This document shows, piece after piece, positions 1 to 60,000 of a stretch of DNA of 60,000 bases; position 1 is the stretch's first letter, and the number at the start of each line of letters is the position of its first letter. Position numbers and translations under genes: made by a program. The stretch is from Chrysophaeum taylorii. Its lineage: Eukaryota > Sar > Pelagophyceae > Pelagomonadales > Pelagomonadaceae. Under the pieces are notes generated by a model. The model worked only from the letters and a program-made list of their open reading frames with translations, did no database searches and was not told the origin of the DNA. The stretch is from the NCBI GenBank assembly GCA_029834535.1, contig JAQMWT010000061.1, forward strand, positions 1-60,000. The letters are read 5' to 3'.

Positions 1-83
1 AAACTGACATCATCAGAACGGGTAGGGTGCCCCTGATAAGGGCCTAGAGGAGTAAGCCTTAGGTGGCGGGAGTTGCCGCCACA
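1..83 (-). mobile_element. 3' LTR of gypsy element g1 (cut by window edge)
   Basis: Bases 1-83 match 9945-10035 with small indels, including the blocks GACATCATCA, GGGTGCCCCTGATAAG and GGCGGGAGTTGCCGCCACA. Read on the minus strand the repeat begins with TGTGGCGGCA at 83 and runs off the window. The two copies flank the whole g1 coding region in the same orientation, as LTRs should. Because the outer end lies outside the window, neither LTR length nor target-site duplication can be given. Confidence 0.8.
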
Positions 84-95
84 TGACTCCCCTGG
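84..95 (-). other. Polypurine tract of g1
   Basis: On the minus strand this reads CCAGGGGAGTCA and sits directly before the TGTGGCGG start of the 3' LTR. A purine run (AGGGGAG) at exactly this place is the normal plus-strand primer of LTR retrotransposons. It fixes the inner edge of the 3' LTR at 83/84. Confidence 0.7.
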
Positions 96-99
96 TAAG

Positions 100-1640
100 A
101 ATTCGAGCTGCCCCAGCGAGGTGCAAGCGCGAGGAGCGCGGCTTCGCCTTACGAGCATCTCGTGAACGAATCTTCTGGTAAACGCGGGCGATGATCGGTT
201 CAGGAACTCGACCACTGCGTAAAGTAAACTTGGGGATCAACACATCAATCTCGTGCGGAGCGAAATCCGTGACACATGGAGTTGTGTTGGAAGAAACTCT
301 GGACTTGTCGGTGAAACTTCGACCTTCGACGTCCTTGAACTCGGGCTCGAGCTTGCGGTGCGAAAGGTGAGAGGTCGGCTTGAAAAAAGCGACATCATCG
401 TTCGGACCCAAATCAGAATAGAAATGTAGAGCAACACGATCATTTTGGTAATCGTAAGGCTCATAAACTTCAGCAACATAATCTTCTTGCGCCAATCAGA
501 GCGCTTCCGGTCAGGAATCCGGAAAACAACAAACTTACCGTGCTGATAATCATCACGGAAGGTTTCTTCGGGTTTGCGGATGGTTTGATCAACGATCGGA
601 GGTACCATCACAGGCGTGATCTGACTAACATGAACACGTCGTTCTTCGGGCGGAGAGTCGAGAGACTCAATCCTATAGGTGACCGGAAAGGCGTTCCTTG
701 ATAATAAACGGTCGCCATTCCGGTCGAAGTTTGTTCTGAAGGAAAGGAATGTAGAGCAAAACGTGCGATCCTTCCTTGTATTCAACATCAACATGATCAG
801 CATTGTAAGCCAATCGTTCTTTCTTCAAAGCTTTATCACGAGCCTCGCGGACGATCTTCGTAATACTTCAATCGTTCACGTTTCGGCGACTGCATCAGAG
901 CGAGTCTTCGGCAATAATCGCGTATCAAAGTCCATAAGCGTGTAGTCGTCCAGCATCGGCTGACGGTTCAGGCGCAGCATAAAGGGAAATCTGCGTGCCT
1001 GGAATAAACTTGCGGTTGTAGCAAAGCGCAATATAATGAGCAAAGTCAGGCCAATCCGTGATGTTCCGGCCCTGAAGGCAAGCACGGAGGAAGGCCGATA
1101 AATCGGTTGACACGCTCAGCCGGGTTCGACTGGGCATGATAAGGAATCGTAGTTTGGTATCGTGTGTTGAAGAGATGGCAAAACTCGCGCATCAACTTGT
1201 TCACGAACTCTTTACCGTTGTCGGTACGAATCATCTGGGGCAAGTAGCCCTTGAGGAGAATGTTAATGACAAAAGACTCGAGGACAGACTCAGCAGTCTT
1301 ATCGTTCAAAACATCCAGAATCAAGAAATGCGAGAACGGATCAAAAATACTAGAAGATACGTCTCGGGACCAGCGCTGGGCAAGGGTCCAAATAAATCCA
1401 TAAAGAACAGCACCATCACCATCGTAGACGGGCTGCTGCAAGAGTCCAGCTCGTTTCGGCTCAGGCGTACGAGCTTTCTGGCAAACTAAACATTCAGCAA
1501 TGAAGACTCCAACTTCGTTCGACATGTGAGGCCACCAAAATCGTTCTTGGATAGCCTGGACGGTACTGTGACGTCCCATATGACCACCGTTAACCGGAGT
1601 GTCATGGTAGAGTCGAATAATGCGCTTGCGCAACAGTCAG
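100..1640 (-). pseudogene. Integrase of gypsy element g1, frameshifted
   Basis: The minus-strand frame from about 1633 to 1046 shows an H2C2 zinc-binding region (H..GGHMGRH and CLVCQ), then catalytic-core landmarks: FDPFSHF with the first Asp, IRTDNGKEF with the second Asp and NPAERVNR with the Glu. The reading then shifts near 1110 (1137-925), again near 1000 (1085-876), and continues at 803-485. There VTYRIESL and RVHVSQI resemble the C-terminal GPY/F module of gypsy integrases. A last frame (495-100) carries the tail down to the polypurine tract. At least three frame changes mean it cannot be made as one protein. The stretch 1641-1980 upstream is coding-like linker with several stops (for example MTPEIVSKNL in the frame of the polyprotein). 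Confidence 0.85.
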
Positions 1641-1980
1641 CAGGTGCAACAATCATCAATCATGCAAGAAATATCGACTTAATCGTCTTTAAACGATTCA
1701 CTTCGAATCGTTCGTCTGGCTCGGACTGAATCGTCGGCGTGCTCGATCGAATAGGAGCAACGTAGTGCAACAATCATCGGTGCAAATCAGCGAAATGCGT
1801 ACATCTTTAGACGACTTCGTTCGTTCGCTCGGGAACGTCGCGGCGTCTGACCTTGGGCCATTCGGTAGCGAATATCCTCGCAAGTAGCATCAGATTCTTG
1901 CTCACGATCTCAGGCGTCATATTATGGGTATCTTATCGATATAATCTTTGTAAGCGGCTGCGTCCTTGAAGATCTGTGGC

Positions 1981-3595
1981 TCATCGCGCACGGTTCTTCC
2001 GACGTTGTCTCGTAGCGTGAGACGTAGCCAATTTCATCGGATCCTTTTCAGGATCTTCTTCCTCGTCTTCCGGCAGTTCGGTCGTAATAAACGACATTAT
2101 GAAGTGGCAGCCGGGCGGGAACTCCCCGGTAATCAACAGGTTGGGAAGCTCTTGGAACACCAAATAAGCGTGGTTCAAAGGTTCTCCAAACTCGTCAGTC
2201 TCGATGACATGATCTATCGGATTGCGGGAGAGACAGTCAGGGATACTCATTCCCGGTGACTTTCCCGGCTTGTAACCAAGTTCAGGGTCAAAATTGGCGA
2301 GGCGCATCGCCCAACGAGCAAGCTGCCCAGACGAGTGCGTCGCCTTACGTAAAAACGTCAAATTTCGGTGATCGGTCTCCAAAACAGTCCGGTGCCCTTC
2401 GATGTAGGCTCGAAAGTGCTCTAGAGAAAGTATAACTGCCAGCAGCTCTAGCCGACGGGGCTCATAATTGCGCATCTCCTTCGGCACAGCTCGGCTCCAA
2501 TATTCAATCACTCGTTCTTCTCGAGTCACTCTTCCGGCATCGTCCTTGACTTCGACAATCTGGAAGAGATATGCTCCAAGTCCATCCTTGGAAGCATCGG
2601 ATCGGATCTGAAAAGGCAGATCATAATCGGGGTGGTAGACTCCACGGGAATCAACCAAAGCTTCAATAATCGTATCCCAAGCTTTCTGACACTCGGGCGT
2701 CCACTCGAACTTTACACCTTCGAGGCATAATCGTCTCAGCGGTTCCACGATCTTCGAGTAGCCCTTCACATATCGCCGGCAGTAATTACTCATGCCGATG
2801 AAAGAGCGTATCTGGGTCTTCGGGAAGTATTCGGTAAAGTACCTGGAATCGGCATCTTCTGCAGTGCTTCCAGCGTCTTCGGATTCGGCTTCAAGCCTTC
2901 TGGGGTAGAAATGTGTCAGAAATTCTATATCATCCTTGAGAAGGTGGAACTTCGCGGTTCGACCGCTGTACCCTCTCTGTGCCAAATGACACATCACTTC
3001 GATCAAAACTTGTAAATGTCGATGAAGATCGTCGGATCCCATCATAATATCGTCAACAAACGCAACCAAGTCTTGATACATCCATTTCGAAAGGTCGCTC
3101 GCCATTTGCTTGCAGAAAGAGCTCCGGCCGTCTTCACACCTAGAGGTAATCGCAAGAAACTATGAGCGCCAAGTGGGCTAACCATCGTGACAGCGTCTTG
3201 CGCTGCCGGATCCAGACGAAGGTTGTGGTATCCCCATCTAATATCAATGCATGTCCGCCATCGTCGCATAGCGAGAAAGCTAAAGCATCATCTTGTCGAA
3301 TGTTCGGCCAACTGTCATTGACCAATTGATCGTTGAGCTGACGTAAGTCAACTGCAGCACGGAACGCGTTTGACGTTCCAATCTCAGCTCCTTTCTTCGG
3401 AAGCATCAACACAGGAAAGCCCCAAGGTGAGTTGGCCGGACGAATGACTCCATCCCGGCACCACTCGCTGATCTGCTTGCGGAGACAATCGAGCTTCGCA
3501 GGCGTCAATCGGTAGGGCGTCATCTTAATCGGTCGCGGATTCGCGTCTTTGAATCGTAGAGACACAGGAGGCGAGTCCACAGGTCTCATAATCGG
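1981..3595 (-). pseudogene. Reverse transcriptase-RNase H of gypsy element g1
   Basis: Ty3/gypsy RT begins near 3589 (MRPVDSPPVSLRF) with RPANSPWGFPVLMLPKK and AAVDLRQLN. It continues in a second frame (3269-3042; SLDIRWGYHNLRL and SPLGAHSFLRLPLGV) and in a third (3105-1981; LVAFVDDIMMG, the YVDD-type catalytic box). RNase H follows with RSDASKDGLGAYL, RRLELLAVI and ETDHRNLTF, giving the D-E-D acidic residues, and ends near PDCLSRNP. The two frame changes lie within about 250 nt around 3105-3269. All catalytic boxes remain readable, so the copy looks recently inactivated rather than ancient. Confidence 0.92.
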
Positions 3596-4207
3596 GTCGA
3601 AAAAGGCCCAAGAAATATTGCACAGTGACGGAGCATCAGTTTCGCCTCGTCATCTAAGTGCGGATTGTCAGGAATTCCCAGCTCCTGAACAACCTTGTCA
3701 ACTTCTTCCTTCGTGGAACTTTCATGCTTCGTTATCGACATGCTCGGGAGTTTGCGGCAGCGGTGCACCCTCAGCATCGCGCGGCGCATCTTTCCATGGC
3801 ACATCAGCCTATTTTTCATATTTTAGTCTCACTTCCGGGTGGCTTTTGTTGATCCTCTCGCCTTTGACACGAACACTCGGCTCGCTCTTAATCTTCGGTT
3901 CCCGATCTCGCTCAGGATCTGGCGGAACGTCCAACTTTGGTTGTCGGGGGCAGCAGAAGAAGCATGAGACGTCCCCGGCTCATCTGTTGCAGGCGGAATC
4001 AACGGTACCTCTGGAGGTTTCCATTTGGTGCTCTGGAGATCATCAGTCGACACCCATCTTGACACGTGTGCGTAACAGCAACTTGAACTTGTAGGCGAGG
4101 TTTCATCAATTTGCAAATAATAATCAAACGGTCGGTCTGCAGGACTCAACGCTGACGGCATTCGCCGCTCAGGTGAATTCCTTGGTCACAGAGTTGCAGA
4201 TCGAGTA
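3596..4207 (-). pseudogene. Linker between DNMT and RT in g1
   Basis: Two minus-strand frames (4161-3829 and 3819-3586) carry a low-similarity linker. Traces such as VPWKDAP and LGIPDNPHLDDEAKLM match the same place in g2 (VPWADAPHDEHG at about 16030 and DDETLMMKH at about 16190). This shared linker shows that g1 and g2 have the same domain order and a common ancestor. No known domain is visible in it. Confidence 0.6.
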
Positions 4208-5201
4208 CTAATAAGTCATCGTGTCTGGTGGCACGACGGACGCCAAGTGTTTCAACGAGGTCGTCCTGGAGAAGCCGGCCCAATCAAAATCAAGGGGCAT
4301 CGTCAGCAACTCCGAAGTCATTTTCAGATTCAGAGATCTGTAATCGGAACGGTGCGGTCCTACGCGAAGCGGGACACGCGTAACGGTATAAGCTGCGTCT
4401 GTCGCGGCTCGTGATGATCCTAAATTGTTCATCTGAAGTAAATGTCGTTCGTCGGCGTAGCCAAGTGCTGCGGCGAACTCTTGCTGCATATTCTTGCAAG
4501 TCTTTGGAACTGCGCGCAAATGGAGCGGATGGCTGGAAACCAACAATCGCACGCGACAGCTCATCAAACTGGGCGTTATGTCGTAAAATTGACGACGTAC
4601 GTAGGGTGCAAACGTGCAACGTAAGAAATAATCGAAGCCTCCTGCTCTATCAACCACATGAAGAAACCATCTTGCATAATTTCATCGTCCAGTGGGTAGC
4701 GGTGACTCCCTCCCAACATCTGGAAGTCAAGTTGCACAGAGCGGAGTGTACGCAGGGTGGCGACGCGACACATCGACGACGACCATTCCGCGTAGGGTAA
4801 ATAAGATTCGATCAACCGTAAGGTTGTAACATAGCGACCACACGTGTGTGCTGCACCACAGGAATATTCGGAAAGTTCTTGTGGTGGATCTGGTTGGCGG
4901 TGTCCGACGCATCGAGTGCTAGCACGACTCGAAACGACGTCCCACATAATTCGTTGGCTCGTTGGAGACCTAAAGTACTGCCTCCGGCTCCACTGAACAG
5001 CATCACCACCTTGCGATAAGTGATTGGAAGCCATTGAACCTTTTCGTATCGGCGGCGGATCTCCGCTTCGGTGATCTCGCGGCATTTCTTTTCATCTTCT
5101 TCCGACCTTCGAGCGAAATCGTCGCTGCCTTCGGGTCGTTTGAGGGTGGACTTGTCCGCAATAGCGGTCGTAGCGTCCTTCTGCACCGTGCTCAGCAGCA
5201 T
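4208..5201 (-). pseudogene. C5-cytosine DNA methyltransferase domain in g1, frameshifted
   Basis: Frame 5201-4812 has a basic/acidic lead followed by LPITYRKVVMLFSGAGGSTL, the S-adenosylmethionine site (motif I, F-x-G-x-G-G), and VVLALDAS, the acidic residue after strand 2 (motif II). The catalytic Pro-Cys motif (ASPPCVHS) reads in another frame at about 4755-4775. The motif VI Glu reads as WLIEQE in a third frame (about 4645). Frame 4657-4208 gives CRVRLL (motif VIII-like), LNLKMTSELLTMP (motif IX-like) and LASVVPPDTM (motif X). Each piece aligns in order with the less damaged copy in g2. The domain sits between protease and RT. At least two frame changes inactivate it. Family identity is strong; activity is excluded for this copy. 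Confidence 0.85.
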
Positions 5202-5656
5202 CGGCGGGGGATTCGTCGCGCATCGTCGTGACTAGCGACAGAAACGGTGAGAGAAAGGTTCCCCTTGTCGTATCCTTCTTCACATTCTTTCGTAAGTTCG
5301 TTGATCGTAGAGACGTTCAACTCATCTTCGTACCTAACGATACCGCCAATCGCAAGGACTTCGCCTTGAGTGACGACCGTCGGCACTTCTTCCGCGGCAG
5401 TAACCGCAACCCGAGCAGCGGACCGGTCGAGCTCTTCGCAAGAAGAACACATTCCTTCGACAACTCCCAACTGCTCGTTTTCAGCAAACGTAGCGACGAA
5501 AACCTGTCCCATTTCCATAGGTTTCGACAAAATAACCGGTAAATTGTAAGTTCGACCGGGCTCGATTTGGAGCGTGCGCGCAGCGTAAGCCACTACTTCT
5601 CGCGCGTCTTCTCCCGGAGCTGGGGAGAATTTGGTAACATATCCCCGCGTAGCCAA
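5192..5656 (-). CDS. Unknown polyprotein segment between protease and DNMT (g1)
   Basis: Open frame of about 154 codons that overlaps the DNMT frame by about 10 nt at its end and directly follows the protease frame. The protein is rich in Val, Ala and Glu (GQVFVATFAENEQLG, VLAIGGIVRYEDELN) and shows beta-strand-like alternation. It may be the C-terminal part of the protease fold or a linker. No family recognised; the apparent start codon is not ATG, so it is best read as part of the polyprotein. Confidence 0.5.
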   Translation of the reverse strand: MATRGYVTKFSPAPGEDAREVVAYAARTLQIEPGRTYNLPVILSKPMEMGQVFVATFAENEQLGVVEGMCSSCEELDRSAARVAVTAAEEVPTVVTQGEVLAIGGIVRYEDELNVSTINELTKECEEGYDKGNLSLTVSVASHDDARRIPRRCC

Positions 5657-5658
5657 GG

Positions 5659-6687
5659 CTACCGTACGTTCCGGCGGCGGGCTTCGGAGATCTTAATCGT
5701 GCTCAAACGAGCGTAAACTCGAGTCTTGACCAGGTCGAGACTCTTGCGAAAGGCATCGTGTTGATGATTGTAAATCGGCACGGTTATCGGATCTCGATCG
5801 TAAATAGATCGAAAGGTTACGATTGGTGCATCGATTCGTTCATCCTCGAACTTAATCTTCTTGCGCTCGTATACGACTTGGGTTCGATAAAAACAGATCC
5901 GATCGTGGGGGTAGTCCAAGACGGCTCCTACAACTCGTATATCGCGCCCTCCCAACAGGAACAGATAGTTCGTATCGGCCACAATAGCGACAATGGGGGC
6001 AGCGATGTTGTCGGCGAGGGCGACCCGAATCGCGATCCAACGAAAGATCGTCGTCGTATTCAACCCTGATCCGTACAGCTTGCGCTTAATCGGAAGTTCG
6101 CCTTCATCGAAAATCAACTGATCTTTGGCCAACTTTCTGACCATTTCTCGGCAAATATAAGAAACATCTGCCATTCCATCGACACCGATGGTCGTCGAGA
6201 ATTTTGGTCCGTCACGATTCCTGTAGATGTGACAGGCCATAAACGTAAGAGTACCCGTATCTAAACAACGGAGGGTAACCAAATCATCTTCGATCGTCTT
6301 GCCGTCTCGCGGCGTCAACGAAGTGTGAGCACATCGGGCTCTGACTCGCTCATCTCCGGGGTTGGGCATCGATACCGCGGCTTGAGCTTTCGTATCATCT
6401 GTTGTTGGCGTCATCGACGTAACGCTCGCGGCAGCCTCTTTATCTGGCGGCTTCCGCTCTTCCTCCAAGACAATCTCGGAGGGAATCAGTGCTGGTAGGG
6501 GATCCTGGTCTTCGTAGTTCACGGAAGCAAAGGACCCCTCCCATAAATCATTCATTTCGTCTTTCCAGAATGCATCTGTAAATTCATTCGTCCTCGGTTG
6601 ATCATCACCATCATCGGCGATCGGTTCCGTGTCGGCTGCAGCTTCGAGTCCGTAGCTGAGCGGTTGTTCTGGTGGCTTCTTTAGCAA
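5659..6687 (-). CDS. Retropepsin-like protease region of g1
   Basis: Open frame of 342 codons. Residues around FSTTIGVDGMADVSYICREM correspond to a retropepsin flap/active-site strand, and IVAIVADTNYLFLLGGRD to the second half of such a fold (hydrophobic strand plus LLG-R-D). The g2 protein has the matching GLDGMADSPYIDHRLYRKL. The usual D-S/T-G-A-D is replaced by D-G-M-A-D, so catalysis by the standard mechanism needs testing. The frame starts 7 nt before the end of the preceding frame, so it was probably expressed by frameshift as part of Gag-Pol. Confidence 0.6.
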   Translation of the reverse strand: MLKKPPEQPLSYGLEAAADTEPIADDGDDQPRTNEFTDAFWKDEMNDLWEGSFASVNYEDQDPLPALIPSEIVLEEERKPPDKEAAASVTSMTPTTDDTKAQAAVSMPNPGDERVRARCAHTSLTPRDGKTIEDDLVTLRCLDTGTLTFMACHIYRNRDGPKFSTTIGVDGMADVSYICREMVRKLAKDQLIFDEGELPIKRKLYGSGLNTTTIFRWIAIRVALADNIAAPIVAIVADTNYLFLLGGRDIRVVGAVLDYPHDRICFYRTQVVYERKKIKFEDERIDAPIVTFRSIYDRDPITVPIYNHQHDAFRKSLDLVKTRVYARLSTIKISEARRRNVR

Positions 6688-8243
6688 GAAGTTCCGAGTT
6701 CTCGTCCACCAATCCTGCAGGTTCCACGTCGGCTCGTCTTCGTCCCACTTGAGAACGCTGCTAATCTTCTTCTTAAATCTATCCTTTTCTTCCGGCGTAT
6801 CCGAGGCTCGATCCGTAGTAACCGAACCGTTTCGGGGGGGTCCGCAGGAAAAGATGGCGTCGTCCCCGACGTCAACTCTATCGTAAGATCGTCGTCTGCA
6901 TCACTCGCGGTGGTCATCGTCTCGTCAGTCGAATGAGCGCACAAGCTATCACTGCAGAAATCCATGTCTGGCTCACAGCCAGTTCGGTCGCCAACGGTCG
7001 TCTCTGGAGGGTCCAAAGATAAGCCGATGGCATCGAGGGCCTCCTCGTCAAAAATAAACGGTGGGTCGTCCGTGGACGACTCGTCAAATAACGTTATCGC
7101 GGACACTGGTTCACAAGGTGTAGCTTCTTCATCTTCCGAATCTGAATCGCCTTCCCAGTATCGTGGAGCTTCGAGTTCATCGCTCGAATCTTCGAGTTCA
7201 TCGCTCGACATCTGCTCATAAATCTGTGCCAAAGACCGACGATTGGTCAGCACGTCGTTGGGTGGCTCGTCCATCGGCGGGCGAGCAAGATCTTCGAATG
7301 CGGCCGCGGCAAGGGCGTCGGCTGCGTCGTCGGTGCGGGTGTCCGTGTTCGGGTACACCATCACTCCTAATGGTAACTGTTGACCACAAGGGGTCGTAAA
7401 CGCGAGCGTTGCGCTCAAAAAACCCAAATTATATTGGTGTCGGCCTCCGTCGTATTCGTCGTCGCGCGATCGGCGTCGTCTGTGCCGGCGCGAACTTCGA
7501 CTGGGGCTCTTGTTATCTTTGTCTCTCTCTGGCGTCAGTTCGGCAGGTCCTATTACCTCTGGATCGTCCCTGTAGGCGACTGGTGCTCCCAAGCCTATCC
7601 GAACTGTCTCAATCGTCTCGTCTATCGAAACATCGACACATGCGTCGTCTTCTTGCCAAAACTCCGACCAAACGTAAATTAAATCTCCGTTGGCGAATAA
7701 CTCCATGCCTCGGGGTCGGAATCGCACTTCTTTCCGCTCTGGCGGTTTCTTCCTTAGGAAACAGTGAGCTCGTATCCATATCGTCGGTACGCTCATCTTC
7801 TTCTTATCCATGCTGATCGTCCCATCCAAATTCGATTCCGGGCGGCAGCTATACTCATCCCTCATAGTATGTTCGGGATCTTTCTTTATCACATAGCCAT
7901 CATCATATGCAGGCTGAAAATCTTTGAACTCTTCGTTCGTGAGTAACACGCCAGGGCTTTCACATAGCTCCAAAGGCAGTTCATGCGTTATAAGATTCTT
8001 CATCTCTTCCGCTTTCGTATTCATTGTCTCGGCCGTTTCACTCGGCCTATCATCCACTCCATCGCTTAGAATATCGGCAATCGCCTCGTCACTAAAAATG
8101 TCGGCACACGAAATGTCTGCCATCGTCAATGGGAATAAAACGTCTGCAAAAACGTCTGCAGTCGGTTCGTCGGGGGGGCCTGCAAAAGAAGAAGGCGTCG
8201 TCCCCGACGTCATATCTGTCAAAAAATGGCCACAAAAGGGCAC
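6681..8243 (-). CDS. Acidic 520-aa Gag-region protein of g1, function unknown
   Basis: Long open frame, strongly acidic, with Asp/Glu/Ser-rich runs (SSDELEDSSDELEAPRYWEG, DSDSEDEEA) and a basic Arg/Ser patch (SRSSRRHRRRRSRDDEYDG). The phrase SGTTPSF.A.PPE occurs twice, near residues 12-24 and 450-465, suggesting an internal duplication of about 1.3 kb or convergent linkers. Its place between the N-terminal Gag-like ORF and the protease makes it part of Gag/pre-protease. No zinc knuckle was found. Overlaps both neighbours by a few bases. Confidence 0.55.
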   Translation of the reverse strand: MPFCGHFLTDMTSGTTPSSFAGPPDEPTADVFADVLFPLTMADISCADIFSDEAIADILSDGVDDRPSETAETMNTKAEEMKNLITHELPLELCESPGVLLTNEEFKDFQPAYDDGYVIKKDPEHTMRDEYSCRPESNLDGTISMDKKKMSVPTIWIRAHCFLRKKPPERKEVRFRPRGMELFANGDLIYVWSEFWQEDDACVDVSIDETIETVRIGLGAPVAYRDDPEVIGPAELTPERDKDNKSPSRSSRRHRRRRSRDDEYDGGRHQYNLGFLSATLAFTTPCGQQLPLGVMVYPNTDTRTDDAADALAAAAFEDLARPPMDEPPNDVLTNRRSLAQIYEQMSSDELEDSSDELEAPRYWEGDSDSEDEEATPCEPVSAITLFDESSTDDPPFIFDEEALDAIGLSLDPPETTVGDRTGCEPDMDFCSDSLCAHSTDETMTTASDADDDLTIELTSGTTPSFPADPPETVRLLRIEPRIRRKKRIDLRRRLAAFSSGTKTSRRGTCRIGGRELGTSC

Positions 8244-8659
8244 GTGACGTTCGATGGGCGGTAAACAGGTGCGCGCTTATCATTCGAGATAATCCTCTGC
8301 GACGCATCGTCGATCGATCGTGGAGACGAAGTGTCATCCACTTGAATGTCCGGAGGTAGACTCATAGCATCGAGCGTAGCAGCGGCGGGTCCATTCCTTT
8401 GGGCGTCATCGGCTGCACGGGGCTCGTAAATCGGATTCACACTTAACTCCGGCGCGTCGTCAAAACCGAGGGTTGTGTCAGCTGACGACAAATCATATCG
8501 TGCCACCAACGGTGACACCGGGTCAGAAGCGGTTGTCGGCTTCGGCCCGTAGTTTAACGACGTTTCGGTCAGATTCTCCGATCCTGTGGGGATTTTGGTT
8601 TGGGTGAGCTCCTTCGACTTGGATTGCTCTTGCTCGTAGTTTAACGACGTTTCGGTCAT
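8219..8659 (-). CDS. Linker ORF carrying two TETSLNY motifs (g1)
   Basis: Frame of about 146 codons, low complexity (Lys, Glu, Thr, Pro), overlapping the next ORF by 25 nt. It contains the peptide TETSLNY twice, 29 codons apart, from two identical 22-nt DNA motifs. Outside the motif the two repeats do not match, so this is not a simple tandem duplication of the whole segment. No domain recognised. Confidence 0.5.
   Translation of the reverse strand: MTETSLNYEQEQSKSKELTQTKIPTGSENLTETSLNYGPKPTTASDPVSPLVARYDLSSADTTLGFDDAPELSVNPIYEPRAADDAQRNGPAAATLDAMSLPPDIQVDDTSSPRSIDDASQRIISNDKRAPVYRPSNVTCPFVAIF
8549..8570 (-). repeat. Dispersed 22-nt SLNY motif, copy 1 (g1)
   Basis: Minus strand reads ACCGAAACGTCGTTAAACTA within a 22-nt block, in frame as T-E-T-S-L-N-Y. 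Identical to copy 2 at 8636-8657. The core CGTCGTTAAACTA also occurs exactly at 55649 and 57100. Confidence 0.85.
8636..8657 (-). repeat. Dispersed 22-nt SLNY motif, copy 2 (g1)
   Basis: Same 22 nt as copy 1, in the same frame and orientation as the g1 polyprotein. Only the motif itself is shared with copy 1; the flanks differ. Confidence 0.85.
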
Positions 8660-8764
8660 CTCGGACGACTCGTCGTCGTCGTCGCGTGGCTTCCTAACTT
8701 TCGCTCGCGTTCGCGTGGGCGGCGGTACCTCCGAGGGTCGGAATTCTCCCTCGAGACTGCTCGC

Positions 8765-9442
8765 TCACCTCGGGCGACTCGGCGTACGCAATTCATCCCT
8801 CTCGCGGGTCAACCATCGTACTTGCTCGTGTATTTTATCTAATCGAGCGTGTACGGGCCGCATTTGCTCTTGCATTATTTTTATCTTCTTCTGGTGTAGC
8901 CATTCGCGCCGTATCTCTTCTTCTTCTATCAGCTGGATGAGGATTTCTTGTGCGCGCTTCTTTTCTCGGCGTATCTCGCGTAACTGGGCTTTGTAAATCT
9001 TTGCAACGTTCGGTGGTTCATCATCTCGCGCACGTTCTGGATGGGCTGCCGGTTGTCTCGCCGGCGGCACCCTCGGCAGTTCATCGCCGTTGTAGTTCAG
9101 CTCTTCTTCCTCATCATCATAATCCGTATCATCATCATCGTTCCACTCGCTCGTCTCATCCTGACGGCTTGGCGGTTCGTCATATCGTAGCTGCTCGACG
9201 GCAGCATCATCGTCTTCCATATCGGCTCTGGCTCGTTCTAGTCGGCCGAGATCAGAGCGGGTCCAAAATGGTTGAGTCATCGTCGTTCTCGTCCTCTTTC
9301 GACTCTGTAACTTATAATCGTCCACGACACGCGTAATATCGTCGTTGCGTGCGTCTTCCACCGACAAATCTATCAGTCCGGTGGGCGGCAGAATTCGTCT
9401 CTGCCCGGCAATCAATGCCTTATCCGTGAGTTGCGATCTCAC
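8765..9442 (-). CDS. Gag-like N-terminal ORF of g1
   Basis: Open frame of 225 codons. The C-terminal half is a long charged helix (REIRREKKRAQEILIQLIEE, then REWLHQKKIKIMQEQM and LDKIHEQVRWLTRERDEL) that should form a coiled coil. An internal Met before TQPFWTRSDLGRLERARADM may be the real start. Acidic Asp/Glu/Tyr stretches lie in between. As the first large ORF after the 5' LTR it is the best Gag candidate, but I see no capsid or zinc-knuckle signature. Confidence 0.5.
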   Translation of the reverse strand: MRSQLTDKALIAGQRRILPPTGLIDLSVEDARNDDITRVVDDYKLQSRKRTRTTMTQPFWTRSDLGRLERARADMEDDDAAVEQLRYDEPPSRQDETSEWNDDDDTDYDDEEEELNYNGDELPRVPPARQPAAHPERARDDEPPNVAKIYKAQLREIRREKKRAQEILIQLIEEEEIRREWLHQKKIKIMQEQMRPVHARLDKIHEQVRWLTRERDELRTPSRPR

Positions 9443-9944
9443 TCCGCTCGCCTGCGGCAGCGGTACCCGGGTTGCGCGTCGGCTAGCACCGAATCGGCTA
9501 GCCCGAATCGCGCGTCGTCACTTCCGACGACTAACGTATCCGGCCGGGGGACTTTCCCACGGCGGTGGTCCTTCTGGAATTCCTTGTCGGCGCGCTTGAT
9601 CAGGGCGCGCACGGCTTGTCCGGACCGTGTAGAGAATGCAAGATGCACTAGTTCGCTGCGACCGATATAGTCGCTCGAATCTCGTATTTCTCCACCACCT
9701 GTGGCGTAAGGAGAATTTTAGGGGCTACCTGGCGTGCCTTCGAATCCTGGCTCGCCGCTCGCGTCCGTGCCCTTGGTGGAGTCACTGGACGAGGATGGCC
9801 GTTCTCCCGCCACACAACCACAAACAACTTCCGTGCCTGGTCCTCACAACTTGAGGATCGGCTGTTGCTTTATGATCAAGGTATATCGAAACACAGAAAT
9901 CAGGGTGACACATGTCACGGAAAAGGAAGATGATGTCATAAAGA
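9443..9944 (-). other. Leader of g1; nothing recognised
   Basis: Non-coding between the Gag-like ORF and the recognised part of the 5' LTR. The exact inner LTR end and the primer-binding site could not be placed; no TGGTATCAGAGC-type site is seen. Part of this stretch is probably LTR sequence that has no partner inside the window. Confidence 0.4.
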
Positions 9945-10035
9945 AAACTGACATCATCACAACGGAGTAGGGTGCCCCTGATAAGGGGGGCCCTAGAAGA
10001 GGGGTAAGCCTTAGGAGGCGGGAGTTGCCGCCACA
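9945..10035 (-). mobile_element. 5' LTR of g1 (recognised part)
   Basis: Direct repeat of bases 1-83. On the minus strand it starts at 10035 with TGTGGCGGCAACTCCCGCC, the same start as the 3' LTR next to the polypurine tract. The right flank (GTTCCCTTGAC) is outside the element. The inner (U5) end is not resolved. Confidence 0.75.
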
Positions 10036-10539
10036 GTTCCCTTGACTTTAGCACTTTTTGATTTAAGAAACGCTGTGTTATTCGCCGACTTGCGGTTGCG
10101 ATGGAGGACGGTGCCTCCTGAATCCTGAGCCTTGCGAGGGCATCCGCCCTCCCGGCGTAGGTTGGCACCTATTCGCCTCCCGGGCGGGCCGGTTGGCAGC
10201 CGGAACGTTCGCAGTGGGACGGGGTATGGCCGGGGGGCGAAGACGGAAGGTTATCGACGAGTTGGTTGTCAGCACATCGCGGTCTCCTCGTCGCATGGCG
10301 ACAAGCTTGATGGTCACTCTCCGCCGACCGACCTTTCGGCGCTCCTCGTCTACAGGCCCGTGATTCCGGACTGCCTCCTGTCGGTCCGGCCTGGCTCCCA
10401 TGCTCGGGAGAGGTCTGAAGTTAGTTAGTTAGTGTTATTCACACCGGCTGTCCTCGTTCTAGGAGACAGATTCGAGGGCAGACTATCACTGCTCTCTCGC
10501 TCTGCGGAAGGGTAGCGCAGTATAAACTACTGTTCTCTC
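10036..10539 (+). mobile_element. LTR family A fragment (element c5), split by a SINE
   Basis: AAACGCTGTG before and TTCACACCGGCTGTCCTCG after the SINE together match the LTR-A piece at 38043-38150 (AACGCTGTGTTTTTCACACCG). The downstream part (GAGGGCAGACTATCACTGCT, GAAGGGTAGCGCAGT, CTGTTCTCT) matches LTR A at 27727-27834. It is followed by a degenerate primer site, CGGTATTGGGCACCAG, equivalent to GGTTATGGGCCCAG elsewhere in the window. Confidence 0.7.
10084..10431 (+). mobile_element. SINE-like element, copy A, with 9-bp TSD
   Basis: A 348-bp unit flanked by the 9-bp duplication GTGTTATTC (10075-10083 and 10432-10440). It ends in GGTCTGAAG(TTAG)n. The same unit recurs at 35542-35905, 36647-37008 and 51524-51894 on the minus strand and at about 55146-55514 on the plus strand. 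Its last ~50 nt (GGCCTGGCTCCCATGCTCGG, GAGAGGTCTGAAG and GTTA repeats) are nearly the same as the end of the LINE at 19603-20000, so the LINE machinery probably moves it. It carries an open frame of about 98 codons (ending RPGSHARERSEVS) in several copies. I find no clear tRNA-type A/B boxes, so it may instead be a LINE deletion derivative. Confidence 0.85.
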
Positions 10540-10627
10540 GGTATTGGGCACCAGTCCCGGTATCAGCAGAGCCCCAGGATTTCCAGAAGAGTCCCGCCGC
10601 TCCCTGACGTTCCTGAACCCAAGCAAA

Positions 10628-10891
10628 ATGCCAACCAATCAAGAACTCCAAAAGGAGATAAGAGAACAAGAAGCTCGCTTAGAAGCCAAGTACCAAAGAG
10701 ACATGCACCAACAAGCTCGAGCGTACGATGCTCGGCATCAAAGGGAGATGGCAGCACAAAAACAAGACAACGACGCTCGCTTCCAAGCACTCGAAGCACG
10801 ATTTAATGCCATGCAGGCACCACCACCTGCCGTCGCTGCTGCGGCTCCACCCCCCCCCTCCAGCTCAACAAGACCCCAAGACCAAGGCTAA
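10628..10891 (+). CDS. Short Gag-like ORF of element c5
   Basis: Begins ATG at 10628, about 75 nt after the primer site, and encodes 87 residues: a charged helix (MPTNQELQKEIREQEARLEA, then AYDARHQREMAAQKQ) followed by a Pro/Ala-rich stretch and a stop. It has the same position and style as the c4 first ORF (start at 28057). The shared leader phrase CAGGATTTCCAG supports a common family. 10892-11200 continues as a decayed Gag remnant in other frames (for example NHLADALLSHCIKKYEKDPD). Confidence 0.5.
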   Translation: MPTNQELQKEIREQEARLEAKYQRDMHQQARAYDARHQREMAAQKQDNDARFQALEARFNAMQAPPPAVAAAAPPPPSSSTRPQDQG

Positions 10892-11200
10892 CACCTTTAG
10901 TGGCCCACCAAGCGCCGTCCTCAAGTCAATGGACTCCGCGCAAGTCACGCCCCAAATGCTTTCGTTTGGTGTCATGCAATTGTTCGTTCGAACATCTAAT
11001 GCCTGAAACAGGCATAGCACAATACTTTCTGCAGGGCTTCTACACGTGGGAATCCGTCTTGCGCGGATTTAACCATCTCGCTGACGCTCTTCTCAGCCAC
11101 TGCATCAAGAAATACGAGAAGGATCCCGACAACCACTCTACCGCGGAACATGCAAGATTTCCAAGGCCGTTACGTCTACTACAAGTGTGGCAGTAACGCC

Positions 11201-11489
11201 CATTTCCCCCACTTGCCTGCCTGCCACCTGACTTACCCTGATTGTTGCTCTGGTATTGACCTTGCATTTATGGGGGGGTGTCATCTCGACACCTTCACCT
11301 GCGCTTCCAATGGACCCAATGTACCGGGCATTTGTATTGCTTTCTTGCTGTCTTCTTGCTATTACCCTCATTTGATTGTCCGATTTCGTGATGGCGTGAG
11401 GTATTACGCTGAGATCGGGCGTGTGGTGGTTTCACCCGCGGTTCGGGTTGGGAGAAAGGGTTGTTGAGGCCCCTGGTCCGGCCAGGAGG
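11201..11489. other. Nothing recognised
   Basis: Junction stretch between the c5 remnant and the g2 leader. No repeat partner, ORF or motif found. Confidence 0.4.
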
Positions 11490-11977
11490 GGCGGGTATCT
11501 GAGAAAACCACTACAGTGGTCTCAGAAACGGGAATCGATAGTCCAACTCCCGGACTATCGATCTCCTGTTTTCCGGCGGCGAGTCGGTTCGTAACGGTCG
11601 AGTGAGTGCGAAGCCGACGCATTTGTGGGTGAACATCCAGAGGATCACGGGTACCGCCGCGGGGTTCATTTTACGTGATTCGGATCGAACGGGGAGCGGA
11701 GTCACTACGACTCATTTTGCATACTTTTGCATATCGGAAGGCATTGTTATAAGTCCTAACCTAGCTCGCGCGAGGCAGACCACCTCCCTGACGGCGAGCG
11801 ACAGCACCGGGAAGGCCGTCCATAGTCTTCACGCGCAAGGCAAATACTGCCGTAAGACCAGCGCACCGGTACAGCGCGCAGTCAGTCGGCTGCCGGCAAT
11901 TGTCGTCTGACGAAAAGAATACAACAAGTGAGTTGTGAGCGTCCGGATTAAGCCTATTATCCGGGCAAAGCGCGGTC
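11490..11977 (+). mobile_element. Probable 5' LTR/leader of gypsy element g2, with hairpins
   Basis: Precedes the g2 Gag frame. Two perfect or near-perfect inverted repeats stand side by side: ACCACT-ACAGTGGT inside CTGAGA...CTCAG (11500-11526) and CGATAGTCC-AACTCCC-GGACTATCG (11534-11558). A TATA-like TTATAAG occurs at about 11748. No matching 3' LTR exists in the window because g2 is truncated, so LTR limits cannot be confirmed. Confidence 0.45.
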
Positions 11978-13888
11978 ATGGCAGAGAGGCCAATGACAGA
12001 ACGACCGCCGTGGTTTCGGGACGCACAGGAGCGTCTGCAACGATTCAGTGCATGGACTCCAGTTGCGTCTATTGGGAGAACACCATTCAGTACGCCCTTT
12101 CAACGGCCGGAAGCCGAGGAAAGCAGCATCGGAAGAGAGGCAAGATCATCTGATAGCCTCGACAGCCCCCCAAGCGTGGTCATCCTTCCGGATCCACGCG
12201 GCGGCGAAGGGGGAGCTACGGTTGCGCCAGACGCAACTTCAAGACCGGGTGAGCCGACGTTCCCGTACGCACGACCCTACGAACGTGCGATGAATGCTAC
12301 GGAGTCATCTCGAGCGGAACCCGGACCGTTTACGGCGATGCGTGAACCAGAGGAGAGTGCACCTCCTAGGCCACCATCTGCGAATACGAGAGCGACAGAT
12401 TTTCGCGTGGATGTCGACCCCGAGGTTCTGCAGACCATCGCCGAACGATTCGAGATGTACCAGTCGCAGATCGAGCAAGTCATACGTGAACTTGAGAACA
12501 CCCGCCGCGACGCTCAACAACAACGCTCCGAAGTGGAGCGGCAGCGGATCGACAACGATCGACTTCGACGAATGGTGGAGGAATCCATGCGAGCGCATGC
12601 TCGAGAGGCACGGCCAACCTCTCCGAATGCTACGCGTGTTACGCACGACGATGATGACGCTGTATCGGCACTGACCGACGATCAGCCACCGCGAAGTCGA
12701 CCGGAGCCTATCCCGCACCATCATACTGACCCCGGTTCGGCGCGTCCTCGTGACGAAGAATAGATACTTCATGTCAATAAGGGAGCTGCTGGTATGACAC
12801 GTATCACGTTTTCGAATCTCACGGGGCAAATTACCAAGGACCGTGATGAGGTGGACGCGTGGTGGATGCAATTGCGGCGTATGATGGAAGGCAAGATTGA
12901 TAAACCCTCAATAGCGATGAATGTGATTGGAGGCGAGTGTCAACTCGCCCCTATGGAAGCTTATCGCAAGTGGGAAGCTGAACGGCCGCAGATGTGGAAA
13001 CAACACAAGGATGGGACCATCACACTGAACGAGTTGCGCCAGCATGATGAGGACAGTCTAGATGCTATGCAAGAGGCGACGAAGCTTCCTTGTCCACCAC
13101 GGGCAACGGTTGAGTAGCATGAACGCGAATGGTTCAATTTACGGCAGGGGAATTTGTCATCGAATAAGTATATTGCGCGATGGGTGCAGAAATTCGGCCA
13201 GTGGAGAGCAATGTCAGGTCGCGATACTGATCCGGCTGCGTTCCGTTCGCACTTCATTGCTGGTCTCAATTCTGAGCGCTTGCGGACGAGCGTCGAACTT
13301 GCTCAGGCCTCACCGCATATGAAAGCATCTACTCTCACCCTCAACGATGTCATCCAATTGACCATCCAGATTTCCAAGATTCTGGAAGCCAACCCTACTG
13401 CCAACATCGAGGAGGCGATTAAGAAGGAGAAGGGAAAGGAGCGCGCACCACGGATGAGGAGAGAGCAGCAGCAGCAGAGGCAGCAGTTGCAGCCAGTCCA
13501 ACGGGTTGGTTATGTTACTGACTCGGGAGTTGGAACCTGGCTACCTCAGGGGATAGATAACCATTCGCGTCAAGCAATTACGACGTGCCTCAGTTGCGGC
13601 CGGCATGGTAGTTTTAACCACGACAACGGTGTGTGTCCTGTGCCGGACAATCCCTCGAGGAAGAGGCGTGCTGCTCGGACGTTGACGAAGGCGGGTTTTC
13701 CAGCAACGCCAGAGGGACAGGAGCAATACCGACGGACGCTTTTAGCTGCAGCAGGACAGGCTTCAGTGACTCAGCTAGCGCCGCGCGTTGTGCAACAGCC
13801 GCAGGTGGTCTACACAGCAGCACAGGTGCCAAGTGCAGGTCAACAGCGTTTGGTTGCAGGCACTCAACAACAGGTGGTCCGAAGTTAG
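11978..13888 (+). pseudogene. Gag of g2, one frame with in-frame TAG codons
   Basis: Three open stretches (11978-12763, 12794-13117, 13154-13888) lie in the same frame, separated by single TAG stops near 12761 and 13115; another TAG ends it at 13886 before the protease frame continues. The first part is Pro/Arg-rich with a coiled coil (IAERFEMYQSQIEQVIRELE). The second and third look like a capsid domain (DEVDAWWMQLRRMM, WVQKFGQW, FIAGLNSERLRTSVELAQ). A zinc-knuckle-like CLSCGRHGSFNHDNGVC follows, then a Gln-rich tail. Simple decay is the likely reason for the stops; read-through of a repeated TAG is possible but weaker. Confidence 0.7.
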
Positions 13889-13894
13889 CCCGCA

Positions 13895-14758
13895 GTGCAG
13901 CGGACCGCTCAGACCTCGGTGCGCCTGGAGGATCTGAGTACGGCTCTCAACACGATGAACGTAATTCGTCAGGCACAGCAGACGGCCCCGCCGGGTAGGG
14001 GGCAACAGTCTCAGAGAGCGAACCCTAGCCAGCACAATGATGGTGTCGCCGCTCAGTGGCTTGAAGTGCTTGGCGAAGATCAGAATGACACTAAGCGAGC
14101 GGACTACTGCACTGTGCAGTATTCTGAGCTCATGGAGGGCAACGTGTATGACGATGACGAGGTTGGGGGCGATGATGATAGCATCTCTGCAGGAGGCTAT
14201 TCCCCTGGTGACCCCATGGAACCTCCTTCCTTGTTGGTCATCACTGAAGATGCATGGGTGGAGGAGCAGGAACAAAGTACCGAAGTGACTGGAGTTGCAT
14301 CTAGAGTTCTTTCGGAAGACGAAGATAATCGTGACGAATTGGGGTATACGATTGTTCGTGTGGGACAAGATACCTTGGTTGCCATGGATATAGTGCCACC
14401 GAGGGACGACTGTGCCGAGCGTTATGTTGCTCACCCTTCCATCTCTTCGGATTTCGATAATTTCTGCCCTCAGACTGCGTTGAATATCACTCAGGATCCC
14501 GACCATCGTGAAAATAAAGCCGTAAGGTACGATGGCACGAGATCCGCCTCTTTGACGTATGTGCCTGTGGCTGTCTCCTCGCTAGATGGTTCGAAATATT
14601 CCATCATCGCTGCCGGTTTGGATGGCATGGCTGATTCCCCCTACATCGATCACCGCTTGTATCGCAAGCTTGATCGTGACGGCCAAATCATCTATCGTCA
14701 GCCACCCCCTACTATTCGTAATCTAAATGGAACAGGAGGTTCGGGAGCTGCTATCTAA
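13895..14758 (+). CDS. Protease region of g2
   Basis: Continues the Gag frame after the TAG at 13886. The C-terminal part has SIIAAGLDGMADSPYIDHRL, matching g1's VDGMADVSYI at the expected retropepsin active-site strand, then YRQPPPTIRNLNGTGG. The upstream half is acidic linker. The last 32 nt overlap the start of the DNMT frame (ATG at 14727), which lies in another frame, so DNMT expression would need a frameshift or internal start. Confidence 0.6.
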   Translation: MQRTAQTSVRLEDLSTALNTMNVIRQAQQTAPPGRGQQSQRANPSQHNDGVAAQWLEVLGEDQNDTKRADYCTVQYSELMEGNVYDDDEVGGDDDSISAGGYSPGDPMEPPSLLVITEDAWVEEQEQSTEVTGVASRVLSEDEDNRDELGYTIVRVGQDTLVAMDIVPPRDDCAERYVAHPSISSDFDNFCPQTALNITQDPDHRENKAVRYDGTRSASLTYVPVAVSSLDGSKYSIIAAGLDGMADSPYIDHRLYRKLDRDGQIIYRQPPPTIRNLNGTGGSGAAI

Positions 14759-15740
14759 GCACGGCTCCTTGGTTTGGATACCCATCACCTACACCTTTGT
14801 CGTCGTCTACTTTGCTGGCGCTGGAGGATCAACGTTGGGTATCCGGCGATGCAATGAGCTATATGGCAGTTCATTTCGCATTGTCCTAGCTTTGGATGCT
14901 TGTCCTCAAGCCCGAGCCACCTTTGAGCTCAATTTTCCGAAGATTCCCTATGTTTTGCATGAGTTGGGGGAATCTCATCGTCGTACATACGACATGGTGT
15001 TGTCGTACGTGCACTCAGATTTTTGGAAGCACTCTTATTTTCACGCCAATCCGCCGTGTATCTATGGATCGACTGCCAATTTGCACTACAGGGACGCACG
15101 CAAGGGCGCTACTATTACTTATTGGGTCCTGCGTCACTTCCGCAACGCACCTTATGTGATTGGACGATGGACGCTCGAGCAGGAACCATCAGTGATCCCT
15201 TTTGTGCATCACCAATTTTTATGTGCCGCGTATTGTTGATTTCTATAGTATCACGCCAGAGCTGCTGTACTCGCGCACGCGCCTACTTGCGTGCAATGTT
15301 CGCTTGAACCTGCCGTTATTATCGCGTGTACCACCGAATTTAAGGGACCGTTTTGGGCCAGCGTTGGGATTTACAGGTGGTCACCCGCTCATTATAGTGA
15401 ACAGTTTGTCATCTACGCGCCCGGTTATCGGCCCTGCCTTCACGGTGACGCGCAATAAGCTCGACATAGGACCTCATTTCTCGAACACCCGTCCACTCAC
15501 GTTGCAGATGCACCAGGAAATTATGACCGTCCCTGCTATGTGGCAATGGGGTGCGACAGTTTCCGAGACAGTAGCTATGAAGATGCTTGGCAGTATGGTG
15601 CCACCCGCGACTATGACGCGGATTGCGCTAGCAGTGCACAATTCGTTTGACCCTTCACTTCGAAATTTGGGTAAGTTGCGGAATATTGCGACGACTATGC
15701 TAGCCCAACCTGATCACCATATTCTACGGTTTTCACCTTT
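14727..15740 (+). pseudogene. C5-cytosine DNA methyltransferase domain of g2
   Basis: The best-preserved gypsy DNMT here. Frame 14727-15239: motif I VVVYFAGAGGSTLG (residues 25-38), motif II IVLALDAC with Asp57, motif IV HANPPCIYG with the catalytic Cys at residue 111 (codon at 15057), motif VI WTLEQEPS with Glu151. A frame change near 15220 leads to 15202 onwards: ELLYSRTRLLACNVRL (motif VIII), RPLTLQMHQEIMTVP (motif IX) and LGSMVPPATMTRIALAV (motif X). The order is that of bacterial and eukaryotic C5 enzymes; the recognition region between VIII and IX is about 70 residues, which is short. No extra reader domains are seen. One frameshift separates motif VI from VIII. Confidence 0.88.
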
Positions 15741-16199
15741 TGCTGTCGAGTCGCGCATTCCAACGCTCGACCCTGCCACTCGAAGTGTATCATGGGTTGC
15801 GCCCGATGAACTATATTCTCCTGCGAGTCCTGCACCATCAGCTGCTGCCCCCACCACCCCGGCACCACCTTCGGTTACATCGCCTGGGACGGCTTCATCT
15901 TTTGCAGGGGGCACCGTCGCCACTGCGGTTATGCAGAGCAACCAAGTTGATAATCAGCCCTCCGCAACTGCTGAAGAAGAAGGCACCGCGAAAGAGCGAC
16001 CAGCGTATTTTATTACGTACGACGTTCCGTGGGCGGACGCGCCTCACGACGAACATGGTCAACCTTCACTGGTGATGCCTCCTCATTTAGCGGATCAGGA
16101 GAGCATGCAGGTCATCCCTCCGACCGTCGCGCAGGTCGAAGAGGTGATGACTGAATTGGGTTTACAGAGCATCCTGCTTTATATGATGACGAGACGCTG
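15741..16199 (+). pseudogene. Linker between DNMT and RT of g2
   Basis: Same frame as the DNMT C-terminal part, ending TGA at 16198-16200. Pro/Ala-rich (PASPAPSAAAPTTPAPPSV), then YFITYDVPWADAPHDEHGQP, which matches the g1 linker. No domain recognised. Confidence 0.6.
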
Positions 16200-17070
16200 A
16201 TGATGAAGCATTTAATCTCGTATTCGTGGGCATTTTTCGATGATGTGATGAGACCTGTTGATTCACGTGAAGTGACGCTCCGGTTCAAAGAAGAGAACCC
16301 GATTCCCGTCAAACTCTCGCCATATCGGTTGTCGAAAGAAAAGATTGAATGTTTGCGGATGCAGATTGAAGCATGGACCCGAGACGGAGTTATTCGTCCT
16401 GCGAATTCTCCATGGGGTTTCCCTATTTTGATGTTGCCTAAGAAAGGTGCTGAGCCTGGCACTTCCAATGCTTACATAGCAGCTGTCGACCTACGGCGCC
16501 TCAATGCATTGCTAAAGGATGATAGCTGGCCGAGCGTGAGCATGGCTGACGCGTTGGTGTTTCTCATTGACAAGTTTTGTCGTTCCAGTTTGGATATTCG
16601 TTGGGGCTATCACAATTTACGATTGTCGCTAGATGCACAAGATGTGGTCACCTTCACTAGTCCGCTGGGAGCGTACAGCTACATGCGTCTACCTTTGGGA
16701 GTCAAACCAGCCGGAAGTTTGTTTTGCAAGCAGTTGAACACTGACTTGTCGCAATGGCTATATCGTGATCTTGTGGCATAAATCGACGATATTCTCGCCG
16801 GTCACGCAGATACAAAGAATCACTTGCAGTGCCTTGTGCAAGTTATTCCCCATATCGCCTTGAAGGGGTACAGCGCCAAGATCAAGAAGATTCATTTTAT
16901 GCAAGAAGTCATTGAGTTTTTGGGTCATTTATCTACCCCGAACGGACTTCTTCCATCACCAAGGTCTTTAGAAGCCATCAGACACATGCCAATTCCTGGC
17001 ACTTTGTCGGATGCTGACCCTAAGAAGCAAGTGAGATCTTTCCTTGGAATAGGGAGCTTTTGCCGGGAGA
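16200..17070 (+). pseudogene. Reverse transcriptase of g2, truncated
   Basis: Gypsy RT with MRPVDSREVTLRFKEENPIP, RPANSPWGFPILMLPKK, AAVDLRRLN, SLDIRWGYHNLRLS and MRLPLGVKPAG. The catalytic box reads LVA-stop-IDDILAG: a TAA at 16779-16781 replaces the aromatic residue that g1 has as Phe. Coding continues in frame to VRSFLGIGSFC near 17060, where sequence switches abruptly to copia element c1 in the opposite orientation. RNase H and integrase are missing. Confidence 0.9.
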
Positions 17071-18450
17071 AGGGAATGTCGGGTGAAGGTGCGGGAGGTG
17101 GATGTTGTTCATAATCAGGAGGAGATTTAGAAATAAGACGAGGAAAAGTCAGTTTATAGGAAACACGGACTTGACCGTTTTCAGGATGAAGGACAACATC
17201 GGCTAAATGATTAACATGGGGTGTTATTAAAGGGCTTATAACGCTAGCACCGCATAAGTAGATGTAGGGACGACATCGGGGTTCATATTTACGAAATTCG
17301 TTAGGTTCCAAATGCAAGTAACGAACAGAACCAAAAGGTTTGAGGTAGTCTTGTTGGGGAACATTACATTGGTCTAACAAAACTTGTTGGGGGCTTAGGA
17401 CTTTATTGTAAATACGTTCGAGGGAAACGTTAGGGTGGTGATTATACGATTGGATAGCATGTATAACAGCCCACGGGTAGTGTGGTGCCGGATCTGTTAG
17501 GGGGTGGAATTTATAGGATACATTAAGCATATGCCTGAGTCGTGTAGACGCGGCAGTGGCTATGTGACCAACAGTGGCTTCGACTTCATGATTAAAGACA
17601 TGTAAGTAAGGGGGGGACGCGGACATATTAATACCATGTTCCACACGGAAGGGGGTTGTAACATGCTGAGATAAATAGGGTTTAAAGGAACCACAATAAA
17701 TTTGTTTTAGTTGTACATGAACATAAGTAGAGCAAAAATTACGAACAAACTCAAGGGCGTTGCAAAATTCGCTGGAGTTAGTGCTACGACAAAAGTACAC
17801 TAACGGAAATTTAGAAATGCGACACTTGAAAAAAATGATATGTCGAAAGGATCCCGATTCCGAGAGCACAGATACGTAACCACCGTCACATGCCCAGGCT
17901 TCACCAGGTTGAAAAACTTTTTCGAATGATGGTTGCTTGATAAGGCGGTGTGGATGAGAAAAGCGCTTTTTATGAATCATACAATCCACACACAACTTAC
18001 GGTAGGGTACGTCAGATGGGTGGTGTCCAGGACTGGCAATGACCTGAACAGCCTTAATGGCTTGAGAATCACTGGAATGGTGAATGTTGCGAAAATAGGT
18101 AGCTCGTTGTTGCGCATCTCGAAATGCGAGGGTGCCCCTGGCATGGACATTCTTATCGAAGGGCGCATGCTTCTCATGGAGCTGTCTTGGCGTTACAAGG
18201 GGTATTTGTTTTTCTTTAGTAGGAGATGATATATCTGCGGATGAGATGTTAGAGAGGAAAGCATGGGCTGCTGAATCAATATGAAAAGAAGGAAGTTCGT
18301 GGTTAGAAGGGATAGTATCACAACATAAGAGTTTTTTATTGGAGATGTAGAACATAGTAATGGAACTCTGGTGTAATGTTAAGGATGTATCTGTTGGGAA
18401 TATATTTGTGAAGAAGGTTGACCTATAGTTTTTGGTTAGAGGAGCGTGAT
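17071..18450 (-). pseudogene. Integrase of copia element c1
   Basis: Open over the whole domain. Zinc-binding N-terminus (RNIHHSSDS ... KLCVDC), catalytic core with WACDGGYVSVLSESGSFRHI (first Asp), and a diverged centre and Glu region (VFNHEVEATVGHIATAA). The copia C-terminal block follows (FGSVRYLHLEPNEFRKYEPR, then YIYLCG, equivalent to the FG...P...R..IFLGY block), then VVLHPENGQVRVSYKLTF. It runs directly out of the DNMT domain. The frame crosses the junction with g2 at about 17070 and continues as meaningless antisense. RT and RNase H are missing. Confidence 0.85.
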
Positions 18451-18509
18451 CAGGGTCAAACGATGGTGATAGTGTTAATATACGCAAGTCATAGACAAGC
18501 TGACACAAA

Positions 18510-20647
18510 TGTTTATAAGTTGTATGATATGTTCCAGCTGGAATAGCATTTGCGATGATATCACAGCATAGGTCAGGGGACAAAGACAAAAGAAAATTGA
18601 TACGCTGTGAAGTTATTGGCCCGTGCTGGAGGTATAGCCGTCCAGTGGATGCCAATTCGCGAGTTGAGTAGTGTCGAATGCTATCGAGTCGTGGATCGTA
18701 CACCAGCATATTAGCAAATCCACGAATGGTAGGAGTGGGAGTGTATATAGAGTGAACTTTGGCAGCCATCTTCCAATCGCTTGATGTTATAAAGCCCAAT
18801 TATCTGCTTTGGGACAAATGCATGTCCCTTAAAGCAAATATTTTGTCGATAAATTCGAGACGATTTTCCTGAGGGTAGAAGACAAAAGAATCGTGAAATA
18901 CAGGAGAGGTATAGGAAACCAGTGCTTGTACTAGACGACGCGTGTCTTGATTTTCATTATTATTATGGTATGCTTGGCAAAGCCAAAGAAAACCGGCAAC
19001 TGGTTCGAGAGAAGCAGTCTTATCGATTCCGGCATCGTGTGTTAAAAGGGCGTAGGTTTCGCCAGAAGCATTTATGTGTGTTTGGTATTTAGAAGAGGAG
19101 TTAGAAACTGTTATGTCTCCGCCCGTATGTCTTCCACCAGTGATGTAAATGATAGATGAAGTAGAGGATTTATTTAGGAATAACCTATGAGATGGTTGGT
19201 TATATTCGATCGTTGTAATACGAATGGACACAGGTAATGTGATGGATTTAGGGAATAATCGTCCCATAATATTATAGAGGAGCACAAAAGCTTTGAGTTC
19301 AATAGGGGATCTCATGCAAGCAAGTGGTTTTCTTGAATTAGTCAAGAATCCCAGGCGAAAGTTAGAAATGCCCTCCATTTTATCTTGACTGGGATGTTCG
19401 ACTGTTTTGTTTGAGTGTAGACGAAGAAAAAACATGGCTAAAGTTTCGAGTTCAGTAACTGATAAGCGAACGGATCCTGTGCGACTGAAGCTATTATAAG
19501 TTTTGGGTGTAGACACGAATGGCATGTCAGGAAAGACCTGCGTCCAAGGTTCGTCGACTATTAGCTTGCGACTGATGGAGTTAGCGTGATCTGCAATATC
19601 CACATCTCAACGGAGATCCTGCTGCGGCGCCTCGACCTCGAGTCCATCGACGTCTACGTCACGCGCCGCCAGCTCCGCTGGGCCGGTCACGTCGCCCGCA
19701 TGCCCTTCTCCCGACTCCCTCGCAAGATGCTCTCGTCTTGGGTCCGCTCCAAGCGCCCACCGGGGGCTCCGCAGATGACGTACGGGAGGTCGCTCGCCAA
19801 GGCACACCGGAAATGCGACATCCCCTTCAACTCGTGGCACGACCTCGCACAAGACCGCGCGCAGTGGCGGTCCGCCATCCACGCCCTTTCATCCCTCGCC
19901 TCTACCCCAACTGTGTGATTTTTGCTCTGTGATCCTGGACCGGCTACTGCCGGCCCAGCCTGGCTCCCATGCCCGGGAGAGGTCCGAAGTTAGTTAGTTA
20001 GCAATATCCAGAAAGGAAGTGACTCGTTTATTAGGCCATGAAAGCAGATCAAGAGAGCCGGTGTTATATTTGCGTGCGACGAGGATCCATCTTTATCTGG
20101 CTTGATAATCTCCTCATAAATAGCATGGAAATCGGTCACATATGTCCACCGTATAGTGCATCGTTGAGAAGATGAGATTAGCAACTCGTATATGATCTTC
20201 ATACGATGCGGAGTGTGGTGGAGTCATTTCCATGAAGAGAACAAGCGGCTCTAAAAGCTCAAGTACAATTAGAGCACTTGGAAACGAGGAATCGTCCATA
20301 TCACGCTCGAAGGTGGAAATGGATCTCCCATTGATTATGTTGCGATTTGTGCATGGTGATGTCAATTCCACGATATCGGTGTAATATCGTGCACGTTCAA
20401 CGTCCGATGCTCGATGGAGGTATGTCGGAAACTTAGGTAGGGATGGGGAAACTTCGATGGAATTACCAAAACGTATTCGTAGCATGTGCGTGATATTGTC
20501 GTCGCTCTCAACAAGAACTTTAACGTTGATGTTGATTTGCAAGTCATTAGAAGCGCAAGCCAAGAATGCAGGAGTGGACATCCCAGAGCAAAGTAAAGTT
20601 ACTGTAGGTATTCGTGGGCTAGGAGATGAAGTTACTGTATGGAGCAA
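18510..20647 (-). pseudogene. C5-cytosine DNA methyltransferase domain of copia element c1, split by a LINE
   Basis: Frame 20647-20114: motif I TVTLLCSGMSTPAFLA, motif II VLVESDD, motif IV DIVELTSPC with the Pro-Cys, motif VI LVLFMEMTPPH. Motif VIII would fall near 20110, where a stop and frame change occur. VARKYNTGSLDLLSWPNK then reads into the LINE at 20000 and resumes at 19602 (DIADHANSISRKLIVDEPWT). The long target-recognition region runs to 18800; a TAA at 18800-18802 replaces a residue that is Tyr in c2. Then come PTIRGFANML, RHYSTRELASTG (motif IX-like) and DIIANAIPAGTYHTTYKHL (motif X). Total without the LINE is about 580 codons, a normal single-domain size. It lies between protease and integrase. 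Confidence 0.85.
19603..20000 (+). mobile_element. 5'-truncated LINE with 10-bp TSD
   Basis: Flanked by GCAATATCCA at 19593-19602 and 20001-20010. Encodes the C-terminal end of a non-LTR reverse transcriptase protein on the plus strand: RRQLRWAGHVARMPFSRLPR, then RSLAKAHRKC and WHDLAQDRAQWRSAI, a well-known tail of these proteins. The 3' end is CCCGGGAGAGGTCCGAAG followed by TTAGTTAGTTA. Insertion interrupts the DNMT of c1 in the antisense direction. The 3' end is shared with the SINE copies. Confidence 0.93.
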
Positions 20648-20751
20648 ACGTGTTGTAACCTTGCGTCATACGGGAGGTGGGAAATGCTTGCGTATGTAAG
20701 GCAGCTGCGAATGCATTGACTCCAGGATGGTTTTAAGCCATGGGACGTAAA

Positions 20752-21480
20752 TTACTCGTTCCATGAGGGTGGAATATAGTTTGAGCATTTCGCGTTGTTC
20801 ATTAAAAGCACATAGTCTGAACTGTAGTGAGCGAAGTTCCATCTACGCGCTTTTGCTTGTTGTAGCGAGTAAATTGGTAGAGTTGGCAACAGGTTGCTGA
20901 GTCTAAACAATGTAATCTTGACATTATAATCAATTTTACTCTGGATAGATGATTGTCCTTTAAATTCAACTCCACAAAGGTGTATACCAAGTTTATCTTC
21001 TCCCCATTGAGTCATACTGATGATGTGCAGATCGGGATCGTTATGGTCGTTTTGCTTGGGTAGAAAAAGCGCAACGTCTAGCTTTACATATCCCACATTT
21101 GGATGCTTTGGGAGAGCGGGTATGACGGTCCTTATAATCATAGCATGTGTGATTCTCTGCGTATCCGTAGCAGTCTGGATAGCAGGTGACAAGGACTCGG
21201 GTAGCTTTACGATGTGGATAGGATCAGCATAACGTTTAAAGTTAATTACATGTTGAGAAGCACATGTGTCAGCATATCCTGGCGTAGTCATTAGCGGCAA
21301 ATTGTACTCGTTGTACAGTTTAAGCATTGTTGCATAACAGGCATGTGTTGAGCTTTGACCAAACACGTACTGTGTCATGAAACTTTGCGTTTGTTCGGAA
21401 GGCACAACGACGAGTGTAAAACCAGTATTTAATTTTGGTAGCAACACAGGGGGGATCTGTACCATCTTCATTATCTTCAT
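20752..21480 (-). CDS. Protease region of copia element c1
   Basis: Open frame of 242 codons. GYADTCASQHVINFKRY matches the copia protease active site (normally D-S-G-A/C-S/T) with Cys in place of Gly; c3 has LDSCASISLMTTF at the same place. Then VQTATDTQRITHAMI-like strands (hydrophobic flap region), LPKHPNVGYVKLDVALFLP and LHIISM. It precedes the DNMT frame with about 100 nt between, and the last third is linker. Confidence 0.65.
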   Translation of the reverse strand: MKIMKMVQIPPVLLPKLNTGFTLVVVPSEQTQSFMTQYVFGQSSTHACYATMLKLYNEYNLPLMTTPGYADTCASQHVINFKRYADPIHIVKLPESLSPAIQTATDTQRITHAMIIRTVIPALPKHPNVGYVKLDVALFLPKQNDHNDPDLHIISMTQWGEDKLGIHLCGVEFKGQSSIQSKIDYNVKITLFRLSNLLPTLPIYSLQQAKARRWNFAHYSSDYVLLMNNAKCSNYIPPSWNE

Positions 21481-22221
21481 TGGTTAAATTACTGGGGAGC
21501 TCAGAGTGCGAGGAAGTTTCCCGAGCTTGACGACGAACGATAGCATTCTGAGCTTTAGCATTTATGTGCTGCAATAGCGGCGGAGGGATGTTATCGATTT
21601 TATCATCTTTAATGGACAGGGAAGTGTGGAACATTTTCTCTGTATCAGCAGTCCCCCTCTGCTCCGCATCACTGGGGGACGCTTCAGGAGTAGATGTTTC
21701 AGTTTGATACTTTTCTTCTGAAACAAGAGATTCCTTATCGGCTTCTACGAGGTTCGAAATGGTATTGGACATAGTATCAACTCGAGATAAGTAGAGATGA
21801 ACTTGGGTGGCTTCATCAGGATCTAAGGACTGTGTCGAAGCTTGAGAAGCGGTTGTCCAGAGGGTACTCAATAAGCTTTTCATTTCCTCCTGTACCATTT
21901 TAGAGTCGGTGGAAGGATTGGGATTTGCTTCCTGTAATTTACCAGACAGGTGGCGAAGACGATCAACTTGATAAGTAGCCCGGTCCACAAGAGACATATT
22001 AGAGCGTGCATTGCGGTTAGAGGAAGATGAGTAGACAGGACGATCGAAGCTGGTACCTTTGACGTTATAATTTGAGGGTGAACGATAGTACGACGTGACA
22101 CGGGGTGAATTTGTCGATGCTTTATCTTTTGCATTACGAAGCCAGACTGTCCAGCTACAGCGGCTAACAACGAGTAAGCGTTGTTTAGAGAGTCGTGGGA
22201 TTGATGAATAGTATCCATCAA
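21320..22221 (-). pseudogene. Second Gag part of c1, coiled-coil protein
   Basis: Two overlapping frames (22221-21880 and 21997-21320). The second, MSLVDRATYQVDRLRHLSGK, has heptad-like helices (LHLYLSRVDTMSNTISNLVE-like region at about 21800) and an acidic linker before the protease. It follows the first Gag ORF after a stop at 22237 and probably was one protein with it. No zinc knuckle found. Confidence 0.5.
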
Positions 22222-22236
22222 TAATACCTTAGGTGG

Positions 22237-23154
22237 CTAGGTAGCGGTAGTACCAGGGATGTAAGGGATCCAGGAAGCGGGTTTATCCAAGCGTCGGTTA
22301 GAAGAAAACTTTGTCTCATTATATATCTTTAACAAGAATTCCAATAGTGGACGAACGTCGTTAGGATCAACTAGCTTTAACAATTCGGGATCGTGACTCG
22401 AGTTGTTACTAGAGCGTGTCTCGTAGAGTTTACACCATTCCAATAAAGATTGAGAGTAGCGCTCGTGATCCGAGGGATTAGCATATAGACGGTAGATCTC
22501 CTCGTGAGCTTTAAGAATGATTATGGAGTTATTAAATTGGATTGATGCTTCATCATTATTTAATTGCTTTGCCTGAGATTGAAAGGCAAGGAGTTGTTCG
22601 ACAAATACATGGGCATACCAATTAACATTTAGAGACGTTCGATTAAACTGAGATTTAAGCTCAGTTACATCTGTACAAGACACTATCTCATAGTAATGAT
22701 AGGCTAAAAGCATTACAGCACGTAATTTATTGGGATGGGCAGTAATTGCATAAATTTTCTTTAGTTGAGGCCACATAGCGAGAGCGGGCTTTTCCTGTGA
22801 CTCCAAATTAAAGAATGTGTACAAGAAACCAGCATAAGTTTCGCAGTGTTTGATCCAATCGGCATTAGAGAGACCTGTAAAGGATATGTTAGTTAAAGAT
22901 GAATCATACACAATTGATTTAGGGAATCGGGTATCTAATAAAGTGAGGACACGTTTGACATCCTTATTTAATTCAGGACGAACAAGGTTATACGACTCTT
23001 GGTAGTAAAGTCGTTCAAGATTATTACGGGCATCAACTGTTAGTTGATGGGAAGAGTTGACGTGCCAAGTCTTTAAATGTTCGGGCAGGGCATCTTCATT
23101 AATGCAGATGTAATTCGTTAATTTTCTCGGATATCCATCTTGAAAAGATGGCAT
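22237..23154 (-). CDS. Gag N-terminal ORF of copia element c1
   Basis: 305 codons from ATG at 23154, about 535 nt after the primer site. Mostly helical, with ADWIKHCETYAGFLYTFFNL, WPQLKKIYAITAHPN and YSQSLLEWCKLYETR, in keeping with a capsid protein. No named Gag domain can be assigned with certainty; position is the main evidence. Confidence 0.6.
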   Translation of the reverse strand: MPSFQDGYPRKLTNYICINEDALPEHLKTWHVNSSHQLTVDARNNLERLYYQESYNLVRPELNKDVKRVLTLLDTRFPKSIVYDSSLTNISFTGLSNADWIKHCETYAGFLYTFFNLESQEKPALAMWPQLKKIYAITAHPNKLRAVMLLAYHYYEIVSCTDVTELKSQFNRTSLNVNWYAHVFVEQLLAFQSQAKQLNNDEASIQFNNSIIILKAHEEIYRLYANPSDHERYSQSLLEWCKLYETRSSNNSSHDPELLKLVDPNDVRPLLEFLLKIYNETKFSSNRRLDKPASWIPYIPGTTAT

Positions 23155-23688
23155 CTACTTCGTTATCAAGGATTTGACTGTATTCCGGAGCATTCCGGAT
23201 ATTGGTATTTTTGGGAGAAGTATCGTGACTGATCAGGATAGGTTAGAGGATTGATAGACAGATTCGACACATAAGAATGAAGGGCTTCTCAAGTGCGGGT
23301 TCTATGTACAGTACGCTATTTTAAACGTGGGCTTATTGACAAGACCAAACAAATCAACATGCTATTTGAAACAGGGTGACTCGAGACTAAAGAATGGATT
23401 AGTTCTCGAGCAGTCCGTCTTTTGTTGGGGAATGGAAGGAAAAACCCGTACAAGTTTCCGCGGCTTGTATAGGAAAAATTTTAATTTTGTTCGTTATGCG
23501 AGTGCATGTGACCAGTGACCGACCCAACTCGGTCACAAACCAAATTAACTGGTGGGCACATACCGCCACACAACAAATATGTACAGTAGACCACCGCCAA
23601 TCACATTGTCGCATTGTACTCGTGATCAGGCGTAAATTGATCACTCCATTTAGACGTACAACACAGTTGGGCTGACACACCAACGCAC
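23155..23688 (-). other. Leader of c1; nothing else recognised
   Basis: Non-coding region between the primer site and Gag. Rich in short AT tracts. No repeat partner in the window. Confidence 0.5.
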
Positions 23689-23702
23689 CTGGGCCCATGA
23701 CC
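23689..23702 (-). other. Primer-binding site of c1, half-tRNA(iMet) type
   Basis: Minus strand reads GGTCATGGGCCCAG right after the LTR end CTCTCCA. It differs by one base from GGTTATGGGCCCAG, the complement of the anticodon arm of eukaryotic initiator tRNA-Met (CTGGGCCCATAACC). This is the priming type known from Drosophila copia, which uses a 5' half of that tRNA. Confidence 0.8.
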
Positions 23703-23879
23703 TGGAGAGATTTGACCCTCTCCGGGTACATGTAAGAGACTGCGTGCAGTCTTAGGCGTGTACAGACCATTCCGCCTGTCACATGCTACTACACAAGGTA
23801 GGGATTTACGCCCTAACTCCTTAAGGACATTAGGTCCCATAGAAGCGTTTACACTGACAACGAGGAACGAAGTCCTCCA
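23703..23879 (-). mobile_element. 5' LTR of copia element c1 (177 bp)
   Basis: Minus strand TGGAGGACTTCGTTCC ... AAATCTCTCCA, starting TG and ending CA with the terminal inverted repeat TGGAG/CTCCA. It is an inverted copy of the LTR at 27180-27353. Its outer end abuts in-frame coding sequence of c1b (CTTGGCAAGCTTAC at 23885), so c1 seems to have landed inside another copia pol gene. Confidence 0.85.
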
Positions 23880-24789
23880 CCTTACTTGGCAAGCTTACTT
23901 TTGTACAGTTGGCATGTCGCCCTGGTTTATCACAAAGCCTTAGTCGCTGTTCCCGAGGAATGCATAATCCAGCGTATTTGCATGTCCAAGTATTAACAGG
24001 AACTCTTCGCTATTTGCGCAAACCCGAAAATCGTAATCTTCGACGATGGTACTACTCCGGTTCTTCCGCTCCAATGGACCATCTTAGACTTCTCATCGGC
24101 AATCGCACTGACATGGCAACCATGTTGGATTACACTAAAGAACAAGTGAATTCCGGTAATTTTGATCCACTGGTCGCGTTCGTCGATGCTGATAATGCAC
24201 CCTCTTATGAACAAGATCGCAAATCTACAACTGGTTATGCCATCCTTTTATTCGGTTCCCTCATCACTTGGAAGTCCAAACTACAGCCTATCACAGCTAC
24301 TTCCGCGCATAGATTGAACTTATCGCCCTTCATATGTGTGCTGATGATGTGGTCTGGTTACGCAAATTGTTAATGGAAATGGCGTTTGCTATAAATTCGC
24401 AGTTCTATCTTCGCCAACCTCAAGGGAAAGATTTGTTGTTAGATTATGATGCTCATGACAACCCTCTCCCATGAGACATGTCATTCATGCGCAACAGTCC
24501 TATACTTGGAGACTCTGCTTCTGCTATCCATCTGTCAAATAATCCTGACAGTGCGACTAAAGCCAAAGCCATCAGCACACGCTGGTTTCGTATTCGTGAT
24601 TATGTGCACCTAAAACGTATTCGCTTACATCATGTTTCTGGCACTCAGAATATCGCTGATGGATTCACTAAACCCTTTGGTGCTCCGCTTTTCACTAGAT
24701 TTCGCACGTTACTTGGTTTACAACAACCCATAGCCCAGCAAGATGCTCAATCCTTACCCTTCACTATGTCCGCAATGACATTAAACTAA
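23880..24789 (+). pseudogene. RT end and RNase H of copia element c1b
   Basis: Starts mid-gene: LGKLTFVQLACRPGLSQSLS matches c2's LGKLVFMQVTCRPYFSQALG. Copia RNase H follows with FVDADNAPSYEQDRKSTTGY, LFGSLITWKSKLQ, then a disturbed stretch with a stop at 24373. It resumes at 24478 with ILGDSASAIHLSNNPDSATK, TRWFRIRDYVHLKRIRLHHV and NIADGFTKPFG. Ends at a stop near 24789. Same family as c1 by LTR and style. Confidence 0.88.
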
Positions 24790-24860
24790 CCCTCCTGGAA
24801 AACGGTATCGTAGCTCGCCAAAATGTGAAATGAAATACGCAATGTGAGGACTTCTATAAA

Positions 24861-26735
24861 ATGAATCCTGCCAAGACCAAGGATGCTGCGAACCGACGTT
24901 ACTCTGTATTGAACCGTGGACGTGGCGGCATATCATCATCATCTTCCCCGTTTAATGCTCTAAATTCAGGAACTGCCCCTACTGGTTCTCCCAACAACCG
25001 TAAACATCAAACGTATCTTTCTGTTGCTCAATGAAATCAGTCCTCCCCAGTGACTCCCATGTCACAATCAACACAACATAATACTAAATCTCATGTTGCA
25101 AACACAGAATACTTCCTATGAAAGCATTGTAAATTTGATGTTATGGCGATGATGTCCGTGGACGCTCTTTCGCTTGGCACACAACCACCTAATCTCTTGC
25201 TACCGTCACCTAAGAATCCTCAATGTTGGCATCAGTCCATCCAACAGCTACTTACCGATGCACACGAAAACAACTGTGTTGACAATCTCCACTTCTTGAG
25301 TTCTATACCGTGTATAAAAGCGAAACGTGTACGTAATGCTCCTAACATACCGGCAAACGAGGGTATTCGATTGCATCGATACCCACCCATTAAAGGCGTT
25401 TTCAATGTACACGTAATGTGTACTAAATGTTTCAATAAAACTGATGCGCCGGGTACACCCCTTGTTCTCGCCATTTGCACTGAAGACGAAATCAAAACGG
25501 ATAAAATCATTAAAATCATCGAAGATCACTTAGCTTCGGAACAACATGCTTCGCATTGTTTCGACGTACCACGCGCATTTTCCCTTTTGATCTGCGTTAT
25601 GTGCAATTTATCACAGCATGGGGCAGCATTAACTAGGAATAGTCTTCAGTCGTTTCACCTTTCATACCATAATGATCCAGCTGCACATATGCGAGCCATC
25701 ATTCTACGTTTGGGTAAATCCATTACAATTAACAAGCTGCTTAAAGATGCGCTCATTAAATGTATGGCTACCCACAACCTTAATGCTTCTAACATCATCG
25801 TGAACCCGGACGACCATGCACCCCTCTTGCTGCAGCTACCTCATATCTCGACTGTTAACCTCGAAATTCTTGTAGCGGCTTGGTCATTACTACAGTCTGT
25901 CGAAGATAAAGTATGTGTCGTGACCAACCCTGATGAGCTACTTGCTGTGCTCGTTGGAGGTTTCGTTAATGATGTCTTTCACCAGCTTAATGACACTTCT
26001 CACGAGATGTTACCGCCAATGTTGGACTACTTTCTTAAACTGTCACCTGAGCATCAAGCCGCCTTCAGGAACGTACTGATCCAGGTTGGTTATCTCTCTG
26101 CCATAATATACGCATTCTCAGACACTAAATTGTCGGAGGATAAAAAACCTGCACCAGTCGAACCTACGCCAGACGAACTAAATGACAGTATAATCGAATC
26201 TTTGCGTCAGTTAAGAGAAGAAGTACAATCTAAATCTTCGCATATCGCCAAGAGTGATAAGCAATCGATAGAACGAGATCAACAACTGTCTGGTGCCTTG
26301 AAAACTATAACTCAATTAGAAAAAGCTAACGACACTCGTAACGCGCAAGTGACTGAGAACATCAAGCACGTATCGCTCTTATACAATATACTATCAAGCT
26401 ATCAAATGCACCAGGATACTACGTTGTATACTCTTGCTGTCTTTGCTCATATAATTTCTAGATCACTTATCTCGTCTGTTGGACAGTTTCCTCCAAATAC
26501 TTATGAGGAGGCACAGCAAAATATAATCGACGATACAGCTACTAACTTATATACCGCTATGTCTGATGCACAGGATCATGTTATTCCTGCAGCAGATCTG
26601 CACACTTTAACACCGGACGCAGCTATGTCCTATCTGTCTTCTGTCCTGCCACCGCTGGTCGCTCTCAGTGGTGCAATCACTATAAATAATGCTTCTAACG
26701 ACCGACCCGAAGATCATAACTCTTCCTCTCCATAA
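24861..26735 (+). CDS. Accessory ORF downstream of RNase H in c1b, function unknown
   Basis: An uninterrupted 530-codon frame runs from 25143 to 26735. The same frame extends upstream to an ATG at 24861 (MNPAKTKDAANRRYSVLNRG, a basic start) but is broken by TGA codons near 25032 and 25119. The protein has a Cys pair (VMCTKCF), mainly helical regions, a clear coiled coil (ESLRQLREEVQSKSSHIAKS and nearby heptads) and a Leu/Ala-rich end. I see no signal peptide or membrane segment, so an envelope-like protein is not supported. A third ORF after pol is unusual for copia elements. It might be an alternative Gag, a nucleic-acid chaperone or a captured gene. Confidence 0.6.
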
Positions 26736-27179
26736 TTTAAAATTGCGAAGACAATAGTGATGATGAGTTGGACCACACATCTGGCGTTGTGGATGCTGCT
26801 TCTCTACGCAATGTAACAACACGTCCAACTTCATCCTCCTAGACTTAATTGTTGTTTGTTTAACTTGTTCGCTGTTCTCATGTATCACACACAAGCTCCG
26901 CACTCAAGAACGTCTGAAATGCATGAAGCATTATTTCACACGCGGAGGGGGTCCAGTGCGCTACACTATCATGTGTACGACACTGGAACTCCTCACTCCT
27001 TTCACACCTTTCTCCACTAGCGGGTTTTCTCTCCGCAATACGGCTTTCCCTCTTTCCTCCCTTACCCTTCCGCCATTATGATTTTTCGGATTATGAAGTA
27101 TTAGATATGCAGCTCACTTCCAGCAAGGAGTAGACCTCCAGGTGCGTACCGTCAGGTATGGGGTTTTCTGTTTAATTAA
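26736..27179 (+). other. 3' untranslated region of c1b
   Basis: Non-coding between the accessory ORF and the LTR. A purine run CGGAGGGGGT at 26942-26951 could be a polypurine tract but lies 230 nt from the LTR; GGTATGGGG at 27156 is nearer. Nothing else seen. Confidence 0.4.
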
Positions 27180-27353
27180 TGGAGGCTTCATTCCTCATTG
27201 TCCGTGTAAACGCTTCTATGGGACCTAATGTCCTTAGAGTTGGGGCCTAAATCCCTACCTTGTGTAGTAGCATGTGACAAGCGGAATGGTATGTACACGC
27301 CTGAGACTGCACGCAGTCTCTACCATGTACCCGGAGAGGGTCAAATCTCTCCA
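27180..27353 (+). mobile_element. 3' LTR of copia element c1b (174 bp)
   Basis: TGGAGGCTTCATTCC ... CAAATCTCTCCA, with TG/CA ends. Matches the 23703-23879 LTR in inverted orientation with scattered differences. Marks the end of c1b; LTR family A sequence follows after a short spacer. Confidence 0.85.
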
Positions 27354-27834
27354 ATCACGGAACACCCACGACTTAATGCATGCGCCTCTCGACTTTAACT
27401 ATGGCACTGTTACACTCGCTTATTCTTCACGATATTGTCACTACATCCTTCTTTCATCGTCCCTCGCTCTCACACTTACCTGCCACTCCGCTCTATTCTA
27501 TCTTTCTCCTGCACTTCGCACACTTCTTATTCCACGCCTCCTCCCAACTCAACGTCTAGTTGTCTCTGGCCAGACATTTGATTTGTTTGTTCCAGATTTC
27601 GCTCATCACTGGAGTTCAATCTTCGAGGGCGTAGAGATACAAAATTCCTAGAGATAGAAAATTCCATTTCGGGTTAGGAACCCCCCCCCTTAACCTCACA
27701 CTCACACTAAACAACCCCAAATCGCTGTGTCGAACACCGTGCTGCTCTTTGTGTCGTTAGAGGACAGGACGAAAGGCAGCACTACCACTGCCACCATTCT
27801 CTACCAGAGGCACAGTGATTTTTACTGTTCTCTA
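27354..27834 (+). mobile_element. 5' LTR of element c4 (LTR family A)
   Basis: Direct repeat of about 35906-36345. Shared blocks include CTCAACGTCTA, GTCTCTGGCCAGACATTTG, CGAGGGCGTAGAGATA, CCTTAACCTCACACTCACAC and GCTGTGTCGAACACCGTGCT. Ends in CTGTTCTCTA next to the primer site. The outer start is not sharply defined; similarity fades before about 27400. Confidence 0.8.
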
Positions 27835-27848
27835 GGTTATGGGCCCAG
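27835..27848 (+). other. Primer-binding site of c4, half-tRNA(iMet) type
   Basis: GGTTATGGGCCCAG, an exact complement to the anticodon arm of initiator tRNA-Met, placed directly after the LTR. Identical to the site at 52417-52430. Confidence 0.85.
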
Positions 27849-28056
27849 TCCGGTACTGGTAGAGAAACGTCCTCCGAAAGACATCGATCTCGATCGACGT
27901 CTCGGACAAAGACTCAGGATTTCCAGGCAAGAGCAATCTCCTGAAGTTCCTGCAAGTTTTAAGACCGTAGTCGAGTCTCATCGCTTGCTACTGGTGAACA
28001 AGTGTGAACAAAGTGTGAAAGGCAAACAACAACGCGCAGAACGCAACCCGAAAACG

Positions 28057-30309
28057 ATGGCGACTCACGACCCACAAGTCCCGAGTCTGGAAGTAGCGAC
28101 GCAATTCGCGACACTACAAGCTCCCATGCCACAGTTCAAAGCCGATTTCGTTGATAAGTTCGCCGCTGATTGCCAACGGCGCAAAGCTAATTTCTTTGAT
28201 CAACTCGCCGCGGATCAAGCTATTCTCAAAGCCAGAATCGCCGCTGATTACGCTGATATCAGAGCCAGAATCACTGCCGCGATCGAAGCTCGAGACGAGC
28301 AACTTGATCAAGACGTGCACCTCGATCAAGACGAGCAGCTTGAACAAGCTCCCCAACCAGCTGTTCATACGGCAACTCCCCTCGAGCGAAAGCAAACTTC
28401 GCACGAAGTCGCGACCCGAGACCCGATCATCTCGATGGTCACCCCCCCTCATGCCGACAACCCCTCCGGATATCAAACACCCCACGGCAAAGTCTCAGAC
28501 CCCACTGCCTTCCCTCCGGACCCAGGCATAGCCAAGGTTACTCCACAACCTGGCACACCCCACATTCACGAGGACACTCCACCTTGTTCGAATATCGCAC
28601 AAGCAATGTTGAACACTCCACCACCACCACCACTAAACATTACTCCCTTCACTCCACCAACCCCACCGGAGCCTCCACCTCCTTCACTGGAGCCTAACTC
28701 CCCACTATCGGCGACTCCCGCTACACCATCCATTCAAGTTCCCCAACATCCTCGTCAACCCCCTCGCCGCACCACTCATCTCCTTGATGATCATGCCACC
28801 TACGGCCATGACGGCCCCGGCACCGTCATCTCTCACCAAGCCCCCACCGCGGCTCAAGCTCCTGCCGCCCCACAGTCGGATTCCCTTGTCCGATATCCAT
28901 CATCTTCCGCAAGTCGCTCTCCTCCGGACTTTCCTCTCCATCCACAAGACCATGCCACCTACGGCCACGACGGCCCCGGCACTTCCATTTCTACCACAGC
29001 TCCTTCCGCGGCTCAAGCTCCTGCCGCCCAACCATCGGACCCTCCTGACAGACCTTCATCACCTTTCGAAAGTCGCTGTTCCCCCGATTTGCATCTTCAC
29101 CCACGTGACTACGCATTCCACGACTACGACCATTCCTCCGTCTCCACCCAAGCAAAAACCCACCTCCTTTCTCAAAGTTCCAATGCACCTCCGTCTACTC
29201 CGTCTGCGCTCCAACGCGAGTTGGCCACCACTAAGGCTGCATTCCGCTCCCAAACCGCTGACTTGGCCGCAACCAAGGCCACGCTCATTCGCAAGGACAA
29301 TGCTTTGTCCTCCACAGCCAACAAACTCACCATCACCGACGCCGCCCTGGCTTTCGCCACTGCCCAGCTCGCCATCCAAGCCGACGAACTGGTCTCCACC
29401 CACGCTGAACTCCATCTCACCCACACCCAGCTCAAGGCACTCGAAACTGCCCACGCTGACATCCGCAACTCCCACTTTGAAACCAACGCCGTCCTCCAAA
29501 CCATTCTTACCTCCTTGGATACCATCAACCCCACCAAAGATGCTCCATCGCATCTTTTACCTCCTTTCCCCATAAACAACCAACCTTCCTTCCTTCCGAA
29601 CCAACCTCCAATGCCTCTCCCCCGATTCTCCCCGATTATCATCACCACCTCCACGGATGCCCCGGACCTGGTTCTCCTGGTTCACCACCCACTCCGTCTC
29701 TCTGTTCTCAACCCCCCCCCGCCATATCTGGCCCCTCTTCCTCTGCCAAATCACTCTTCGCCTCTCTGGCATCCCCTGAACCCCTTTGCACCCGCTCGCC
29801 TTATCAGCCACCTGGTTCATCCCAACTCGACCACATCCCCGCGTCCGAGTTGCGAGGGCGTACATTCAACACCGGCGACCGTACCCCTACCACCAGCGAC
29901 GATCACCACGTACAAAGTCCCACCAAGAAACAAGACCACCAACATCAAGAGTCGACAAGATCCGAATTATCAAAAGACAGCTTTTTCCCTGATGGTCATG
30001 CTCACCATCATGCTGCCAAGACATGCACAAGGGCTTCTTCTCTCTTCGGGCACAACGGCCCAGGAAGCAGTCTTGTCGAAGGAACACCAAGCCACCTCGT
30101 TCCCACTTTCGACAAGTCAAAGAACAAGACACCTCGAGATGTTCCCGAGTATTATGCCTACATCGACTATGGCAACCACACCCAAGAACCTAAGGCACCG
30201 CCGTATTCTATGCCCCAGGCACAAGAGCCGCAGGCCACTGACAACATCCCCTCGGATTGAGCCCCCTGGTATGATGCATACAGCAAAGAAGCAAGACCCA
30301 CTTCACTAG
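28057..30309 (+). CDS. Large Gag-like ORF of c4
   Basis: About 750 codons from ATG at 28057 (the frame is open further upstream into the LTR, but this ATG is the first after the leader). N-terminus: helical repeats (FVDKFAADCQRRKANFFDQL, then AADYADIRARITAAIEARDE). Middle: Pro/Thr/Ser-rich disorder with two 53-residue repeats (HATYGHDGPGT). Then a long coiled coil (LQRELATTKAAFRSQTADLA and following). The end is again Pro-rich. No zinc knuckle, protease or RT. It could be a structural Gag of a non-autonomous element; the biased base composition (C-rich plus strand) also lengthens frames by chance. Confidence 0.55.
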   Translation: MATHDPQVPSLEVATQFATLQAPMPQFKADFVDKFAADCQRRKANFFDQLAADQAILKARIAADYADIRARITAAIEARDEQLDQDVHLDQDEQLEQAPQPAVHTATPLERKQTSHEVATRDPIISMVTPPHADNPSGYQTPHGKVSDPTAFPPDPGIAKVTPQPGTPHIHEDTPPCSNIAQAMLNTPPPPPLNITPFTPPTPPEPPPPSLEPNSPLSATPATPSIQVPQHPRQPPRRTTHLLDDHATYGHDGPGTVISHQAPTAAQAPAAPQSDSLVRYPSSSASRSPPDFPLHPQDHATYGHDGPGTSISTTAPSAAQAPAAQPSDPPDRPSSPFESRCSPDLHLHPRDYAFHDYDHSSVSTQAKTHLLSQSSNAPPSTPSALQRELATTKAAFRSQTADLAATKATLIRKDNALSSTANKLTITDAALAFATAQLAIQADELVSTHAELHLTHTQLKALETAHADIRNSHFETNAVLQTILTSLDTINPTKDAPSHLLPPFPINNQPSFLPNQPPMPLPRFSPIIITTSTDAPDLVLLVHHPLRLSVLNPPPPYLAPLPLPNHSSPLWHPLNPFAPARLISHLVHPNSTTSPRPSCEGVHSTPATVPLPPATITTYKVPPRNKTTNIKSRQDPNYQKTAFSLMVMLTIMLPRHAQGLLLSSGTTAQEAVLSKEHQATSFPLSTSQRTRHLEMFPSIMPTSTMATTPKNLRHRRILCPRHKSRRPLTTSPRIEPPGMMHTAKKQDPLH
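28792..29109 (+). repeat. Two 159-bp tandem repeats inside the c4 ORF
   Basis: Units start at 28792 and 28951 with CATGCCACCTACGGCCA and run 159 bp (53 codons), followed by a decayed third start (YAFHDYDHSSVST). Length is a multiple of three, so the frame is kept. Confidence 0.8.
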
Positions 30310-30393
30310 CCTCGAATATGGTCTCGGATTCAGCCCCCTGGTAAGATGCATGCAGCAAAGAAGCAAGACCCACTTCACCAGCCTCGAAGATGG
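30252..30393 (+). repeat. 71-bp tandem duplication
   Basis: CTCGGATTGAGCCCCCTGG at 30252 and CTCGGATTCAGCCCCCTGG at 30323 begin two nearly identical 71-bp units (AGCAAAGAAGCAAGACCCAC in both). The first unit contains the stop region of the preceding ORF; 71 is not a multiple of three. Confidence 0.85.
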
Positions 30394-30559
30394 TCTCCTC
30401 GACCATTCAAGATCAGCCGCCTGATCCAAGCACCATCAATGACGCTGCAATGCCGTATCCACAAGGACAAGACACGCTGTCAACGGTCCCACGTCAACAT
30501 ACTCGCAGGCACTCGCCGCACCTGCAGGTATCAGCTCAGGTTCACCAGGCACTCCCGCC

Positions 30560-31851
30560 TTGTTCGATATCTCTCGATCAGCAGCGCCCGATCACTTTGA
30601 AGCTGGTTCCGCCTCGCCGCCTTCTCTCCCCGAAGACAGGCGCGCACTGCCGTTCACCGGCGCTTGCTGCTGCACCCACCATCCACCTTCTCGGCCGGAT
30701 GCACGGGATGACACTGCTCAGCAGGTTGCATGGACCCATCTGCGACCACCATGTGTCTTCGCACGAGCACCAGTCGCAGCACCTGATCACCCGTTCCCCA
30801 ACTTTCAGTCAGATGACGCAATCCTTTCGGTTGCCGATCCTCATGTCTCACCGCGACCAAGCTTCTGGAAAGCTATCCCCATGGCCGCAGTAACAGACAC
30901 TGATTTCGAGAGTTCTGAACGACCCGATCAGCCGCAAACTATGCACGATTCTATTGCGACCACTTCGGTCCTGTATGTCCCCTTGCATAGCTCTCTTCTG
31001 GACGCCACACGCTTGCTCTGCCTCCGGAAAATCGATGTTGCGCTCTCAGGAAACATTCTCCGCGCACTATGCACAGACTCGCTCCAACTGAACCACTTCT
31101 GTAAGCATTTTCGCATCACTGGAATGTACGACAACGTTCCACGCCAGCTGCCGGCTCCACCACGAACATGCCCCCAAGTCACGTACGTTGCCTCCCTCAA
31201 AAGCGTCTTACCGCTCAGCACGTCACTCCTCATTTGAGCACGCATGTCACATGCCCGCACCTTCGAATGCTCTACACGCCTAAGGGCAACCCTGGTCACT
31301 ACGGCACTCACTGCTCTGGTCCCAGTATCTCCGCTATTGAGGATGCACCCAGCAGGACTGACCCTTACATCGCCCTTGGTTCTACTGCACTCTCCTTCGG
31401 CGACCCCTCTTTTCGAATTCCCGCACTGGACCCCAAGCATTCCAGGCCGGATACTCTCCACCACGGGATCTCAGCTCACGCGCACATCTGCTCTACCTCG
31501 CAGACAGGTCAGCCGCGAGCCACACACCTTTTTGCACTGACTTCAGACCACCCGCATCACGCGCATTTGCTCTTGGAGCATGACACGCTTTTCGATGCTC
31601 TCCGCGTCACCGCCTCAAACACCACGACACTCGTCATTTCCACCGACACTCCACGCCGCAACGTATCTCACGACCTTCAGATCACCAACATAAGTCGCTC
31701 GCGCCCGCACCTCGTCGCGCACGCCTTACGAGGGCGTATTTCAATTGGTGACCTCGCAGGTCTTTCGATGCATTTTCCGACGTCCGACTTTGAACTTGCG
31801 AGTTACTTTACGGCAATCCCCAATGCCAAGACGTTTGAAGCTGCGCAATAA
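30560..31851 (+). pseudogene. Two overlapping ORFs of c4, function unknown
   Basis: Frames 30560-31237 and 31168-31851 overlap by 70 nt. Protein is rich in His, Ser, Pro and Thr with no domain recognised. The second ends with ALRGRISIGDLAGL and FELASYFTAIPNAKTFEAA, where the LRGR phrase also occurs in two other c4 frames. They may be pieces of one decayed polyprotein. Confidence 0.35.
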
Positions 31852-31971
31852 TGTCGCTGGAACTCCAAAGCCACAGAAACTGCCAGACAAGAAGGCACTC
31901 AACTCTCAACAGCTGCTCAAGAGCTACTTATAGTCTCGCACGTAGCAACGAGTACTATCTCGCAGTCTCCA

Positions 31972-34196
31972 TTGGACGACAAGACGAAAGATAAGACCAC
32001 AACGGCCAGCTACACCAGCCAGCTCATTGTTGTAGCAGACGAGACAACGCAAACCAACTGCACAGCACGGTTCCAGACTATGCAGACGATGCTCAGGTCC
32101 AACGATCAATTACTCGACCACGCACACGTTCTGTCACCTGACCTTGCAGTGCTACTGGCTCCTGTCTCATTCATAGCTGATGCACTCCATCCGATGGACC
32201 AATCCCTAAGATATGTCCCGCTCGCAGAAGCACCACCACAGGACACAAAGGTACATCATGAAGACACAGGTAAGCGCACCACGATCACGCGCACAAGCTC
32301 ATTGCGCCTATCCGATCACGACGAGACGAAGCTACAGCTTTGCTTGTTCCCTTCGCCTCTGGAAGACAAAGGCCGCCTTTCAGCCTCCCAGGCACCTGAC
32401 CCTCCCCTGTCGCTGCAATCCGTATTAGCACAGACGATCTCGCCTCCCTGCACGACTGCAGATCAGGCACAAACCAATGTCAGCACTCTGCAGAGTTATG
32501 CGCACCCGCTGAATTCTTACCAGCACGGCCACCTCAGCCAGTCAGGTCACTGCACCACCTCGGTCTCCCCTGACACCAGGTCGACGCATCGCTCATTCGC
32601 GATCACCTCGAGTCATATATTGGACGACTATGATCTCGAGCATATGAACTCATCGCAACGCTTGAGTCATACCCATGAAGGAATCCTACTTTGGAGTCAC
32701 CTCAACCACCCCCACAGGAACTTTGGCCACCAGACGCCACCCATGTGCTCGTGGTTTCTCCATTGGTTTCCTCAAAAGCTTTTGACTGCAGCAGAGACAA
32801 AATGCAACCTTCCCATGCGACTATAACCGCATTCTCGTTTGGGACACAAGCATTTACTTCATGCCATTCGTTTACGCCCATAGTACCGCGACACACGGCA
32901 ACCAAGATAGAAGTGGACTGCGTTCCACCCTCATCTCAGAGCGCTACCCCCGACATGCTGCACCCGGCACTGTTAGCCAGTCCCACCACGTCGGATACAG
33001 CTCCCATCGCTTTGTATAACGTCATATGTCATATTCCGATTACAGCTCAGACACCGCACAGGCTCCTATGCACTCGCGACGGCACGCTCACCGCCCCTCT
33101 CGGTTTAGACTACAAACATTGCGCCATACCCATGGTACACTCACAGTCAACTGAGACGCACGCTCGCTTGTCGCACAGTACGATGCCCGAGCACCTTTTG
33201 ATTCAAGACACGCAGAACACTGTCGTCTCCGCCACCGCTGAAGCGCCTCCTCCGACCGCCGCCCGGCTCTGCGCTCGTTTCGCAATCATGGTCTCTACGT
33301 CTCACCGGCAATTCGAAGACTTCACCCAGTTCGAATTACGAGGGCGCATTAGTTTTCCACCGACGACAAGATTCGTTTCGATTCGTATCAGTCGTGCCTC
33401 CTATGGCTACTCTGGCTACATCGGAACTCAATTCAAGGCACGTACCGAAGTCCTACTTTCCAAGGACCTCTGTCACACGCCAAGACCTGATGAGTATTCG
33501 TCCTTCCTCCCCGCTTCAACGCGACTCCCGACGACGAAATCCCCGACGATTTTTGATGACACTAAGTTTCGTCATCAATGCAATTCAGAGCCACCCGCGC
33601 TCTTCCATCAGTCTCTTGCAGGTCACACCTATCACGTTTCAGCTCACTCGATTTTATCCTGCATGCTGTCATATGCAAACGAAGTTCTGTCACGCCACAG
33701 CCACACGTCGCAGTTATCGCCAGTCTCGCGCAATAAATGCCCGCCACCACATGATAGCCGCACGCAGAGTCCTTTGCTCACTCTCTTCACGTCCCTCCCA
33801 GCACAATGCTTGACGTTGAAGCTCTGCACCACTATGGTTCGGTTACAACACAACTTCACGCGAAATCCTCGTACAGTTCTGATCATATCTCGCATCTGTC
33901 GACATTGCTATCAGAATCATGCTTCGGACACAGCTCAGACTGTACTAGCGTATTACGCTCCTATGACGCACTCGGTTCGCTCCTCCCCGTTCGCACTGCA
34001 GGTTCCATCTTGCAGCACTCTGAGCCCAACAGCTGCCAGTGCGATTCGCACCCAGTCGACGCTTCCCGTAACACCCGCGAGGATAAGCCCCAATCTCCAC
34101 AGGTTGGACACGCGCGCTGCTCTCAGCATTCCACCAAATGTCACTGCCGTACACCGCAAGCCCCACCCAGTTGTGTTACGAATCAAGGGAAGTTAA
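31972..34196 (+). pseudogene. Further long ORFs of c4, function unknown
   Basis: Frames 31972-32826 (284 codons) and 32691-34196 (501 codons) overlap by 136 nt. Composition is again Ser/Thr/His/Pro-rich. FTQFELRGRISFPPTTRFVS in the second repeats the LRGR phrase. No RT, protease or integrase motif is visible in any plus frame. The plus strand is C-rich and G-poor, which suppresses stop codons, so open length alone is weak evidence. Confidence 0.35.
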
Positions 34197-34301
34197 CTGC
34201 CATGCCTATCTACTTCTTCATTCCCACACACTCGCTGCTAGTCACAGTATCGCACGACTCATTATCGGACAGTTGTCGCATTATGGACTGGACCTCACAT
34301 C

Positions 34302-35021
34302 ATGTTCATTCTTCGGACATCCCCCGTCCACAGATTAATCCTCTATTGTAACATACACTCCCTGCACGTTGTATACTGGACAGCTTTCGCATATCGACAA
34401 CACCCTTCTGTCGAATGTCTCACCTTTCAGTCACTGCACGATTCACCAGGGATGCACCACGCTCCCTCGCGCTTGTCCATCACGGGAAGTTCGATTCTGG
34501 CGAAAACGATTCGATTGATTCTGATGAAAACGACACCGGACATGAAACGAATAGATCCGTCGATCGTCACAGTTCAGGATTACTTTATCGAACCGAACAT
34601 GAAAGATGCGACTTTGACCATACCTTCGAAGTCAACTCTCCCCCTGGCACGGACACTATCTTCAAGCAGTCCATCGCCTTCCGGCATTTTCTTCTGTTGC
34701 CCAACTCTTCTGGATTTTCTGCACAGGGCACCGACCCTTCCGCATAGGACACACGCCTGTATCCATCATCATGCGCGATACACTCGCAACCCTCTGTCTC
34801 CGCCCAATCATCTTTCGATGATAGCCACTGGCGACTTACACGAGACTACGAACCCAAGTCTACAACAAATTCAGATTTTTCAAATTTATGGCCAACCCCA
34901 GACAACTTTGTCACGATATCGTCATCGCACTACGATTATCCGCATATTACTTTACACGCTCATAGCCTACCTTCAGCTGCCCCACGCTACACTCAGGACG
35001 ACAGCTTCGACACGTAGGTGA
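34302..35021 (+). pseudogene. Last ORF of c4, function unknown
   Basis: 239 codons, no recognised domain. 35022-35531 after it is non-coding up to the SINE, with nothing recognised. Confidence 0.3.
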
Positions 35022-35541
35022 CAGGCAATTCAGGTTCTCTCATCTTCCAGGAACAGCCCCGCCTTACTCGCGCTCATTACGACGATTACCTTACCATGTC
35101 GAAACCGATTTGGTTAAATGGTCATATCTCTGCATGGGATCACGCTGGCGCTCCGCCACATCGTTGAACCTTTACTAGCAAAACTTTAGTCACAACAGAA
35201 TCTCATCCCTACGGCCACTCTCACTATTCACCTTTCGATCAACCATTGGTCTGCTGCACAATTCCCGACTGCCTGACCCATGATCCCTCCTGTTATTGTT
35301 CGTTAGACCGCCCGCTCTACTCAGATGATCCCCCAGCCACTTAGGATTTATTCACCGGCACGTACCGTTCTCTATCTTATCACTCACTGAACAATATGAT
35401 GATCTGATCTCTCGAACAGCATTCGCCATACTTCACCATTAGCCTACCTAGCATTTTCCTCCACGTATCCTCTTAGCATCTTCCGCCACTTTTCTTCTTA
35501 CTCGCGATCGATGCTTATTCCTTTCTTCGATCATTCATATC

Positions 35542-35905
35542 TAACTAACTAACTTCAGACCTCTCCCGAGCATGGGAGCCAGGCCGGACCGACAGTCCGG
35601 AATCACGGGCCTGTAGACGAGGAGCGCCGAAAGGTCGGTCGGCGGAGAGTGACCATCAATCGCCATGCGACGAGGAGACCGCGATGTGACTGACAACCAA
35701 CTCGCCGATAACCTTCCGTCTTCGCCCCCCGGCCATACCCCGTCCCACTGCGAACGTTCCGGCTGCCAACCGGCCCGCCCGGGAGGCGAATAGGTGCCAA
35801 CCTACGCCGGGAGGGCGGATTCCCTCGCAAGGCTCAGGATTCATGAGGCACCGTCCTCCATCGCAACCGCAGTCGGCGATCAGGGCAAGCGGCAGAATCC
35901 TAACA
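35542..35905 (-). mobile_element. SINE-like element, copy B, with 10-bp TSD
   Basis: Same unit as 10084-10431, inverted, between two CATTCATATC duplications (35532-35541 and 35906-35915). It has a slightly longer 5' end than the others and a 12-bp deletion near the 3' end (GACAGTCCGG). Lies at the start of the c4 3' LTR. Confidence 0.88.
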
Positions 35906-36345
35906 CATTCATATCTTCCTGCAATATCCCTTTCCTCCTGCTTCTCCTCTCACCTTATTCCATGTTCAATTTCGCGCTCCTTTTCCTTTCTCACTCACAC
36001 TCCCCTGCTCTCACTCTCTCCTCTACCTCTCTCATGCACTTCGCACACATTCCTTCAACGCCTCCTCACAACTCAACGTCTATTTGTCTCTGGCCAGACA
36101 TTTGTTTTGTTTGTCCCAGATTTCGCTCATCACCGAGTTCAATCTGCGAGGGCGTAGAGATAGAAAATTCCATTTAGGGTTAGGACCCCCCCCCTTAACC
36201 TCACACTCACACTAAACAACCCCAAATCGCTGTGTCGAACACCGTGCTGCTCTTTGTGTCGTTAGAGGACAGGACGGAAGGCAGCACTACCACTGCCACC
36301 ATTCTCTACCAGAGGCACAGTGATTTTTCTGTTCTCTAAGTCCAT
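35906..36345 (+). mobile_element. 3' LTR of element c4 (LTR family A)
   Basis: Direct repeat of the 27354-27834 LTR, ending CTGTTCTCTA at about 36340. With the 5' LTR it gives c4 a total length near 9 kb. A few small deletions separate the two LTRs (for example the AGAGATACAAAATTCCT duplication present only in the 5' copy). Confidence 0.8.
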
Positions 36346-36646
36346 TTAGAGTTAGTCACACACACACTTATACCCAATAACTAACAAATCGCTGTGTCGA
36401 ACACCGTGCCGCTCTTTGTGTCGTAAGAGGACAGGACAAGCAGAGTGGCACTACCACTGCCACCATTCTCTACCAGGGGCACAGTGATTTTTACTGTTAT
36501 CTATGAAGTTAGTTAGTTAGTTAGTTAGTTAAATGGCATAGAGATAGAAAATATGACTTAGGGTTAGTACCCCCTATACTAGGGTAACTTACTGGCCTGC
36601 ACTTGTCTGAATTAAAAGTGAGAATAACAAAGAGCCAACCCTAGTA
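36346..36646 (+). repeat. Nested LTR-A scraps and (GTTA)n
   Basis: 36346-36502 is a second, diverged copy of the end of LTR A (GCTGTGTCGAACACCGTGCC ... TTACTGTTATCTA). 36503-36530 is (GTTA)n, the tail of a LINE or SINE. 36531-36575 is another LTR-A scrap (CATAGAGATAGAAAAT). 36583-36603 is the end of a Helitron-like unit (ACTTACTGGCCTGCACTTG). The remainder is unassigned. Confidence 0.65.
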
Positions 36647-37008
36647 TAACTAACTAACTAACTTCAGACCTCTCCCGAGCATGGGAGCCAGGCCGGACCG
36701 ACAGGAGCCAGTCCGGAATCACGGGCCTGTAGACGAGGAGCGCCGAAAGGTCGGTCGGCGGAGAGTGACCATCAAGCTTGTCGCCATGCGACGAGGAGAC
36801 CGCGATGTGACTGACAACCAACTCGTCGATAACCTTCCGTCTTCGCCCCCCGGCCATACCCCGTCCCACTGCGAACGTTCCGGCTGCCAACCGGCCCGTC
36901 CGGGAGGCGAATAGGTGCCAACCTACGCCGGGAGGGCGGATGCCCTCGCAAGGCTCAGGATTCATGAGGCACCGTCCTCCATCGCAACCGCAGTCGGCGA
37001 TCAGGGTA
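36647..37008 (-). mobile_element. SINE-like element, copy C
   Basis: Same unit as 10084-10431, inverted and almost full length, starting at its (TTAG)n tail. A target duplication could not be recognised. Confidence 0.85.
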
Positions 37009-38042
37009 GTCCCAATCTCTAACCCCAGTAAGTTCACCTGGTCCCAGTAAGTTTCTTGAAAATTTGTTGAATAAGTTCACCTGGTCAGTAAGTTCACCTA
37101 GTCCAAATCTCTAACCCCAGTAAGCTCGGCGTAAACCCACTCGTGCTCACACCCACTCCTTCGAGCTCGTCGCTCTCGCCTCCGCCAATCTAAGCTGCCT
37201 TGATCCGCACACGCCGCCAACCTTTGAGTTTACTCTACAACCCCCAGTAAGTTCATCTGGTCTCAGTAAGTTCACATGGTCACTATATTCACCTAATCCC
37301 AATCTATAACTCCAGTAAATTCACCTGGTCCCAGTAAGTTCACCTATAGTGCGCGTGTAGACGCCGGGAGGGGGCTTATCGGTATTGCGCAGCACGTGTG
37401 GGGTAGGGTGGAGTCGTCGACCCAGATGATTATATCCTCGGGGTTGCCGATCGACAGGGAGCCACGTAGAGCTGGACGTGGCAGAAGACGGGTTTGGGCA
37501 AAAGGACGCCGACCTCGCGGGGCGTCTGGCCCTGGCTCTTGTGGCCCTGGCTCTTGTTGATCGTTTGGCGTCGGCGGGCCTTAAGGGGTACAGGTTGGAG
37601 GAGCCTCGGTGACACGACACGACACGATCGATCATGCATCTGGTACCGTTGCAGTGGCCGTGCGACGGGTCGAGGTTGCGAAGACCTTAAGCTCGCGCTC
37701 AAAGTCAGCATGCCGCTGGTTGTCAGGGAGTCGATAACTCGACTGTAAAGAGCGAGGCGTCGTCTTCCGACCCAACCTAGTCTGCCTAAAAGAACTCCGA
37801 CGCCTCGTCTCCGGGAAAAAAAGGCCGCGGTCACGCGCGCGTTGTCAGCATCGACAACATCGTTTCGACGGGGCGTGAGAATGGCGCGCTGAAAGAGCCG
37901 CCGCGGGTCGTGGACATAGTCCGCGAGGTCGCTTTAGACGGCTTGGAGGATCAATGCCTGGCTCGCGGGCCTACCTGATCCTTACCCTAAATCGGGGGAC
38001 AAACAGACAGACAGACAAACATCTGTCGATTAGTAGTGAGGA
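37009..38042 (-). mobile_element. Helitron-like unit H-a
   Basis: Minus-strand 5' end is TCCTCACTACTAATCGACAG at 38042, followed by a GACA/AACA simple repeat, helicase remnant (about 37985-37345) and a 3' half made of repeats of CAGTAAGTTCACCTGGTCC. The far 3' end is missing; a SINE adjoins. The base before the 5' TC is T rather than the A usual for Helitrons. Confidence 0.65.
37345..37985 (-). pseudogene. PIF1-like helicase C-terminal remnant (H-a)
   Basis: Minus-strand frames include AILTPRRNDVVDADNARMTA, then (after frame changes) LTLSASLRSSQP and QTINKSQGQ...TPREVGVLLPKPVFC, which match the last motifs of Helitron/PIF1 helicases (INKSQGQT...V...L..PVF.HGQLYVALSR). The N-terminal ATPase motifs are absent. 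A TGGCCCTGGCTCTTG duplication lengthens this copy relative to its relatives. Confidence 0.8.
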
Positions 38043-38150
38043 AAAACGCTGTGTTTTTCACACCGTGCTGTCCTCGTTGTTAGAGCACAGGACGAGGGCA
38101 GACTACCACTGCTTTTACTCTACTGAAGGGTAACACAGTTGTGATTACTG
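38043..38150 (+). mobile_element. LTR family A fragment
   Basis: AACGCTGTGTTTTTCACACCG ... GTGATTACTGTTGCA. It shows the uninterrupted state of the site where SINE copy A sits at 10075-10440, without the GTGTTATTC duplication. Confidence 0.7.
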
Positions 38151-38935
38151 TTGCAGTGAATTCCGCTCGGCAGTGGTTAGATCACTGAGAGACCATCCCG
38201 TCTCACCGCGTGAGTCTGGCAAGGATAAGTAGGTTTCAGGGAACTAAAATGTAGGGTCCCCCTAGCCTCGGCACACGACAGACGATACATAGCAACACAT
38301 CAGTGTAACATGTAATTACTACGTACCTGCGGGACGCGCTAGACCATGATGATGAGCTTGAGCACAAGTCGGAGGACTAATTGATTGTGTAAAAGGGAAG
38401 AAGAAGGGCAAGGAAGAGATCGCGCTCTCAACGGACGGATAAGGCGTAAGGAGTTCGCAGATTTCTCTGCACCCGCTCGAGATGTCCTGATGCAGAGTAA
38501 TATGACTTCTCTCGAGAAATGTGATAAGGACGACATCGTGATGAGCAGGATGAGCCACCCCGTCTCACCGCGCGAGTCTGGCAAGGATAAGTAGGTTCCA
38601 GGGAACTAGAATGTAGGGTCCCCCCGGCCTCGGCACACGACAGACGATACATAGCAACGCAGCAACACATCAGTGTAACATGTAATTGCTACGTACCTGC
38701 GGGACGCGCTAGACCATGATGATGAGCTTGAGCACAAATCAGAGGACTAATTGATTGTGTAAAAGCGAAGAAGAAGGGCAAGGAGGAGGTCGCGTTCTCG
38801 ACGGACGGGTAAGGGGTAAGGAGTTAGGAGATTCCCGGCACCCCCTCGAGATGTCTTGATGCAGAGCAATATGACTTCGCTTGAGAAATGTGATAAGGAC
38901 GACATCGTGATGAGCAGGAAGTGCATTTCAGAGGT
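38151..38935 (-). mobile_element. LTR family B at the 3' end of c2, with 372-bp tandem duplication
   Basis: Two units of about 372 bp begin at 38201 and 38573 (TCTCACCGCG, then AGTCTGGCAAGGATAAGTAG). The sequence is an inverted relative of the LTR at 49747-49866 plus 52205-52416, which ends CTCTGCA before a primer site. Orientation fits c2 (minus), so this is its 3' LTR; the duplication explains its extra length. Confidence 0.7.
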
Positions 38936-40705
38936 CACATGAAGTGGTACAACATGTTCATCATAGACACTTGGTGTCAGGACTCAGGGGACTTGGTTTC
39001 AGGACCTGGAGGACTTGGTCAGAAAGGTAACGCTCGGGGATGATGCTCTTAGCGAAAGCCAGAGGAAACAAAAAAGGTGGAGAATGCGCAAGTAAAGACA
39101 CGGGTAGCGAGACTGCCTGACCTTTATATCTCGCATATAGCAGAGAGCAGAGACATCAACACGTTACGCGTGTGAGTTGCGTAGCGGTTGACGCTCTTGG
39201 TAGAGTTGTGTTGCGACATAAGTCGATGTTTAAGGACGAGGGTGGAAGACTTCAACCTGAGCATCATGTTCCATGCGGCGTCGTTGTTTCACTAGAATGC
39301 AACGCCAAAGAGATGAAACTTGTAAGCTCGGTAGAGGTTGTAGTCCTCGAAGTGAGAGCGGTCAAATTACAAAAACAAACTTGTGAACTGTTGGTGAACG
39401 GCAAAGAAGAAGTGACACTACAGATGTCACATGAAGAAACACAATTTCTTGCAGCTCATGTTCAGTCGTATAATCATCAGCAGCTTGCTAACCTGGACGT
39501 TATATGGGTAGAGGATAAGTCCAGGAAGATATAAGGCGTGATGATAAAGAGAATGAAGACTGAAGACCAGTATGAGTATGTCAATGTACCATGGACTCAA
39601 GGAGGGTGTTGTAAGAATCCTATCTGAGATCATGAAGGAAACAAAGAAGCGTGATCTGACACATAGTCGGATATTGTCGGCAATGTATAGCGAGTTGAGG
39701 TGGAATCGTGAGACAGCAAGGAATTCAGGTCGCATGCCCATAGTAGACAATGAGTGTGGATGATACGGTACCACTGGGGTGGCGTCCGTAAGCCATACGT
39801 TATCCAGCACTGAGCATTTAGCCATTAGGAAGTAATGTTGGGCGGTAAGGATACCCAATGAGAAGTGGGCCCTTTAAGATTGTTAGTGTACAGTGGGCGC
39901 CGAGTGAATACATTGTTGTTGTGATGTTTGGTAATAGCGTCATCAGAGGTCAAAGCATCAGAAGTACCAATGATAGAAGCAGCCAATGCATATAGTCATA
40001 CACGGCGAACAGTGGTATTCGGGTGGTCGTATGTTAGGTAGATCATGATCGATGATGGTGTACATAAAACATAAGTAGTGTGCACTGAACAAGACGAACC
40101 GTAGCTTTGCAACATGCTGACTCACGCAGATGGAGGTAGGTAGGTCACCGGCAATACTCGTTCATGATGTCAAATCTTGAAATGAGAGCGTGAAGGCACC
40201 TAAGTCAAAGCGTGGCATACGTATTTTGTCAACTCAAAGAGCAACGAGCTTTCGGTGAGTCCGTAAAGTGTTGTGACCAGAGGAGTCTACATGCACGCGA
40301 TGCACGGGTCCAAATGGAGATTAAACTGCATGTGACCACGACAACAGGGTGTTGGTAATGTAGCCACGGTAGTAAGCTATAGGTCATGGTGGTAGGATCA
40401 AGATGAAATACTCCCATGATACTGCAATCTTTGTCCGATGATGATGAAGACATGCAAAGGAGAGTGTACAGAGATATGGATCGTATGTTGCTGGGTTGGT
40501 AAAGTCCAAATGTCAAACTGCGAGCATGAGATCGGAAAGTTAGATAGCAGATCCAGTGTTGCAGAGTACGTGGAGTGTATGCAAGAGTAGTATTGTTCAC
40601 CATGCTGACTGAAGGAGCATCCGTGATCTTATCAGGGAGAGAGAGAGGTATTAGCGATAAACATATGGACTAGTTTAACGACATTGCGGTCACCAGAGTT
40701 AGCGG
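38936..40705 (-). other. Region after RNase H of c2; decayed, unrecognised
   Basis: In c1b the matching position holds the 530-codon accessory ORF. Here only short frames remain (minus 40603-40229 and 39858-39427; plus 39172-39534) and I cannot show that any derives from that ORF. No other motif seen. Confidence 0.4.
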
Positions 40706-41447
40706 TTAGGTCTCGTATTGGTATGAGTCAGCAACATGCGGCATACCTAGAAGAGGGCGCCACGTAGCAAAGTCGGCTGTAAGTGGCGTTGTAAAACGAC
40801 AAGCTACATTTAACTTGCCAGGGACATGATGGACGCGAATCTTGTGTAATGCGACATACACGCGAATTTTGAACCATCGTGTAGAATGGGCTTTACTGCG
40901 AGAAGAGCCGTCAGGATTATTGGGAGTGTGCGCGGCAGCAGCGTTGTCAGACAAGAGAGATGGGCTTCTGATGAAGCGCACGTCCTCGGCAATATGATTG
41001 TTGCCTGCATGAAAATCGGAGGGAGGATCAGCTTGCGTGATAATGTAGAATGTTGGATTAACCACAAACGAGAATTCGAAGAGTAGTTTGCGGAGCCAGA
41101 CTGCTTCGTCAACGCAAATACGTAGTGTACTCAACTCAGCTTCGAGGGTAGAGCACGAGGCGATGGTAGTCAAGGAATAAAAGCGTCGTGTGAGAAGGTC
41201 ACGTGACATATGGAGCGTCTAAACCTGCTGTGCAAGCCGAGTCACATGAGATGATAAGATTTCAAGGTCGGAGGGATAAGCAGCAGCTGGTGCCGGGGCA
41301 GTGGATGCTGCTGGCAGGTAGTTTAACGACGTTTTCGGTCGCAGCGGCAAATTCAGCATAAACAGTTGTACACGTAGAAGGCACTAGGCCAGTAGTGGAC
41401 TTCTTATCTTCCTGTGCCAGTGAAGGAGCATTGTCAGCATCCGCCAA
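40706..41447 (-). pseudogene. RNase H of copia element c2, interrupted
   Basis: ADADNAPSLAQEDKKSTTG (41447 down to about 41392) is the copia RNase H start. It then breaks into about 180 nt of foreign sequence holding an SLNY motif, and resumes at about 41190 with RRFYSLTTIASCSTLEAELS, WLRKLLFEF, SLLSDNAAAAHTPNNPDGSS, TRWFKIRVYVALHKIRVHHV and GKLNVACRFTTPL. The YAILLFGSLITWKS segment seen in c1b is missing. Confidence 0.85.
41318..41340 (-). repeat. Dispersed SLNY motif copy in c2 RNase H (one extra base)
   Basis: Minus strand ACCGAAAACGTCGTTAAACT, the motif with one added A. In the present frame it reads T-E-N-V-V-K-L; without that base it would read T-E-T-S-L-N-Y. Core CGTCGTTAAACTA is exact. 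Confidence 0.8.
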
Positions 41448-41541
41448 AGCGACCAGGGGTTCGAACTTGCCCGTAGCAATATCTTCATCCTGAGAGTCGA
41501 CTAAGGTCGATAAGTCAACTCAATTGGCGGGTTTACGAAGG

Positions 41542-42590
41542 TTACATTAGGAGGTGACAGACCATCTGGACATGCACCCAAGTACGTGAGTGCATACCTC
41601 GGGAACGGCGTCCTAGAGCTTGGGAGAAATATGGGCGACAGGTAACCTGCATGAACACTAACTTGCCAAGTAAAGTTGTGAAGTGGTCATGGATATAAAT
41701 TTCCACATCAGTGGAAGGGGGACCTTTCTTGTAGGTGAAGGTTGATGACGCAAGATGCTTCGGCAGCCTGAGTGTGTTCAATATAGGATGGTCATCGAAT
41801 AGTGCTTCTAGCTTGGCTTGAACGTCTAACGATATGGGTCCATTCGACGTTCCGAAGACACGCATTTCCAGAAGATTGTGAACTGGCTCGAACTGTTCCA
41901 CATAGAAGCGCTTATGCAGTGCTTCTTGGAGCTCAGTGCGTAGTGTGTCGTTGTTCGACACTATAACAATGTCGTCCACAGATAGACTGCAAATAACGAA
42001 TTGAGCGTGCGGAGAAGTACGAACATATAAACAAGTATCCGCATGGAGTCGCTTGTATCCAAGACTCCGAAAGAAGCTGTCGATCTCTTTGTTCCAGAGA
42101 TAAGGAGTTTGTCTGAGTCCATAGAGAGACTTCAGCAGCTTGGGTAAACGGCGGCCACGGTATTTGGCGTCTCGAGGATCGAGTAGCTTGATGCCCTCAT
42201 GGAGCTGTACGTAGACGTGCGCATCGATATCAGATTGGACGAACGCGTTGGGCACGTCACTGTGGTACACGGGCAAGTTCTTGTATGCAGCAATAGCTAA
42301 AGTGACACGTATAGCGGTAGTCGTTGCCATAGGACTAAACGTCCCAAAGAAATCGGCGCCAAGTGAAGCTAGGAAGCCACGCAGGACTAACCGAGCATTG
42401 TGCTTGATATACTCCCCGGAGGAGTTGGGCTTGATCTTTGAGTACCAGGCGACTGTCAATTGGACGAGTCGAAGCATCAGGTCGAGCTAGCTTGAAGCAA
42501 CCGAAGCGCACTATATCGTGCAACTCCTTTGCGATCGCCTTGATATAACCTTGTATGTCTTCGGCAGAAAGTCCTTGTAGACGCTTGAGC
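41542..42590 (-). pseudogene. Reverse transcriptase of copia element c2
   Basis: Copia-type RT: AIAKELHDIVRFGCFKLARP and IDSRLVLK in one frame (to about 42440), then EYIKHNARLVLRGFLASLGA, DVPNAFVQSDIDAHVYVQLH, LLKSLYGLRQTPYLWNKEID, CLYVRTSPHAQFVICSLSVD-DIVIVSN (Y/SVDD box) and LGKLVFMQVTCRPYFSQALG. One frame change near 42440. All core boxes are present. Confidence 0.93.
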
Positions 42591-42661
42591 TTATACTCGT
42601 CGATAGATACGTCGGCTTCTTGGACTTCGTATTCATCCGGGCCTATGGTAGCTGGAGAGCC

Positions 42662-42683
42662 ATAGTTTAACGACTTTTCGGTC
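42662..42683 (-). repeat. Dispersed SLNY motif copy between integrase and RT of c2
   Basis: Minus strand ACCGAAAAGTCGTTAAACTA; reads S-T-E-K-S-L-N-Y-G in the frame of the polyprotein, about 35 codons before the RT start. Confidence 0.85.
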
Positions 42684-43600
42684 GAAGCAGAGTAAAGAAC
42701 TTCAGGATGGGCGTGAGTGGCACAGGTGTGTGGAGTGGAGGTATCAGGTTCCAGCTCCACCACCAGGAGAGGTTCCTCATGAAGTACCTGGGTAATGTAC
42801 TCGGTAGAGCAGATGTAGCGCCAAATTCAGATGAGGAATGGTGACTAAAGCTGGTAGGTGCCAGGTAGCTGTAAGCGTATTGCAATGGAGAAACACCGAA
42901 GGCCGAAGCGTGTTCCATGAACATGGCAATAAGTGGAGGCGGAAGGTGGCGACATGGAGTGTCATCATTGGTGAGGTGTGTGGCCACTGGAATGCTGGAT
43001 GCGCATTTGGTTTGCGAGAAAACACTATCCAGCAGAGAGCATCGAGATAGAAGATCGGTGCGTAATGGAAGGATGTGTTGAACCAGCATGGCCTGTTCCC
43101 CCTCCGGGCAGAGAGCCGTCCAGTGGATACCACCAGAGGTGTTGATGGTGGAGAGGGTGGGTGATTTGAAATCGAGAAAGCTGCGGAAGTCAGCGAGTTT
43201 GCTACCAGCGGCTTTGTAAGCACCATCAGTGGAAGCTTGAGCCGAGCAGTGGCAGAGGTGATGGAGGAGGCTTTGCGTTGGTTGGGGCGCTTAGGACCTG
43301 GGACAAGTAGAAGGTTGTCTTGAGAGCGGTGGCGTAATAGGAGCGTCAGCAGGAGTATTGTCGTCAGCAGGAGGTCAAGCTGCTGTGGGAGAAGTAGAGA
43401 GTGGAGGGGGAGTCTGCGACGGAGGGGGAGAAGCAGACGGAGCAGGGGCAGGTGGGTGCCCCCTCTGAGTATGTACCCCCCTCTGCAACGCATCATCGGG
43501 ATCTTCATCTCGATGAGGGTTAATGTCGAAGGACACTGGCGTAGCACCAGGTGGAGGAGCATTTTCAGGATCCAAGTTAGAGCGGCGAATCATGTATGTG
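42684..43600 (-). pseudogene. Proline-rich linker between integrase and RT of c2
   Basis: Pro/Ser/Leu-rich (PPSQTPPPLSTSPTAA, then LLVPGPKRPNQRKASSITSA). Frames change at least twice between 43608 and 42667. A piece reading VVSTG and FHYAPIF may be residual domain sequence, but I recognise none. Confidence 0.5.
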
Positions 43601-44768
43601 AAGGTCAATTTGGAGGTGACACGAAGCTGGCCATTTTCAGGATTAAGGACAACATCAGCCTGATAGTCAACACGAGGAGAGACAAGTGGATTTTGGGAGT
43701 TGGCGCAGCACAGGTAGAGATAGCGTCGCCGAGAGGGTTCATACTTGTTGTGTTCGTGAGGCTCAAGGAGGAGGAAGCACTCGCTGCCAAAGATCTTGAG
43801 GAGATCATGTTTAGGTGTTGCTAGTTAATTATACATAAACTGCGGAGGGCTGATGATGGCATGGTGAATGCGTTCGAGCGAGGCATTTGGGAGGATGTTG
43901 TATGATTGGGTGGTGTGGATCACAGCTCACGGGAAGTGGATTGCAGGTTCCACGATCTTGGCGCCACGGCAATGAGCATTGATAAGGTTACGGAGGCGAG
44001 TTGAGGAGACATAAGCAATGAAGCCTATACTTTGTTCGACTTCATGGTTAAAATGGTGAAGGTAAGGCGGGAAGGCGACAAGGTTGATACCATGCTCGAC
44101 CCTGTGGGGAGTGGTTATGTATTATCTGAAGTACGGCAGGGACGCCTCGGAGTATACTGTGCGTAAATGCACTTTGAGTTGGGTCTTGCAGAAAGCATGC
44201 AGGTAATCGAGTGCCTGCGTGAATTCGGTCGCGTTGGTGGTGCGAGTGAAGTAGGCTAGTAGGAACTTCGATAGTATTTCTTTGAAGACAATAATATGGG
44301 TGAAGCCGCCCCATTCAGAAGGTATGGTTAAGTAGCCACCATCGCAAGCCCAGACTTCACCGGGCCGGTGGGTCTGTTCAAAATTGGGCTTGGTCTCGTT
44401 ATTTGGTCGTGACGGTGGCGTTTGTTGTGGCAAATGCAGTCTATGCACATATCCCTGTATGGAATATCAGATGCTGAGAAGCCAGGGCGAGCAACGACGT
44501 CTGGGGCTTTAGCAGCAACGCTCTCAGGCCAGTGGTGTACGTTGTGGCAGCGGCTGGCGCGTTCTTTGGCATTTTGGTATTCGACGGTGCCATGGGCGAG
44601 CGATTTGCGAGGAATTGCCTTGACCGGAATGTGTTTCTTTCGACGGACATTGAATTTGAATTCTGTGGATGCATCTAGCGATGGGGCATCAGGATCATCG
44701 CCGGTGTCCGCGTCATCGGCAGCGGGGGTTGTAGAGAGGGCTTCTTTCGGTGTTATTCCGGAGGAGCG
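43601..44768 (-). pseudogene. Integrase of copia element c2
   Basis: Zinc-binding region (HNVHHWPES and DMCIDCICH, about 44560-44430), then FEQTHRPGEVWACDGGYLTI with the first catalytic Asp and FTHIIVFKEILSKFLLAYFT. Later pieces in other frames match c1: PWAVIH, YNILPNASLERIHHAI, FGSECFLLLEPHE, RRYLYLC and DVVLNPENGQLRVTSKLTF. At least two frame changes and a stop near 43820. Confidence 0.85.
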
Positions 44769-44790
44769 GTAGTTTAACGACTGTTCGGTC
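44769..44790 (-). repeat. Dispersed SLNY motif copy between DNMT and integrase of c2
   Basis: Minus strand ACCGAACAGTCGTTAAACTA; reads W-T-E-Q-S-L-N-Y-R. It falls in the linker between DNMT motif X and the integrase zinc region. Confidence 0.85.
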
Positions 44791-44949
44791 CAGCTGCGGT
44801 TGGAATGCGGCTCATGAATGCATCCGCCTGAAAGATAGTATCTGAGCTGTGACTGGAAAGAAGCAGTTCACAAGTGAGGAAGGTAGATATATAGGTATTC
44901 TTCAAGGTAGCACTATCATGTTGGAAGGAGGGGTCCAACATAAGAGACT

Positions 44950-45713
44950 TCACATCGACGACCAGCGACAGATGTGTGTGTAAAGGGTGTGATAAGTACC
45001 CGCAGGTAGGGCATTGCTGAGTAGGTCGCAGCGTAAGTCTTTATTCAGTGAGAGTAAGAAGGACGTCTGGGAGCGGGTATGATTGTTGGCTTTGATAAAC
45101 TCGGGTCGAGTAGGGTAGCGAAGTTTGCCATTGCGAGGGTCCAACAAGATTATATTAGCATGTCCCCGGATAGTTGGCAATGGAGCTAACATAGAGTGAA
45201 TTTTTGATCCAAGCTTGCGGTCGCTGCCACGTAAGTGGCCGACATACCGGCCATGAGAAAGATGGTGATCTTCCAAGGAATAATATCTGTCCTTGAAAGT
45301 GAGTTGATCGGAGGATTGGTTGTATGGGAGACAGTTGGGCATAACATTAGAGCACTGTTGGAGTAAGTTGCGGATGGCAGGAACAGTGCAGTGGGCTGTG
45401 TTGAGAGGGGGGGGGTAGGCTTGCACTAGCCATAAATATCCCTGAGACGAATCGAGATGGAGCGTCTTATCGGCGGGGTTATCGCGGGCAGTTAGGGTGT
45501 AAGTAGATCCATATGCGTCAATGGAAGCCTGATATTTGCTCGCATTGTTATCGACTAGTAAGTTGCCGTCATAGTGGTGTCCACCAGTAAGGATGTGGAT
45601 ATTGAAGGTAGATGAGGATGTTGCGAGAAACAACCTAGGTGCGGGTTTGTTAGTTTCGAATATCGTAGCATAGTAAGACACAGGTGTGGGAGTGTTAGGC
45701 GAGATTCTTGCGA
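44950..45713 (-). pseudogene. C-terminal half of a C5-DNA methyltransferase in c2
   Basis: Frame 45681-44950 aligns end to end with c1: ILTGGHHYDGNLLVDNNASK (c1 has ITGGRHTGGDITVSNSSSK), GYLWLVQAYPP, LEDHHLSHGRYVGHLRGSDR, PLPTIRGHANIILLDPRNGK, RYPTRPEFIKA (motif IX-like) and DLLSNALPAGTYHTLYTHI (motif X). Motifs I-VIII are gone because a Helitron-like unit begins at 45715. 44791-44949 is linker. Confidence 0.75.
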
Positions 45714-45789
45714 CTCCTCACTACTAATTGGCAGATGTTTGTCTGTTTGTTTGTCCCCCGAATCAGGGTGATTATTAGTAAGCCACAGG

Positions 45790-48700
45790 TACCACCAGAA
45801 AACCTAATGCGGGACTTTCGTTTTACTGACCCTCAAGATGCGCCAAAATCGCACCGCCAACGACGGCAAGTCGGCCCCGGGGGTCGGCCGGACCTACCTT
45901 AAGCGCGGTTTATGGAGAGATGGCGCTCTACAGCACTAGGCGAATTTAGTAAAAGTCACCCCGGATTTTTACCAGCCTATTGCGGGAGCCTGGTGACGAA
46001 ACCGACCGAAACACACCTGGATCCCTATAATATCCACTGTGTGCGCCGTTAGGACGTCAGAGGGGCAGGAGGGTCTTGAGCGACGCGGGATGCCTCGAGT
46101 TGGGCCATGAGTTCGGCGATTCTGGCCTCAGCTTCGGTGGCGCGGGCCTTCCACGCGGTACGACCACGGCCGCGCCCGCGGCCGGTTTCAGCGGGGCCAC
46201 GAGCGCGACCACGACCAGGAGGGCCCTGGCTTGAAGCCTCGGAGCGACCCGGACCTCGGCCTCGGGTGGGCGCGGTAGGATGAGCCGACGCGGCGGCGGA
46301 TTCGGGGGCCGTTGTGGCGACATCCGCGGGAACGGGAGCGGACGCGGCGAGTTGGGCGTTGTGATCGGCTTCGACACGACTGAAGACGGCATCGTCGGTC
46401 ATGCAGTTGTGGCTCTGTCCAAATAAGCCGCCGGCAGTTCGACGGCAGTTGTGAATGGTCTGGAGCTCGTCCGAAGTGAACGGCCGGTCGTGCTCGCCTT
46501 CATTGTAATCGATGCCGATCACGTCCATGCCTCGATTTCTGCGGGGAGTACGACGAACTCGAGCCAAATAGTTTGCCGCACGAGCGTGCTCGACACGGGC
46601 GAGGCCCTCAGACGAGACGAGGCCGCGCGACAAGGCCGCTTGGAATGCGGTGTCTGTCGCATCTCGGCGGCCCGGGGCGCTGGACGTCAGCCGAGCCGCG
46701 GACGAGTGGATGCTCCAGGAGCTTGCGCGTGAAGGGGACGAGGCCGGATTCGGCGATGGCCTTGCAGTTCTTTTCGACGTTGCAAAAGGCCTCGGGGAAG
46801 ACCTTATTAAAGAGGATGACGAACTCCGACTTGAGCAGCTTGTCGCGGGACTGGGGCGGGATGCGGCCGCGGATGTCGAGGCGCTTCAACTCCAGCCAAC
46901 GGCGCTTGACTTCGACCCTGAGCAGCTTGAACACACCGTTGTTATAGGCATCGGGGACCTGCCAGACATGGGTGGCGTTGGGGACGCGGATGAGGATGTG
47001 GACATGCATCCGGCGGCAGGTGCGAAGGACGTTGAGGGCGAAGCGCGTCTTGTGGCCGTCGACGAGGAGCACGGCGGGCTTCGCAGCGCGGATGTCCGGA
47101 ACCCGCGGGAGGATCACGTCCTTGATCACACCATCTCGAGGATCCTGTCCGTGATGCCGCCCTTGGGCGAGCAGTAGGCCATGCCTCTGTACTGAACGCC
47201 GTTGATGGTGACGTTGGTGAGCCCCGGGTACCGTTTGTCCGGATCGCGCTCGAACCATATCTCGTCGGAGACCCAGCGACGCACCGAAACCGAGTTGAAA
47301 TCCGAAGCCCGACAGCCCCCCTTGGCGGAAGCAGCGTGGGACATGAAGATGATGACAGGCGCCAGTGGGTTTCCCAAGCCGTCCATGCCGACGACGAGGG
47401 TGGCGCGTTCGCTGCTGGCGGCTGCCGTGAACTCACGCGACTCGCCCTTGGCATAGACGCGCAGGCCGATCTGGTGCCTCGCGTGCTCGTCGGTCATGTC
47501 AAAGACGGCGACCATTTCATCGAAGAGAAACAGCCGACCGAGCTCGCCAGGGATGGGAAGCAGTCGCGGGTTGTCCGCTGTGTACACATTCGTTAGCACG
47601 TCTCCCACGTCCGCGTATACCGGGTTGAGCTTGAAGAGGCCGAACTCGAGCAAATATTTATCCATTCTGCCGTACAAGAAGGCGAGTTCTCGGTGGTCGT
47701 CCAGTTCTCGCGGGTCACGTCTCGCGGATGGCCGAAGGCGACCTTCAGCGTGCGCTCATACCGATCGAGGAAGCCAGTCGCCCAGTGGATTCCATGTATT
47801 GCGTCCTCCTCGTACACCGCGTAGCCGCCCATGCCGTCCGGCTCACCGCGACAGCGAGCAGCGTAAAGCTTGCACCTCTCGCCGAGCTCGGTGCGCTTGA
47901 TGAGGTCGTACGCGATGTCACAGAGTTCCAGCTTCGTCGGCGCCGCGCCGAAGGAACCGAGCTCGATGACAGTGTTCAGGATGACGGGCTCGATCTTTGA
48001 AAGAGGCGACTTCAAGCCGACCTGGCCCGAGGGGTTTTAGAGAGGAGCGCCCGTGCGCTCGTGGGCGTTGACGTGGTTCTGCACGGTCTTGACCTTGGGC
48101 TCTCGACGTGGCGTCAAAGCACGCTCGGCGATCAGGTTGGCGACGACAGCAGACAGCAGAGGCTGTCACCTTCTGCCGCTTCTTCTTGGCATCGAAGAGT
48201 CGCTTGACCGCCTCGTCCGTAGCAGCGGCCTTCTCTGCGGCGCGGTCAGAGGCCGCATACTTCGTGGCGCCGCGGGGACGGCCGCCGAGGTGCGCGTCCG
48301 TGGATGAGGTGTTTGCCGTGTTGGTCACCGTCGGCGCAGACGCGTCCCCTCGATCCTGCTCGACCACGCGGCGAAGGTCTGTGCCGGTGCTCTGCGTCGG
48401 CCGTTTCTTCGGTGTACCTCCACTGGGCCGGGCTCGTTCAATGTAGTACTGCAGGCGCTGCTTGGAGAAGGCCACGCAGCCGAAACGTCCGCGCCTCGAG
48501 CATGTCAGCGCGATCATGATATGCGCCCTCCTTACTGACGTGCCTCGTTGCCGCGAGCGTGGCCGCCATGGACACGTCCTTTTCGTTTGCGGCGCGGGCC
48601 TCGACCGACCGCTTCGACCGCTCCTCTCTCGCAACGACGCGCCCTAAATCGAGGAGGATCGCGGTCACCCTGGCCTCGTCGAAATCGTCCTCCGTGCGGC

Positions 48701-48893
48701 CACGCTTCAGCCGCGGCGGCTCGGATTTGACTCGCGAGGCAGTCCTCGCCTCGGGAGCCGACCTCCGCTTCGCAGGACGACCTCTGGACGCGGGCATGAC
48801 CGGCGACGGAGCCGGCAGGAGTGAAAATCGTGCGTATGAATTTAGTAAAAGTCCCGCAATAGGGTGGCTCCCGCATTAGGTTTTCAGGTGGTA
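45790..48893 (-). mobile_element. Pogo-type (Tc1/mariner) DNA transposon with TA duplication
   Basis: Element is 45792-48891 (3.1 kb) between TA dinucleotides. Terminal inverted repeats CCACCAGAAAACCTAATGCG (left) and CCACCTGAAAACCTAATGCG (right, minus strand), 23 bp with one mismatch, both ending in GGA. Inner repeats ATTTAGTAAAAGTC and CCTATTGCGGGA occur near both ends. The empty site is visible in H-c (CAGGTAGGCCCGCGAGCC on the minus strand at about 50826-50845), which confirms the TA duplication and both ends. Confidence 0.93.
46049..48797 (-). pseudogene. Pogo/DDE_1-type transposase, frameshifted
   Basis: Reading minus: a basic N-terminal region (48797-48438), GGRPRGATKYAA (AT-hook-like, about 48280), a helix-turn-helix-like LSKIEPVILNTVIELG and LCDIAYDLIKR (48015-47593). 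The catalytic domain follows: LFLFDEMVAVFD (first acidic site), LAPVIIFMSHAA, AVLLVDGHKTRF (second Asp) and NATHVWQVPDAYNNGVFK (third Asp; compare the TSxLLQPLDxGVFxxFK form of pogo/Tigger). Ends with a long C-terminal tail (46633-46049) that has RG-rich (GRGRARGPAETGRGRGRGR) and coiled-coil parts. At least three frame changes (about 48150, 47690, 47130) in an otherwise readable gene. Confidence 0.85.
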
Positions 48894-48904
48894 GGCGTGC
48901 GAGC

Positions 48905-49485
48905 CAAACATTGATCCTCCAAGCCGTCTACGGCGACCTCGCAGACTGTTTCCACGACCCGCGGCGGCTCTTTCAGCGCACCATTCTCACGCCCCGTCGA
49001 AACGATGTTGTCGATGCTGACAACGCGCGCATGACCGCGGCCTTTCCCGAGACGAGGCGCCGGAGTTGTTTTCGGCCGACTAGGTTGGGTCGGAAGACGG
49101 CGCCTCGCTCTATACAGTCGAGATTCAACTCCCTGACAACCAACGGCATGCTGACTTTGAGCGCGAGCTTAAGGTCTTCGCAACCTCGACCCGTCGCACG
49201 GCCACTGCAACGGTACCAGATACATGATCGATCGTGTCGTGTCACCGAGGCTCCTCGAACCAGCATCCCTTAAGGCCCGCCTACGCCAAACGATCAACAA
49301 GAGCCAGGGACAGACGCCCCGCAAGGTCGGCGTCCTCTTGCCCAAGCCCGTCTTCTGCCACGTCATGCTCTACATGGCCCTCTGTCGATCGGCACCCCCG
49401 ACGATATCCTCTCCTGGGTCGACGACTCCACCGTACCCCACACGTGCTGCGCAATACCGATATGCCCCCTCGCGGCGTGTACACG
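48905..49485 (+). pseudogene. PIF1-like helicase C-terminal remnant (H-b)
   Basis: ILQAVYGDLADCFHDPRRLF, then ILTPRRNDVVDADNARMTAA and, after frame changes, QTINKSQGQTPRKVGVLLPK with PVFCHVMLYMALCRS. Same remnant as in H-a, H-c, H-e and H-f. The antisense frame (LALKVSMPLVVREL) is a shadow. Confidence 0.8.
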
Positions 49486-49746
49486 CGCACTGTAGGTGAG
49501 CTTACTGGGACCAGGTGAACTTACTGGAGTTAGAGATTGGGGCTAGGTGAGCTTAGTGACCAGGTGAACTTACTGGGGGTTTTAGAGTAAACTCAAAGGT
49601 TAGCGGCGTGTGCGGATCAAAGCAGCTTAGATTGGCGGGGGTCAGAGCGACGAACTCAAAGGAGAGTGGGGTGAGTGGGTGTGGGTTTACGCCGAACTTA
49701 CTGGGGTTAGAGATTGGGACTAGGTGAACTTACTGGCCTGCACTTG

Positions 49747-49866
49747 TAAATTATAAAGGGAGACTGCAGAGAAATCTTCTAACTCCTACCCTTATTCCGT
49801 CCGTTGATAACGCGATCTCTTCCTTACCCTCCTTCTTCCCTTTTGCACTGTCAAATAGTCCTCTGG
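49747..49866 (+). mobile_element. LTR family B, left part
   Basis: AAAGGGAGACTGCAGAG ... CCGTCCGTTGATAACGCGAT ... TTTTGCACTGTCAAATAGTCCTCTGG. It is the inverted counterpart of about 38745-38840. Continues after H-c at 52205. Confidence 0.75.
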
Positions 49867-50234
49867 CAAGTGCAGGCCAGTAAGTTCACCTAGTCCCAAT
49901 CTCTAACCCCAGTAAGTTCACCTGGACCCACAGTAAGCTCACCTGGCCAGCTGGTTAGTAAGTTCACCTAGTCCCAGTCTCTAAACCTCAGTAAATTCGG
50001 CGTAAACCCACTCGTGCTCACATCCACTCACCCCACTCTCCTTCGAACTCGTCGCTCTCACCCCCGCTAATCTAAGCTGCGTTGATCCGCACACGCCGCT
50101 AACCTTTGAGTTTACTCTTAAAACCCCAGTAAGTTCACTTGGTCTCAGTAAGTTCGCCTGGTCACTAAGTTCACCTAGTCCCAATCTCTAACCTCAGTAA
50201 GTTCACCTGGTCCCAACAAGCTCACCTACAGTGC

Positions 50235-50820
50235 GCGTGTAGACGCCGGGAGGGGGCTTATCGGTATTGCGCAGCACGTGTGGGGTAGGGTGGAGTCGTC
50301 GACCCAGAAGAGGATATCCTCGGGGTTGCCGATCAACAGAGAGCCACGTAGAGCTGGACGTGGCAGATGACGGGCTTGGGCAAGAGGACGCCGACCTCGC
50401 GGGGCGTCTGGCCCTGGCTCTTGTTGATCGTTTGGCGTAGGCGGGCCTTGAGGGATACAGGTTGGAGGAGCCTCGGTGACAACGACACGATCAATCATGT
50501 ATCTGGTACCGTTGCAGTGGCCGTGCGACGGGTCGAGGTTGCGAAGACCTTACGCTCGCGCTCAAAGTCAGCATGCCGTTGGTTGTCAGGGAGTTGAAAA
50601 CTCGACTGTAAAGAGCGAGGCGTCGTCTTCCGACCCAACCTAGTCTGCCGAAAAGAACTCCGACGCCTCGTCTCCGGGAAAGGCCGCGGTCATGCGCGCG
50701 TTGTCAGCATCGACAACATCGTTTCGACGGGGCGCGAAAATGGCGCGCTGAAAGAGCCGCAGCGGGTCGTGGAAATAGTCTACGAGGTCGCCGTAGACGG
50801 CTTGGAGGATCAATGCCTGG
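50235..50820 (-). pseudogene. PIF1-like helicase C-terminal remnant (H-c)
   Basis: Same motifs as H-b (NDQQEPGPDAPRGRRPLAQA is the frame-shifted version of INKSQGQTPREVG). Multiple frame changes. The minus strand at about 50845-50826 shows the intact TA site used by the pogo insertion in H-b. Confidence 0.75.
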
Positions 50821-50863
50821 CTCGCGGGCCTACCTGATCCTTACCCTGAATCGGGGGACAAGC

Positions 50864-52124
50864 ATACTTATCTGGGGCGCGTCCTCTCTTCGCCTGCCCC
50901 ACGACTCGGCGATGACCCCGACTAAGTCCCGCGTACTTATCTCCGCCCGTCAGGCACATCCCTCCTACCCCACAAACCCACCCACATCCTTCATGCTCCC
51001 CACACACACACCCCTCTTAGCAGTCGACATTTAAAGACAAACATACTTATCTCCGCCCGTCAGGCACATCCCTCCTACCCCACAAACCCACCCACATCGT
51101 TCATGCTCCCCACACACACCCCCCTCTTAGCAGTCGACATTTAAAGACAAACAGACAGACCGTGTGTTCTGTCTGTCTGCGGCAACTTCACAGAGGCAAA
51201 GGCGGCCCAAACTCGCCGCATCCACCGTGAGTGGGGGATCGCCAACGCATTGGGCCGGGCTCGCTGTGCCCTCACCGCCCTCACCCATGTCGCCGCCTCG
51301 GGGAACCCCACCCAGGCCGCCCGATCCCAGCAGGACGTCACCCTTCGTCGCACATACGTCCGGCGGCAGCATGCGTACGACCTACGGGCGGGGCCCGTCC
51401 TCTCTTCGCCTGCCCCACGACTCGGCGATGACCCCGACTAGGTCCCGCGTACTTATCTCCGCCCGTCAGGCACATCCCTCCTACCCCACAACCCCCTCCA
51501 CATCCTTCATGCCCCCCACACACTAACTAACTAACTAACTTCAGACCTCACCCGAGCATGGGAGCCAGGCCGGACCGACAGGAGCCAGTCCGGAATCACG
51601 GGCCTGTAGACGAGGAGCGCCGAAAGGTCGGTCGGCGGAGAGTGACCATCAAGCTTGTCGCCATGCGACGAGGAGACCGCGATGTGACTGACAACCAACT
51701 CGTCGATAACCTTCCGTCTTCGCCCCCCGGCCATACCCCGTCCCACTGCGAACGTCCCGGCTGCCAACCGGCCCGCCCGGGAGGCGAATAGGTGCCAACC
51801 TACGCCGGGAGGGCGGATGCCCTCGAAAGGCACAGGATTCATGAGGCACCGTCCTCCATCGCAACCGCAGTCGGCGATCAGGGTAAGGGAGCCCCCCCCC
51901 ACACACCACCCTCTTAGCAGTCAACATTCAAAGACAAACAAACAGACCTACGGGCGGGGCCCGTCCTCTCTTCGCCTGCCCCACGACTCGGCGATGACCT
52001 CGACTAGGTCCCGCGTACTTATCTCCGCCCGTCAGGCACATCCCTCCTACCCCACAACCCCCCCCCCATCCTTCATGCCCCCCCCCCACACACCCCCCTC
52101 TTAGCAGTCGACAGTCAAAGACAA

Positions 52125-52130
<6 letters not shown>
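50864..52130 (+). repeat. Passenger repeats inside H-c
   Basis: A unit of about 105 bp (TACTTATCTCCGCCCGTCAG ... CCCTCTTAGCAGTCGACA) occurs at about 50933, 51037, 51447 and 52014, joined by GACAAACAGAC runs. A second unit (GCCTGCCCCACGACTCGGCG) occurs three times. Between them, 51171-51440 reads in one plus frame as EAKAAQTRRIHREWGIANAL and LGRARCALTALTHVAASGNP, which looks like a gene fragment of unknown origin. Confidence 0.7.
51524..51894 (-). mobile_element. SINE-like element, copy D, with TSD
   Basis: Same unit as the other SINE copies, inverted, flanked by CCCCCCACACAC at 51512-51523 and 51895-51906. The empty version of the site is seen in the repeat at about 52080. Very close to copies C and E in sequence. 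Confidence 0.85.
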
Positions 52131-52179
<49 letters not shown>

Positions 52180-52204
52180 AACATCTGCCGATTAGTAGTA
52201 AGGA

Positions 52205-52416
52205 TCTGTGCTCACGCGCATCATCATGGTCTAGCGCGCCCCGCAGGTACGTAGTAATTACATGTTACACTGATGTGTTGCCATGTATCGTCTGTCGTGT
52301 GCCGAGGCTAGGGGGGGGGCTACCTTTAGTTCCACGAAACCTACCTTGCCAGACTCACGCGGTGAGACGGGATGGTCTCTCCGTGATCTAACCACTGCCT
52401 AGCGGAATTCTCTGCA
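52205..52416 (+). mobile_element. LTR family B, right part
   Basis: TGTGCTCACGCGCATCATCATGG ... CAGACTCACGCGGTGAGACG ... AGCGGAATTCTCTGCA, the inverted counterpart of 38151-38370. Ends CA directly before the primer site, so it is the 5' LTR of a separate element in plus orientation whose body is not recognised. Confidence 0.8.
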
Positions 52417-52430
52417 GGTTATGGGCCCAG
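52417..52430 (+). other. Primer-binding site, half-tRNA(iMet) type
   Basis: GGTTATGGGCCCAG directly after LTR family B. Identical to the site of c4. 52431-52620 behind it is leader sequence with no ORF of note. Confidence 0.85.
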
Positions 52431-52620
52431 CGGGGTCCTGAGGGATCATGTGTTGCATGCACGTTTACTTATTGGGTTTTGGATCGTTACCGCGCCGATC
52501 CAGCCTCGCCATGCAGCACAGTTGTTTATATACGCTACAACATGGGTTGTACATAGCTACATCGCACACGTTAAAGACTGCGTACCCCATGGGCCATGTG
52601 TACTTGTTTATAGTATCGTA

Positions 52621-53213
52621 CAAGTGCAGGCCAGTAAGTTCACCTAGTCCCAATCTCTAACCCTAGTAAGTTCAGGTCTGGTCTCAGTAAGTTCACCTAG
52701 TCCCAATCTCTAACCCCAGTAAGTTCGGCGTAAACCTACTCGTGCACACATCCACTCACCTCTCTCCTTTGAACTCGTCGCTCTCACCCCCGCCAATCTA
52801 AGCTGCTTTGATCCGCACACGCCGCTAACCTTTGAGTTTACTCTAAAAACCCCAGTAAGCTCAGTTGGTCCCAGTAAGTTCGCCTGGTCACTAATTTCAC
52901 CTAGTCCCAATCTCTAACCTCCGTAAGTTCACCTGGTCCCAGTAAGTACACCTGGTCCCAGTAAGTTCACCTACAGTGCGCGTGTAGAAGCCGGGAGGGG
53001 GCTTATCGGTATTGCGCCACGTGTGGGGCAGGGTGGTCGTCGACCCAGAAGAGATACCTCGGGGTTGCCGACTCGACAGAGAGCCACGTAGAGCTGGACG
53101 TGGCAGAAGACGGGCTTGGGCAAGAGGACGCCGACCTCGCGGGGCGTCTGGCCCTGGCTCTTGTCCTTACTACTAATCGACAGATGTTTGTCTGTCTTGA
53201 CAACGACACGATC
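52621..53213 (-). mobile_element. Helitron-like unit H-d, damaged
   Basis: 3' end CAAGTGCAGG (plus) at 52621, the usual 3' repeats, and a short helicase piece at 53160-52985 (FWVDD... and TARARRPARSASSCPSPSSA as shifted INKSQGQ region). At 53164-53196 a 5' end in the opposite orientation (TCCTTACTACTAATCGACAG) has been pasted in, so it is a rearranged composite. Confidence 0.6.
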
Positions 53214-54089
53214 AGGCCAGTAAGTTCACCTAGTCCCAATCTCTAACCCTAGTAAGTTCAGGTCTGGTCCCAGTAAGTTCACCTGGTCAGTTAGTTCACC
53301 TAGCTCACACCAACTCCTTTGAGCTCGTCCCAATCTCCAACCCCAGTAAGTTCACCTGGTCCCAGTAAGTTAACCTACAGTGCGCGTGTAGACGCCGGGA
53401 GGGGGCTTATCGGTATTGCGCAGCACGTGTGGGGTAGGGTGGAGTCGTCGACCCAGATGAGTATATCCTCGGAGACGCCGATCGACAGAGAGCCACGTAG
53501 AGCTGGACGTGGCAGAAGACGGGCTTGGGAAAGAGGACGCCGACCTCGGGGGGCGTCTGGCCCTGGCTCTTGTTGATCGTTTGGCGTAGGCGGGCCTTAA
53601 GCGATACAGGTTGGAGGAGCCTCGGTGACAACGACACGAGCGATCATGTATCTGGTAACGTTGCAGTGGCGGTGCGACGGGTCGAGGTTGCGAAGACTTT
53701 AAGCTCGCGATCAAAGTCAGCATGCCGTTGGTTGTCAGGGAGTTGAAAACTCGACTGTAAAGAGCGAGGCGTCGGCTTCCGACCCAGCCTAGTCGGCCGA
53801 AAAGAACTCCGACGCCTCGTCTTCGGGAAAAAAAGGCCGCGGTCATGCGCGCGTTGTCAGCATCGACAACATCGTTTCGACGGGGCGTGAGAATGGCGCG
53901 CCGAAAGAGCCGCCGCGGGTCGTGGAAATAGTCTGCGAGGTCGCCGTAGACGGCTTGGAGGATCACTGTCTGGCTCTCGCGCCTACCTGATCCTTACTCT
54001 CGCGCCTACCTGATCCTTACCCTAAATCGAGGGACAAACAGACAGACAAACAAACAGACAGACAAACATCTGTCGATTAGTAGTTAGGA
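53214..54089 (-). mobile_element. Helitron-like unit H-e
   Basis: Minus-strand 5' end TCCTAACTACTAATCGACAG at 54089; 3' repeats down to 53214. Helicase remnant at 53970-53385 (ILQAVYGDLADYFHDPRRLF, ILTPRRNDVVDADNARM, QTINKSQGQTPPEVGVLFPK). Its 5' end is joined without a gap to the 3' end of H-f. Confidence 0.75.
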
Positions 54090-55145
54090 CAAGTGCAGGC
54101 CAGTAAGTTCGCCAGTAAGTTCACCTGGTCCCAATCTCTAACCCCAGTAAGTTCACCTGGTCCCAGTAAGTTCACCTAGTCCCAATCTCTAACCCCAGTA
54201 AGTTCGGCGTAAGCCCACTCGTGCTCACATCCACTCACCCCACTCTCCTTCGAGCTCGTCGCTCTCACCCCCGCCAATCTAAGCTGCTTTGATCCGCACA
54301 CGCCGCTAGCCTTTGCGTTTACTCTAAAAACCCCAGTAAGTTCACCTGGTCCCAGTAAGTTCACCTGGTCACTAAGTTCACCTAGTCCCAATCTCAAACC
54401 CCAGTAAGTTCACCTGGTCCCAGTAAGTTCACCTACAGTGCGCGTGTAGACGCCGGGAGGGCTTATCGGTATTGCGCAGCACGTGTGGGGTAGGGTGGAG
54501 TCGTCGACTCAGAAGAGGATATCCTCGGGGTTGCCGATCGACAGAGAGCCACGTAGAGCTGGACGTGGCAGAAGACGGGTTTGGGCAAGAGGACGCCGAC
54601 CTCGCGGGGCGTCTGGCCCTGGCTCTTGTTGATCGTTTGGCGTAGGCGGGCCTTAAGCGATACAGGTTGGAGTAGCCTCGGTGACAACGACACGATCGAT
54701 CATGTATCTGGTACCGTTGCAGTGGCCGTGCGACGGGTCGAGGTTGCGAAGACTTTAAGCTCGCGATCAAAGTCAGCATGCCGTTGGTTGTCAGGGAGTT
54801 GAAAACTCGACTGTAAAGAGCGAGGCGTCGTCTTCCGACCCAACCTAGTCGGCCGAAAAGAACTCCGACGCCTCGTCTCCGGGAAAAAAAGGCCGCGGTC
54901 ATGCGCGCGTTGTCAGCATCGACAACATCGTTTCGACGGGGCGTGAGAATGGCGCGCCGAAAGAGCCGCCGCGGGTCGTGGAAATAGTCTGCGAGGTCGC
55001 CGTAGACGGCTTGGAGGATCACTGTCTGGCTCTCGCACCTACCTGATCCTTACTCTCGCGCCTACCTTATCCTTACCCTAAATCGAGGGACAGACAAACA
55101 AACAAACAAACAGACAGACAAACATCTGTCGATTAGTAGTTAAGA
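54090..55145 (-). mobile_element. Helitron-like unit H-f (1056 bp, most complete)
   Basis: Minus-strand 5' end TCTTAACTACTAATCGACAG at 55145 (preceded by A), GTTTGTCTGTCTG repeats, helicase remnant 55025-54440 (QTINKSQGQTPREVGVLLPK in one frame) and 3' repeats of CAGTAAGTTCACCTGGTCCC. The 3' end ...GGCCTGCACTTG at 54090 is followed by the T of H-e. The 3' end lacks the classical CTRR of Helitrons. Confidence 0.78.
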
Positions 55146-55514
55146 TTACCCTTACCCTGATCGCCGACCGCATGGTTGCGATGGAGGACGGTGCCTCATG
55201 AATCCTGAGCCTTGCGAGGGCATCCGCCCTCCCGGCGTAGGTTGGCACCTATTCGCCTCCCGGGCGGGCCGGTTGGCAGCCGGAACGTTCGCAGTGGGAC
55301 GGGGTATGGCCGGGGGGCGAAGACGGAAGGTTATCGACGAGTTGGTTGTCAGTCACATCGCGGTCTCCTCGTCGCATGGCGACAAGCTTGATGGTCACTC
55401 TCCGCCGACCGACCTTTCGGCGCTCCTCGTCTACAGGCCCGTGATTCCGGACTGGCTCCTGTCGGTCCGGCCTGGCTCCCATGCTCGGGAGAGGTCTGAA
55501 GTTAGTTAGTTAGT
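55146..55514 (+). mobile_element. SINE-like element, copy E
   Basis: Begins near CCCTTACCCTGATCGCCGACC and ends GGTCTGAAGTTAGTTAGTTAG. Same unit as copies A-D, with the roughly 100-codon frame intact. A clear duplication is not seen because the left flank is the 5' end of H-f. Confidence 0.82.
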
Positions 55515-55577
55515 GAAACGTTGTTGTAATCTCCCGATATTATTGCCACTACGTCCAACCCAGACGATAATACAGAC

Positions 55578-56099
55578 TTGCCCCGCTTAAATGATCAACT
55601 TCCCTATGCCGAAGATATCGCTCGGAATGTTGACATACATCTGCTTTCGACCGCAACGTCGTTAAACTATGGGGGGGACCAGCCTACTGTGTCTGCACCC
55701 AACTCCTCTACTCCATCTAACGCAAGTGGCATCAGTTCTTCACAAGCCACTGCTCCCGCGGAATCAGTCAATTTTATTGCCGAGGCTATAGCAACAAAAT
55801 TGTCACCTGAGCGGCTGACTGGGCTCTCGTCACATGTCACTGCAGCTATGTACCAAAGGAGCTCCGATCAAGCAGCGGCCAATACTACATTGTCGAGTAA
55901 CCCACAAGACCTATCGCCATTCGATCTTAACAACGGTCTCGGCAAGGACAACGGCGAACCTACCGCGCCCGTCGTCCCTATTACCTTTTCACAAGTTGTG
56001 GTCACCTCAAAACTACTTCGCAGCCAGCATCCCCTCTACCAGTGTCACGAGTGTGCCTCGCGAAAACGCGTTTCTCACCAAATACCGGAGAGACCATAA
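55578..56099 (+). pseudogene. Gag/linker fragment of copia element c3
   Basis: 173-codon frame, Ser/Thr/Ala-rich, with an SLNY motif at its start (STATSLNYGGDQPTVSAPNS) and ERLTGLSSHVTAAMYQRSSD. The phrase LSSHVT also occurs in the foreign piece inside c2's RNase H. Ends near HECASRKRVSHQIPERP, after which another frame takes over. Confidence 0.55.
55649..55670 (+). repeat. Dispersed SLNY motif copy in c3 Gag region
   Basis: ACCGCAACGTCGTTAAACTA; reads T-A-T-S-L-N-Y-G in the c3 frame. Confidence 0.85.
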
Positions 56100-56727
56100 T
56101 CCCCCCCTTCATTTCCAATTTCTATACTTGGATAGCTGTGCCTCCATCTCGCTGATGACCACATTTGATTTTGCTTTACCGAACCATATTGTCCCCATAG
56201 ACCCTAAATGTGTCCCAGTTGTCCAAACTGCCACTGGAGAACAGCCGGTGTCGCATATTATGATCATAAAAATGTCGTATCTCACCCTACCTGCGCACCC
56301 AGGCATCGGCTACGTCGAGCTTGACTACGCCTTATTCCTCAAGCCAGTGCAGGGTCGACACCTATTTATCCTAAGTGCCCCCGAGTGGAACAAGGCACAG
56401 CGAACTGTCACTCTCAATGACAGTGAACAGCCAAGTATGTCGCATCTCACTAGCTTACTTGATAAAAACGTGAATGTGCCTATTCACTACGTCGACCACG
56501 ACCTCCCGGCACTACCGTGTCTACCTTACACACTTGCGCGCGATAGGAACCTTGAGCTACGTTCACTATCCTTCCCGCTGGAGAGGTACAACGAAATCCG
56601 CGACCTTTGTCACTATTACAATTACCTGGTCTCGAAGCTCAAAACTCGGCCGTGGCTGCGCACTCTGCTTCTCAACCTTCGGAAGCAGAATGAATATGTT
56701 GGGAGCAATACTCCACCTCTCGCTTGA
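56100..56727 (+). CDS. Protease region of copia element c3
   Basis: In the frame that is open 55834-56727: FLYLDSCASISLMTTFDFAL (copia protease site with Cys instead of Gly), VVQTATGEQPVSHIMIIKMS, LPAHPGIGYVELDYALFLKP and LFILSAPEWNKAQRT. Matches c1 throughout (VQTATDTQRITHAMI, HPNVGYVKLDVALFLP). The DNMT frame follows in another phase. Confidence 0.7.
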
Positions 56728-57630
56728 CTGCGCACTCGCCCATCATTCTTGTCGACTACCAACAATGGTTCTCGCAAACCAACGGTCATGCTATTATGTT
56801 CTGGATTGTCAACACCTGCGTTTTTTGTCCCAAGCCTCACAGGACTTGGGCTTAAACATCGATGTTATGATTGCTGTTGAGTCCGACGAAACTCGTGTGC
56901 GCATGCGACGATTCCCAAATGTTACTACCCTTCAATCTCCCCCTTCTTTCCTCAATCATCTCCATCCCATTTCCGAAGAAGAAATACGGACCCTAAGTTG
57001 TGACATCGTCGAGCTTACACCCCATATTATCAGCGAATCATCTGCATGCTACCATGCTTCGTGTCTATTTCCATGCTTTGGACTTACAGCCACTGCTGCG
57101 ACCGAAGCGTCGTTAAACTACACGCCAACGGCACCTACTGCCTCGCACAAGTTGCAACTCCGTGCAGCAATCGCAGTCTGCTCAAGAACACCAAAAAAAA
57201 ACATCAGACTTGGTCAGTTTGCTCGACGACTCCCTCTTTGACAGTATGCTTTCTGTCATCAAACTACTGAAACCCCTAGTCCTACTTGCGGAGATGACAC
57301 CCCCTCACAAGTGTATCCGCAGGGATCACATCTCCGTGGCTAACCTCATTCACGCCACACTGGACTACACCGATGATGTAGTCGACCGCTGCCCTACTTA
57401 TCTGTGTGGCGATTACCAATCTCGGGAACGATTGATCTGCATTGCTCGCAGGTACAACACTGGACCCATGGACATCCTGTCCTGGCCGAACCAGCACCCG
57501 AAGCGCTTCTTGGACAAAGCAGATGACACTAACTCGGTGCCTAAAACCCTCTGGCTCTCCAAGACTCTATCTCAAGGCTGGGTTCGCACTTACCCAGATC
57601 CACTACTGGTTCAATCTCCCAAGACGCTTC
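56728..57630 (+). pseudogene. C5-DNA methyltransferase domain of copia element c3, truncated
   Basis: YYVLDCQHLRFLSQASQDLG and DVMIAVESDETRVRMR are the motif I-II region; the glycines of motif I are lost. Motif IV reads DIVELTPHI where c1 has DIVELTSPC, so the catalytic Cys is missing. A segment of about 50 residues with an SLNY motif follows. After a frame change near 57180: LKPLVLLAEMTPPHKC (motif VI Glu) and YLCGDYQSRERLICIARRYN, a textbook motif VIII. Sequence is lost at about 57630, where the MULE begins. Family identity is the clearest of all copies through QSRER; catalytic function is lost. Confidence 0.88.
57100..57121 (+). repeat. Dispersed SLNY motif copy inside the c3 DNMT
   Basis: ACCGAAGCGTCGTTAAACTA; reads A-T-E-A-S-L-N-Y-T in frame. 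Lies within a segment between DNMT motifs IV and VI that c1 does not have. Confidence 0.85.
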
Positions 57631-59339
57631 CTTGTTTGAGGTGTGCTTCTTGTGGAGGAGACCCGCGTTCTGCAGCGCGCACTGAACATCTCGTGGGAAC
57701 TTGTCCACGAACGATTTTCCCTTCGGCGAGAGCTTCTCGTACGCAACCTGCTGTGCGTGCTCGCTCGTCGCCTCCGCCTGTGAAAAGTCTGTCGCTAACA
57801 CGAGATTGACAACATTGAGAGTGACAAAAGGCGACATTGCGAGACTCGGAAGAACACGAAGTTGAAGTACCGATCCTTGGCTCTCTTGGTGCCGGATTTG
57901 CCGGCGAGCAAGGTACCTCTGTGCTCCTTGCACAGAAACATACGCCCACGATGAATTTCATTCTGAATAGCGGCAGCACCGCCCTTATCGCCCTCGACGA
58001 TGAACACGGTGGTGGCACTGTCGATATTTTCCTCGCCGTAGTACTCCTTACCCTCGCGGAACAGTCGGGACCAGCTCTCCGTGGACTCGTTCTCGGTGGT
58101 GTGCTTGAGGACGAGGGGAGTGATGTGGCAGTTCGAGTCGTAGCCCGTCACGGCGCCGTAATTACCGCCGTCGACATTATTGGCCCTGGCGAAATCGGCC
58201 GCAAACACTGGCTTGATCAATTTGCCCTGGAGCATCCTCCAGGTCGTGGGTGGAGCGACGACCCAGCCCCTGTAATAGACCTTGTCCGGATCGGCCCGCA
58301 GCAACGCTGCCTCGTCTAGGGTGACCTGCTTCTCACGGGGCCGGCCCTTGTTCATGTGCTTGAGGTCCGCCTTGGCGCGTGCTACGACGATAGCGTTCAT
58401 TTGATCGGCGGTGGCAGTGAGCAACTTGGCGTGCCAGCCCGCGTCCTGTAGCGCTTGGATGTAAGGCTTGATCTTCTTCAGGTTGTCGCTCGGCTTTCCA
58501 CGGAGCTGGAGGGCAGCCATCGACGTCACACGCGTTACTAGGTCTTCGGAAGGGGACACAAGACAAATGGGTGCGAGTACCGCCCTGACACCTGAGCGGG
58601 GCACGGACATGCGGTTTCCCCTTTGGGACAGCACGGCGGCTTGAGCCAAGACTTCCGCCGAGTAAGCCGTCCTGCGATCGCGGTGCGGGTGCGAGTCGGC
58701 GTCTTGTCTATCACGACGCCCATCGACCGAGAGCATCCCGCAATCCGGGTCGTGTCGCTTGAAGTTTACAAGCTTCCAGGACGCGGCGCCTGAGACCTCG
58801 CGGCGGCGGGCGTCGAATAAAAAGGAACACGTCGGCTGCGTACAGACCGTTCGCAGCTGCGTACGGTTGTTGACGGGCTTGACTTTGGAGCGCGGATGGG
58901 CCGTGTCGAGGAACGTAAGGAACGACGTACCCGAGGCCTCGGAGTACTCCATCGCCGTCACCAGTGCCCCCTTTTTGGATTCCCAGCTCGCCGCCGACTC
59001 TTCCTTCTCGCCGTTGTACGAGTTCAGCACGGCGCGCGCGCGTAACAACTCCTCGGCGCGCAGTTCTATATCCCAGTCGACCGCACTGAGCTCCCTCAGC
59101 GAGCGCGGAGCGCGCCAGGACTGCTCCTCGTCCTCCGCCGCGATCCGTGCCTTGCGCTCCTTATCAGCCTTGGCCTTATTGGCCTTCTTCTCGGACTCCG
59201 TCAAAGCCGCGCGCCGCACGAGTGCCGCGGCCTCCTGCTCAATCTCGTCCTCCCCAAAACTCTCCTCCTCCGACGACTCGCCGAGCGCGATTGCCGCCGC
59301 TGCTAAGTTCTGCGACACAGGAGCCATCGTCGGCGGCAC
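57631..59339 (-). pseudogene. MULE (Mutator-like) transposase
   Basis: 514-codon frame 59339-57795. N-terminal acidic/helical part; CTQPTCSFLFDARRREVSGA with SWKLVNFKRHDPDCG gives a C-x4-C...H-x-x-x-C zinc finger of the WRKY-GCM/FAR1 class. Catalytic region: VFAADFARANNVDGGNYGAV, TGYDSNCHITPLVLKHTTEN and ESTESWSRLF (the D-N-I-PLA...ES..SW form of MULE), then VFIVEGDKGGAAAIQ and FLCKEH. A frame change near 57830 continues into FVTLNVVNLVLATDFSQAEA and KGKSFVDKFPRDVQ. The C-terminus is lost at the c3 junction. Confidence 0.85.
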
Positions 59340-59584
59340 TTTCTGTCTGCAGCGCGCTCTTCTCTAGCTTGGCAACAACTCCGGAGACTGGAGCGCGCTG
59401 CTTGCGGCAGGAAATGATTATGCGCGCTAACTTCTTACCTTGCTTCGACCGTGCCCTTGACTTCTCGAGGGTGCCGAGCGGGCTGAGTAGCGCTTCCTTC
59501 CTGTCGTCCAACCTTCAAACTGCCCACGAGCTTCATACCGAAAGGGGTAACCGCCAGGGGTAAGGAAAGCAATGTGAAGCAACT

Positions 59585-59870
59585 CAAACTTGTGACACTT
59601 ATTTACAATTTTAAAAAAAGTGTGACGCTAAAAAATATTTTACCAGAAAAAAATGACACTTATAACAATTTTACGAACGGCTGTGACACTTATTTCAATA
59701 TTTTTACAATGGCGGCCTCTACACCAAGTTCGTTATTATAGTGACACTTTTAACAACTACATGCATCTAAATGACACTTATAACAATATAGGGCTAAGAG
59801 GTATACATATACCAATTTTATTTTTGAAATCACATATAACAATGTGCACCTCTTAAAGGACACATATAAC
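59585..59870 (-). repeat. Subterminal repeat region of the MULE
   Basis: AT-rich stretch with repeats of TGTGACACTTATAACAATTT in the same direction at 59591, 59621 (variant), 59654, 59682, 59741 and 59772, plus ACACATATAAC variants at about 59833 and 59861. Arrays like this near the end of an element are typical transposase-binding sites. The opposite end is missing. Confidence 0.65.
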
Positions 59871-59877
59871 CGAATAA

Positions 59878-60000
59878 TCCTTACTACTAATCGACAGATG
59901 TTTGTCTGTTTGTCTGTCTGTTTGTCTGTCTGTTTGTTTGTTTGTCTGTTTGTTTGTCTGTTTGTCTGTCCATTTTGTTTTGTTTTGTTTTGTTTTGTTT
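59878..60000 (+). mobile_element. 5' end of Helitron-like unit H-g
   Basis: TCCTTACTACTAATCGACAG preceded by A, then GTTTGTCTGTCTG repeats passing into (TTTTG)n at the window end. Same 5' end as H-a to H-f; the body is outside the window. Confidence 0.7.

Follow-up and report, generated by a model that had tools for sequence, protein, structure and literature searches.

Ty1/copia retrotransposon fragments with a C5-cytosine methyltransferase domain between protease and integrase

Three fragments in the window (the whole 60,000-nucleotide stretch of DNA analysed here, C61:1-60000), designated c1, c2 and c3, are confirmed as parts of Ty1/copia elements that carry a C5-cytosine methyltransferase (DNMT) domain between protease and integrase. 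The element class, the enzyme family and the placement of the domain, as proposed in the first-pass annotation, are borne out in less decayed copies found by searching the whole assembly (70.8 Mb in 697 contigs) for relatives. The L009 type of copy scores 32.1 bits against the Pfam family DNA_methylase (PF00145; cut-off 22), the domain lies between protease and integrase of copia pol in the frames of the loci L009 and L042, and counts of methyltransferase matches upstream of RVT_2 agree with this placement.

The c1 copy lies on the minus strand. Its gag-like ORFs (from 23154) are followed by protease, methyltransferase and integrase, and it is truncated at about 17.1 kb, next to a plus-strand gypsy element (gypsy A). 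The gag-like ORFs (22237-23154 and 21320-22228, spanning 21320-23154) are assigned as gag by position; 22237-23154, the ORF scanned, gave no Pfam gag match. The protease segment (20752-21483) has no Pfam match either, resembles the protease segment of c3 (E 7.5e-22) and contains YADTCASQHV (21247-21276), which we take to be a protease-like motif. The N-terminal half of the methyltransferase (20117-20665, located by genome search and profile) holds motif I (20564-20605), motif II (20495-20524), motif IV (TDIVELTSPCT, 20348-20380) and motif VI (LVLFMEMTPP, 20216-20245), and the target-recognition region lies at 18803-19606 (profile positions 202-468). A further ORF (16928-18799) contains motif IX (18641-18667) and motif X (DIIANAIPAGTY, 18527-18562), the integrase (similarity E 5e-12) with the integrase-like signature AWACDGGY (17876-17899), and an SH3-like region (SH3_retrovirus, E 0.0034, below cut-off). 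The motifs that had been claimed for c1 (I, II, IV with its SPC, VI, IX and X) are all present, collinear and on the minus strand. The copy is not open: it contains stops, frame changes and an insert, and its methyltransferase is split over the three ORFs given above. The insert, a 398-bp 3' fragment on the plus strand (19603-20000, read directly from the sequence) that is presumably LINE-like, is flanked by a 10-bp repeat (19593-19602 and 20001-20010), and locus L005 holds a related fragment. With a profile built on six c1-type genome copies, the E values are 2e-116, 8e-177 and 9e-43 for the three c1 pieces, 3e-64 for c2, and 3e-50 and 1e-9 for c3.

The c2 copy, also on the minus strand, keeps the C-terminal third of the domain as had been proposed (44953-45717, motif X at 44992-45027; 45% identical to L042, a c1-type copy), together with integrase (43378-44466, by similarity to c1 and L009) and reverse transcriptase (RT; 41545-42486, RVT_2 E 1.9e-36), the latter two spanning 41545-44466. 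The c3 copy lies on the plus strand (55819-57806, by similarity, genome search and profile), is 48-54% identical to L042 and is broken by frame changes, so that the protease (55819-56724) and motifs I to VIII are spread over several frames. Motif I is located at 56782-56826, motif II at 56864-56890 and motif VI at 57276-57305, and the frame of motif IV ends before the Cys; motif VIII, which the annotation had singled out, is found at 57414-57452 and reads YQSRERLICIARR. Two further remnants are of the L009 type. One (about 32254-32673, profile E 2.8e-5) lies in a decayed plus-strand LTR element (27469-36338; LTRs 27469-27834 and 35994-36338, a repeat pair of 88%), while the other, which covers the regions of motifs IV and VIII, is isolated on the minus strand (39831-40254; lowest tblastn E 2.6e-6, profile E 0.005).

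Several other repeats and ORFs are seen in the window. The gag-like ORF of the decayed LTR element (27694-30309) is very long. Five copies of a repeat, each about 355 bp long and perhaps a solo LTR or MITE, lie in both orientations with 95-99% identity (10082-10433, 35537-35885, 36646-37008, 51526-51889 and 55151-55514), and a second repeat, which reaches about 900 bp and in some copies contains an ORF of about 200 aa, is found with 84-95% identity at 37072-37985, 48890-49736, 49948-50861, 53269-54086 and 54148-55053. On the minus strand a MULE-like transposase ORF (57795-59339; PF10551 E 0.0011, below cut-off) and, by eye, a DDE transposase-like stretch (45972-48900) are present.

At least 57 places in the genome match PF00145 above cut-off (123 of 474 candidates scored). 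Two of these, L001 and L002 (PF00145 4e-19 and 8e-18; contigs C634 and C621), are ordinary-looking genes that we take from their motifs to be DNMT2-like and DNMT5-like, respectively; L002 has only weak RING matches. From the other 55 listed places 20 were fetched around long frames, and all 20 match the L009-type copia domain, nine of them aligning to L009 with 86-96% identity. L009 itself consists of a gag-like ORF of 578 aa, which has no Pfam match, and a single 1952-aa pol frame with the protease motif DGGAS (at 82), the methyltransferase motifs (310-822; DNA_methylase 1.1e-7), integrase (rve 1016-1110, 17.2 bits, below the cut-off of 32.6) and RT (RVT_2 1686-1933, 133 bits, 1.6e-38). The c1-type methyltransferase of L042 is joined to integrase (rve, 16.4 bits) and the start of RT (RVT_2, 16.5 bits) in one open 1464-aa frame. 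Integrase thus lies upstream of RVT_2 within one pol in L009 and L042, the order by which Ty1/copia is recognised, and c2 has its own RVT_2; no RNase H match was obtained in the L009-type and c1-type copia proteins scanned. Direct repeat pairs 8.6-9.6 kb apart were found as LTRs in 11 of the 20 fetched L009-type loci, several of which are cut at the region edge. The LTR ends inspected in four loci (L021, L022, L024 and L026) are 81-200 bp long and 88.3-96.5% identical, and target-site repeats were not recognised at them.

The c1-type and c3 domains each have at least 150 genome matches, themselves included (150 scored of 849 candidates and the best 150 of 756, respectively). The RVT_2 search had 1670 candidates, and of its 150 best matches at least 66 are preceded on their own strand, at a distance of 3.3-6.4 kb upstream, by one of the listed methyltransferase matches, 43 through the c3 list, 23 through the c1 list and none through the 55 PF00145 places, and the other 84 may still hold the domain; in the downstream control the count was 0/150.

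The GC content is 61-63% around the two ordinary DNMT genes versus 52% in the window, and the assembly may therefore hold more than one organism. Contig C696 is of mitochondrial type, with SSU rRNA, a permuted mitochondrial 5S rRNA (RF02547) and, by eye, rps11 and rpl2; its cox1 (L045, L046) is split into three matching pieces that span 14 kb, and between them ORFs for intron-type reverse transcriptases are seen by eye. A permuted mitochondrial 5S rRNA points to stramenopiles, and the host is probably one of them.

The catalytic residues of the domain can be placed through the L009 type, in which the motif IV Cys falls on C81 and the motif VI Glu on E119 of M.HhaI (A1 profile; match E 0.11), the residues we take to be catalytic in that enzyme. 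PCQ and ENV are invariant across 10 aligned L009-type copies, and Cys 88 and Glu 129 of the c1 type align with L009 residues 87 and 127. A match to the DNA_methylase profile had been put forward as one check on the family, and for the c1 type alone it failed: no Pfam family was found in any of four domain copies scanned singly as found (two of them partial), nor was DNA_methylase matched in the c1 pieces or the c2 and c3 pieces scanned in the window (the c3 ORF 56474-57238 lay outside the scan). The c1 type is placed in the C5-methyltransferase family because of its homology to the L009 type, to the phage family PHROG_116 and to P0001, a 392-aa relative of the c1-type domain in an MMETSP transcriptome (41% identity). 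Judged by this relative's sequence, the family also occurs outside the assembly studied here.

Structure prediction of two window pieces was too poor to serve as proof (pLDDT 29.3 for 20117-20665, minus strand, and 31.7 for 14727-15236, plus strand). Searching the PDB with single proteins yielded no match for L009, one for the gypsy domain (a cytosine methyltransferase, E 0.031) and 27 for P0001, mostly designed ankyrin proteins, with one cytosine methyltransferase at E 0.49. Protein database searches gave 0/6311 candidates at E 0.001 for L009 pol residues 1-900, 0/7998 at E 1 for the gypsy locus L041 and one match among 5247 candidates for L034. Relatives were found neither in viral contigs searched with A1 and L043 nor in database genome contigs searched with A1; among phage records, L009 matched two from one phage and L043 matched one.

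The DNMT domain has been under purifying selection in the copies compared. In Nei-Gojobori comparisons, limited to copies that cover the segment fully and are free of stops and gaps so that the sample favours well-kept copies, L009-type dN/dS is 0.123 for motifs I-VIII (16 of 20 copies, 120 pairs), 0.185 for the target region (13 copies) and 0.225 for motifs IX-X (17 copies), next to 0.110 for protease (10 copies), 0.088 for integrase (9) and 0.115 for RT (6 of 14). Motifs I-VIII are constrained about like the replication enzymes and the remaining domain somewhat less. For the c1 type the value for I-VIII (0.022) comes from loci chosen by that same segment; the fairer segments give 0.085 (IX-X, 20 pairs) and 0.091 (target region, 3 pairs).

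Two gypsy elements in the window also have a C5-methyltransferase, here between protease and RT. Gypsy A (13889-17111, plus strand) contains protease (14609-14650), DNMT (14727-15650; PF00145 18.4 and 15.7 bits) and a Ty3-type RT (16155-16778; RVT_1 15.5 bits), all scores being below cut-off. Gypsy B (1049-6900, minus strand) contains protease (6154-6192), DNMT (4211-5231), RT (3143-3649, by similarity to gypsy A) and a segment at 1049-1636 that we regard by motif as integrase-like; its piece 4815-5231 scores above cut-off (22.3 bits against 22), and 4211-4681 matches no Pfam family. Gypsy-type genome copies reach 31.7 and 33 bits (same cut-off), and the gypsy domain has at least 151 genome matches including itself (best 151 of 698 candidates), some elements being matched in two pieces. 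Pairwise alignment reveals no similarity between the gypsy and copia domains (global Z -0.1), which says little since L001 and L002, the control pair, are no more alike by this measure. When the three DNMT families were compared with one another and with the two ordinary genes, profile against profile, the best probability was 1.09%, with the L001-L002 control at only 0.17%; each profile amounts to about a single sequence, and the method is without power here.

In open copies the copia pol runs in the order protease, C5-methyltransferase, integrase and RT (RNase H being presumed). We consider it probable that this C5-methyltransferase is freed, packaged and methylates the element's own cDNA, and that it goes back to one capture in copia, with a separate capture in gypsy. 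The protease would release the DNMT domain from the polyprotein, and the domain would be carried in the particle and use SAM to methylate cytosines in the element's new cDNA, or less likely in its RNA, before integration, so that the methylated copy might survive better in the cell. The c1 and L009 types would descend from one capture, and the gypsy elements of the same genome would have acquired their DNMT separately.

Lasting CpG self-methylation is unsupported, as neither CpG depletion nor a CpG-specific C-to-T excess was found. At the element loci, flanks included, CpG observed/expected is 0.88-1.10, and the C-to-T values for CG, CHG and CHH show no CG-specific excess in L009-type copies (0.067, 0.060 and 0.068) or c1-type copies (0.025, 0.019 and 0.026). 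No excess common to the families appeared in finer sequence contexts, while C-to-T at ACG is raised in the L009 type (0.083 versus 0.033-0.046 at other ACN) and not in the c1 type. In the excerpted text of their 2018 paper (PMC5890265), De Mendoza and colleagues read CpG depletion in SymbioLINE as evidence that it methylates itself; they found no such depletion for SymbioDIRS, whose enzymes nonetheless produced CpG methylation in yeast. The absent scar therefore leaves activity possible and removes its simplest support.

The missing CpG decay, together with the altered motif VI of the c1 type, would also suit a domain kept without durable DNA methylation, acting on RNA (element RNA or primer tRNA) or binding nucleic acid within the polyprotein, and the superfamily does contain RNA enzymes such as DNMT2 (excerpt of PMC12344493). 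We think this rather unlikely, given that the invariant PCQ and ENV of the L009 type are in register with M.HhaI and that DNA methylation confined to non-CpG sites or to cDNA would likewise leave no CpG scar. An enzyme acting mainly in trans on the host genome, dampening host defence or forming part of the host methylome, might be suggested by the retroelement copies outnumbering the two ordinary-looking genes among the listed PF00145 matches, and an effect on the methylome has been proposed for Symbiodinium retro-DNMTs (PMC5890265, in the part available); it is improbable in a genome whose CpG observed/expected of 1.05 in the window and 1.26-1.46 at C634/C621 gives no sign of CpG methylation. 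That the motifs are chance look-alikes in a low-constraint pol spacer could be argued from the lack of Pfam methylase matches in the scanned window pieces. This candidate was rejected and is extremely improbable in view of sister copies above the curated cut-off, collinear motifs, shuffle tests, dN/dS near 0.1 and the 66/150 upstream versus 0/150 downstream count among listed matches.

Cytosine methylation is a host weapon against transposons. Returning to the reading with captured, self-acting enzymes, we hold it an evenly balanced proposition that copia and gypsy, two unrelated LTR superfamilies, have each captured a C5-methyltransferase and set it directly after the protease, that retroelements are by far the main carriers of cytosine methyltransferases here, and that the domain is held under the constraint of RT. 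If so, two captures under RT-like constraint would indicate a general benefit from methylating retroelement nucleic acid, other than CpG silencing. Few lineages and element classes are on record as having a DNMT in their retroelements, and copia, with well-kept copies, next to gypsy in one genome would be a fresh replicate of the capture. The system makes a retrotransposon's gain from a DNA methyltransferase directly testable, the more so as CpG self-silencing leaves no mutational trace here.

Among known systems, the phage C5-methyltransferases of PHROG_116 (e.g. Caudoviricetes sp. vir335) belong to the same superfamily and match the L009 domain at E 3e-6 over 38% with 25% identity, but are free-standing genes with no retroelement. 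KnitGypsy-Dnmt3 of Klebsormidium nitens is, like the elements described here, an LTR retrotransposon with a C5-methyltransferase in pol, several copies and purifying selection; it differs in being a Gypsy element of the Dnmt3 clade in a charophyte host, whereas here the element is copia, ordered protease-DNMT-integrase, with a gypsy family in addition (excerpted text of PMC5890265). SymbioDIRS-Dnmt3 and SymbioLINE-Dnmt of Symbiodinium share the retrotransposon-borne DNMT and high copy number but belong to the DIRS and LINE classes, and the Symbiodinium Copia elements are abundant and, as far as that excerpt goes, without any DNMT domain (PMC5890265). The available text of a 2025 paper in Mol Biol Evol (PMC12344493) mentions some DNMT3 embedded in 'LTR Copia and DIRS' elements, crediting the 2018 paper, but gives no copia element structure in that text, and the credited paper, in its excerpted text, reports Gypsy; the mention could be an error or could refer to a case that is given without detail. 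No copia element with a DNMT is described in the excerpts of PMC9998398, PMC6338049, PMC12477816 and PMC3145265. Retrotransposon DNMTs as such are already established in LINE, DIRS and Gypsy elements (PMC5890265, same excerpt), and it is the copia setting that appears to be new.
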